Part shown: piece by piece, positions 1 through 38,823 of the stretch
How the letters are laid out: each line of letters opens with the position of its first letter
Numbering within the stretch: the stretch's first letter is position 1
Origin: a bacterium
GTDB taxonomy: Bacteria; Patescibacteriota; Andersenbacteria; UBA10190; CAIZMI01
DNA length: 38,823 nt
Assembly: GCA_030647555.1 (NCBI GenBank)
Contig: JAUSJG010000005.1
Coordinates: 1-38,823, forward strand
Direction: 5' to 3'
The notes under the pieces: model-generated
Database searches by the model: none
What the model was told of the DNA's origin: nothing
The model's input: only the letters and a program-made list of their open reading frames with translations
Program-made: the position numbers and the translations under genes

Positions 1-1
1 T

Positions 2-574
2 GCCAATTTTGACGATGACCCTTCCGACCCTGACGATATTATCCTTGTTACCATTCGTAATCCAAAAGTAGGGAAGTATGTGCTTAAAGTAATCGGTAAT
101 ACAACCGGTGATTATTATGTTGATTCAACTTATGTTAATGACAATGGTGTGTTTGATGATAGTAACGAGGGAACGATCAATGTTAGTGAGTCTAAAATTA
201 TTGAAGAAGTTGTCTCGGAAACAGCAGGATTTAATCCAAGCCAGAAATTAAGTGAAGTGGTTGCCGATCTACAGAAAATACTCGTAACCCTTATTGAAGA
301 GAAAGATAAAAACCAACAAGGACTTAATAAGGAGCAGTATAAGAAATTAATGGAACCGTTGGAGAAGTTGCAACATCTAGCGCGTGATTATGAAGCTATC
401 CCTAACACAGAAAAGAAGCATGAAACAACGAATCTCCTGAAGAAAATTGAAGAACAACGTCATAAATTCGCGAGTGAGATTGATAAGCTGGTATTAAAAG
501 AAAAAATCAATCAGGAGACGGCGAGTGTTCTGTTGGTTTTGAGACAGCGGTTGCTTGACGCGGTGTTGCGATAG
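2..574 (+). CDS. C-terminal part of an exported/surface protein (partial, 5' end outside window)
   Basis: An open frame runs in from the left edge (frame starting at base 2) to the TAG at 572-574; the first possible internal start (GTG at 80) lies inside a folded domain, so the gene begins upstream. The first ~60 residues resemble the end of a PPC-like extracellular beta-sandwich (acidic Asp-rich stretch, then VTIRNPKVGKYVLKVIG and a GDYYV strand). Residues ~60-190 are charged and helical (LQKILVTLIEEKDK, LMEPLEKLQHLARDYE, LKKIEEQRHKFASEIDKL), suggesting a coiled coil. No catalytic motif is visible. The role is probably cell-surface structural, which is inference; the family is not identified. 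Confidence 0.7.
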   Translation, partial: ANFDDDPSDPDDIILVTIRNPKVGKYVLKVIGNTTGDYYVDSTYVNDNGVFDDSNEGTINVSESKIIEEVVSETAGFNPSQKLSEVVADLQKILVTLIEEKDKNQQGLNKEQYKKLMEPLEKLQHLARDYEAIPNTEKKHETTNLLKKIEEQRHKFASEIDKLVLKEKINQETASVLLVLRQRLLDAVLR

Positions 575-652
575 GAAGAGTTTCTTTAGGGATTCTCCTG
601 CGAAAGGAAAATCCCTAATAACACCGATCAGGGTCCGGCCCTGGCTTCGGCC

Positions 653-718
653 CCCACTTCACTCACCCTTCACCAAGGCTACGGAGTGACACAGTAAAGT
701 TACGAGGGGCAGGCAGTG
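653..718. repeat. Dispersed repeat, copy A, in a GC-rich gap
   Basis: The gap 575-819 has no gene. It holds an imperfect hairpin (TAGGGATT at ~591 with AATCCCTA at ~611) that may end the upstream gene, a long-range inverted pair (AGGGTCCG ~630 / CGGACCCT ~719), and a ~66-nt stretch about 75% identical to 3799-3866. Shared blocks include CCCACTTC, CTCACCCT, GCTACGGA and GTAAAG. The repeat is non-coding as far as can be seen. Confidence 0.55.
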
Positions 719-759
719 ACGGACCCTAGACGTTGGCGACGCGACTGAAAAACGCGGGG

Positions 760-789
760 TTGCGGTGACGGCGTTTGTTTGGGTATAAT
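760..789 (+). promoter_or_regulatory. Sigma-70-like promoter for the RskA-like gene
   Basis: A perfect TATAAT lies at 784-789, with a weak -35 (TTGCGG, 760-765) 18 nt upstream. The start codon at 820 is about 24 nt past the expected transcription start. Confidence 0.6.
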
Positions 790-819
790 ACGGGCATAGA
801 TTGTTAATTGGAGATTTCA

Positions 820-1773
820 ATGGCACGAGTATTTACAAAAGGCGGTTGGGTTGGGGCGATAGTTCCAATCCTGGTGGTTGGCGCGATTTTCGGATATTTT
901 TTGATGCCCGATAAGGTAAAGCAGGAAATTGGAAAAGGAGTCGGCAACGGGCCGGTTGCCGATTTATCGTTGCAACTTAATAATTTGCCGGCCAACACCG
1001 GTGATCATTATGAAATATGGCTCAGAAACTTTGAGGGTGGTGAACAGCCCTTAGGATATTTTAAGGTAATGGATGGCGGTTCCTTGGTGACACTAACCGG
1101 CGATCCGTTTACATCATTGTCACTTTTGGATGTCCCGCGTTCAGGCGCGACATTGCTGGTCACGGTTGAGTCGGGTGAAGCACCTGTGGCAAAACGAAGT
1201 GAGCGTATTATTTTGCAGGGAAATTTTAAAGAAACCAGCGTTGAATTAAAAACAGTGTTGCCGGTAATTAAAGGTGATCAAGTGGCCTTGTTGGCCAACC
1301 CAACCCTCTTGAAGAGTAAGGGTGTGGCCGGGCTTTGGTTTACGAAGGATGCAAACGGTGTTGCGTCAGGGTTGAATTTGGCAAAACTGCCGGAAGGTTG
1401 GAAATACGGTGCGTTTGTGGTGACTGATAAAAATGGAAAATTTTTCTTGGGAATGTTTGGGGATGCCAATAAGGCGGATGAAAAATCGTATTTCGGCGGG
1501 AAAAAGACTGGTTGGTCTGTGCCAGGCGAGGATTTTGTGGCAAATGTGCCAAAGGGCGTGAAATTTCCGTTGGAATTGAACGATGGAAAAACACAGGTAA
1601 TTATTAGCGTGGAACCGGAATATCGGGAATTTTCGGGGAATGATGTAAAACCGTTTATGCCAATTTTGCAGACGCGCATTCCATATAACCAAGTTTCGGG
1701 GAAGACTTTTGGGCTGGAAACAGTAAAGAGCGATACTTTTCCGGCTGGTACAGGTTCGGTAACGGCGAAATAG
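820..1773 (+). CDS. Membrane-anchored protein with anti-sigma-K (RskA)-like extracytoplasmic domain
   Basis: The ATG at 820 is preferred to the upstream TTG at 808 because GGAG at 810-813 is placed correctly for it. The product has a short basic N-terminus, one membrane segment (residues ~11-27) and a beta-rich extracytoplasmic domain. The pattern NLPANTGDHYEIWLRN, LGYFKV, LLVTVESGE, ILQGNF resembles the C-terminal domain of anti-sigma-K factors, which is typically a 'YxvWL...G.f...vlVTvE' fold. There is no visible N-terminal sigma-binding domain, so it may be only a structural homologue. The C-terminal ~170 residues contain a second similar beta domain (GLNLAKLPEGWKYGAFVV). An ECF sigma gene lies far away at 27189-27761 (-). 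A functional link is not supported. Confidence 0.6.
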   Translation: MARVFTKGGWVGAIVPILVVGAIFGYFLMPDKVKQEIGKGVGNGPVADLSLQLNNLPANTGDHYEIWLRNFEGGEQPLGYFKVMDGGSLVTLTGDPFTSLSLLDVPRSGATLLVTVESGEAPVAKRSERIILQGNFKETSVELKTVLPVIKGDQVALLANPTLLKSKGVAGLWFTKDANGVASGLNLAKLPEGWKYGAFVVTDKNGKFFLGMFGDANKADEKSYFGGKKTGWSVPGEDFVANVPKGVKFPLELNDGKTQVIISVEPEYREFSGNDVKPFMPILQTRIPYNQVSGKTFGLETVKSDTFPAGTGSVTAK

Positions 1774-1783
1774 ACCATAGTGC

Positions 1784-1904
1784 CCACTTCCGATGTGGTG
1801 CTTCAGCACTTCATCGGAAGTGGTATAGGTTAGTAGCGTAGTAACGACGTTACGCGAACCTAAACCACATCGCAGGAGGTGCTGAAGCACCACCTCCGAT
1901 GTGG
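1784..1904. repeat. Three consecutive hairpins between genes
   Basis: Hairpin 1 pairs CCACTTCCGATG (1784-1795) with 1812-1823. Hairpin 2 pairs TAGGTT (1826-1831) with 1857-1862 and has an inner GCGTA/TACGC. Hairpin 3 pairs CCACATCG (1865-1872) with 1897-1904 and has an inner GGAGGTG/CACCTCC. They share the words GATGTGG and GCTGAAGCAC, suggesting a composite structured element. No U-tract follows, so it is not an ordinary terminator. Confidence 0.7.
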
Positions 1905-1973
1905 CCACTACGGCTATTTCTTTAACCTGTGAGGGGTTACATCGCGTCGCCTTCTTGAAGGTGAGGTTTTCCT

Positions 1974-1979
1974 GTATAA
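1974..1979 (+). promoter_or_regulatory. -10 box upstream of pilB
   Basis: A perfect TATAAT, with a possible TTCTTG 17 nt upstream. The pilB ATG at 1997 is only ~10 nt past the expected start point, so the leader would be very short. Confidence 0.5.
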
Positions 1980-1996
1980 TACAGAGGACACAAACA

Positions 1997-3688
1997 ATGA
2001 TTTCCGATGAACAGTTAAAGCAATTACTTATCGCAAATGCCTTTATCGACGCCCCTACGTTTGAGGCGGCTGTTGAACAGGCAAAACGTTCCCATCGACC
2101 GTTACAAGAGTATGTTGTCGATCAAGGTTTTGTTGATGATCTTAAATTAGGCGTTTTGATCGCCGATTCCTACGGCATGCCGTTTGTGAATTTGCGGGAG
2201 AAAATTCTTGATAATAATATCGTTCGAAAAATTCCCGAGACGCTTGCTCGTCATAAACGGTTAGTTTTATATGACCTGCGTGACGGCAAGGCGTTTTTGG
2301 CAACGGCTGAACCGCAAGATCCGGAAACAATTAACGCTATTTCGCGGAGTATCGAAACACCAATTGAAGTTTCGCTAACAACCGATCGGGCAATCAGTGA
2401 AGCCTTGCGTTATTATCAGCGCGGTTTGAACGAAGAATTTGAAGAAATGTTGCGCAGGGATGTTAAGGAGGCCGGCAAGAAAGCTGATAATTCCACAATG
2501 GAAGAAGTGCCGATTATTCGTATTGTCGATACGATTATTAAGTATGCCTATCAAACAGTGACATCCGATATTCACTTCGAGCCGTTTGATAAAGAAGTGG
2601 CGGTGCGTTTTCGGGTTGATGGCGTGCTACAGGATGTAGTGCCGATTGCCAAAGAAATTTATAAATTAATTGTCGCGCGCGTAAAGGTTTTGGCTCGCTT
2701 GAGAACAGATGAACATTTTGCCGCCCAGGACGGAAAAATTCGGATTGATGTCGGTGAAGAAGAATTGGATGTTCGCGTTAGCGTATTACCAACTGTTTAT
2801 GGAGAAAAAATTGTAATGCGGTTGCTTTCCAAGAAGGGTAGTCGTTACACACTGGAAGATCTTGGTTTTGGAAAAGAAGATTATAAAAAGATGCGTGAAG
2901 CCATTATGCGACCACACGGGATGATTTTATCGACTGGTCCAACAGGGTCCGGAAAAACCACAACTCTTTACGCGATTCTCAAAACGCTAAATACGCGGGA
3001 AGTAAATATTACAACGATTGAAGATCCTGTGGAATATTTGATGGATGGAGTTAATCAGGTGCAAATTAACGCGCAAACAAATCTGACATTTGCGGATGGT
3101 CTTCGTTCGATTTTACGGCAAGATCCGGACATTGTGATGGTGGGTGAAATTCGTGATGCTGAAACAGCAGCTATCGCGGTTAATGCCGCTTTGACCGGCC
3201 ATTTGGTGTTATCTACTTTGCACACTAATGACGCGCCGACAACACTGCCACGTCTCTTAGATATGGGCGTTGAACCTTTTTTGGTTGCCAGTTCCATAAA
3301 CGTTGCGGTTGGTCAGCGTCTTGTGCGGAGAATTTGTCAGCAATGCGTTATGAGTGTTCCTTTTCCGGAGAATCAGCGCGAAATTATGAGTAAAATGTTG
3401 CCGATGAATAGTATCGTTCAGGCGGATATAAAAAAACGGTCACGTGTTTTTCAGGGTAAAGGTTGCCCCGTCTGTAACGGTTCCGGATTCAAAGGACGCG
3501 TCGGAGTATATGAGATTTTAGTAATGGATGAAGATATCAAGCGGTTGGTTACGGAAAAAGCATCCGGGGAAGAAATTAAGAAAGTGGCGCGCGCCAAAGG
3601 TATGACAACCATGCTGGAAGATGGTGCGGCTAAGGTTTTTCAAGGGGTGACAACTTTTGATGAGGTTATGCGCGTGGCGCAAGACTAG
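1997..3688 (+). CDS. pilB: Type IV pilus assembly ATPase PilB (GspE family)
   Basis: Hexameric cytoplasmic ATPase that powers pilus extension. The N-terminal ~130 residues look like a MshEN/GspE N domain. The core has Walker A GPTGSGKTT (~residue 315), an Asp box EDPVEYL (~342), Walker B DPDIVMVGEIRD (~376) and a His-box region (LSTLHTNDAP). A zinc-binding tetracysteine (CQQC ~447, CPVC ~489) is typical of PilB/GspE and absent from PilT. The length of 563 aa is normal. The ATG at 1997 (MISDEQLK) is preferred; the frame is open upstream to 1901, but that extension is not family-like and is encoded by hairpin sequence. It heads the pil operon. No pilT or prepilin peptidase is seen in the window. 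Confidence 0.95.
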   Translation: MISDEQLKQLLIANAFIDAPTFEAAVEQAKRSHRPLQEYVVDQGFVDDLKLGVLIADSYGMPFVNLREKILDNNIVRKIPETLARHKRLVLYDLRDGKAFLATAEPQDPETINAISRSIETPIEVSLTTDRAISEALRYYQRGLNEEFEEMLRRDVKEAGKKADNSTMEEVPIIRIVDTIIKYAYQTVTSDIHFEPFDKEVAVRFRVDGVLQDVVPIAKEIYKLIVARVKVLARLRTDEHFAAQDGKIRIDVGEEELDVRVSVLPTVYGEKIVMRLLSKKGSRYTLEDLGFGKEDYKKMREAIMRPHGMILSTGPTGSGKTTTLYAILKTLNTREVNITTIEDPVEYLMDGVNQVQINAQTNLTFADGLRSILRQDPDIVMVGEIRDAETAAIAVNAALTGHLVLSTLHTNDAPTTLPRLLDMGVEPFLVASSINVAVGQRLVRRICQQCVMSVPFPENQREIMSKMLPMNSIVQADIKKRSRVFQGKGCPVCNGSGFKGRVGVYEILVMDEDIKRLVTEKASGEEIKKVARAKGMTTMLEDGAAKVFQGVTTFDEVMRVAQD

Positions 3689-4071
3689 AAATGACTTATA
3701 TCATGTTTATGAAAATATTTAAGTTAAACATAGTTGTAAAAAAAAATAGCAGGTTTGGATTGGCAAATTTTCAATTTTCAATTTTCCAGCCGTCGCTACC
3801 CACTTCGCTCACCCTCCGCACAAAGCTACGGATTGATGTGGTAAAGCTTCGAGGGTCAGGAAAGCTATGGCCGGCCGGCAATTTTGCAATTAATGTTTTA
3901 ATGTTCAAATTTTCAAAGCGTAACGACGCGTCGTTGTTTGATAATTTTAACATTGATAATTTTTTGAAAATTGAAAATTGGGAATTGAAAATTAATAGCT
4001 TGATAAGCAATTTGTTTTTTAATCTGCATAAGCAGCATGAAGTTGCTTATGTTGCATGTTAATTTACTGAC
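3689..4071. repeat. Intergenic region pilB-pilC: palindromes and dispersed repeat copy B
   Basis: There is no convincing gene here; the open frames are low-complexity and overlap palindromes. The region contains repeat copy B (3799-3866, matching 653-718), AT-rich inverted arms of the TTTTCAATTTTC type (~3767-3786 against ~3966-3990), a central perfect palindrome AACGACGCGTCGTT (~3921-3934), a GGCCGGCCGG palindrome, and a small hairpin GCATAAGCA/TGCTTATG just before pilC. The nested layout resembles the other composite palindromes in the window. Confidence 0.6.
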
Positions 4072-5286
4072 ATGATCTTCGAATACACAGCGACAGATGC
4101 CAAAGGGAAAACTCTTCACGGGACAGTGGAGGCATATAGTATGCGTGAAGCCGTTCAGAGTTTGCGGACCGATGGTCTGTTGATTACTAGCGTTAAGCCA
4201 ACAAGTGGAAAGCTTTCGTTTTTGGCGCGGATTTCGGGATTAATGAATAGAGTTAGCGCGTTGGACAGGGTAATGCTCACGCGTCATTTGGCTTTGTTGT
4301 TGCGATCGGGTGTTACGGTTGATCGATCATTGGATATTATTTCTCGTCAGACTACATCTAAATATCTAAAAAAGGTGATGCAAGAGGTTTTGACTTCGGT
4401 GCGTAAGGGTGAATCATTGGCCACATCGTTTGGCAAGTATCCGGCTGTTTTTACAAAGCGCTATGTGGCGATGGTGCAGTGGGGAGAGGCGGGTGGCGCT
4501 TTGGCGGAGAGTTTGGATCAATTGGCTACACAACTTGAACACGATAGAAATTTACTTTCGAAAGTTAAAGGAGCGCTTACGTATCCCGCATTAATTTTTT
4601 GCGTTATGATTGTTGTCGGTGTTTTAATGTCTGTAATGGTCTTGCCACAAATGACAACCATTGTTGAATCGTTTGATATGGAATTGCCTTTGCCGACAAA
4701 AATATTCTTGGCAGTTTCAAAATTTGTTACCAGTTATATTCTCATTGTGGTGCCGGTTGCGCTAGTTCTTGGTGTTTTACTGACATTATTTTTGAGAAGT
4801 AAGCCAATTCGACCATACCTTCATTATTTTATGTTGATCGTGCCGGTTTTTGGAAAAATTGTGAAAATGGTCAATTTGGCTCGTATGAATCGGGCAATGA
4901 GCTCACTTGTTCATTCCGGTATTCCAATTATTGACGCACTCGCCATTACTTCGGATGTTTTGGGAAATATTCGTTACAAAAAGGCAATTAAACAGGCAAT
5001 TGCCGGTGTTAAGCGTGGTGAACAATTTAGTAAAATTATTCGGCCTTTTCATAAACTTTTTCCACCAATGGAGGTGGATATGATCGAAGTGGGCGAAGAA
5101 TCAGGGAAACTCGGTGACGTGTTATTGTATCTGGCAAAATTCTATGAAGGCGAAGTAAATAAAGCGACAAAAAATATGGCTCAACTGATTGAACCGATTA
5201 TGTTGGTAACCGTTGGTATTGTTGTTGGCGGTATTGTATTTGCTGTCTTGATGCCAATTTATCAAATGTCGCAGTCAATTATTTGA
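4072..5286 (+). CDS. pilC: Type IV pilus inner-membrane platform protein PilC (GspF family)
   Basis: Polytopic platform protein that couples the PilB motor to pilin assembly. At 404 aa it has the usual two T2SSF repeats (~60-185 and ~265-390): the cytoplasmic helical bundle LTRHLALLLRSGVTVDRSL and its repeat MNRAMSSLVHSGIPIIDAL. Three membrane segments lie at about 170-190, 220-245 and 375-398 (IMLVTVGIVVGGIVFAVL). The N-terminal FEYTATDAKGK motif is classic for GspF/PilC. No clear Shine-Dalgarno precedes the ATG. It lies between pilB and the pilM-pilN fusion as expected. Confidence 0.95.
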   Translation: MIFEYTATDAKGKTLHGTVEAYSMREAVQSLRTDGLLITSVKPTSGKLSFLARISGLMNRVSALDRVMLTRHLALLLRSGVTVDRSLDIISRQTTSKYLKKVMQEVLTSVRKGESLATSFGKYPAVFTKRYVAMVQWGEAGGALAESLDQLATQLEHDRNLLSKVKGALTYPALIFCVMIVVGVLMSVMVLPQMTTIVESFDMELPLPTKIFLAVSKFVTSYILIVVPVALVLGVLLTLFLRSKPIRPYLHYFMLIVPVFGKIVKMVNLARMNRAMSSLVHSGIPIIDALAITSDVLGNIRYKKAIKQAIAGVKRGEQFSKIIRPFHKLFPPMEVDMIEVGEESGKLGDVLLYLAKFYEGEVNKATKNMAQLIEPIMLVTVGIVVGGIVFAVLMPIYQMSQSII

Positions 5287-5303
5287 TTACCAACCCTAAT
5301 TTT

Positions 5304-7001
5304 ATGAAATTATTTTCCCGAAAAAAGAAAGAAGGGCCGGTGGCTGTCATAAGACCGAAAGAGTCTATTTATTATTTTCCAATCAAGCATGCTTTTGGTT
5401 TAGATTTTTCTGATGCGTCCTTAAAGGCGGTTGAGATTATTCATAAAAACGGAAAGTTTTTAATTCAATCACATAGTTTTATTGATTTGCCTCCAAATGT
5501 TATCTATCGAGGTGAAGTTAAAAATCCGGAGTTGCTAAAAAAAACGATTCTGGAACTTCTGGCAAAAGCACGTCCTCAGCCGATTTCCTCAAAATTTGTG
5601 ATTTCTTCGTTTCCCGAAGCGTCGGTGTATTTAAGGCCATTTGAATTTCCAGCGGCACTTTCAGAAAAACAAGTAATCTCTACTCTCCCTTTTGAGGCTG
5701 AGAGTGAAATGCCAATTAAAATTTCGGAGATGTATACCGATATTCGATTTCATCGATCACGAGAAAATGGTCACCATGTTGTCTTTACTGCCGCGCCACA
5801 GGTGATGGTTGATAATTACATCAGCATACTCACGGCAATTAATTTAAAGCCGATTGTGTTTGAATTGGATTCGCTTGCTTTAATTAGGAGCTTAATGCAA
5901 CCAAGTGATGATCCTATTATTATTCTCGATGTCGGTGCTTGGTCTTCAACCATAACAATTATCGAGCGGGAGACGGTACATGGTTACGTGAGTGTGCCCA
6001 TTGGTGGTTCCCATATTACCCAGATAATTGCGGAAAATTTCAAAATTCCATTTGCTGAGGCAGAAAAACAAAAAATAGTGAATGGTGTTTTTGCTTCAAT
6101 GGGAGAAAATAAGAATATTATGGAAAATAAATTACGGCTTTTTATTTCTGAAATTGCTAAGGCAGCAAAGTTTCATGAACAACACACCGGTCGTCCAGTC
6201 AAGCAATTAATCGTTTCCGGTGGGACGGCATTGGCCGATGATTTTATTGTTTACTTGCGGAATAATACCGGCTATGTGATTACACCGGGTGATCCTTTGG
6301 TAAATAAAAACTTGTCATATTCTGATGCGTATAGTGTCGCCGATAAGGAGGATTTTGCCGGACGTAAAGAATCATTTGCCAGCACCGTGGGATTGGCTAT
6401 TCGTGGTTCAAAAAATAAGATTGTCAGTTCAGGGTTAAACCTTTTGCCACAGAACATGCGTATAAAATATGAATATTGGTCATTCCAATTATTTTTCTCG
6501 ATCTGCGCTTTATTCATTGCATTAATTATTTTCTTAATTACTGTTACGGCTTCCTATTGGTTTTCGGGCATTGAACACCGCAATTCATTAATTAATTTCG
6601 AGAAGAAAATATTTTCAAGTACCTTTCCAGCCGCCGAGTTTGATCGATTTAAAGACGAGATAAATTTGGCGAATAAGGAAATAGCTCTGCTGAAAGGCTT
6701 TGATAACTTTAGAGCGGATATTATCATTATCGTTGACGATTTAATACGCACCGTTCCAGTGGGAATAAAAATTGACGACTTAAGAGTGGCTAGTCCGACA
6801 AAAGTGGGTGATCCGGCTGTTGTTCAAATAAGTGGGGTAGCGGCTACTCGTTCTGATATTCTCAATTTTGAAAAAATATTGAGGTCGCGTTCCGATATCA
6901 TTAATATTGATGCACCGTTAACAAATATCGATCGCGCGACGAATTCTGCCTTCACTGTTACGTTAAAAGTCAAGGTGGTTCACGATGAATATTCCCAGTA
7001 A
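5304..7001 (+). CDS. pilM: PilM-PilN fusion protein (pilus alignment subcomplex)
   Basis: Residues 1-~365 are a PilM-like actin fold: LDFSDASLKAVEI phosphate loop, ILDVGAWSSTITIIE, VSGGTALADDF. A membrane helix follows at ~395-420 (LFFSICALFIALIIFL), then a coiled-coil and ferredoxin-like periplasmic region (DIIIIVDDLIRTVPVGIKIDDL, VVQISGVAATRSDILNFEKIL), matching PilN. In most bacteria PilM (cytoplasmic) and PilN (membrane) are separate and bind each other through the PilN N-terminus; here they are one chain. The ATG at 5304 is chosen, 18 nt after the pilC stop. The stop TAA (6999-7001) lies inside the left end of a repeat element (6994-7133). Confidence 0.88.
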   Translation: MKLFSRKKKEGPVAVIRPKESIYYFPIKHAFGLDFSDASLKAVEIIHKNGKFLIQSHSFIDLPPNVIYRGEVKNPELLKKTILELLAKARPQPISSKFVISSFPEASVYLRPFEFPAALSEKQVISTLPFEAESEMPIKISEMYTDIRFHRSRENGHHVVFTAAPQVMVDNYISILTAINLKPIVFELDSLALIRSLMQPSDDPIIILDVGAWSSTITIIERETVHGYVSVPIGGSHITQIIAENFKIPFAEAEKQKIVNGVFASMGENKNIMENKLRLFISEIAKAAKFHEQHTGRPVKQLIVSGGTALADDFIVYLRNNTGYVITPGDPLVNKNLSYSDAYSVADKEDFAGRKESFASTVGLAIRGSKNKIVSSGLNLLPQNMRIKYEYWSFQLFFSICALFIALIIFLITVTASYWFSGIEHRNSLINFEKKIFSSTFPAAEFDRFKDEINLANKEIALLKGFDNFRADIIIIVDDLIRTVPVGIKIDDLRVASPTKVGDPAVVQISGVAATRSDILNFEKILRSRSDIINIDAPLTNIDRATNSAFTVTLKVKVVHDEYSQ

Positions 7002-7133
7002 TACAACTTCCAATTTTTTATCTATATGAATTACTTAATTAGAAAAAATATGATTATTCAGAAAAGTTTAATCTTAATGCTTGCCAGTTTTGAACAAACA
7101 AAGTTTGTTCAAATTGGAAGTTGATATACTGGG
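6994..7133 (+). repeat. Family-1 intercistronic element, copy 1
   Basis: Left end CCCAGTAATACAAC (6994-7007) and right end GTTGATATACTGGG (7120-7133) pair except for a 3x3 internal loop. The next segment pairs perfectly: TTCCAATTT (7008-7016) with AAATTGGAA (7111-7119). A small hairpin GAACAAAC/GTTTGTTC (7092-7110) abuts the right arm. The pilM stop codon is in the left end. Confidence 0.9.
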
Positions 7134-7137
7134 TACA

Positions 7138-7275
7138 CCCAGTAATACAACCCGCCATGTTTAAAAACACTACAAAAAAATTAATTCAAACAAGAGAAGA
7201 AATAGGCAGATTATTTTTAATTACGACTTTTGACAAACGACTGAGACAGTTTGGCTGGCGGGTTGATATACTGGG
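7138..7275 (+). repeat. Family-1 intercistronic element, copy 2 (tandem with copy 1)
   Basis: The ends are identical to copy 1 (7138-7151 and 7262-7275), but the variable arm is CCGCCA (7152-7157) paired with TGGCGG (7256-7261). A weaker CAAAC/GTTTG hairpin lies before the right arm. It begins 5 nt after copy 1 and ends 14 nt before the pilO ATG. Confidence 0.88.
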
Positions 7276-7289
7276 TACACAACAAAACC

Positions 7290-7859
7290 ATGATAAGTAA
7301 AACGAAACTTATTTTATCTAACAGTGTCTTGCGGGTAGGGCTTGCGATTTCAATTTTGGGAATTTTAATAACTTCCGGGGTATTGATTTTTGGGCATATA
7401 ATGATAAATGGGATTATTGGCGTAAAGAATGAAATACTGGATTTGTCAGAAACATCGACAGGCAAACGTTATCGTAGATTAACGGAGGATTATAATTCTA
7501 CAAAGTCGGAGCGAGCATTACTTTTTGAGGTGCGACCCGGTAGACAAGATATTGCCTATTTTGTGCAGGCACTTGATGGATTGGCTGCGAGAACGCAGGT
7601 TACACAAACAGTCGAGGTTGTCACTCAGCGCGATGTGGCCAGTGATGTAAAGTACGCAACACCGAGTATTCGCTATAAATTAAACGTCGCTGGCGGTATT
7701 GATTCAGTAATTAGTTTCATGAAAGAAGTAAATAAACTTCCATATTTGTTAAGAGTGGTGTCCGTTCAAATGACCGCGTCACAGGATAAGGTATTATCGG
7801 ATGTGACGCTTGGGACGATTATTATTGATATTGCATCTCAAGGGGACTATCTTAAATAA
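7290..7859 (+). CDS. pilO: PilO-like pilus alignment protein
   Basis: 189 aa with one N-terminal membrane helix (~13-38, VGLAISILGILITSGVLIFG), a short coiled coil (RYRRLTEDYNSTKSERALL) and a C-terminal ferredoxin-like periplasmic domain with the PilO-type pattern FVQALDGLAARTQVTQ ... ISFMKEVNKLPYLLRVVSVQM. It follows the PilM-PilN fusion, the usual gene order. The ATG at 7290 is used; upstream open codons (TTG at 7251) fall in repeat copy 2 and are rejected. The stop TAA (7857-7859) lies inside the left arm of the next element (7845-8056). Confidence 0.82.
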   Translation: MISKTKLILSNSVLRVGLAISILGILITSGVLIFGHIMINGIIGVKNEILDLSETSTGKRYRRLTEDYNSTKSERALLFEVRPGRQDIAYFVQALDGLAARTQVTQTVEVVTQRDVASDVKYATPSIRYKLNVAGGIDSVISFMKEVNKLPYLLRVVSVQMTASQDKVLSDVTLGTIIIDIASQGDYLK

Positions 7860-8056
7860 ACTATCCATCTTATTATGTCCACTACATCTCTGACTACCCT
7901 CCGCTCCGATGGAGCTACAGGGTGGCAGGCTACAACCACTTCTCAATCAAAAATCTTTCAACGTATTTATAGTACGCTTCAAGATTTTATTCAATCAAAG
8001 CGACCGTATTCTTTAGCGTACTTAAATAGAATATGGGTAGTTTATTTAAGATAGTC
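7845..8056 (+). repeat. Family-2 intercistronic element, copy 1 (with 36-nt insert)
   Basis: 24-bp terminal arms (7845-7868 and 8033-8056) pair with one G-U. The inner core shares long blocks with 8366-8544 and, reversed, with 16266-16444: CACTTCTCAATC, CTTTCAACGTA, AGTACGC, TCAATCAAAG. Relative to the other copies it carries an extra ~36 nt (CCCTCCGCTCCGATGGAGCT...) bounded by CTAC. It holds the pilO stop codon and ends 8 nt before the next start. Confidence 0.9.
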
Positions 8057-8064
8057 TCCCAAGA

Positions 8065-8361
8065 ATGAAAATTGATTTTAAAGAAATTAAGAAGAAATCG
8101 ACAATATCAAACTTTTTTATTATGGCTATTGGGGCGCTTATCTGTTTGGTTGTGGCCGTTGTTTTGGTTGGTGGTTTTTATTTTCTACTAAGTTATGAGA
8201 CAGAACGTCTTGATGGTACTTCCGGAGTTGATGCAAAAATGCCGTCGTTGGATAAAGGGGGGCTGAATTATTTTATTTCTCGACAAAAGCAGCGTTCACT
8301 TCTGAATGTGCCAGTTGCTCCTCTACCAACAGCATCGCCAGTGACGAATAAGAAAATATAG
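8065..8361 (+). CDS. Small single-pass membrane protein in the pilus operon
   Basis: 98 aa with a basic N-terminus (MKIDFKEIKKKS), one strong membrane helix (~16-45, FFIMAIGALICLVVAVVLVGGFYFLL) and a short Pro/Ser/Lys-rich outer tail (VPVAPLPTASP). It occupies the place where pilP often lies, but there is no lipobox and no PilP domain, so I do not name it. It is flanked on both sides by family-2 elements (7845-8056 and 8366-8544). It could be a pilus accessory or docking protein, which is inference from position only. Confidence 0.75.
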   Translation: MKIDFKEIKKKSTISNFFIMAIGALICLVVAVVLVGGFYFLLSYETERLDGTSGVDAKMPSLDKGGLNYFISRQKQRSLLNVPVAPLPTASPVTNKKI

Positions 8362-8365
8362 TATA

Positions 8366-8544
8366 AGGGCTTGGTAATAAATAAACACCCCATCTTATGT
8401 CCACTACATCTCCGACTACAACCACTTCTCAATCAAAAATCTTTCAACGTACTGAAAGTACGCTTCAAGATTTTGTTCAATCAAAGCGGTCGTATTCAGA
8501 GCGTATTGAACAGAATATGGAGTGTTTATTTATTACCAAGCCCT
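8366..8544 (+). repeat. Family-2 intercistronic element, copy 2
   Basis: Perfect 23-bp terminal arms (8366-8388 with 8522-8544), then CCAT/ATGG. The inner double stem is AAAATCTT/AAGATTTT plus CGTACT/AGTACG. The 179-bp length equals that of the copy at 16266-16444. It starts 4 nt after the upstream stop and ends 5 nt before the next ATG (8550). Confidence 0.92.
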
Positions 8545-8549
8545 AAGAC

Positions 8550-9902
8550 ATGTACAAGCTGGTCATGTGTAAAGCGCGAAAAGGGAGAGACAAAAAGGCA
8601 GGTTTTTCTTTATTGGAAACATTGATCGGCGTCACTGTTTTTGTCGTCATTGCCGTTGGTGTTTACCAAACATACAGTGCCGTTTACGTATTGATTGGAA
8701 CAACGAAGCAAAAAATCGCGGGAATTGCCTTGGCTAACGAGCAATTAGAAATAATTCGTAATCTGTCTTTTGCGGATGTGGGTATCGTCAATGGTGTTCC
8801 ATCTGGAAAAATTCCGCGCGTTCAAACACTGACTCGTTCCGGGGTAAGTTATTCCGTGGAAGCAACAATTAGAAATATAGATGACGCGTTTGATGGAACG
8901 ATCGGGGGTACCCCTAACGATCTTAGTCCCGCCGATTACAAGTTGGTGCAATTGGATATTTCTTGCGGTACTTGTAAACGGTTTGAGTCTTTTTCTATCG
9001 CATCCTATGTCGCGCCAAGGTCCATGGAACTTACTTCAAATAATGGCGCGATTTTTGTGAAAGTATTTGACGCGAGTGGTTTGGCAATTGCGGGGGCCAA
9101 TGTGCATATTGTGAATTCGCTTGCCAGTCCAGTGATTGATATCAATGAAACGACTAATAACGCTGGAGAATTTGCGCTGATAGATGTTCCTCCTGGGGTT
9201 GAGGCGTATGAAATAGCTGTTTCTAAAGAGGGTTATTCTTCTGAGCAAACATACCCAACGACCCTTCTCAACCCACATCCAACCAAAACAAATGCAACCG
9301 TAATTTCTAAACAAGCCACCCAGGTTAGTTTTTCTGTTGATCGGGTAAGTGCTCTTACAATTGCTACAGTGGATGAAAGCTGTATCGGCCTTTCGGGGAC
9401 CGACTTTACGCTGACTAGCACTAAATTAATTGGTACCGAACCGGATACACCAAAATATTCCGAAGTAATTACTACTGGTAGTAACGGGGAGGTGGCTTTG
9501 CTCGAGATGGAGTGGGGTAATTACACGCTTGAACCGGCTGTGGGGGTATTAGGGTATATTAGGTATTTTGCCGATCTGCCAATTAATTTATTGCCAGGTT
9601 CAGAACAAAAAGAAGTGGTTGTGATTAGGCCCGATGGGGCGGATCCGACATATAGTATTTTAGTTGACGTTAAAGATGTTGCTACGGGGCTAATTATTCC
9701 AAATGCTAGTGTTGTTCTGACAAAGGATTCTTTGCCCATTATGGCTTCGTCAAATTGCGCACCAACCGATCGAACCTTGTACCTCGGCTTGGAACCGGCA
9801 ATATATCATATCGTTGTTTCTGCTGATGGCTATTTACCATTTGTGGGTGATGTGGGGGTTAGTAATTCGTGGCAAGGGGTAAACATCACCTTAGCCAAAT
9901 GA
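8550..9902 (+). CDS. Prepilin-like protein with type IV N-methylation signal and carboxypeptidase-regulatory-like domains
   Basis: The N-terminus has a basic leader then GFSLLETLIGVTVFVVIAVGVY, a class III/type IV prepilin cleavage and methylation motif (cleavage after Gly, Glu at +5). The pilin-like part extends to ~150 with a C-x-x-C (DISCGTC). Residues ~160-450 contain about three beta-sandwich repeats of the carboxypeptidase D regulatory/Ig-like type (VKVFDASGLAIAGANVHI, GEFALIDVPPG, VDVKDVATGLIIPNASV, LGLEPAIYHIVVSADGY). At 450 aa it is far longer than a pilin, so it is probably a minor pilin or adhesive tip. The stop overlaps the next start by ATGA. The ATG at 8550 or 8568 are both possible starts. 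Confidence 0.85.
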   Translation: MYKLVMCKARKGRDKKAGFSLLETLIGVTVFVVIAVGVYQTYSAVYVLIGTTKQKIAGIALANEQLEIIRNLSFADVGIVNGVPSGKIPRVQTLTRSGVSYSVEATIRNIDDAFDGTIGGTPNDLSPADYKLVQLDISCGTCKRFESFSIASYVAPRSMELTSNNGAIFVKVFDASGLAIAGANVHIVNSLASPVIDINETTNNAGEFALIDVPPGVEAYEIAVSKEGYSSEQTYPTTLLNPHPTKTNATVISKQATQVSFSVDRVSALTIATVDESCIGLSGTDFTLTSTKLIGTEPDTPKYSEVITTGSNGEVALLEMEWGNYTLEPAVGVLGYIRYFADLPINLLPGSEQKEVVVIRPDGADPTYSILVDVKDVATGLIIPNASVVLTKDSLPIMASSNCAPTDRTLYLGLEPAIYHIVVSADGYLPFVGDVGVSNSWQGVNITLAK

Positions 9903-10519
9903 AAAAAGATATTACTGCTTTTAAAGACACTGGCTTCACGTTATTTGAAATAATGGTTACGATTGGGGTTATTTTAATAATTCTCATCCCGCTCACGAGA
10001 CTGCAGGTCAATATTTTAACTTATGGTCGCTTTTTCTATAATACCAATATCATTCAAGATGAAGCTCGGCGAATGATGCAGAAGTTTTCCGCGGAAGTGC
10101 GATCGATGACTCAATCAGGAACAGGAGCGTATTCGATTGAAAGTGCTATGAATAATAGTCTGGTTTTCTTTCGTGATATAAATCAAGATGGTCTTGTTGA
10201 ACGGATTCGGTACTATTTGGACGGCGTGGACCTTAAAAAAGGCGTGATTATTCCCACAGGCAATCCACAAACATATCTCACGGCTAACGAAAAAATATCG
10301 GTTGTTGTGCACGGAATATATAATGATGTTGGAACACCAATATTCCAATATTACAGTCGCAGTTACGATGGACAAACATCGGCACTTTCACAGCCGTTAG
10401 ATATTACAGCAATAAGGTTGATAAAAATAACCCTTCTTATTGGCACGGGAAATTCAAATCAGGATCGCATCACCTTAACAACGCAGGTGACGCTAAGAAA
10501 TATTAAGGATAATTTATAG
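9899..10519 (+). CDS. Prepilin-like protein (PilW/GspJ type)
   Basis: 206 aa. The ATG at 9899 overlaps the upstream TGA (ATGA), implying translational coupling. GFTLFEIMVTIGVILIILIPL near residue 12 is a prepilin signal with Glu at +5. The body has the long alpha helix (DEARRMMQKFSAEVRSM) and a beta part (LVFFRDINQDGLVERIRYYLDG) characteristic of minor pseudopilins of the PilW/GspJ group. It is presumably cleaved by a prepilin peptidase not encoded here and assembled in the pilus tip. Confidence 0.85.
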   Translation: MKKDITAFKDTGFTLFEIMVTIGVILIILIPLTRLQVNILTYGRFFYNTNIIQDEARRMMQKFSAEVRSMTQSGTGAYSIESAMNNSLVFFRDINQDGLVERIRYYLDGVDLKKGVIIPTGNPQTYLTANEKISVVVHGIYNDVGTPIFQYYSRSYDGQTSALSQPLDITAIRLIKITLLIGTGNSNQDRITLTTQVTLRNIKDNL

Positions 10520-10520
10520 T

Positions 10521-12038
10521 ATGTATAGATTTAAAAACAACAAGGGTTTTGCAAATAGCGGACAAATAATTATACCGGCGCTAGTTTTTGGTTGTATCGC
10601 GATTATTGTTATTACCGCGCTTCTTTCATGGGCGAGTTTAAATTTAAAATTAACGCGTCAGGCCGTGAGAAAAGAGCAAGCGCTACAAATCGCTGAAGCG
10701 GGGAATGATTACTATCGTTGGCATTTGGCGCATGCAAAAACTGATTATAAGGATGGTACTGGTGTTGATGGTCCTTATGTTCATGAGTTTAAGGATAAAA
10801 ATGGCAATGTCCTTGGGCAATTTAGTTTGGAAATTACAGCCCCGAGTTTGGGATCGACCGTAACGACAATAAAATCATCCGGTCAAGTTGTGGGCGATAC
10901 CGCAACCGAGCGACATATTCGAACAATGATGGCAATTCCTACAATAGCTAAATTTGCAGTTGCGTCGAATAGTGAGGTGCGTTTTGGTGCAGGTACCGAA
11001 ATATTTGGCCCGATTCATTCCAATGGCGGAATTCGTTTCGACGGATTGGCGCACAATATCGTTTCTAGTTCCAAACAATCTTATCTCGATCCGGATTCGC
11101 CTAACGATACTTCTTTTGGAGTGCATACACATATATCGCCGGCTGATCCGACTGTCCCTCCGTCACCACTGCCGCTCCCGGCGATACCAAGCAGGCCTGA
11201 TGTCTTCGTGACAGGAAGACAATTGTCTGTACCGGCTGTGGATTTTGCCGGATTAACTCCTGATTTACAGACAATGAAAACCGATGCAAATACAAGTGGA
11301 ATTTATTTAGCACCATCTGGAAAAAAAGGGTATCACTTGGTTTTGAAAAATAATAACACGGTTGATATTTATAAAGTAACGGCGTTAACCTCGCCCGCAT
11401 CGGGTTGTTCAAATCAAGAGGGAAGTGGTTCGTATTGGGGAACATGGACGATATCCACTGAGACGTTTGTAAGAAACTCAACAATTCCCAGTAACGGATT
11501 AATTTTTGTTGAGGATGATACCTGGGTTGATGGAAATGTTAATAATTCCCGTTTGACAATTGCTGCGGCACGTTTTCCAGATGTTGATTCAACGCGTGCC
11601 AGCATAATTATCAATAATAATCTAACTTATACAAATTATGGCGCGAGTGCTTCGTCTGGTTCTTCGGCGGCCCTTTGTAATGCGACTTATGATGTGATTG
11701 GATTGATAGCTCAGAGAAATATCAATATTGGTCTCGGAAGTGCCAATGATTTGCGTGTCGATGCCGCGCTGATTGCGCAATATGGTCGTGTCGGGCGTTA
11801 TTACTACAACCGTTCGTATTGTGGTTCAAATTCATTACGTAATTCAATTACACTCTACGGAATGATTGCCTCTAATACTCGTTATGGTTTTTCTTGGATT
11901 TGTAGCGGTACAACTCACTGCTCTGGGTATACTACAAGAAATATTAATTATGATTCGCACTTATTATATTGCGCTCCTCCGGATTTTCCCTTAACTTCGG
12001 ATCAATACGAAACCATCTCTTGGGAAGAGGTGCGGTGA
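10521..12038 (+). CDS. PilX-like pilus assembly/surface protein
   Basis: 505 aa, starting one base after the previous stop. The N-terminus has GQIIIPALVFGCIAIIVITALLSW followed by RQAVRKEQALQIAEAGNDYYRWHL, the 'A..iAEAG...' pattern of PilX N-terminal proteins; it lacks a Glu+5 prepilin motif, as PilX-like proteins in these genomes often do. The remainder is a long beta-rich ectodomain (NSEVRFGAGTEIFGPIHSNGG, LFAEDDTW-like VEDDTWVDGNV, INIGLGSANDLRVDAALIA) resembling a right-handed beta solenoid, with several Cys near the C-terminus. It is the last gene of the pil operon; no clear U-rich terminator follows, but structured repeats do. Confidence 0.78.
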   Translation: MYRFKNNKGFANSGQIIIPALVFGCIAIIVITALLSWASLNLKLTRQAVRKEQALQIAEAGNDYYRWHLAHAKTDYKDGTGVDGPYVHEFKDKNGNVLGQFSLEITAPSLGSTVTTIKSSGQVVGDTATERHIRTMMAIPTIAKFAVASNSEVRFGAGTEIFGPIHSNGGIRFDGLAHNIVSSSKQSYLDPDSPNDTSFGVHTHISPADPTVPPSPLPLPAIPSRPDVFVTGRQLSVPAVDFAGLTPDLQTMKTDANTSGIYLAPSGKKGYHLVLKNNNTVDIYKVTALTSPASGCSNQEGSGSYWGTWTISTETFVRNSTIPSNGLIFVEDDTWVDGNVNNSRLTIAAARFPDVDSTRASIIINNNLTYTNYGASASSGSSAALCNATYDVIGLIAQRNINIGLGSANDLRVDAALIAQYGRVGRYYYNRSYCGSNSLRNSITLYGMIASNTRYGFSWICSGTTHCSGYTTRNINYDSHLLYCAPPDFPLTSDQYETISWEEVR

Positions 12039-12042
12039 AATG

Positions 12043-12139
12043 CTCCGAGACTCGCGCCTCCTGGCGCCGAGATCTCGGAGTTCTTCGATTCTTGTGCAAA
12101 ACAAGTCAACAGGGCGTTGAGTTGTTTTGTGTACATTTG
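12043..12139. repeat. Tandem structured repeat, unit 1
   Basis: Stem I pairs CTCCGAGA (12043-12050) with TCTCGGAG (12073-12080). A conserved single strand GGAGTTC...CTTGTG follows, then stem II CAAAACAAGTCAAC (12097-12110) with its complement ending near 12128, then TGTACATTTGG (12129-12139). The same architecture recurs at 12168-12263 with different stem sequences. Confidence 0.8.
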
Positions 12140-12167
12140 GTAGTTTCGCAAAGCACACACAAGGTAG

Positions 12168-12263
12168 CTCCGGAAAATTAGCCTGTTGGCAAATTTTTCG
12201 GAGTTCATTGCTTCTTGTGTAAAATGGCTTCACGGGGTGTGAAGTCATTTTATGTACATTTGG
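12168..12263. repeat. Tandem structured repeat, unit 2
   Basis: Stem I pairs CTCCGGAAAATT (12168-12179) with 12192-12203. GGAGTTC (12200-12206) and CTTGTG (12214-12219) are kept. Stem II TAAAATGGCTTCAC (12220-12233) pairs with 12238-12251. TGTACATTTGG is kept at 12253-12263. A further GTTTTGCTTCGCAAAAC hairpin follows, before the tRNA. Confidence 0.8.
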
Positions 12264-12295
12264 ATTGTTTTGCTTCGCAAAACTTATGCAATGAG

Positions 12296-12368
12296 TGTCC
12301 CCGGCAGGATTCGAACCTGCGACCTTCAGCTTCGGAGGCTGACGCTCGATCCACTGCGCGACGGAGAC
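12296..12368 (-). tRNA. tRNA-Arg (anticodon CCG)
   Basis: The minus strand folds as a full cloverleaf: acceptor GTCTCCG/CGGGGAC, D arm GCGC/GAGC, anticodon stem TCAGC/GCTGA with loop CTCCGAA (anticodon CCG, reads CGG), T arm GCAGG-TTCGAAT-CCTGC, discriminator A. CCA is not encoded. Position 9 is C instead of the usual purine, and the D loop differs from the neighbouring copy (GATC versus GATA). Confidence 0.9.
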
Positions 12369-12390
12369 ATGTTTTTATTCTACTTCCTGG

Positions 12391-12562
12391 CTGTCCGGCA
12401 GGATTCGGCCTCGCCTCTCGAAGTGTTGATACACTTCTCGGGCTGGCCACCGCCTCATATTGCCTGTGGGCAATACTCCGGCGCTGAAAAACCATTAAAG
12501 GTTTTCCAGCCTGCGACCTTCAGCTTCGGAGGCTGACGCTCTATCCACTGCGCTACGGAGAC
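12391..12562 (-). pseudogene. Interrupted tRNA-Arg copy
   Basis: Minus bases 12562-12510 match tRNA-Arg(CCG) from the acceptor stem through the 5' half of the T stem, with canonical U8-A9. A 103-nt insert (12509-12407) replaces the TTC of the T loop. Then GAATCCTGCCGG resumes (12406-12395), but the 3' acceptor strand reads CGGACAG and no longer pairs fully. The insert has at least three hairpins (GAAAACC/GGTTTT, ATTGCC/GGCAAT, GAAGTGT/ACACTTC). It is probably a non-functional remnant. A third 3' fragment (TCGAATCCTGCCG) lies at 12590-12602 on the same strand. Confidence 0.75.
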
Positions 12563-12610
12563 CTAATTTAATTGTACTCTCTGTGCCGACGGCAGGATTC
12601 GACGACGTAT

Positions 12611-12919
12611 TTATATCCCCAGAAGGCCGAATTCGGCTCTTAGTTCTTCTGACATTTTTTCTACCGACCATGCTGGAGTAAATGTCAGTTCAGTTTTTAT
12701 TTCTTTAATACCCTCAATCAGGCGAAGTCGGTCGCGCATGTTTTTTTCGATGGTCGCCCCTTCAGGGCATGCGGGCGAGGTGAGAGAATAAACAATCGTG
12801 ACATCACCTATTTTATCTGTTAAAACTTCATAAATTAGACCCAGATCAACAATGTTATACCCGAGTTCCGGATCCTTTACGTCTTTTAGGGCTTCTCGTA
12901 TTTCCTTCTCGGCTATCAT
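12611..12919 (-). CDS. MIP18/DUF59-family iron-sulfur assembly protein
   Basis: 102 aa and single domain. The motifs DPELGYNIVDLGLIYEV and TSPACPEG are diagnostic of the MIP18 (DUF59, SufT/PaaD-like) family, whose members help maturation of Fe-S proteins; the Cys in TSPACP is the conserved reactive Cys. Length and single-domain form are typical for the stand-alone version. It could assist the Fe-S activase encoded at 20615-22330, but they are not in one operon and that is speculation. Its stop is followed directly by a tRNA 3' fragment. Confidence 0.9.
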   Translation of the reverse strand: MIAEKEIREALKDVKDPELGYNIVDLGLIYEVLTDKIGDVTIVYSLTSPACPEGATIEKNMRDRLRLIEGIKEIKTELTFTPAWSVEKMSEELRAEFGLLGI

Positions 12920-12978
12920 AGAAAATTACCATAATTCAAATTTGAAGGAATGGGAAGGGGTCGTTATAGCTCATAAAC

Positions 12979-13165
12979 AGTGTTACCGAAATCGTCTCGG
13001 ATAGTTCATAAATAGGGTTGCTATAATTTTGCTGTAATCAATTTAACTTAAGCTACCGTACCACCTACGAGGTGAAGCACGTTTGCTCCACCTCGTAGGT
13101 GGTACAAGGTGCCATGTTGACGTAACCCTTTCGTTTCTTTGTGATAAGGCGATTTCGGTAACACT
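12979..13165. repeat. Nested palindromic element (MITE-like), 187 bp
   Basis: Perfect 16-bp outer arms AGTGTTACCGAAATCG (12979-12994) and 13150-13165. An inner perfect 17-bp stem pairs 13058-13074 with 13089-13105 (GTACCACCTACGAGGTG). Intermediate AGGGTT/AACCCT pairs lie between. It fills most of the gap between the divergent DUF59 and PrsW genes. Confidence 0.85.
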
Positions 13166-13207
13166 TTCTAATGATCTGTTGCGGGGGTTTTATGCTAAAC
13201 TAAACCA

Positions 13208-14206
13208 ATGGACTTTAACAATGGCTCATTTGCCCTTTCTGACATGGTAGCAATCGCGATTATCGCCGGTTTATTAAGTTTGTTGCCGGTCGTGATAATG
13301 CTTTGGTTTTATTATGTTCGACAAAAACAACCAAGTGTTTCCGGAACATCAATGTTTCGTTTTTTCTCTATTGGCGTAATTGCTGTCATCATCTCCGTTC
13401 TTTTGGAAAAAGGAGTTTTTTTACTTTGGCAATTTATTTCACCGATAACCGCTGAAAAATTTTTTTCCGATAATGTTTCGATGGGTAATACGATTGAATT
13501 ATTTTTTGCTGCGGGAGTTACGTTTGGTATTGTTGCAATAATTGAGGAGGGTACGAAGTACCTACTTATGCGTCGTCTCATTTGGCGCACATACGACTTG
13601 GATCAAATAATCGATGGGGTACAACTTGGTATCGCTACCGGTCTAGGTTTTGCTTTTTTGGAAAATACATTTTATTTTTTGACACTTTTTAAGGGTTTTG
13701 AATTTGATACACTGGTCATTGTATTTTTTCTACGTTTTCTTATTTCTACGGTGGGGCACATGTCGTTTGGGGGCATCATGGGGTATCAGTTGGCAAAAGC
13801 GCGGTTTAATGTTACGGAAAAAAAATCTTTTAATGGAAAGGCAATTGTCTACCCATGGCTTATGCACGGGTTCTTTAATTTTCTGCTAGCCATCCAGCTC
13901 GCTTTCTATAATGTCATCTTGCTAATTATACCCTTGGCGATATTTTGGTATTGGTGGCACGACGACCGTCTTTTTCATGTTTATGTATTAAATGGGCATC
14001 CTTTGAAGTATCCGATAGCCAGTAAGAAGAAGGTAGTTTCAGTTGCCGGAAAAACTATCGTAGAGATTCTACCTTCCATGAGTTCATGTCCTAATTGTTA
14101 CGTAATAATTAATGAAGAGCAGAGTAAGTGCGACGCTTGTGGTATTCAATTTCATCGAAAAAAAATTATTCGAGAGATACCTTTTTTGCCTAATCAAGGT
14201 CTATAA
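13208..14206 (+). CDS. PrsW-family intramembrane protease-like protein with C-terminal zinc ribbon
   Basis: 332 aa with about eight membrane segments. The family motifs are present: EEGTKYL (~residue 117, EExxK), FAFLENTFYF (~150), the His of HMSFGGIMGY (~182) and HGFFNF (~220), the putative metal-binding residues of PrsW/CPBP-like proteases. After the last helix (LLIIPLAIFWYWW) a cytoplasmic tail carries CPNC...CDAC spaced 13 residues apart (~298-316), a zinc ribbon. PrsW cleaves anti-sigma factors in Bacillus; whether this one acts on such a target here is unknown. Confidence 0.85.
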   Translation: MDFNNGSFALSDMVAIAIIAGLLSLLPVVIMLWFYYVRQKQPSVSGTSMFRFFSIGVIAVIISVLLEKGVFLLWQFISPITAEKFFSDNVSMGNTIELFFAAGVTFGIVAIIEEGTKYLLMRRLIWRTYDLDQIIDGVQLGIATGLGFAFLENTFYFLTLFKGFEFDTLVIVFFLRFLISTVGHMSFGGIMGYQLAKARFNVTEKKSFNGKAIVYPWLMHGFFNFLLAIQLAFYNVILLIIPLAIFWYWWHDDRLFHVYVLNGHPLKYPIASKKKVVSVAGKTIVEILPSMSSCPNCYVIINEEQSKCDACGIQFHRKKIIREIPFLPNQGL

Positions 14207-14224
14207 TGTTTAAAATTAATTTTT

Positions 14225-14338
14225 ATGAATAAGATAATCACGTTCATTCTATTATTGTTTTTGGTAGTTTTAACTCTGGCAATAATTAGTCAATTTTACG
14301 CGCCACAAATGGCAACCAGCGTGTTTCAGGCTTTTTAA
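14225..14338 (+). CDS. Small single-pass membrane protein, 37 aa
   Basis: A short open frame in the gap between prsW-like and vanZ-like genes: MNKIITFILLLFLVVLTLAI then SQFYAPQMATSVFQAF. One clear hydrophobic helix follows a short basic start. There is no Shine-Dalgarno, like many genes here. Tight spacing on both sides (19 and 9 nt) and co-orientation support it, but it is short and without recognised homology. Confidence 0.45.
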   Translation: MNKIITFILLLFLVVLTLAIISQFYAPQMATSVFQAF

Positions 14339-14347
14339 TAAATTGGG

Positions 14348-14734
14348 ATGCATAGTAGTATGAAAAAAAATATCGATTGGATTGCACTTTTGGCTTGGTG
14401 TGGAGTTATTTTCTTTTTTTCCAGTGTGCCAAATCTTTCCAGTGGGTTAAAGGAAGATTTTTTACTAAGAAAAATTGCTCATGCATCAGAATATGCCGTG
14501 TTGGCGTTTTTGTTTTTTAATGTTTTGAGAAACCGATTTGGTGATAAACATTTTAATATTTTAATGACTGCGTTGGTTGCGTTAGCCTACGCGTTTACGG
14601 ACGAGGTACACCAAACTTTTGTTCGAGGACGGTCCGGCAATTTTTTTGATATTAGTATCGATTCGTTGGGTATCACTATTGGCTTATTGTTAATTATGTT
14701 CTTTGGTTATTGTAGCAAGCGGAAAAAACAATAA
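14348..14734 (+). CDS. VanZ-like membrane protein
   Basis: 128 aa with four membrane segments. The VanZ-like signature is visible: FFFSSVPNLSSG, LLRKIAHASEYAVLAFLFF, LAYAFTDEVHQTFVRGRSGNFFDISIDSLG. The conserved K-x-x-H-x-x-E-Y and D-E-x-H-Q residues are present. The function of this family is poorly defined (linked to glycopeptide resistance in one case). Start at 14348 or 14360 (MKKNIDW). It ends at a hairpin shared with the convergent rplT. Confidence 0.88.
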   Translation: MHSSMKKNIDWIALLAWCGVIFFFSSVPNLSSGLKEDFLLRKIAHASEYAVLAFLFFNVLRNRFGDKHFNILMTALVALAYAFTDEVHQTFVRGRSGNFFDISIDSLGITIGLLLIMFFGYCSKRKKQ

Positions 14735-14772
14735 CATATTAAAGCTCCTGCCGAAGCAAGAGTTTTAATATG
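14735..14772. terminator. Bidirectional hairpin terminator
   Basis: CATATTAAA...GCTC pairs with GAG...TTTTAATATG between the convergent vanZ-like and rplT genes. The U-tract is short on either strand. Confidence 0.6.
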
Positions 14773-14789
14773 TTTGGGAAATAAGATCT

Positions 14790-15149
14790 TTAACTGACTA
14801 ACGATTTCTTTGCTTCGTCAACAACCCGCTTAAATATTGCCGGTTTTTCTTGGGCGAGCAGAACTAACATTTTGCGGTTGATGGTGATATTCTGTTTCTT
14901 TAATAGGTTGATGAAGCTACTATATGAAACTTCATGTGGCTTGAGAGCGGCTGAAAGTTGTATGTTCCACAATCTGCGGAAATCGCCCTTCTTCTTGCGA
15001 CGATGCGCGTAGGCATACTGGCCGGCTTTGGTTAAGGCTTGTCTGGCTTCACGTAGGTGGGTTTTGCGACGATGAAAAAAACCTTTGGTTTGGCGTAGGA
15101 TATTACGGCGTCTTTTGGCGTGAATTGTACCTCGTTTTACTCGTGGCAT
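14790..15149 (-). CDS. rplT: 50S ribosomal protein L20
   Basis: 119 aa, full length. The classic start is MPRVKRGTIHAKRRRNILRQTKGF, with RRKTHLREARQAL and the C-terminal AALKPHEVSYSSFINLLKKQNITINRKMLVLLA. It binds 23S rRNA early in large-subunit assembly. It is the third gene of the infC-rpmI-rplT group, 21 nt after rpmI. Confidence 0.97.
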   Translation of the reverse strand: MPRVKRGTIHAKRRRNILRQTKGFFHRRKTHLREARQALTKAGQYAYAHRRKKKGDFRRLWNIQLSAALKPHEVSYSSFINLLKKQNITINRKMLVLLAQEKPAIFKRVVDEAKKSLVS

Positions 15150-15170
15150 GGGGGAATAATTTAATACTAG

Positions 15171-15386
15171 TTATTTTGGGTTAACCGGGGCGTTGAACGG
15201 CATTAGACGGGTAAGACGTTTACGGTCGGTGCTGTCGATTTCTTGGTCACGTCGACGTGCCATTAATGTCTTTTTAGAACGACCGACGTTGAAGTGGCCA
15301 TGCATTGTGCGACGACGCATAACTTTACCAGCTTTGCTAAAGCTAAAACGCTTGGCTGCCGCCTTTCGGGTCTTTTGTTTAACCAT
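15171..15386 (-). CDS. rpmI: 50S ribosomal protein L35
   Basis: 71 aa: MVKQKTRKAAAKRFSFSKAGKVMRRR with KTLMARRR and the usual C-terminus. The frame is open further upstream, but the conserved L35 N-terminus fixes the ATG at 15386-15384. This ATG lies one base after the right end (GTTGATATACTGGG) of a family-1 element, so ribosome entry must occur on or next to the element; no Shine-Dalgarno is visible. Confidence 0.96.
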   Translation of the reverse strand: MVKQKTRKAAAKRFSFSKAGKVMRRRTMHGHFNVGRSKKTLMARRRDQEIDSTDRKRLTRLMPFNAPVNPK

Positions 15387-15387
15387 G

Positions 15388-15524
15388 CCCAGTATATCAA
15401 CCGTCAACATAAGCGAAAACGCTTATATTGAGTGGATTTTAAGGATGAGGGCGTGTGACTTAGTCATGATGGTATTTTAAACGAATATGATTCGTGCCTA
15501 GTAATTGACGGTTGTATTACTGGG
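15388..15524 (-). repeat. Family-1 intercistronic element, copy 3 (infC-rpmI gap)
   Basis: Minus strand: left end 15524-15511, right end 15401-15388. The variable arm CGTCAA pairs with TTGACG. The hairpin ATAAGCG/CGCTTAT (15409-15426) sits next to the right arm. It ends one base before the rpmI ATG. Confidence 0.9.
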
Positions 15525-15560
15525 CATGATTGATAAGCTTACGGAATAATGTATTTTTCG

Positions 15561-16130
15561 TCAATTGCCTGATGTTTGGATCGTGTTTTCTGTCTTAGTT
15601 TGCTCTTTATTGCTCATGGGCGCAAGTGTGACGGAAAAACCATTCGGGTGAGGCGCGAGATTTTCTTCTTGCTTGTTGGGAACAGTAATTTTCCTTAAGA
15701 AAGTTTCAATAATGGTGCGAGCAAGGGGTTTGTGAGCCTTCTCACGGCCCCTAAGTACAATTTCGACTCTTACCTTGTCGCCGTCCTTAAGAAAATCTTC
15801 AGTATGTTTACGTTTTAGTTCTTGATCGTGGTCGCCGGTTTTGAAGCCGATGCGAATGCCCTTGATATCCGTTTTTTTCTTACCTTTTTTTTGTTCTCGT
15901 TCTTTCTTTGCTTGTTCGTACTGAAACTTTCCGAAATCCATGATTTTGCATACGGGGGGGCGAGTGGCGGGAGAAATTTCTACCAAATCGAGACCCACCA
16001 ACCGTGATTGGCGTAATGCTTCTTTTGTATCAAGGACACCGACTTGTTTGCCTTCGGCATCGATTAAACGAACAACATGGGCGCGAATGGCATTGTTAAC
16101 GCGTAAACGGTCTGAATATGATGGTGAAAT
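15561..16130 (-). CDS. infC: Translation initiation factor IF-3, probable AUU start
   Basis: The IF-3 N domain (DRLRVNNAIRAHVVRLIDAEGKQVGVL, LVGLDLVEISPATRPPVCKIMDFGKFQYEQ) and C domain (IRIGFKTGDHDQELKRKHTEDFL, GDKVRVEIVLRGREKAH, FSVTLAP) are complete. An in-frame stop lies at ~16149-16147 and no ATG, GTG or TTG falls before the conserved N-domain. The best start is ATT at 16130-16128 (ISPSYSDRLRVNN...), giving 189 aa. A rare AUU start is the known autoregulatory device of E. coli infC. No Shine-Dalgarno is evident. It heads infC-rpmI-rplT. Confidence 0.93.
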   Translation of the reverse strand: MSPSYSDRLRVNNAIRAHVVRLIDAEGKQVGVLDTKEALRQSRLVGLDLVEISPATRPPVCKIMDFGKFQYEQAKKEREQKKGKKKTDIKGIRIGFKTGDHDQELKRKHTEDFLKDGDKVRVEIVLRGREKAHKPLARTIIETFLRKITVPNKQEENLAPHPNGFSVTLAPMSNKEQTKTENTIQTSGN

Positions 16131-16265
16131 GGAGGTATTATTTAATAATGATTAAGCTTGATTATACTGGAGAGGGCATATATTTACAAGCGCAAAACCA
16201 CATTATTTGATATATAATTAACAAGTCCTTAGGTAATTTTAAGATTTTGGTGGCACCTATCTTTT

Positions 16266-16444
16266 GGCCTCGTCCGTAAATAAATTCCCCAAGATTATAC
16301 TCAATGCGCTTTAAATGTGAGTACTTTGATTGAGTAAAACCTTACGGCGTACTAGCAGTACGGTGAAAGGTTTTACGATTGAGAAGTGCTTGCAGTTAAA
16401 GATGCAGTGAGTATAAGATGGGGAATGTATTTACGGACGAGGCC
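16266..16444 (-). repeat. Family-2 intercistronic element, copy 3
   Basis: 25-bp arms (16266-16290 with 16420-16444, one mismatch). Read on the minus strand, the core aligns with 8366-8544: CCCCATCTTAT, CACTTCTCAATC, CGTACTG..AGTACG, TCAATCAAAG. The inner stem is AAAACCTT/AAGGTTTT where the other copies have AAAATCTT/AAGATTTT, a compensatory change. It contains the stop codon of the upstream glycosyltransferase gene (16433-16431). Confidence 0.92.
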
Positions 16445-17600
16445 TTAGACTTGCGTAAATGTTCTCATACTGATTAATTGTATTGTTGATATCGTGCTTT
16501 TCGATAATCTCCAGACTACTTTGGGACATTTTTTGTTGTAATGCACTATCGCTCAAGATGTTTTGCATATACTGCGAAAGTCTGTTGGTGTCGTTAAGTT
16601 CAAAGAGGTATCCATTGATCTCATGGTGGCACAACTCCGGTAGCGCCATGGCGTTCACGGCAATTACCGGTAGACCGGATGCCATTGCTTCCATGGTGAC
16701 GATACTTTGCAATTCCGCGATTCCGGAGATGATAAAGCAATCTGCCGTTCGGTAGAGTCCTGGCAAATCAGCTTCAGGAACAAAACCAGTGAAAGTGACT
16801 TTTTGGGCGAGTTCTAACTTATTAACCAACTCTTTTAGGTTGTTTGCCTCCGCACCTTTGCCTGCAACGATAAAATGCCCGCTAACTTTTTTTACTGCGT
16901 CGGCAAAAGCCTCAAGGAGGTAGTCTATTTTTTTTTCTTTATCGAGGCGTCCCACGTAAAGTAGTGTAGGTACTCTTGGTAAATGATATTTTTCTCGTAG
17001 TGGATCACCACTAGTAGTTGGTTTAAATTTTTCGCGGTCTATTCCGCAGGATACCGTGATGACGGGCTTATTTAATCCAACATTGTCGAGAAGTTTCGCG
17101 GCCGTTTTGGTTGGTGTTGTAACGATATCCAGAAGTCCGTAGACACTGCAAAAATAGCGCCAGCCCATATTTGTCACTACTTTCTCGCCTGTTTCGGGCA
17201 AGTGAAGGTAGTGGGTTAAGTTTTCGGGCATGAAGTGGTTTGTGCCGACAGCTGGAATGCCGAAGCGTTTGGCAATTTTTACCAAACTGGCGCCGATGTA
17301 AAAATGGTCTTGAACGTGAATGATATCGGGCTTAAACTCTTTGACAACCTTGGTTATGTCATAGCGACCCACAAAGGAGGGGGTCCAGCGGAAATCTTTG
17401 TAGACTAAAATTGGTACGGAACCTAGACCAAACACATTTATTCCGTTTATCAAAGCATTTTTAGTCAATAATTGACGCCCTGGAGCAATAACAAGGATCT
17501 CATGGCCGCGTTTTTGGAGATAGTGGGCCAATCTTTGGGAAAAGATTGAAGCGCCGTTGACGTTGGGGAAGTAGTTGTCGGTTCCGATGATGATTTTCAT
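16431..17600 (-). CDS. GT4-family glycosyltransferase
   Basis: 389 aa in two Rossmann-like halves (GT-B). N-half: MKIIIGTDNYFPNVNGASIFSQRLAHYL, IIHVQDHFYIGASLV. C-half: LLYVGRLDKEKKIDYLLEAF, then the EX7E motif in AELQSIVTMEAMASGLPVIA that contacts the sugar nucleotide. It resembles diacylglycerol or phosphatidylinositol glycosyltransferases of the group; the substrate is unknown. The ATG at 17600-17598 is one base after a family-1 element. The last residues (LRPRP) and the stop are encoded by the arm of a family-2 element, so the original 3' end was probably altered by it. Confidence 0.9.
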   Translation of the reverse strand: MKIIIGTDNYFPNVNGASIFSQRLAHYLQKRGHEILVIAPGRQLLTKNALINGINVFGLGSVPILVYKDFRWTPSFVGRYDITKVVKEFKPDIIHVQDHFYIGASLVKIAKRFGIPAVGTNHFMPENLTHYLHLPETGEKVVTNMGWRYFCSVYGLLDIVTTPTKTAAKLLDNVGLNKPVITVSCGIDREKFKPTTSGDPLREKYHLPRVPTLLYVGRLDKEKKIDYLLEAFADAVKKVSGHFIVAGKGAEANNLKELVNKLELAQKVTFTGFVPEADLPGLYRTADCFIISGIAELQSIVTMEAMASGLPVIAVNAMALPELCHHEINGYLFELNDTNRLSQYMQNILSDSALQQKMSQSSLEIIEKHDINNTINQYENIYASLRPRP

Positions 17601-17601
17601 G

Positions 17602-17742
17602 CCCAGTATATCAACCGCCAATGTAAGCGTTTTCGAAACGCTTACAAATTGTGGATTTTAAAATTAAAGATTTCATATGTATAATTAGAGTAATGTAGAG
17701 GATAGATAAAGGATTTTTCAAATTGGCGGTTGTATTACTGGG
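17602..17742 (-). repeat. Family-1 intercistronic element, copy 4
   Basis: Minus strand: left end 17742-17729 directly after the DedA TAA (17745-17743), right end 17615-17602 one base before the glycosyltransferase ATG. The variable arm CGCCAAT pairs with ATTGGCG. The 10-bp hairpin GTAAGCGTTT/AAACGCTTAC (17623-17645) abuts the right arm. The element fills the whole intergenic gap. Confidence 0.93.
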
Positions 17743-18321
17743 TTATTCTTCTTCCAGTTTTTTACCAGTTTTCCGCAAAAAAAGATACACCAGTATGAAT
17801 AAGACAGTTGCGACGAGGGCGCCTAACCAGGCAAAGTCAAAATAACGTTGTAGGTGGATAAAAGTATTACCAAAATAGTAACCAATCAGGAGTAGTACTA
17901 AAGATTTGGGTAAAGTGGCCCAAAGGTTAAAAATAATAAATTTCCTAAAAGGAATGCGGGCGATACCGGCAGACACAAGGACTATCGCACCAATCGCGTG
18001 AGATAATTTTCCGGCAATCAATGTTTTGCCACCATGGTCTTTAAAATGGGTTTCCATTTTTTCAAGCCGTTCTTTGGGTAAGCCAATAAAACGGCCCCAG
18101 CGGTCAAGGTGTTTTCTTCCATATCGACCTATTGAGTAATAAAGAGAATCTCCTGCCAGATCACCGATTACTGCCACAAAATAAACCAGAAAGAAATTTA
18201 GAAGACCTACGGAGGTTAAGACGCCGGCTGTTATAACCGTAATTGGCCCCTCGAGAACAATAAGAGGAAAAAGAATTAAATAGCGATAATTTAGAAGCCA
18301 TTGAGAGATATCGAGATGCAT
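17743..18321 (-). CDS. DedA-family membrane protein
   Basis: 192 aa with several hydrophobic helices. The DedA/VTT pattern is present: LEGPITVITAGVLTSVG (re-entrant helix with Glu), VIGDLAGDSLYYSIGRYG, GKLSHAIGAIVLVSAGIARIPFRKF (Arg/Pro motif). DedA proteins are flippases or scramblases for polyprenyl phosphate or phospholipid and support envelope maintenance. It is followed by, and probably cotranscribed with, the GT4 glycosyltransferase, which fits an envelope glycolipid role. Confidence 0.88.
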   Translation of the reverse strand: MHLDISQWLLNYRYLILFPLIVLEGPITVITAGVLTSVGLLNFFLVYFVAVIGDLAGDSLYYSIGRYGRKHLDRWGRFIGLPKERLEKMETHFKDHGGKTLIAGKLSHAIGAIVLVSAGIARIPFRKFIIFNLWATLPKSLVLLLIGYYFGNTFIHLQRYFDFAWLGALVATVLFILVYLFLRKTGKKLEEE

Positions 18322-18368
18322 TGTCTATACGTATCATAGTAATCTTCTTTCGTTTCGGATTCCAGCAG

Positions 18369-18553
18369 GTAACTCCTCACTCGCCTAAAAGTTGCAAGCC
18401 GTATTTATCTTCAAGCGTACAGTCCGGTCAATGACGAACTGCGTCATTGACCTCCCTCTGCACGCTTTTTGTTGCGACAAAAAGTCGTGAGGCCGCTTGA
18501 AGATAAATTCGGCTTGCTTCTTCCTGGGGACTTTCAATTCAGTGAGCAGTTAC
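18369..18553. repeat. Nested palindromic element, about 185 bp
   Basis: Outer arms 18369-18381 with 18541-18553 (12 of 13). Second arms 18394-18417 with 18494-18517, about 22 of 24 (CTTCAAGCG / CGCTTGAAG). Two inner hairpins follow: GGTCAATGACG/CGTCATTGACC (18426-18452) and CACG..TTTTTGT/ACAAAAA..CGTG (~18460-18489). It lies between divergent DedA and activase-operon genes and may carry or insulate their promoters. Confidence 0.85.
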
Positions 18554-18607
18554 TCCAGCCCGCCTTTGCAAATGTCGCGTAAGATGCTATGTTTGAGCCC
18601 ATTGAAT

Positions 18608-19534
18608 ATGAAGCATAAAATCGGGATTCCTCGAGCGCTTTTGTACCATAAATACCATTTTTTCTGGGAAGAATTTTTGCGCTCGCTGGGCCAAGAAGTG
18701 GTGGTTAGCCCCGAAACAAACAGAGAAATTATCGGTCGCGGGGTGAATTTGGCGGTAGATGAGAGTTGTTTATCCGTAAAGATTTATCTTGGTCATGTCG
18801 ATTATTTGAAAGATAAAGTGGATTTTGTGTTTATTCCACGCGTCGTGTCGCTGTATAAAAAAGAAAATCTTTGCGTAAAATTTATGGCGCTAAATGATAT
18901 CGTGAGGAACACTTTTGATGGGATAAAAATCTTAGAATATACAACACATGTACCGACTTTTCGCTATGATTTTATCGGTCTTTTCGGAGTGGGTTGGCAA
19001 CTGACGCATAACCCATTTTTGGTTTTGCGCGCCATTGCGCGGGCTAAAAAAACGCAACGCCAGCAATTAAAAAGACTGTTGCTGGAACAAGAAATGAGGT
19101 TGAAGGGTTCGGATAAAAACTTAAAAATTTTGATTGTTGCTCATCCGTATACTACCTATGATTCATTTTTGGGAATACCGATTACGAGTTTCCTTGAAAA
19201 ACAAGGCGTTGAGTTGGTTTTTGCCGACCTTGCCGATGAAAAGGAAACACGTGAATTGTCTAAGAATATCTCTACCGATCTATATTGGACATACAACAAA
19301 GAATTAGTCGGGGCGTTGGAAAAATATCGCAAAGAAGTTGCTGGCGTCATTTTTATTATGACTTTTCCTTGCGGGCCTGATTCTTTGGTTATTGATCTTT
19401 GTCAAAATAAAGTAAATGATCTGCCGATTGTAGTGATTACACTGGATGAGCTTCAAGGAGAAGCGGGACTGAAAACGCGCCTGGAAAGTTTTGTGGATAT
19501 TCTAAAAATAAGAAATGAGAGGGGGGTGCATTGA
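18608..19534 (+). CDS. Acyl-CoA dehydratase activase-related protein (DUF2229-like)
   Basis: 308 aa from the ATG at 18608; the longer open frame from 18497 lies in palindromic DNA and is rejected. MKHKIGIPRALLYHKYHFFWEEFLRSLGQEVVVSPETN and DESCLSVKIYLGHVDYL, FIPRVVSLYKKENLCVKF match the DUF2229 family related to the D-component (HgdB-like) of 2-hydroxyacyl-CoA dehydratases, with conserved Cys for an Fe-S cluster. In long activase proteins this domain is fused behind the ATPase; here it is separate. It overlaps the next gene by 4 nt, so all three genes are probably one transcriptional unit. Confidence 0.87.
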   Translation: MKHKIGIPRALLYHKYHFFWEEFLRSLGQEVVVSPETNREIIGRGVNLAVDESCLSVKIYLGHVDYLKDKVDFVFIPRVVSLYKKENLCVKFMALNDIVRNTFDGIKILEYTTHVPTFRYDFIGLFGVGWQLTHNPFLVLRAIARAKKTQRQQLKRLLLEQEMRLKGSDKNLKILIVAHPYTTYDSFLGIPITSFLEKQGVELVFADLADEKETRELSKNISTDLYWTYNKELVGALEKYRKEVAGVIFIMTFPCGPDSLVIDLCQNKVNDLPIVVITLDELQGEAGLKTRLESFVDILKIRNERGVH

Positions 19535-20628
19535 TCGATATCGCCGAGAGAAAAATCAGTTTTCCGCATATGGGCAATTATTTTGTGGCACTGCAACCAT
19601 TAGCGAAATTAATCGCGGGCGAGGTACTTGAACCGCCACCGATTTCCAAGCAAACAATCGAGTGGGGATACAAGAACAGTCCGGAATGTGTTTGTGTGCC
19701 ATTTAAATATAATTTGGGGAACTATATTGAAGCGCTGGAGCGCGGCGCCAATATCTTGGTGCAAGCAGGCGGGGGTTGCCGTTTTGGTTATTATGGCGAG
19801 GTTCAGGAAGAAATTCTTAAAAAGATGGGGTACAAATTCGAGTTTTTGAAATTAGCGAATTCATATAGTCCGCTCTCCCTTGCAAAAGATTTTCGTCTTT
19901 TAAACCCCAAGCTAACATATTTAAAAATATATCGTACTTTTTTACTTTGTTATTTTCGCTTGAGCAGTATTGATCGTTTAGAAGATTTTATTAGAAAAAA
20001 TATCGGTTTTGAAAAGCAAAAAGGTGAATTTGAAAAAATGCATAAAGGTTTTTTAAGGGACTTGGCAGGGGCCACTTCATGGTGGGAGACCAGAAAATTG
20101 TACAAGAAATATGTGATGCTTTTCCAAAATATTCCGGTCGAAAAACCTGCTAAACCTTTGCGTGTAGGAATTGTCGGAGAATTATATGTTTTGATGGAAC
20201 CTTTCTCAAATTTTCAAATCGAAAAAGAATTGGCGAAAAAGGGGATTGAGGTGCATCGTTTTGTTACCGTTTCCAGTATTTTGCATGATTGTCTGGATGA
20301 AGTGTTATTCAGTCGCCAGCTTCGAAAGTTGATTAGAGAAGCGCGACCGTACTTGAAATTTCATCTTGGCGCGCACGGTACGGAAAGTGTTGCCAAAACT
20401 TTAGAACTGATAAAAGACGGATTCGACGGGGTGATCCACATTAAGCCGTTCGGCTGTATGCCGGAGGTAAATGCGATGTCGGCACTGCATAAAATCTCTA
20501 AGGATTACGAGTTTCCGATTATTTATTTCAGTTTTGACGCTCAATCTTCCGAAACGGGTATTAAAACAAGATTAGAAGCTTTTTATGATATGCTTACAAT
20601 GAAGAAACGCCATAATGAACAGCAATAA
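19531..20628 (+). CDS. 2-hydroxyacyl-CoA dehydratase-like / activase-associated protein
   Basis: 365 aa. The start TTG at 19531 has a strong GAGAGGGGGG just upstream and overlaps the previous TGA. The motifs FPHMGNYFVALQPLAKLI, SPECVCVPFKYNLGNYIEALERGANILVQAGGGCRFGYYGEVQEEIL and HLGAHGTESVAKTLELI, KPFGCMPEVNAMSAL are those of HgdB-like proteins in activase clusters. Cysteines in SPECVC, GGGCRFGYY and FGCMPE are candidate [4Fe-4S] ligands. Together with the preceding gene it would form the electron-accepting partner of the activase. The substrate is unknown; such pairs are often called CoA-protein activases without biochemical proof. Confidence 0.87.
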   Translation: MIDIAERKISFPHMGNYFVALQPLAKLIAGEVLEPPPISKQTIEWGYKNSPECVCVPFKYNLGNYIEALERGANILVQAGGGCRFGYYGEVQEEILKKMGYKFEFLKLANSYSPLSLAKDFRLLNPKLTYLKIYRTFLLCYFRLSSIDRLEDFIRKNIGFEKQKGEFEKMHKGFLRDLAGATSWWETRKLYKKYVMLFQNIPVEKPAKPLRVGIVGELYVLMEPFSNFQIEKELAKKGIEVHRFVTVSSILHDCLDEVLFSRQLRKLIREARPYLKFHLGAHGTESVAKTLELIKDGFDGVIHIKPFGCMPEVNAMSALHKISKDYEFPIIYFSFDAQSSETGIKTRLEAFYDMLTMKKRHNEQQ

Positions 20629-22330
20629 ACTTTATTTAGGGGTTGATATAGGATCAATCTCCACTAAAGCCGTTGTAATCGATGCCGAGAATAATATTTT
20701 GGCGAAAACTTATCTTTGGACGGAGGGAAACCCGATTCGCGCCGTCAAAAATTTGTTGGAAGAAATTCGTAAGCAACTTGGGGAAAGAGAACACGATATT
20801 GTCGCCGTCGGGACTACCGGGTCGGCACGAGAACTGATTGGAACAATTTTGGGCGCGCAGATTGTTAAAAATGAGATTACCGCTCACGCCATTGGTACAT
20901 TAACCTTTCATCCCGACGTGCACACGATTTTCGAGATTGGCGGGCAGGATAGCAAAATTATCATCATTAATCACGAGATTGTCGTGGATTATGCGATGAA
21001 TACGTTGTGCGCCGCCGGCACGGGCTCGTTTTTGTCGTCACAGGCGAGGCGCTTGGCGATACCGGTTGAGGAATTCGGGCAGTATGCTTTGCGGTCAACC
21101 AATCCGACCAAAATTGCCGGACGTTGTACTGTTTTTGCCGAATCGGATTTGGTGCATAAAGCGCAAATGGGTTATCCCCGGGAAGATATTATTGCAGGGT
21201 TGTGCAATTCTATTGTTTATAATTATTTGAATAATGTCGGAAAGGGAAAGAATATCAAACCACCGGTTGTGTTTCAAGGCGGGGTAAGCAAGAATATCGG
21301 CGTTGTCAAAGCGTTTGAAAGAATTACAGGTTATGAAATTACCATCGACGAAATCGGTCATTTGATGGGTGCTTTTGGTGTGGCAGCGTTGGCACGGGAG
21401 CAAAAGAAAGAAAAACAATTCGATTTTGCCGTGGAAAATATCGATTTTCGGACGGTCGGGGTGGAGTGTGGTGGTTGTCCAAATAACTGTGAAGTTGTTT
21501 GTGTGTTGCGTGACAATAAGTTTCTTGATGGATGGGGAAATCGCTGTTCCAATGGTATCGAACGTGCGAAAGAAAAATTGGCGGAAATGGCTAACGAAAA
21601 GAAAGAGCAAAATGTGCGGATGAAAGCCACCGTTAAAATTGTTGAGAAAAAAGAATTGGCTGACGGAACATTGGGTTTGTATGTGGAAAAGCCGGAAAAC
21701 TTTTTTTATCGCGCGGGGCAGTACGTTTTACTGCACGTACCGCAGTTAAAAGAAAAAGGCGCACGGGAATCCACACACGCGATGTCGCTCGCTTCCGCGC
21801 CGCACCAAGACACCTTGCTTTTTGCAATGCGCGTCAGTCAGTCGAATTTCAAACAGGAAATAAAGCGTATGAAGATTGGCGATACTTTGGAAATTGATGG
21901 TCCGTTGGGAAATTTGTATATGGATGAACAAAATCAGCCGGTAGTGTTTATTGCCGGCGGAATCGGGATTGCGCCTTTTTACGGTATTATTGAAGAGCAG
22001 GCGCGACTGGAGTGGTCGCGTTCGGTGACGCTTTTCCAAGTGGAAAAAACTCCGAAAGACGCGGCGTTTATGGAGAAGTTGCGGGCCTTGACGAATAAAA
22101 ATTTTACTTACATTCCGACAATGACCAGACTGGAAGATTCTGATACGTCTTGGGACGGTGAGCGGGGAAGAATAACGGCGGATTTGATTCAGAAGAACGT
22201 TCAAGATCTTTGCGCTCCGATGTATTATATTGTCGGTTTGCCGGGAATGGTTGATTCTGTGGTTGAGGAATTGGCCAAGATTGGTGTTCCGCAAGAAAAA
22301 ATCAAAACCGAATTGTTTACGGGATATTGA
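20615..22330 (+). CDS. Acyl-CoA dehydratase activase (BcrA/BadF/HgdC-type ATPase) fused to a ferredoxin-NADP reductase-like module
   Basis: 571 aa; overlaps the previous gene by 14 nt. Residues 1-~270 are an ASKHA ATPase: GVDIGSISTKAVVID, TTGSARE, FEIGGQDSKII, and the two cysteines that bridge a [4Fe-4S] cluster in the HgdC dimer (MNTLCAAGTGSF ~131, AGRCTVFAESD ~169), then GGVSKNIGVV. Residues ~282-310 carry CGGCPNNCEVVC plus a further Cys, possibly another metal site. Residues ~335-571 are an FNR-like unit: RAGQYVLLHVP, HAMSLASAP (FAD-binding part), GGIGIAPFYGII (NAD(P)-binding), VGLPGMVDSVVEEL. Such activases normally receive electrons from separate ferredoxin or flavodoxin; the fusion suggests direct NAD(P)H-driven reduction (inference). 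Confidence 0.9.
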   Translation: MNSNKLYLGVDIGSISTKAVVIDAENNILAKTYLWTEGNPIRAVKNLLEEIRKQLGEREHDIVAVGTTGSARELIGTILGAQIVKNEITAHAIGTLTFHPDVHTIFEIGGQDSKIIIINHEIVVDYAMNTLCAAGTGSFLSSQARRLAIPVEEFGQYALRSTNPTKIAGRCTVFAESDLVHKAQMGYPREDIIAGLCNSIVYNYLNNVGKGKNIKPPVVFQGGVSKNIGVVKAFERITGYEITIDEIGHLMGAFGVAALAREQKKEKQFDFAVENIDFRTVGVECGGCPNNCEVVCVLRDNKFLDGWGNRCSNGIERAKEKLAEMANEKKEQNVRMKATVKIVEKKELADGTLGLYVEKPENFFYRAGQYVLLHVPQLKEKGARESTHAMSLASAPHQDTLLFAMRVSQSNFKQEIKRMKIGDTLEIDGPLGNLYMDEQNQPVVFIAGGIGIAPFYGIIEEQARLEWSRSVTLFQVEKTPKDAAFMEKLRALTNKNFTYIPTMTRLEDSDTSWDGERGRITADLIQKNVQDLCAPMYYIVGLPGMVDSVVEELAKIGVPQEKIKTELFTGY

Positions 22331-22380
22331 TTTTCTTGTTTTATTAATTACCAAGTCCTAATCTTTACGCCAGTGCTGAA

Positions 22381-23394
22381 ATGTTAAATCTTGTAACCAC
22401 TTATCCCGATTCCGTTAATGCAATTTGTCGGGAAATCGCCGATTGCGACGCGGGTGATCAAATTGTTTTCAGTTTATATATTTGGGAGCCCGGTTCGTCC
22501 AGCGATCGCGTTTTGATTGAATTGGAAAGTGCCGTCCAAAGAGGTGCGCGGATTATTTTCGATATCGATCATTCGTATGTTGTCCGTTTTGCGCGGTTTG
22601 TGGAAAAAACGGAAACGTATGTTGGAGAATTGCGCGTTTTTGAAAAAAAATACCCGGAGAGCGTCAGTTGTCTGAAGGATTTTCGTCCGAATCATAAAAA
22701 ATATTATTTGTTTAACCGCCACACGAAGCCTTCGACGTTGATTTTTGGCAGTATGAATCTAGGTGATCGTTTTAGTGACTGGAAAGACGTTTTGGTGGTG
22801 TTTAAGGATGAAAAGATTGGTGCATATATTTACAATCGTTTCATTCTTGGTCAGAAAGACGCTGCTTACGATGCAACCTCGGTTCAAATTATGGCCAATG
22901 AGCCGGCAAAGAAAGTTTTTGAAGTCGAACCGGCGCTTACTGAACTGTTTTCGGACAGTGCTTATGATAGGTATCAAGTGACAACGCCATACATCGATCG
23001 GCGAGGTGTGGCGCTAATATCAAAAGCCTTGGAACATAATGCTAAGGTTGAATTGATTATTCCGGCTTGCGCCAACATCTATCAAAACGCAAACATGCGA
23101 ACATTGACGCATTTTTCAGGGTTTTCGGGCGTGACGATCTACTTATACAACAAAATGATTCACGCTAAAACGATTTTGGCAACGGGGCCAATCAGGGAGA
23201 AATCTTGCGTCGGTTCGGCAAATCTCAAAAAGAATTCTTTTGATAAATTAGGGGAATTTAATGGATTGATTGTCGATAGCGAATTTAATCGTCAACTGGG
23301 TGTGGAATTGGCGTCCATAATAAAAGATTGTAAATTATTCACGTCGATGCCCTACAAAAAAATTATGTCACGGCTTGAAGAGTTTTTTGGCTAA
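22381..23394 (+). CDS. Phospholipase D-like (PLDc) protein
   Basis: 337 aa with two PLD-type half-sites: NHKKYYLFN...FGSMNLGDRFSDWKD (~residues 102-138) and MIHAKTILATGP...CVGSANLKKNSF (~256-285). The HxK parts are intact; the Asp of the first HKD is replaced (N) and that of the second is T, so activity may differ from cardiolipin synthases. No membrane helix or signal is seen, so it is cytoplasmic. The start follows ATTACCAAGTCCTAA, a motif like the right end of the element at 8366-8544. It may be a cardiolipin synthase-like enzyme or a nuclease-like PLD. Confidence 0.82.
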   Translation: MLNLVTTYPDSVNAICREIADCDAGDQIVFSLYIWEPGSSSDRVLIELESAVQRGARIIFDIDHSYVVRFARFVEKTETYVGELRVFEKKYPESVSCLKDFRPNHKKYYLFNRHTKPSTLIFGSMNLGDRFSDWKDVLVVFKDEKIGAYIYNRFILGQKDAAYDATSVQIMANEPAKKVFEVEPALTELFSDSAYDRYQVTTPYIDRRGVALISKALEHNAKVELIIPACANIYQNANMRTLTHFSGFSGVTIYLYNKMIHAKTILATGPIREKSCVGSANLKKNSFDKLGEFNGLIVDSEFNRQLGVELASIIKDCKLFTSMPYKKIMSRLEEFFG

Positions 23395-23405
23395 ATTTGG
23401 AACAC

Positions 23406-23638
23406 ACGCAATAGTGGGTCATTTGAGGTAAGCGTAGCGATTCCTCCCTTTATTTAAAGGGAGGCGGGGAGGGATTATGATCATAAGAGCATAATAGTTT
23501 TTTAACTTAATCCACCCCCACCCTTTAGCCCATCAGGGCAACACCGCCGAAGCGTGTGCAACTTTGAAAAAGGAGGGTAACGACGCCGTCTTCTGTGGTT
23601 TGACGCTAATTCTTTATGCCGGTATTCCACTATTGCGT
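23406..23638. repeat. Intergenic inverted repeats between convergent genes
   Basis: ACGCAATAGTGG (23406-23417) pairs with 23627-23638. A strong 10-bp hairpin CCTCCCTTTA/TAAAGGGAGG lies at 23443-23464. There is no coding evidence in the 255-bp gap. It may serve as a bidirectional terminator for the PLD-like (+) and cupin (-) genes, or be another palindromic element. Confidence 0.55.
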
Positions 23639-23649
23639 ATGATCCGAAG

Positions 23650-24003
23650 TTAGGAGGCGTGGTTTTGTTTGGGATCCCACTTTGGTTCGATAAAGACAAA
23701 AACTTTTCCTTCACCCTTTATTGCGTAGGGCGAACGTGGTGGAATATAGGCAACATCCATTGGGTGCATCGTCTTCGTTTTTCCGTTGATTGTAAATTTG
23801 AGATCACCCTCAAGCACGAGAAAGGATTCGGTGCAGACGTCGTTGACTTGATAGCCTTTTACTGGATAGCGACCAACTTGGTCCACCAGTGCGGAAGAAA
23901 GGCGACCCGTGGGCGAATCGGGGAACAAATAACAATCGCCACCGGGAATTGTGTAATGTTTAGCGTCTTTTTTCGTAAATATGTATTTGGTATTTTTTGT
24001 CAT
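23650..24003 (-). CDS. Cupin-domain protein
   Basis: 117 aa, one cupin_2 barrel: CTESFLVLEGDLKFTINGKTKTMHPMDVAYIPPRSPYAI is the conserved beta-barrel core. The typical His ligands of motif 1 are not obvious (VNDVCTESFLVLEG), so metal binding is uncertain. The start overlaps the stop of the M24 peptidase gene (ATGA), indicating translational coupling. The function is unknown; it may be a small-molecule isomerase or sensor. Confidence 0.85.
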   Translation of the reverse strand: MTKNTKYIFTKKDAKHYTIPGGDCYLFPDSPTGRLSSALVDQVGRYPVKGYQVNDVCTESFLVLEGDLKFTINGKTKTMHPMDVAYIPPRSPYAIKGEGKVFVFIEPKWDPKQNHAS

Positions 24004-25088
24004 GGAATTATGAATGATTGATTAAAATTATTTAGAAACTTTTTTTCGCCGTTGGGTAAAAAGGCGACAATATCTTCCAGGCGTATCCCGCCGATTTTTT
24101 TGTAATACAAACCCGGTTCAACCGTAAATATCATTCCGGGTTCGATAATACTTTTGGAAATAGCATTAAGGCGTGGCAGTTCGTGGATGTTGAGGCCCAA
24201 CGAATGCCCTGTACCGTGAATAAAACCTTCGTTTTTTGTAGTTATGTAGCCTAATTTTTTAAAGTTAGCGACCGCGATTTGGTGAACGGCGGCGCAACTA
24301 TCACCAATATTTATCGACTCTAAGATTTTCTTTTGGGTTTCCTCAACTGCCGAATACATTTTTTTAATTTCGTTAGAAGCCTTACCTTTTACAAAAGTGC
24401 GGGTCATGTCCCCAAAATATCCGGTCTTACTTGATCGCGGAAAAATATCGACAACAATTGTTTGGTTGGGGAGTAACGGGCCTGTACCGTCGTTGTGCGG
24501 TTGAGTAGCCTGCTTTCCGGATGCCACAATGATTCCCTCGGGATTTGAATGGTCGGCTTCCAGAAGGTGTTTGGCGATAAGCACCTTCATTTTTTCGCTG
24601 GTCAGAATTTCGTTATCAAAATAGATGCGATCTTTTTTTATTTTGCTTTCGGAGAGGATTCGATAAACCAAAGAAAAAGCTGTTTCATTTATTCTTTGTG
24701 CTTCAGTTAAATAATCAATTTCCTTAGTATTTTTATGGGCGCGTTCGGCTTCGAAATCATGTATTTCCGGAGTAATACCTTTTTTCTCAATTATCTTGGC
24801 TACCTCAAAAGGGAATGAAGGCGGAACTTTTACGGTAGTAATCTTTTTCTTCTGTAAAATTACGATTAGCGCAATGAGTGGTGGCAAATCGATTCTTTCA
24901 ATTTTTACACCGTTATTTAATTGCGCCAAAAGATCTTTTTGTGCGCCATATTCGAGTGAACTGAAATACACGACAGGTTTTTCTCCTTCGGGTTGCAAGT
25001 AAATAAAGGGGTCTGGGGCGGTGAGGCCCGAGCGGTGGCGGATTTCCGCGCCGTGCGAATCGAAAATTAAATAAGCTGATTTGTTCAT
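24000..25088 (-). CDS. M24-family metallopeptidase (Xaa-Pro aminopeptidase-like)
   Basis: 362 aa from the ATG at 25088 (MNKSAYLIFDSHGAEIRHRSGL). An N-terminal creatinase-like domain (~1-130) precedes the pita-bread catalytic domain. The five metal ligands are visible in order: Asp in VDIFPRSSK, Asp in GDMTRTF, His in GTGHSLGLNIHE, Glu in TVEPGLYY, Glu in IRLEDIVAF. The longer frame upstream crosses a terminator and is rejected. It is translationally coupled to the downstream cupin. Confidence 0.92.
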   Translation of the reverse strand: MNKSAYLIFDSHGAEIRHRSGLTAPDPFIYLQPEGEKPVVYFSSLEYGAQKDLLAQLNNGVKIERIDLPPLIALIVILQKKKITTVKVPPSFPFEVAKIIEKKGITPEIHDFEAERAHKNTKEIDYLTEAQRINETAFSLVYRILSESKIKKDRIYFDNEILTSEKMKVLIAKHLLEADHSNPEGIIVASGKQATQPHNDGTGPLLPNQTIVVDIFPRSSKTGYFGDMTRTFVKGKASNEIKKMYSAVEETQKKILESINIGDSCAAVHQIAVANFKKLGYITTKNEGFIHGTGHSLGLNIHELPRLNAISKSIIEPGMIFTVEPGLYYKKIGGIRLEDIVAFLPNGEKKFLNNFNQSFIIP

Positions 25089-25104
25089 ATATTTAAATGA
25101 TAGT

Positions 25105-25146
25105 AAAAAAAGCCCCCTCGGTCTAAGAAATTTTCTTAGACCGAGG
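25105..25146 (-). terminator. Rho-independent terminator after the 446-aa gene
   Basis: A 14-bp stem CCTCGGTCTAAGAA/TTCTTAGACCGAGG (25116-25146) is followed on the minus strand by a 7-T run (25111-25105). Confidence 0.92.
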
Positions 25147-25171
25147 AGAAAAGCGTACCACGTGTGCGCGA

Positions 25172-26512
25172 CTAGTATGCTCGCTTGGCGCACAGTGTCG
25201 GTTGGAGTTGGAAGAAGGCGTTGAATCGGTGCATTTCCGGGCGGTCACCGGCCAGAATGATGACGTTGTCGCCAAAGTCTTCCTGGTAAATCCGCGCGAT
25301 CGAGGCATACTCTCCCCCTTGAGTAAAGATGATGTTCCGCACTTCTTGTGCTGAAATCCCGTCGCCGTACCAACGGCGATAGAATGTGTCGTACTGGTCA
25401 TGGATGCCTCCGATGCACTGTCGTAAGTCATCGAATAAGTCGGGCATCCGACCAAAATCGCCGTCCTTCATCCGTGAAGTAGCTTCCGTGGCGTAAGGTC
25501 GTAAGCGACCGTTACCGCGGGCGGTGTCGAACAGTTCGAGCGTCATCGGGATTTCACTTGGCACTTGGGCGCGAAACGCGTCCAGTGACCGTTGGCACTT
25601 TGCAATGAAAGCTGTGCGATCAAGCTTAACGCGTTCCAAAGTATTTTGGTCGTCGGCTTCGAAATCGCCGATTCCCAAAACGATCTTGTGACGCACGCCG
25701 AGCTCGTTTAGGAGGGTATGCATATGCGGGATGATTCGCACAAATTGCTGGGCTACCAATCCAACTCCTTCGCCGAGACCTTCAAAGGTGTAGCGGTAGG
25801 GGATTTGAGGGTTGCCAGTTTCTTCGTACGCATAATCCGGGCAAAACGCGCCGGCCATCGTGACTTCCTGTCCTTCTTGGCCCGCCTTGATGGCTTTGGC
25901 TAACAATCGCGCCATCTTCGGAAACGGAATGACCATTTTGCATCCAAACAAAACTTGGGCAAGCTTAAGGCCTATTTCGTCGCCAAGTGATCCCCGGAGT
26001 GTTCGCGCCGCGCGCAGAATTTTTGGGAAAAACTTTTGTGGCTCTTCGCCTTTGTAGATCCGGTGCACGGCCATCGTCCTGTCATTCGGGTCCAATGGTC
26101 GCTTTGTGAATTCCAAACGGCGAGCTTGAGCATTATTCTTGCTTTTCAGGCCACCGATGTGCTCTATGCCTGACACTTCCACGTGAATGATATCTGGGAA
26201 ACTGCACTCCAGTAATCGATAGAGCAGCAAATTTCGCGGGTGTCTGTGTGGGTTGAGCCGGACACCAAGATGCGAGGACAGGTCGGTGTTGTCCTTGGTT
26301 TCCCGCCAGGGGACACCGTTGGCTCGGTTGAGCGGGTGGTCGAGAGATGCCCAGAAATCCTCGGCTTCTTCGCGGGACATTCCAAGTGCTTGAAGTGTGT
26401 TCACGAAGTTGTCTTTGTCGCCGGCACGGCCAAATTCACCGAGCTTTTCCGCGGTTTTGGCTAGAACATCAATCTCGGTTTGAAAGTCGTGGTTAGTTAA
26501 CATGGTCACCAT
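25172..26512 (-). CDS. Unrecognised 446-aa protein
   Basis: The start ATG at 26512 is set by GGAG 8 nt upstream (MVTMLTNHDFQTEIDV). It appears soluble, with no membrane segment or signal. The N-terminal ~100 residues are helical (VLAKTAEKLGEFGRAGDKDN, EEAEDFWASLDHPLNR). The central region has IIHVEVSGIEHIGGL and TMAVHRIYKGEEPQKFFPKIL. The C-terminal half has FCPDYAYEETGNPQIPYRY, a glycine-rich EGLGEGVGLVA, GIGDFEADD and FDTARGNGRLRPYA. No family is recognised. GC content is higher than in the neighbours. It has its own terminator and a long structured leader with two attenuator-like units, so it is tightly regulated and possibly laterally acquired (inference). Confidence 0.8.
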   Translation of the reverse strand: MVTMLTNHDFQTEIDVLAKTAEKLGEFGRAGDKDNFVNTLQALGMSREEAEDFWASLDHPLNRANGVPWRETKDNTDLSSHLGVRLNPHRHPRNLLLYRLLECSFPDIIHVEVSGIEHIGGLKSKNNAQARRLEFTKRPLDPNDRTMAVHRIYKGEEPQKFFPKILRAARTLRGSLGDEIGLKLAQVLFGCKMVIPFPKMARLLAKAIKAGQEGQEVTMAGAFCPDYAYEETGNPQIPYRYTFEGLGEGVGLVAQQFVRIIPHMHTLLNELGVRHKIVLGIGDFEADDQNTLERVKLDRTAFIAKCQRSLDAFRAQVPSEIPMTLELFDTARGNGRLRPYATEATSRMKDGDFGRMPDLFDDLRQCIGGIHDQYDTFYRRWYGDGISAQEVRNIIFTQGGEYASIARIYQEDFGDNVIILAGDRPEMHRFNAFFQLQPTLCAKRAY

Positions 26513-26602
26513 CTTTCTTTCTCCAATCTGTTGTGAAACGAACATTACGCTTTCCAGCTAAGTTGCTGGCGGAAATTTTTTACTTCGCGCCAATCACCTA
26601 AC

Positions 26603-26760
26603 TTTTCTAAAAAACCTCCAGGGGTGGGTCCCGGGAGGTTTAACGAAATCCATTTTTTGCTTACATTCTTGCTATGTGGATAGGTTAACTCCCGGGTTTG
26701 CGTACATGACGTGCTTAATAAATAAGACTGCCAAACGCACAATTGTTTTGCGGGTCTGCC
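26603..26760 (-). promoter_or_regulatory. Attenuator-like leader structure, unit 1 (proximal)
   Basis: Minus strand: a terminator-like stem AACCTCC/GGAGGTT (26640-26613) with inner GGG/CCC, then TTTTTT. Upstream CCCGGGAGTT (26696-26687) can instead pair with AACCTCCCGGG (26640-26630), which would disrupt the terminator. A conserved block with CGTTTGGCAGT and GCAAAACAA lies further upstream (26750-26726). It lies 91 nt before the start codon of the 446-aa gene. Confidence 0.65.
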
Positions 26761-26831
26761 AATAGCAAGTTGTAAGGCTATAATTGTTCATAATCTGATT
26801 TAAATTCTTAGAAATATATTTAATGGTTTAA

Positions 26832-26970
26832 CGAAAACCTCCTGGGTTTCCAGGAGGTTTAGTTTAATCAAGTGTACTGCTTAGAAAGTGATTAGTTTAA
26901 CTCCTGGAAAGTTTGGTTAAGATGTTTAATAAAAACAACTGCCAAACGTAAGTTTGTTTTGCAGGCCATC
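26832..26970 (-). promoter_or_regulatory. Attenuator-like leader structure, unit 2 (distal)
   Basis: Same plan as unit 1. Terminator-like stem AACCTCCTGG/CCAGGAGGTT (26859-26836) then TTTT. The competing segment CCAGGAGTT (26907-26899) pairs with AACCTCCTGG. Conserved GCAAAACAA...CGTTTGGCAGT lies at 26962-26937. The changed bases (CCCGGG in unit 1, CCAGG/CCTGG here) are matched in both alternative helices. The rest of the 676-nt gap (26513-27188) holds nothing else I recognise. Confidence 0.65.
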
Positions 26971-27140
26971 CATTGTGTATAACTTTTTCCAAAAGTTTGC
27001 ATGTATGTATTTATATAGGTAATTAAAAAATGTGTCAAATGATTTGCTTGTTAAGGGTATAGGGCTCAGGCCGCCCAGTAAGGCGAGCCTCGCCCAGATG
27101 GGCGGGGAACAGGTGTCAGGCAGTGAACGCCTTTCACAAT

Positions 27141-27163
27141 AAAAAACCCGGATTAATCCGGGT
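27141..27163 (-). terminator. Rho-independent terminator of the sigma factor gene
   Basis: A perfect ACCCGGATT/AATCCGGGT stem (27146-27163) is followed on the minus strand by six Ts, 25 nt after the stop. Confidence 0.92.
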
Positions 27164-27188
27164 GCTTGGTGATAGTGAGAACAAAGAA

Positions 27189-27761
27189 TCATTCTCCCTC
27201 ATTTTCTTTCAGCTTAATAGCCAGCAATCTTCTGGCTCGGTGTAATTGTGACTTAATTGTGCTCACTAGAGCATCGGACTCATCAGCTATTTCTTGCAGA
27301 GTTAGTTCTCTGAAATAGCGGGCAATTAATATGTTCCGGTTTTTCAACTTGAGGTTTTTTAGGCAAGCCCAAAGCTGTTCATTTTCTTCGGCCAGAAGTA
27401 TTGAATCCGGGGTAACTCGATATGTGGGCGTTTCCTTTAGTGACAAGTTGTTTAGTGACCGAGTGGGGTGTTTGCGACGGTGAACGTCGAGAGCAATATT
27501 CAGTGCGATGCGAAGTAACCATTTGCCAAAACATTTTGGATCACGAAGTTTGTCGATATTCCTCCATGCTTGAAAAAAAGTCTTTTGTAAAACATCTTGT
27601 GCGTCATCAATGTTTTTCACGTGAAAAACTACTTTCTTGTAAATTGATTTGTTGTATCTTTGATAGAGTTCGCTAAAAGCCGCTTGGTTTCCGTTTTTGG
27701 ATGCCACGGCTAATTGTTCTATAGAGGCGATTTCTATCAAGGGCTGTAGTTGATTATCCAT
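27189..27761 (-). CDS. ECF-type RNA polymerase sigma factor
   Basis: 190 aa. Sigma region 2: AAFSELYQRYNKSIYKKVVFHV, DDAQDVLQKTFFQAWRNI, then CFGKWLLRIALNIALDVHRR. Region 4: LTLQEIADESDALVSTIKSQLHRARRLLA, a helix-turn-helix for the -35 element. There is no region 1 or 3, as in ECF factors. No anti-sigma gene adjoins it; the RskA-like protein (820-1773) is distant. A plausible promoter (TTGTAT-16-TATACT) lies ~75-105 nt upstream. Its regulon is unknown. Confidence 0.93.
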   Translation of the reverse strand: MDNQLQPLIEIASIEQLAVASKNGNQAAFSELYQRYNKSIYKKVVFHVKNIDDAQDVLQKTFFQAWRNIDKLRDPKCFGKWLLRIALNIALDVHRRKHPTRSLNNLSLKETPTYRVTPDSILLAEENEQLWACLKNLKLKNRNILIARYFRELTLQEIADESDALVSTIKSQLHRARRLLAIKLKENEGE

Positions 27762-27943
27762 GTCGTTGATACCTCGTGGTTTTGAATTGATTGGAAAGGA
27801 GCAATAATTGAGTATAGTTTAGATATCGTAAAATACAAGTGCCTTAAACATTGTCAGGCGTCATTGACTTTTTCAAAAAAAATTATAAAATTAATCAGTT
27901 GTACTTTGGAAAATGTGTGTCTCTTAGGAAGATGGAGGTTCCG

Positions 27944-28537
27944 ATGTCGGTTTTAACGCTTGACGAAGTGCGGATGTTGATGGAAGTTCCCGATCGAAAA
28001 CCGTGTTACGAGATAAGGCAAGTGCCTCCGCGGACGAACACGGCAATTGTGTATTGTAACGATCCATGGTTTCGCGATTCGCATAAGCAATTTTTTCGCA
28101 GGGAGCTTCATCTCGGATTGGAGCGCGGTGCGGAAGATTTTTTGCCGTGTCCTGTGCTTGGTGGTGGTGCGATTTTTGTTCATCCCAAGGTGGCTGCGGC
28201 GCAGATTCAATCATTGGGAGACACACTTGAGACGTTGAGGACGAGTTTTGGTACCATCACAGAATTGCCAATGATCGGCCACTTTGGCTGTAAGCGTATG
28301 GCAAGGATTTATCAGCAAATGGGTCTACCTCTTGATTCTGGGACCGATTACGTCAGACGTGATTTGGTCACACTTGCTCGCGCTTTCGAGTCGCGTAATC
28401 AGGTGTCGGTTTGCCCTATCGGTCAACTGTTTCGCGACTTTAGTTTGCTGGACGTCAAGGTCTATTATCTTCGTCCCGGTATCAGGGATGGTTGCAATGT
28501 TCTCTGGTTTGAAAAGATCGAACCAGACTTTGAGTGA
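27944..28537 (+). CDS. Beta-carbonic-anhydrase-like protein
   Basis: 197 aa from the ATG at 27944, which has GGAGG 6 nt upstream. The motifs VYCNDPWFRD (~37-46) and GHFGCKRM (~111-118) resemble the Cys-x-Asp...Arg and His-x-x-Cys zinc ligands of beta carbonic anhydrases. The spacing before Arg (CNDPWFR) is unlike the canonical C-x-D-x-R and flanking conservation is low, so it may be a divergent zinc protein without CO2 hydration activity. A possible promoter TTGACT-16-TAAAAT lies at 27864-27891. A rho-independent terminator follows at 28562-28584. Confidence 0.65.
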   Translation: MSVLTLDEVRMLMEVPDRKPCYEIRQVPPRTNTAIVYCNDPWFRDSHKQFFRRELHLGLERGAEDFLPCPVLGGGAIFVHPKVAAAQIQSLGDTLETLRTSFGTITELPMIGHFGCKRMARIYQQMGLPLDSGTDYVRRDLVTLARAFESRNQVSVCPIGQLFRDFSLLDVKVYYLRPGIRDGCNVLWFEKIEPDFE

Positions 28538-28561
28538 TTTTCTGTTTGGCGGGCAAGTTTC

Positions 28562-28584
28562 ACTGGTCGAAAGACCAGTTTTTT
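28562..28584 (+). terminator. Rho-independent terminator
   Basis: ACTGGTC-GAAA-GACCAGT followed by a T run, 25 nt after the carbonic-anhydrase-like stop. Confidence 0.93.
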
Positions 28585-28589
28585 ATTGT

Positions 28590-28914
28590 AAAAAAAATCT
28601 CTCGCAAGTAGCGAGAGAAAAAAGGAGAGCAGAGAAATGTCCTCGATGTACAGGATGATAGGTGTGTTTGGTCCGGTCGACTGAAGACGTTTGCGAAACA
28701 AAAACCGGCGATGCCCAAGGTGGGAAATTAACGTAAATCGTTTCCTTGAGTATCGTTATTTTTGAATCACTTCGGTCTAGTTGCGACGCACGGACTTTCA
28801 TCCTTCCATAAAGGGTTGTTTCTTAAGCAAGGTTCTGAAGCCCGCCCACTGACGGCCTTTTCCTTGATTAAGGATTTCTCCCCCTGCGCTCAAATGTAAA
28901 AAGTTCAACTACTG
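28590..28914 (-). ncRNA. Candidate non-coding RNA, about 325 nt
   Basis: The minus strand has a good promoter (28948-28921) and ends at a clear rho-independent terminator TCTCTCGC/GCGAGAGA (28618-28598) with eight Ts. Between them no open frame is convincing: the 72-codon frame on this strand runs through the terminator stem, and the others are short. The sequence contains local pairs such as CCTTAATCAAGG (~28858-28873). It is not recognised as RNase P RNA, SRP RNA, 6S or a riboswitch. It occupies most of the 505-nt gene-free gap 28538-29042. Confidence 0.5.
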
Positions 28915-28920
28915 GACGGA

Positions 28921-28948
28921 AGTGTAATGAATATCCAAATACTGTCAA
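28921..28948 (-). promoter_or_regulatory. Promoter for the candidate ncRNA
   Basis: TTGACA (28948-28943), 16-nt spacer, TACACT (28926-28921) on the minus strand, close to sigma-70 consensus. Confidence 0.6.
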
Positions 28949-28990
28949 TATCGATTAGAATATCGATTATGAATAATATGAAACTTCGAT

Positions 28991-29021
28991 AAAAAAACCC
29001 GCTTCGATGGAGAAGCGGGTT
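28991..29021 (-). terminator. Rho-independent terminator of the 29043-29417 gene
   Basis: AACCCGCTTC/GAAGCGGGTT stem (28996-29021) with a 7-T run on the minus strand (28997-28991). Confidence 0.92.
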
Positions 29022-29042
29022 GCGAAAACGAACGGTTCATTG

Positions 29043-29417
29043 TTAAGGATCGACACAATATGTCATTGTGGCCGAGTTGTCGGGCGCGACTTCATAGTTG
29101 ACGATCCGAATCGTGGCATCTCCGAAGTCGACCGGCAGACGAAAGCTGCCACAGTTGTTCCACTCGAGCCGTTTGTTCGTCGATTGGCTACCTTTCCTCA
29201 GGCGAAACAGGGGCTTCGGGTCGGAGGCCATTCTCGGTTCCAAAACGACTCCATCGCAGTTGATTCTAGACAACGACTCGCCGGTTTTCACGGTGTACGT
29301 GGTTCGGTCCCCGTATCGTTGTGAAAAGTTCGCGTGCGGGTCGCGGTTGTTCATGCCTGTGACGAACAGTGAGCATCCAACGACGAACACGACAGTTAGT
29401 CCAAGCTCTTTTCCCAT
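29043..29417 (-). CDS. Small exported protein, unknown function
   Basis: 124 aa. The N-terminus is hydrophobic (LGLTVVFVVGCSLFVTGM) with a Cys, so it may be a signal peptide, an anchor or a weak lipobox (no proper LxxC). The mature part is hydrophilic, with YTVKTGESLSRINCDG and CGSFRLPVDFGDATIRIVNYEV and four Cys in all. GGAG lies 9 nt before the ATG, and the gene has its own terminator. No family recognised. Confidence 0.7.
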   Translation of the reverse strand: MGKELGLTVVFVVGCSLFVTGMNNRDPHANFSQRYGDRTTYTVKTGESLSRINCDGVVLEPRMASDPKPLFRLRKGSQSTNKRLEWNNCGSFRLPVDFGDATIRIVNYEVAPDNSATMTYCVDP

Positions 29418-29614
29418 CTCACTTTTCTCCTTAAATAGTTCCTGATGAAAAAGTGCTGCAATTGTCTTTTAATCCCGTTTTTTCCTCTTCAGTTCCGTCA
29501 AAAAAGTTGATAAAAGAGACTTTTTCGACAGGAACTAAATAGAACACTTACAAATTCCAGCGCATTACCAGGAACTTAGTAATTTATACCTGTTGAATGA
29601 TTTTGTCTAACGCA

Positions 29615-29647
29615 TTAAGGTCCGACCTCTTAGAGGTCGGACCTTAA
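29615..29647. terminator. Strong palindrome, possible bidirectional terminator
   Basis: 16-bp arms TTAAGGTCCGACCTCT / AGAGGTCGGACCTTAA around a single T, 17 nt past the stop of the Cys-rich gene. There is no U-tract. The core GGTCGGAC recurs in hairpins at ~38698-38771. The rest of the gap 29418-29663 contains only an imperfect AGTTCC...GGAACT inverted repeat (~29490-29535). Confidence 0.55.
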
Positions 29648-29663
29648 AATTTGGTTAATTAAA

Positions 29664-29783
29664 TTACTTTTCGCAGTGTTCGCAGTCGCACTTCTTTTCA
29701 ACGTGCTGTCCGCACTGGCATTCATGGTCGGAAGGAGTTGTGTCTTTCACTTCTTTCTCGTCTTTTTGGCAATTTTCACACAT
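29664..29783 (-). CDS. Cys-rich 39-aa protein (metallothionein-like)
   Basis: Start at the ATG at 29783 (MCENCQKDEKEV); the longer frame upstream is less Cys-rich and unconvincing. Seven Cys and several His in 39 residues (MCENC, HECQCGQHVEKKC, CEHCEK) suggest metal binding. There is no Shine-Dalgarno. It could be a small metal-buffering protein or an over-predicted frame. Confidence 0.5.
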   Translation of the reverse strand: MCENCQKDEKEVKDTTPSDHECQCGQHVEKKCDCEHCEK

Positions 29784-29929
29784 ATTATTATTGTTAATGA
29801 GTAAGCATGCACCGTAATAACTTAATGCTTCAGATCTTTGGCAGAGAGAATCGCCTCCATTGCGGATCACGATCAATTTTACCTAAGTTGGAATTAAGTT
29901 TATACGGTGTTAGACCTACAACCTAATAT

Positions 29930-30060
29930 TTTTTCAGGTCCGGTGTCAACCCTTCGACGCTCCCCGACCTTAAGGTCGGGGCTTGCTCAGGGTTGACCGT
30001 GAGCGGCGCCCTATATCCCCGCCCTAAAGGGCGGGGCGTGGGCGCCGTCGAACGGTCAAA
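29930..30060. repeat. Nested GC-rich palindromes
   Basis: In the gap 29784-30103: CCCCGACCTTAAGGTCGGGG (perfect palindrome, ~29963-29982), CCCCGCCCTAAAGGGCGGGG (~30018-30037), a flanking GTCAACCC/GGGTTGAC pair and GGCGCC words, giving a nested structure. No gene is seen. Confidence 0.65.
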
Positions 30061-30061
30061 T

Positions 30062-30090
30062 AAAAAAAACGCCGGCGCGAGGCGCGGGCG
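30062..30090 (-). terminator. Rho-independent terminator
   Basis: CGCCCGCGC/GCGCCGGCG stem followed by eight Ts on the minus strand, just after the 30104-30739 gene. Confidence 0.85.
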
Positions 30091-30103
30091 GTGAATAAAA
30101 CGT

Positions 30104-30739
30104 TTAGTTGTCGACGGTGCCACTGTTCACGGGGTGGATTGATTCAACAATGAAACGTTTGCCGTCTCTAATGATCAAAAACCGCCAATCATGCGTACTG
30201 AAAACGCGATGTTGTTTTTTCCCTTCTCGTGTAATTCGAAGGGGGAGGGGGCCCTGTGGCATCCGTAGTACGCATCCATAGCTCTCGTTGGCTTGCGCGA
30301 GGATATTGCAGGCCGCCAGATAGGGGCAGGTAAGATATGAAGCGCAGTAAACCAGATGGTCGGTGGCAAATTGGCGGAGTACTCGATCAGGGAAAGTAAC
30401 TCGATTAATATCCATGTCAGGTGAGTGCTTGTGGGGTCGTGGAAGGACGCAAGAAACCGTGATGTCGACAATACGGTACTTATTATCGCCTTCTCTTTCG
30501 ACGTGAAAGCAAAACCCCTGGCCGACGAACTGTCCGACTCCCGATCCATTATTCGCGCTAGTGGCTGTCATTACGGATGTAAGTATACGTAAGAGAGTGT
30601 GGAAAGGCTGTTTCAGGGTGGTGCCTTTTTCAGTCCCCCAGAGCTTTTCTAGTTTCAACAGGACTGCTGGTGCAATCACAATGCCTTTTTTCGTGTGGCC
30701 TGCCGCTTCACGCACCTCTCGCATTGTTATTTCGCCCAC
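30104..30739 (-). CDS. Unrecognised 211-aa protein
   Basis: GTG at 30739 is the likely start (VGEITMREVREAAGHTKKG), with GGAG 7 nt upstream; the frame is open further upstream without an SD. An ATG overlaps the GTG out of frame (MWAK then stop). The protein is soluble and mixed alpha/beta: GIVIAPAVLLKLEKLWG, FCFHVEREGDNKYRIVDITVSCVL, HLVYCASYLTCPYLAACNILA (Cys-rich helix), FSTHDWRFLIIRDGKRFIVESI. No family recognised. It has its own SD and terminator, like the neighbouring small orphan genes, and a somewhat higher GC than the AT-rich genes beyond 32000. Confidence 0.72.
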   Translation of the reverse strand: MGEITMREVREAAGHTKKGIVIAPAVLLKLEKLWGTEKGTTLKQPFHTLLRILTSVMTATSANNGSGVGQFVGQGFCFHVEREGDNKYRIVDITVSCVLPRPHKHSPDMDINRVTFPDRVLRQFATDHLVYCASYLTCPYLAACNILAQANESYGCVLRMPQGPLPLRITREGKKQHRVFSTHDWRFLIIRDGKRFIVESIHPVNSGTVDN

Positions 30740-30965
30740 ATCTATTCTCCTTGTGAATGAAAGGAAGTCGAAGGATGTTTCGTGTGATCTTTCGACGAGT
30801 GGTAAAGGTACAACGGTTATCAATAGTAATTAAATTATATAAAAAGTCAAGCAGATTGTACTATAGTCGTCGTTGTCATTCCTGCCGGAAGCAGGAATCC
30901 GCATCGCACTTATTAGATTAAATGTGAGTGGTCGAATTGGTTGGTTGTACTATTAAATTATATTA

Positions 30966-30994
30966 TTGACAGAAATCGGGAAAAAGAGTATAAT
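30966..30994 (+). promoter_or_regulatory. Consensus promoter of the tmRNA gene
   Basis: TTGACA (30966-30971), 17-nt spacer, TATAAT (30989-30994): a perfect sigma-70 promoter. The expected start at ~31001 is ~30 nt before the mature tmRNA 5' end. The rest of the gap 30740-31031 holds one hairpin, ATTCCTGC/GCAGGAAT (~30879-30899). Confidence 0.92.
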
Positions 30995-31031
30995 TCCGCC
31001 ACTGATCATTCACAAAACGACCAGTAATCAC

Positions 31032-31428
31032 GGGGATGCCAGGCATCGACAGTGGGTCAAAATATTCTTAGCAAGTCGAGCGCGCAGGATGCGCTCGTAA
31101 ATATCATTCTGCATTCAAGACATGCAAACGTCTTTACGCAGGTGAAGAACGCGATTGCGAAAGCGATCACGCCTTCATTTGCACCAGCTTTCGCTTAATA
31201 ACGGAAGCCATCGGATTTTCTCTGCCCTGGGGAATTGTTCCGGTGTCAATTAAGGGCTAGGAATTAGTTTGCTTTAGCAGAAACTAATTCGACTCTTGCA
31301 CTGCCAAACGGTTATTGGGATTCTTCGTTTTCCGGTTATCTCAAAATCGTCAAAATAAAGGAAGACTAAACTTGTAGAATAAGTCTATCGCGATCTATTG
31401 GACGCGAGTTCAATTCTCGCCATCTCCA
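31032..31428 (+). ncRNA. ssrA: Transfer-messenger RNA (tmRNA)
   Basis: The tRNA-like ends are clear: 5' GGGGATG (31032-31038) pairs with CATCTCC (31421-31427), then discriminator A (31428). The T arm GCGAG-TTCAATT-CTCGC precedes it. The next bases are CCC, so CCA is not encoded. The tag reading frame starts at GCA (31124) and ends at GCT before TAATAA (31196-31201): ANVFTQVKNAIAK...ITPSFAPAFA, 24 residues. tmRNA with SmpB rescues stalled ribosomes and tags the peptide for proteolysis. The tag ends in AFA rather than the common LAA. Confidence 0.95.
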
Positions 31429-31430
31429 CC

Positions 31431-31527
31431 CTTCGAGTCGGCCGCCCTGGCGGCCTCCCTCAGGGTAAACTCTTCCTTATCTCGAAGGACTCTGAGCGAG
31501 TTTCGCCAGAGCGAAACGAGTCGAAGA
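31431..31527 (+). repeat. Structured module downstream of tmRNA (copy X)
   Basis: Long-range stem CTTCGAG (31431-31437) with CTCGAAG (31481-31487) encloses hairpin GGCCGCC/GGCGGCC (31440-31455). A second hairpin GTTTCGC/GCGAAAC follows, bounded by GACTC/GAGTC. The module, including the tmRNA 3' tail, is duplicated at 31897-32020. Confidence 0.75.
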
Positions 31528-31575
31528 GCAATCAAGCCCCGAGGTTATCGAAAGCCTATCTGTTATAATTAATAT

Positions 31576-31845
31576 ATGCCGGATTGGTATTTGTATATCG
31601 CCAGAGCAAGAACGGGACATTATTATGTTGGAATAACGACTGAACCGAAACGTCGAATAGAAGATCATAATAACGGCAGAGGTTCGAGAATGGCTATTAA
31701 TCAAGGGCCGTTTGTTTTGGTGTATACGTCAGATAAAATATTAGACCAATCAACTGCTAGAAAAAGAGAAATTCAGGTAAAAGGATGGAGTCGAAAGAAA
31801 AAAGAAAAATTGATAAGTGGCGAATATAAATTGTCAGTCACATAA
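31576..31845 (+). CDS. GIY-YIG domain protein (UvrC/YhbQ-like nuclease fold)
   Basis: 89 aa. GIY-YIG core: WYLYIARARTGHYYVGITTEPKRRIEDHNNG, then a basic C-part (TARKREIQVKGWSRKKKEKLI). The YLYI...YVGIT pair and the Arg/His residues of the active site are in place; the terminal Glu is in KREIQVK. Small stand-alone proteins of this fold include YhbQ-like proteins and homing-type endonucleases. A TATAAT (31564-31569) six bases before the ATG would give a leaderless transcript. It lies between two copies of the tmRNA tail module. A 9-bp hairpin CGATTTTTC/GAAAAATCG follows the stop. Confidence 0.88.
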   Translation: MPDWYLYIARARTGHYYVGITTEPKRRIEDHNNGRGSRMAINQGPFVLVYTSDKILDQSTARKREIQVKGWSRKKKEKLISGEYKLSVT

Positions 31846-31896
31846 AACGGCGAGGCGGTGGCCAGGCCGATTTTTCGGAAGAAAAATCGAGCCGAG

Positions 31897-32020
31897 GCCA
31901 ATTCCCACCATCTCCACTCTTTGATTGTACCGCCTTACGGCGGTGTTTTCAGATGGAATCTTCCTTATATCAAAGAACCCCGCGAATCGTTTCGTGGCAA
32001 CGATACGAGCGCGGGGCCTT
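31897..32020 (+). repeat. Duplicated tmRNA-tail module (copy Y) with terminator
   Basis: Contains CCATCTCCAC as at the tmRNA 3' end, then CTTTGAT (31919-31925) paired with ATCAAAG (31969-31975) around ACCGCC/GGCGGT. TCTTCCTTAT before the closing arm is identical to copy X. It is followed by CCCCGCG...CGCGGGG and TTTTT, a good terminator. The stem bases differ from copy X but pairing is kept. Confidence 0.8.
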
Positions 32021-32075
32021 TTTCTGTCTCAATTACATGGTTGATAAATAATAATAAAAGTAACAGTATAGGAAA

Positions 32076-33134
32076 ATGAACCTGGAATTACCTGACATAA
32101 TCACCATACTTTTATCTTCTGCTGTAAATTCTGTCTTGTTTGCCAACTTTGTTATTCCGCAAGTGCAAGGGCTAAAAAGAATAAAGGATAAAATGACTAA
32201 ATTTGAAATACAATTTGTTGAAAATGAGTTTACAGCAAGAAACAAAGAGAATGAAGACAAGAGAAGCATTCAGGTGAATTCCATCCAAAATCTACTTGAT
32301 ATTTACGACATTCGAACACGAGAGTTGAAAGAACTTGTTGCAATATTCCGTCTTTCTATAGAACTGACAATATTGTTCACACTTATTATGTGGGGCTGGG
32401 GTACTCAAGAATGGTATGGTTTTTCGCTGTCTGATATGGCTATAGTCACACATTTGATTACACAACTTTGTTTGCTAATTTGGGCCATACGAATATACGC
32501 AATAAAGCCAGGTAAACTTCAGGACGCTGAATATATGGTGAAGGAACTCGGATTGCATCCTCATTCCCTATTAAATGCTCTAGAGTTACACGTGAATTTG
32601 GAGAGTCAAATATCAAAAGATGATAAAGTTGATTCTCGTACACCGCTTATTATTTTTTTAAGGCTGTCTCTTAGGATTTTTGGGTATAGGTTTATGATTT
32701 TAGTATACGATGAACAAAATAAATTATATTACTTATCAACGGGGCCAATAACACATAAATCAAAAATTTGGAGACATTTCACTGACAAGTTTGGAATATG
32801 GAACAAAGGTGAATTTAGTGAAATTGAGATAGGTAAAATTAAATTAAATCTTTTACAAAAACCAAAAGACTACACATTTGTATTTCTGCTCTTTCTGCCA
32901 TTTTTTAAGAAAGAACTTACTAGTCCGCTGTATATGCGACGAATTTTGACGTTACCTGACGGAAATTTACTATCACATAGCAATGTTGATAGGCTAAACA
33001 GTATTGACTATTTCCGCGAAATTGAGTACGGCGGTGAGGGGTTGCGTATAAATAATTTACGTTACGTTGGACCTGACAATAAGAGTGTTTTCAAACATGT
33101 ACTCAACTACCCTCGACTAAAGTCGAGGGGTTGA
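32076..33134 (+). CDS. Membrane protein of unknown function, 3' end formed by IS sequence
   Basis: 352 aa and AT-rich. Hydrophobic segments lie near the N-terminus (IITILLSSAVNSVLFANFVI), at ~90-110 (LSIELTILFTLIMWGWG) and ~125-145 (IVTHLITQLCLLIWAIRIYA), with a charged coiled region between the first two, then a large cytoplasmic part. No family recognised. The final residues (NYPRLKSRG) and the stop are encoded by the hairpin at the right end of the IS200-like element (33110-33129), so the native C-terminus was probably lost or replaced. Confidence 0.7.
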   Translation: MNLELPDIITILLSSAVNSVLFANFVIPQVQGLKRIKDKMTKFEIQFVENEFTARNKENEDKRSIQVNSIQNLLDIYDIRTRELKELVAIFRLSIELTILFTLIMWGWGTQEWYGFSLSDMAIVTHLITQLCLLIWAIRIYAIKPGKLQDAEYMVKELGLHPHSLLNALELHVNLESQISKDDKVDSRTPLIIFLRLSLRIFGYRFMILVYDEQNKLYYLSTGPITHKSKIWRHFTDKFGIWNKGEFSEIEIGKIKLNLLQKPKDYTFVFLLFLPFFKKELTSPLYMRRILTLPDGNLLSHSNVDRLNSIDYFREIEYGGEGLRINNLRYVGPDNKSVFKHVLNYPRLKSRG

Positions 33135-33675
33135 GACGGCTAGAACGCTGAAGCGTTCTTTCGACGCGGACTATCCCATTTCTAATGGACCATGGTGAAT
33201 AATCTCTCCGTCTTGCTGTTCGATATACGCCTGGATCATCTCGTCTGTTACGTTGCCGCTGGAGGCGGCAAAGTAACCTCGTGCCCAGAAATGTCTGCCC
33301 CAGAAGGTTTTTCTGAGGTGCGAGAAGTTGGCGAGAATTTTATACGAACTCTTACCCTTGATTTTTTGCGCCAGTTCGCTAATCGATAGGTACGGTGGGT
33401 ATGAGAGAAAGAGGTGAACGTGATCGGGGGCTAATTTACCGTTGATTATCTCTACGTCCAGTTCGGTGCAGATTTGACGGATGAGATCTCTGATATAGAT
33501 GCCTACTTCGCCGATAAGAATTCTTTTTCGGTACTTAGGAACCCAGACCAAGTGAACTTTTAGATCATATTTGCTGTGGGTGGTAGTACGGTAATGCAAC
33601 ATACCTCGTACTGTAGACTAAACGATCGTTAAGCTGAAGCCTCCGCCTAAAGGCGGGGGATTCTCGACCCTCCCC
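33102..33675 (-). mobile_element. IS200/IS605-like insertion sequence (tnpA only)
   Basis: Single tnpA gene flanked by subterminal hairpins: CCCTCGACT/AGTCGAGGG (33110-33129, right end relative to tnpA) and CCTCCGCCT/AGGCGGGGG (33640-33659, left end), as expected for Y1 transposons, which recognise hairpins rather than inverted repeats. Another hairpin AGAACGC/GCGTTCT (33142-33159) follows tnpA. There is no tnpB. Exact ends are approximate. Confidence 0.85.
33171..33602 (-). CDS. tnpA: IS200/IS605-family Y1 (HUH) transposase TnpA
   Basis: 143 aa, full length. HUH motif in APDHVHLFLSYPP; the likely catalytic Tyr is in AYIEQQ near the C-terminus. KYDLKVHLVWVPKYRKRIL and KGKSSYKIL are typical of this family. 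It cuts and joins single-stranded DNA at the hairpin ends during replication-linked transposition. Both flanking hairpins look intact, so it may be active. Confidence 0.95.
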   Translation of the reverse strand: MLHYRTTTHSKYDLKVHLVWVPKYRKRILIGEVGIYIRDLIRQICTELDVEIINGKLAPDHVHLFLSYPPYLSISELAQKIKGKSSYKILANFSHLRKTFWGRHFWARGYFAASSGNVTDEMIQAYIEQQDGEIIHHGPLEMG

Positions 33676-33683
33676 GTGGATGA

Positions 33684-36600
33684 TTATTGAGTTCCGACGC
33701 CTGTCCAAGCTGTTCCACCTATAAGGACAGAAACTGTGCCGACGCCAGCTGTGCCTTGTGCGACTTGGAGATTGGCGGTCGGTGTCGTCGTCCCAATCCC
33801 GACATTGCCACCAAGCAATTGGATAGAACTTCCAGAGATTTTTAAAGGAGCAAATGTTCCCCCAACATCATTAAGAGATGAAAAATTAACACCAGCATTA
33901 TTTAAAAAAGTTAACTCACCTAACCCAGAGCTTGCAGCTGGATTAATCCTAAGGCTTCCTGTAGTTCCAGAACCCGCCCATGAACCATCGCTTGTGTGCA
34001 TTCTAATAGATGAAGTATCAACATATTTTGTTGTCACTAGATCCATTAATGATCCAGGCGTCGATGTCCCAATGCCCACATTCCCTGCGGAGTCAATTCG
34101 CATTCGCTCAATTGCAGCGCTTGTGGTGGCGGTGCCGAAGACGAGTTCTGTGGAGTTGACTGTGGTGCTAAATGTGTCATCCGCCTCTGCCCAGATTGAG
34201 GCTCCAGCCAAAATTGCATCACTGCCAGGTGTGGCAAGCGGAGAGTTAAAATTAATTCTTCCCAACTCATCACCATCTACAATTGTTAATTCTTTAGTCG
34301 CAAGCGTAAGTATTCCCGCTCCCACCGCCCCAGTCCCCACCGGCCCCTGCACATCTAAGAGCGATTGCGGAGCAGTAGTGCCAATCCCCACATTGCCAGA
34401 ACTTAAAATGGTCATTTTTGCAGCGTCCGATGGCCCAATCATTAAGCTTGTCGCAGTATTATTTGTAATACCAGTTCCAATCGCAATCGCGCCAGTTGCT
34501 GTAATTGTGTTGCTCTTTCCTACTACAATTGTATTTGATAAAACCGATGCACTACTTATGGAATTATTTATACCTAGAGCAAGATTATCAGCAGAAGTAG
34601 TTGCTAAAGCAATGCTATTGCCATATCCAAAGGCAACTTGTCTGTTTCCGTTGGCTACAATACTATTCGACACTCCAAAAGCTACGTTATACCATCCAGA
34701 ACCAGATGCATTGCCATAACCAACATCCCAAGAAAAAGCTCCGCCTGTAGTATTACTCTCACCAATTGCCCCATTAGCATTACCAGTATCCCCCACAGTG
34801 TTGCTTTTCCCAATGCTTACGTAATTCGACATCGAAATAATGCCAGATGTATTTATATTTCCGTTTACATCCAAAACTGACCCAGGCGTCGCCGTCCCAA
34901 TCCCAACATTGCCGGCAGAGTCAATTCGCATTCGCTCAATTGCGGCGCTGGTAGTGGCTGTGCCAAACACAAGCTCTGTGGAGTTGACTGTGGCTGAGAA
35001 TGTGTCGTCGGCTTCTGCCCAGATTGAGGCTCCCGCGAGTATTGCGTCTGAGCCGGGTGTGGCAAGCGGAGAGTTAAAATTGATTCTTCCCAATTCATCG
35101 CCATCTACGATTGTTAGTTCTTTAGTTGCAAGAGTAAGTATTCCAGCTCCCACCGCCCCAGTCCCCACCGGCCCCTGCACATCTAAGAGCGATTGCGGAG
35201 CCGTTGTCCCGATGCCGACATTGCGATTACTATCCCAGCTCATCACAGTTCCACCATCACGACCAAGATTGATTGTACTTCCATTACCATGAATAGTGAA
35301 AGTAGTGATAGGGGCGAGAGTTGCGCCAGTAATAAATTGATTGGCTACTGTTGACGTTGCTAATGAACCTATCGCAATAGATGCCTCATATTGAGACGAT
35401 GCACTATTACCAATAGCAACATTACCCCTGCCATAAAGTGTAGCTGTACTTGCCCAAGCTCCAATAGCAACGCCTTGCCAGCCACCGGAAGCTAGATAGC
35501 CAATGCCAACGGCCGTATAACTAGAAACGGAACCACTACCAATGGCAGTACCGCCTGCATAAGGGACATTTGCATTATATCCCACCGCAGTTGCAAGTTG
35601 ATCTCCTACCGTAGCACCAGCACCAAACACTTCTGTTTGACTCAATCCTTTGTTATTGCTGAACTCACCGGCGCTCGTAATCCGTGCCCTTGTACCGGCG
35701 GTGATCGCATCTGGGTTCCACTGCGTGAGGTCGACTGACTGAGACGAGGCACCTTGTACGATAAAGCCGATGCGCGCAGCAACAGAGTTCAGAATATGTA
35801 ACTGTGCCGTCGGACTCGTCGTCCCAATTCCAACATTGCCAGCAGAGTCAATTCGCATGCGCTCAATTGCGGCGCTGGTGGTGGCGGTGCCGAAGACGAG
35901 TTCTGTGCTGTTGTTGGTGATACTGAAAGTGTCGTCAGCTTCTGCCCAGATTGAGGCTCCTGCCAGAATTGCGTCACTGCCAGGTGTGGCAAGTGGAGAG
36001 TTAAAATTGATTCTTCCCAATTCATCACCATCTATTATTGTCAATTCTTTTGTCGCAAGCGTGAGTATCCCAGCTCCCACCGCCCCAGTCCCCACAGGCC
36101 CCTGCACATCAAGCAAAGACTGCGGAGCAGTCGTCCCAATACCTAATTGGCCTGCGGGAGTTAACAACATTCGAACATCATTCTGCCAACCACTTATCCA
36201 TTTCCACGCACCAAGGTCACCAGCACCCGTTCCTGTTCCAAGATGAAAAATCATATTAGATAAAGAATTTGCTGCATTTTGTGTTGAAATAGTCAACGCA
36301 TACTGAGCGTTTAATGTTGCACCCGGATAAGTAGCACCACTCGCCAACTTCAAAGATGCAGGGCTGGCGCCGGAAGAATAAATGTAACCACCATTAGCTA
36401 TAGTTACATTTCCATTAACATCCAATGCAGTTGCTGGGCTTGCAGTGCCAATCCCCACTCTTGCATTCGTCGTGTCCACATTCAGCACATTGGTTGTGCC
36501 ATCGGCTTTGTTGATTTGGATGGCGGTGGTGCTGTCGGCTGATGGATAAATTTTTGGAGTAATAATTCCACTGGTTGTAGAAATTAAACCTGAAGCATCA

Positions 36601-38489
36601 ATTGATTTATCCCAACCGGAACCGATCACTAATGCCGTTTCTGTTCCCGCGCCACCGGTGATACCGGCGATATTAATACCGTAAAGCGTGCCTGCCGATA
36701 TTCCCGACGTAGCAATGTTGATCCCCCGTCCCGTGTCACCGGCTTCTCCTGAAGGTGTAAACACGATATTGATTCCGGAATTTGTGTCCGCGCCGGCATC
36801 GGCGGTAGAAGTGAAGTCGATAGATAAACCATCGACGCCGTTGGTGACCGTGCCATATCCACTGTTGCTAATCGCTATCATGTCGGCTGTCGGTGCTGAT
36901 GCCGACGCAAGTGCTAAGACGCCACTGCTAAAGGTAAAGCCGGTACTGCCGGTTAAACCGCTACCGCTGGACCAATAGGCCACTTGCCCCGCGACGCCGG
37001 AACCGGTAACACCGCCAATACCGGAAACGGACGCGCACTGCCAAGTTTTAGCGGTGTTGTTCCAAGAAAGAGTTTCGCTTGCACCGCAACCATGCAACAA
37101 ACTTAATTGGTTACTCGCGCCCACGAATTCCAAACCGGAATACGAACTGGTTGTGGCGGTGGAAGCGGTTTCCGAATTTAGAACAGCCACACTAAGCGTG
37201 CCACTGGTTGTCACCGGCCCACCGGTTAAACCATTTCCTGAAGCAACACTGGTGACCGTGCCGATTCCGCCTGAACCACCCGCTACTGTTGCCCAGTACA
37301 AATTACCACTGATGTCAGTTTTTAATACTTCTCCGGCTGAACCGGCGGCGGTTGGCAAAACATAAGCAACGTCTACTGTTTGCGAACCGCTATTCGCGAA
37401 AGTGGTTTTGTAGGTGCCATTTTTGATCCCCAACAATCCGGTTAACGTCGCGCCGGCGAAAGTTGGGCTGTCACTTGTTGTTAAGCCGGCCACCGCGGAT
37501 TGATTCAACGTTTGCCAAGTTTTATCGCCACGATAATATTGTCCGGATGTACCGGCGGAAACTGCCGACTCTTTGTCGTTAAAAGTTGTCCAGTTGGCGG
37601 ATGTTAAGAAACCTTTGGCTACGCCACTGGCAGATTGGCCATTGGTGTAATCTAGCGCGATTAGTCCGCTTACGGCGTTAAAGTCGCTGGCGGTGAATGT
37701 GGAAATACCTTTTGTGGAACCATCGGCGGAAGCGTCACTTATACTGCCGGTGAGACCATTACTGGAGAGCGTGAGAGTTAACGGGCTGGTGCCACTGGCG
37801 GAAGTGATACGATAAGTGTAGCCGGCCGTCCAGTTGACGGAATTATCGGTGATGGTGGTGAAGGCGGACGTACCGTTACCTAAAACCAAACCTGTTAGTG
37901 TACCTGCGCCGGTGCCACCGCGAGAGACGGAAAGATTATTTTCACCGGCCAGCGTACTGGTACCGGACCAATAAGCAACTTGATTTAGAGAACCGGAACC
38001 ACTGATACTGCCCGACGCATTTTGCGCAGAAATTTTTAAACCATCAATGGAGATACCTGCGCCGGCTTCCAATTTTACAGCACCGGATTTTCCTTGGAGC
38101 GAATAAACAACATTTCCGGCGGTAATTTTTCCACTTCCCAAATCGACGTTGACGCCTTTTCCCGTAACATCACCGCCAAGTGTTAACGCACCACCAATAT
38201 TTGTTTTATTTGTCTGAACATCGCCATTGAAAACCGACGGAATGTTCATTTCAAAATAACGAGTGTATTTTTCTGCCGTGTCCGCTAAAACTGTCGGCTT
38301 TGCGTCCGTGAAACTAATGGCCGGAATTTGCTCGGCACTCATATTTTGAGCGATCAACTTTTTTGTCTGATTTTCTTGTTTAGTAACTCGTTTTATTTCC
38401 CACGCCGAGACACCCGCGATAAGAGCCATCGCCGTGACAGTAAGCAGAGCGATTCCAACGAAGCCGGAGGTTCTAGTTTTTATGTTCAT
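33684..38489 (-). CDS. Giant YadA-like surface adhesin, apparently truncated at its 3' end
   Basis: 1601 aa. N-terminal anchor or signal (GFVGIALLTVTAMALIAGVSAW). Then long Gly/Ser/Thr-rich beta regions like phage tail fibres (GGTGAGTLTGLVLGNGT, FLTSANWTTFNDKE, GQYYRGDKTWQT). Repeated NVGIGTT.P..LLDV units follow, including three near-identical ~110-residue modules. Two stretches of YadA/Hia head-type repeats (TAIGSGSVSSYTAVGIGY, VAIGNSASSQYEASIAIGS; VAFGYGNSIALA) suggest a trimeric, fibre-like adhesin. No C-terminal anchor, peptidase S74 or other end domain is seen; the frame stops in GTAWTGVGTQ, about 9 bp before an IS200-like element. Confidence 0.85.
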   Translation of the reverse strand: MNIKTRTSGFVGIALLTVTAMALIAGVSAWEIKRVTKQENQTKKLIAQNMSAEQIPAISFTDAKPTVLADTAEKYTRYFEMNIPSVFNGDVQTNKTNIGGALTLGGDVTGKGVNVDLGSGKITAGNVVYSLQGKSGAVKLEAGAGISIDGLKISAQNASGSISGSGSLNQVAYWSGTSTLAGENNLSVSRGGTGAGTLTGLVLGNGTSAFTTITDNSVNWTAGYTYRITSASGTSPLTLTLSSNGLTGSISDASADGSTKGISTFTASDFNAVSGLIALDYTNGQSASGVAKGFLTSANWTTFNDKESAVSAGTSGQYYRGDKTWQTLNQSAVAGLTTSDSPTFAGATLTGLLGIKNGTYKTTFANSGSQTVDVAYVLPTAAGSAGEVLKTDISGNLYWATVAGGSGGIGTVTSVASGNGLTGGPVTTSGTLSVAVLNSETASTATTSSYSGLEFVGASNQLSLLHGCGASETLSWNNTAKTWQCASVSGIGGVTGSGVAGQVAYWSSGSGLTGSTGFTFSSGVLALASASAPTADMIAISNSGYGTVTNGVDGLSIDFTSTADAGADTNSGINIVFTPSGEAGDTGRGINIATSGISAGTLYGINIAGITGGAGTETALVIGSGWDKSIDASGLISTTSGIITPKIYPSADSTTAIQINKADGTTNVLNVDTTNARVGIGTASPATALDVNGNVTIANGGYIYSSGASPASLKLASGATYPGATLNAQYALTISTQNAANSLSNMIFHLGTGTGAGDLGAWKWISGWQNDVRMLLTPAGQLGIGTTAPQSLLDVQGPVGTGAVGAGILTLATKELTIIDGDELGRINFNSPLATPGSDAILAGASIWAEADDTFSITNNSTELVFGTATTSAAIERMRIDSAGNVGIGTTSPTAQLHILNSVAARIGFIVQGASSQSVDLTQWNPDAITAGTRARITSAGEFSNNKGLSQTEVFGAGATVGDQLATAVGYNANVPYAGGTAIGSGSVSSYTAVGIGYLASGGWQGVAIGAWASTATLYGRGNVAIGNSASSQYEASIAIGSLATSTVANQFITGATLAPITTFTIHGNGSTINLGRDGGTVMSWDSNRNVGIGTTAPQSLLDVQGPVGTGAVGAGILTLATKELTIVDGDELGRINFNSPLATPGSDAILAGASIWAEADDTFSATVNSTELVFGTATTSAAIERMRIDSAGNVGIGTATPGSVLDVNGNINTSGIISMSNYVSIGKSNTVGDTGNANGAIGESNTTGGAFSWDVGYGNASGSGWYNVAFGVSNSIVANGNRQVAFGYGNSIALATTSADNLALGINNSISSASVLSNTIVVGKSNTITATGAIAIGTGITNNTATSLMIGPSDAAKMTILSSGNVGIGTTAPQSLLDVQGPVGTGAVGAGILTLATKELTIVDGDELGRINFNSPLATPGSDAILAGASIWAEADDTFSTTVNSTELVFGTATTSAAIERMRIDSAGNVGIGTSTPGSLMDLVTTKYVDTSSIRMHTSDGSWAGSGTTGSLRINPAASSGLGELTFLNNAGVNFSSLNDVGGTFAPLKISGSSIQLLGGNVGIGTTTPTANLQVAQGTAGVGTVSVLIGGTAWTGVGTQ
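34060..36150 (-). repeat. Three ~330-bp repeats within the adhesin gene
   Basis: At about 34060-34400, 34895-35225 and 35818-36150. Each encodes the same module (QSLLDVQGPVGTGAVGAGIL ... ELGRINFNSPLATPGSDAIL ... TELVFGTATTSAAIERMRI). Proteins differ at only a few residues while third codon positions differ more. Recombination between them could change fibre length. Confidence 0.9.
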
Positions 38490-38524
38490 TTAGCGTTGAT
38501 TTTCTGTGTGGGAGTTTATTAGTA

Positions 38525-38530
38525 ATTATA
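38525..38530 (-). promoter_or_regulatory. Extended -10 promoter of the adhesin gene
   Basis: Minus strand TGC-TATAAT (TGn extended -10). No good -35. The predicted start is ~30 nt before the ATG at 38489; no Shine-Dalgarno is visible. Confidence 0.5.
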
Positions 38531-38579
38531 GCACGAAAAAAGTCACAAAAATGCCCTAAAATCGGCTGATTTGGGGTAG

Positions 38580-38660
38580 TTATCCACAGTTTTATGGTCT
38601 TTTGTTAAATTGTCCACACTTTGCTTAAAAAACAGCTTATTTAAGCAGGGGTGTGGATAA
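38580..38660. other. DnaA-box cluster (possible origin or DnaA-regulated site)
   Basis: TTATCCACA (38580-38588), TTGTCCACA (38610-38618, one mismatch) and TGTGGATAA (38652-38660, reverse) lie within 81 bp next to AT-rich DNA and a GCTTA...TAAGC hairpin. It is in the 334-bp gene-free end of the window. No dnaA or dnaN is in view. Confidence 0.5.
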
Positions 38661-38697
38661 CGTACCGCATATTTTCGCAGTGCTGTCAAAATTTTCG

Positions 38698-38771
38698 GGT
38701 CGGACTTTTAATCATAAAGGTCCGACCCGCATTGGACGTAGGGTCGGACTCCTCAAGGGGTCCGACCCTCA
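38698..38771. repeat. Two GGTCGGAC-type hairpins
   Basis: GGGTCGGACTTT/AAAGGTCCGACCC (~38698-38728) and AGGGTCGGACTCC/GGGGTCCGACCCT (~38742-38771). The core is the same as the palindrome at 29615-29647. They may be terminators or dispersed palindromes. Confidence 0.6.
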
Positions 38772-38823
38772 CAGGTTCGTCGCCACCAATCAAGACCTCA
38801 AATCTTCCGTCAAGTGGTACATC

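Follow-up and report, generated by a model that had tools for sequence, protein, structure and literature searches.

Bacterial MITEs such as Correia/NEMIS, ERIC and RUP are short, non-coding, intergenic elements with inverted repeats and target-site duplications that reach high copy numbers (PMC10969869). All of these traits are common to the repeats described here; however, the ends of our repeats occur on an element coding for a GIY-YIG nuclease rather than on a transposase-coding IS, the repeats are placed in a single orientation right at start codons, with a short ORF leading to the host start, and a conserved 3x3 mismatch tells their left end from their right end. The T4 seg genes are free-standing GIY-YIG homing endonucleases that act through one cognate site and break repair, cutting at least hundreds of bp away (PMC2988022). 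A small stand-alone GIY-YIG gene between host genes is found in both cases, whereas the element has conserved ends, 4-bp duplications, many unrelated sites and nuclease-less copies. Considered as a homing endonuclease gene, it does encode a GIY-YIG domain with candidate catalytic residues, but it is neither confined to a single cognate site nor free of terminal repeats and target duplications. The rRNA genes of CPR bacteria harbor GIY-YIG insertions that fit none of the intron classes and were judged to lie outside homing, together with short ORF-less insertions (PMC11270868). These resemble the element by description and may be related to it.

REPIN-RAYT and IS200/IS605 systems use a Y1 enzyme and generate no target-site duplication. 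Like the repeats, they comprise small DNA hairpins with matched arms that are amplified in trans, but the present element has 4-bp duplications and a GIY-YIG gene in place of a Y1 gene. The mobility of Penelope-like retroelements uses a GIY-YIG endonuclease and depends on a reverse transcriptase; no reverse transcriptase fits in a 309-bp element. Integron attC sites are imperfect inverted repeats with constant ends, an unpaired internal loop and a variable interior, all of which the element has too, whereas it forms no cassette array and its 4-bp target duplications lie at dispersed host start codons; an attC-like reading was rejected owing to these duplications. To our knowledge, DNA transposons use DDE, HUH/Y1, tyrosine, serine or Cas1-type enzymes, or a reverse transcriptase, and we know of no case of a GIY-YIG nuclease as lone transposase. 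Literature searches turned up no account of any GIY-YIG element that has inverted repeats and duplicates its target, and the present element points to a previously undescribed kind of jumping gene.

The window (the whole stretch of 38,823 nucleotides that was analysed) contains four copies (Table 1), and their coordinates, strands and ends were all verified. The 3x3 ATA/ATA mismatch and the matched inner arms are present in each of them and the side hairpin in three, just as the original prediction had it. Target-site duplications, exact start-codon placement, the short ORF and full-length relatives are additions to that earlier reading. The left end of copy 1 provides the TAA stop codon (6999-7001) of the ORF upstream, and copy 2, which has no short ORF, is followed by a gene starting with the ATG at 7290. 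The start codons next to copies 3 and 4 are the rpmI ATG at 15386-15384 and the glycosyltransferase ATG at 17600-17598, respectively. An Rfam scan of the window gave no match above the gathering threshold at the four copies, and returned only a tmRNA and one tRNA.

Table 1. Positions of the repeat copies, their short ORFs and their 4-bp duplications in the window.
Feature	Position	Strand	Description
Copy 1	6994..7133	+	140 bp; between pilM-like gene and copy 2
Short ORF of copy 1	7026..7124	+	MNYLIRKNMIIQKSLILMLASFEQTKFVQIGS; stops at right-end TGA
Left 4-bp duplication of copy 2	7134..7137	not assigned	TACA
Copy 2	7138..7275	+	138 bp; immediately after copy 1; arms CCGCCA/TGGCGG
Right 4-bp duplication of copy 2	7276..7279	not assigned	TACA
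Right 4-bp duplication of copy 3	15384..15387	-	CATG; contains rpmI start codon
Copy 3	15388..15524	-	137 bp; infC (IF-3) / rpmI (L35) intergenic
Left 4-bp duplication of copy 3	15525..15528	-	CATG
Copy 4	17602..17742	-	141 bp; occupies gap from VTT/DedA-like gene stop (TAA) to glycosyltransferase start
Short ORF of copy 4	17611..17676	-	MKSLILKSTICKRFENAYIGG; stops at right-end TGA

The 1.32-Mb genome contains 31 complete copies and two remnants with the left end only. With these 31 copies recovered, and with 28 exact occurrences of the 14-nt left end against none for a reversed-pattern control, the repeats are not due to chance. Like MITEs, the short copies (135-144 bp) lack a transposase gene and end in inverted repeats, with paired ends of 7 + 10 bp and a 3x3 mismatch. 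Matching ends were found across the Patescibacteria (CPR), which are tiny uncultured bacteria, and many further copies exist in related genomes, in line with the original prediction. IMG/VR viral contigs yielded five matches in all, of which the two that could be checked both lacked matched arms.

Across the 31 copies, 97.2% of the stem cells are paired (column-shuffle mean 84.1%; slid-partner controls 22-41%) and 129 two-sided stem changes are seen; copy 4 has fold z values of -7.3 as DNA and -8.2 as RNA. The ends, initially described as constant, are as stated, but the outer ends also vary, by covariation (CCCAG/CTGGG, CCCCG/CGGGG, CCCGG/CCGGG). Selection on structure had been proposed from compensatory pairing, and this pairing is real; an RNA level for it is unsupported, since G-T and A-C are equally frequent among the broken stem pairs (15 each), G-U pairs are almost missing from the stems and there is no G-U excess in the covariation. 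Stem pairing is thus probably maintained at the DNA level.

The empty sites in a sister species and the 4-bp duplications round most copies demonstrate that the repeats are mobile elements with a 4-bp target-site duplication. Identical 4-bp flanks, of about 20 different sequences, surround 91 of the 123 copies outside this genome, and the duplication is usually TATG or CATG, at a gene start codon. The sister species G001, from the same genus, has no copies and shows empty sites with an uninterrupted start codon at five ribosomal-operon positions (rpsE, rplF, rplE, rpsQ, rpmC); at four of the five, the alignments of the flanks overlap by 4 bp. Together with the full-length relatives described below, these data back the suggestion of a MITE-like element moved in trans. 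They also bear on the Y1_Tnp gene that lies within the window (33171-33602). Movement by this transposase, as a single-stranded DNA hairpin like REPIN/RAYT or IS200/IS605 elements, would agree with an element that folds as a DNA hairpin and keeps its pairing at the DNA level; however, the duplications that Y1 elements lack are varied here and confirmed by empty sites, and no full-length form contains a Y1 gene. We regard such an origin as very improbable, and the window's own Y1 transposase was rejected as the mobiliser on account of the target duplications.

Most insertions lie precisely at start codons. In this genome, the downstream start codon lies at +0 to +2 from the right end for 24 of the 31 copies, every one of which is oriented with the gene; by way of background, start codons account for 90 of its 327 intergenic-or-start YATG sites. 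The genes behind copies include ftsH, gyrA, dnaB, rpsE, rplE, and tRNA synthetase and ribosomal protein genes. About a quarter of the copies lie away from start codons. Since the YATG is duplicated over 4 bp, the start codon of the gene survives intact behind the element, and a second ATG stands in front. The consistently sense placement before ribosomal protein, tRNA synthetase, gyrA and ftsH-type genes, with a conserved structure and short ORF, is also what would be expected of a non-mobile host regulatory RNA leader (a translation-gene regulon) acting on the adjacent start codon. We give this reading hardly any weight: the sister species has no copies at the same genes, target-site duplications are present, host genes vary between genomes, copies occur in tandem and a G-U excess is missing. 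An RNA-leader origin is contradicted by these observations, but copies in this genome may have been co-opted as regulators at a later stage. The identical ATG on either side, reminiscent of take-off and landing codons, and the stable hairpin joining both ends might instead indicate removal at the mRNA level, as a small intron or a translational bypass skipping from the first to the second ATG. This is scarcely credible, since 13 of the 31 genome copies have no ATG immediately ahead of the left end (six or more of them at a gene start), some copies lie outside coding contexts, and Rfam matched no intron family in the window, with no covariance-model match to group I or group II introns.

A full-length form with ends identical to those of the short copies was found as 10 elements of 309-315 bp in eight genomes, and the only protein that it encodes is a UPF0213/Slx1-like GIY-YIG nuclease of about 100 residues. 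In eight of the ten, the nuclease ORF begins at the captured host ATG; the N-terminus (M-PSNTT...) is encoded by the left end, and the stop is the TGA in the right end (GT-TGA-TATACTGGG), about 10 nt upstream of the host ATG. The protein matches Pfam PF01541 (E about 1e-16), the candidate catalytic residues Y14/Y25/G27/R35/E71 are invariant in eight proteins, and selection is strongly purifying, with synonymous sites near saturation and pN of 0.02-0.25. Its sequence matches the solved structure 1zg2 (UPF0213; E 1.2e-7), and a Foldseek search with a predicted model of moderate confidence (pLDDT 67) gave 1zg2 as the best match (9e-5), followed by Slx1 (E 0.02, prob 1.00). In sequence and predicted fold the nuclease therefore resembles branched-DNA nucleases of the Slx1/UPF0213 type, with a putative role in cleaving hairpin or junction DNA at the ends of the element.

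Targeted pattern searches (interiors of 262-322 bp; loci mostly of at most 8 kb) detected long forms in seven of 31 genomes picked for carrying the short copies, versus one of 279 genomes without them. A full-length form is present in G240, which has no exact-pattern short copies, while G013 and G030 each have two at unrelated genes. One further locus (L281) was rejected as a long form, being a 296-bp non-GIY arrangement. The genome's own stand-alone GIY-YIG genes (window 31585-31806; C14) belong to a different subfamily, are common to G001 and lie outside these ends. The searches brought up no full-length form from this genome (a draft, 97% complete), so its mobiliser was not seen. The repeats might then be ordinary MITEs that owe their movement to a DDE transposase not seen here, with the GIY-YIG gene as a passenger in one element lineage. 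Terminal inverted repeats with a constant 4-bp duplication are usual marks of DDE transposases, of which a duplication of this length is more typical; short copies greatly outnumber full-length forms, and such a transposase could have been missed. We nevertheless consider this unlikely, as all ten coding elements carry the same GIY-YIG protein alone, with no known transposase and under strong purifying selection, and the only arrangement with paired ends 260-6000 bp apart was the GIY-YIG form, in loci mostly of at most 8 kb and with targeted pattern searches over interiors of 262-322 bp.

The 140-bp copies retain a short ORF beyond chance, mainly ahead of a host gene. This ORF runs into the right-end TGA in 92 of 154 short copies (24.6 +/- 4.6 in shuffles), including 27 of the 31 in this genome, where 4.2 are expected. 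It is commoner at start-codon copies than elsewhere (78 of 110 versus 9 of 39, p = 3.5e-7), a contrast in which lineage and the target ATG itself are partial confounders, and which is weak within the Doudnabacteria subfamily. The median number of open codons is 35 in its frame versus 16, and no other frame is long. No Shine-Dalgarno-like motif precedes the right ATG in 110 copies, but only 14 of 143 starts in this genome have one. The right end also holds a candidate extended -10 promoter (TTGATATACT), which was set aside because it lies 3-4 nt from the ATG, too short a distance for a leaderless start. The excess of short ORFs, mainly with a host gene behind, suggests translational reinitiation on that gene. 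The proposed intercistronic translation device is thereby retained in modified form, as a short ORF that runs into a conserved TGA just ahead of the host start codon.

We consider it probable that the repeats are MITE-like, non-autonomous derivatives of a Patescibacteria element which is moved by its GIY-YIG nuclease via folded DNA, and in which reinitiation rescues the host gene. The element inserts, usually at a start codon, with a 4-bp duplication that leaves the host ATG on both sides. In this scheme, ribosomes ending the nuclease ORF at the TGA would reinitiate on the host gene, and an essential gene could thus tolerate the insertion as well. The 140-bp copies would have lost the nuclease and kept a short ORF for reinitiation. 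Through pairing of its ends the element may fold into a hairpin or cruciform that has the conserved ATA/ATA mismatch, and the Slx1/UPF0213-like nuclease, as the candidate enzyme, would cut these folded ends and so start the mobility of full-length and short copies alike. There is, in our judgment, an even chance that this is a transposable element of a new class. Its sole element-encoded mobility enzyme would be an Slx1-like GIY-YIG nuclease of about 100 residues, which would cut the element as a folded (hairpin or cruciform) DNA and insert it at start codons with a 4-bp duplication, while the element would read its own gene from the host start and return the ribosomes. An element of 309 bp that has conserved ends and target duplications and codes for a GIY-YIG nuclease alone would add a transposon class and rank among the smallest self-coding mobile elements known. 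To settle at the start of essential genes, use the host's start codon and give back the ribosomes would be a new way into a streamlined genome, and the element may explain the stand-alone GIY-YIG genes and puzzling short insertions known from CPR bacteria.

Re-inspection of the sequence bore out the four copies in the window and the features ascribed to them, and the 1.32-Mb source genome (31 contigs) holds 31 complete copies, each of 135-144 bp, together with two left-end remnants. These short elements, here called minis, insert with duplication of 4 bp: among 123 copies outside the source genome, an exact flanking repeat of 4 bp was found in 91, of 5 bp in 4 and of 3 bp in 10. The duplicated sequences are many (TATG, CATG, ATGA, TTGA, CCTA, TCAA, CAAA, ACAA, AGAG, TAAG, TGTG and others), and the repeats therefore represent true target-site duplication. 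G001, the only other genome of this genus, contains no copy, and its ribosomal operon is clean at all five sites occupied in the source genome (rpsE, rplF, rplE, rpsQ, rpmC); at one of them, for example, ...AATTGCTATGGCATTCC... in G001 corresponds to ...ACCATG[138 bp]TATGGCATTCC... in the source genome. The duplications and the five clean sites uphold the original suggestion of a MITE-like mobile element.

Many further copies exist across Patescibacteria. A pattern scan of GTDB representatives returned at least 119 stretches; among the matches listed, nearly all belong to this phylum (Doudna-, Kerfeld-, Azam-, Lipton-, Terry-, Uhr-, Komeili-, Portnoy-, Magasanik- and Yanofskybacteria), and the few outside it are without matched arms. 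In an even sample of the phylum, exact-pattern copies occur in 8 of 287 genomes, a patchy distribution as expected for a mobile element.

Copies are placed at start codons. The host start codon begins 0-2 nt past the right end in 24 of the 31 source-genome copies, at genes (named from their translations) that include ftsH, gyrA, dnaB, rpmI, rpsE, rplF, rplE, rpsQ, rpmC, glyS, lepA, tsf, rpsK, tig and argS; copy C28_8274 lies upstream of a short rpmJ-like ORF missed by the length cut-off of the placement script. Every copy with a downstream gene matches the direction of that gene. Copies outside this genome behave alike, about 88 of 123 being at start codons and the remainder mostly intergenic. 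Since start codons make up 90 of the 327 YATG sites that are intergenic or at starts in sampled regions, a YATG target preference combined with ORF avoidance does not explain this bias.

The same ends also bound a nuclease gene. Searching for them at wider spacing yielded a 314-bp element encoding a GIY-YIG protein, and a class-wide GIY-YIG search yielded a second, exactly at a pilN-like start codon (genome G010). When 31 genomes with minis were searched specifically, seven proved to contain long forms, and the phylum sample added one (genome G240) whose arm, TTCCAAT, is the main arm class of the source genome, for a total of 10 elements of 309-315 bp in 8 genomes. In eight of these elements the ORF takes the duplicated host ATG as its start; it opens with ATG CCC AGT AAT ACA AC(T) (M-P-S-N-T-T), continues into the nuclease and ends at the TGA within GT-TGA-TATACTGGG, followed by the host ATG; both elements of genome G013 use an internal ATG as ORF start, and their TGA overlaps the host ATGA. 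By sequence and structure model, the protein (PF01541) is nearest to UPF0213 and the branched-DNA nuclease Slx1 rather than to I-TevI. With synonymous sites near saturation, pN is 0.02-0.25, so the nuclease is under selection and probably active. Several minis share with the long forms a right-end coding tail of about 30 nt, as expected if minis are deletion derivatives.

Over the 31 copies, 97.2% of cells in the proposed stems are paired, with 129 two-sided changes, and shuffled and slid controls lie far lower. The outermost pairs also vary in matched fashion (CCCAG/CTGGG, CCCCG/CGGGG, CCCGG/CCGGG), more than one type being present within several single genomes, and the ATA/ATA mismatch is invariant in the 153 copies compared. 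If pairing were kept for RNA, G-U pairs should outnumber A-C pairs; the stems of 153 copies contain 15 G-T and 15 A-C against 2562 Watson-Crick pairs, which lends no support to selection on RNA structure. The mispair counts are small, but they favour maintenance of the pairing at the DNA level, or else a folded DNA form that is mutated or copied. DNA folding yields the same structure. In some short copies (L128, L137, L139, L150, L165, L219, L223) a second, interior TTACTGGG-like motif is complementary to the copy's own left end, which could thus pair in two ways. In Doudnabacteria copies (e.g. L122, L135, L160, L230) a conserved GCTTTTGC/GCAAAAGC pairing would cross the ATGGTTTTTG/CAAAAACCAT stem, as in a pseudoknot. 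Locus L199 (4-421) has three tandem copies with TATG between each, resembling the window tandem pair at 6994-7275.

Minis maintain a short ORF (ATG start, at least 15 codons, ending at the right junction), found in 92 of 154 against 24.6 +/- 4.6 after interior shuffling, and in 27 of 31 source-genome copies against 4.2 +/- 1.9. Among start-codon copies 78 of 110 have it, as against 9 of 39 at other positions (p = 3.5e-7). With no start required, open codons in the TGA frame have a median of 35 at start-codon copies versus 16 (p = 1e-5); the two other frames are not long there. The contrast is partly confounded by lineage and is weak inside the Doudnabacteria subfamily. On the simplest reading, ribosomes translating the ORF keep arriving about 10 nt ahead of the host gene's start, and the stem is thereby opened at that point. 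The suggested device for intercistronic translation finds support in an altered form, the ORF that runs into a TGA before the host start; we infer that ribosomes would reinitiate at the host gene after it.

Other repeats and GIY-YIG genes were also noted (table). A relative of the second repeat pair interrupts a stand-alone GIY-YIG gene elsewhere in the source genome (C30, about 55,350; locus L286), flanked by long inverted repeats (GGCCTCGTCCGTAAATAAATTCCCC). A different insertion in the same genome (L285, C27, about 7,600) places a GIY-YIG gene within a tRNA gene (CTT anticodon). The 5' part of this tRNA gene is duplicated and flanks the insertion on each side, leaving the downstream tRNA copy whole. 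At L255 (G002:C18, 1484-1799) a GIY-YIG gene lies within different inverted ends, CCCCGTTAGAAACCC...GGGTTTCTAACGGGG, which also provide a stop codon directly before a TATG start; this is possibly a second family on the same plan. No link was found between the window's Y1 transposase and the repeats.

Additional features of the window
Feature	Position	Strand	Remarks
Second repeat pair	7873-8011 and 8395-8497		93-96% identical; inner hairpin CTTTCAACGTA...AGTACGCTTCAAG
98-nt repeat	12310-12407 and 12504-12601		83%; contains most of tRNA at 12296-12368 (-); second copy seems a tRNA fragment or pseudogene
Stand-alone GIY-YIG gene	31585-31806	+	directly behind tmRNA gene (31032-31431); another subfamily than the long-form nuclease; also in sister genome G001
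IS200-like Y1 transposase gene (PF01797)	33171-33602	-	
Repetitive surface-type protein, 1601 aa	33684-38489	-	three 300-nt internal repeats, 83-85%

In the mechanism we propose, the nuclease would cut the folded element and minis would be mobilised in trans. The element works like a MITE with an autonomous partner, except that the partner here is without a known transposase. Free-standing GIY-YIG genes carry a similar nuclease, but home to a single site and have no end repeats (PMC2988022). We found no description of such an element in the open-access literature and provisionally regard it as new. A survey of CPR rRNA genes described two kinds of insertion, GIY-YIG ones that have no match among introns and seemingly lie outside homing, and short ORF-less ones (PMC11270868); these may be related to the element described here.
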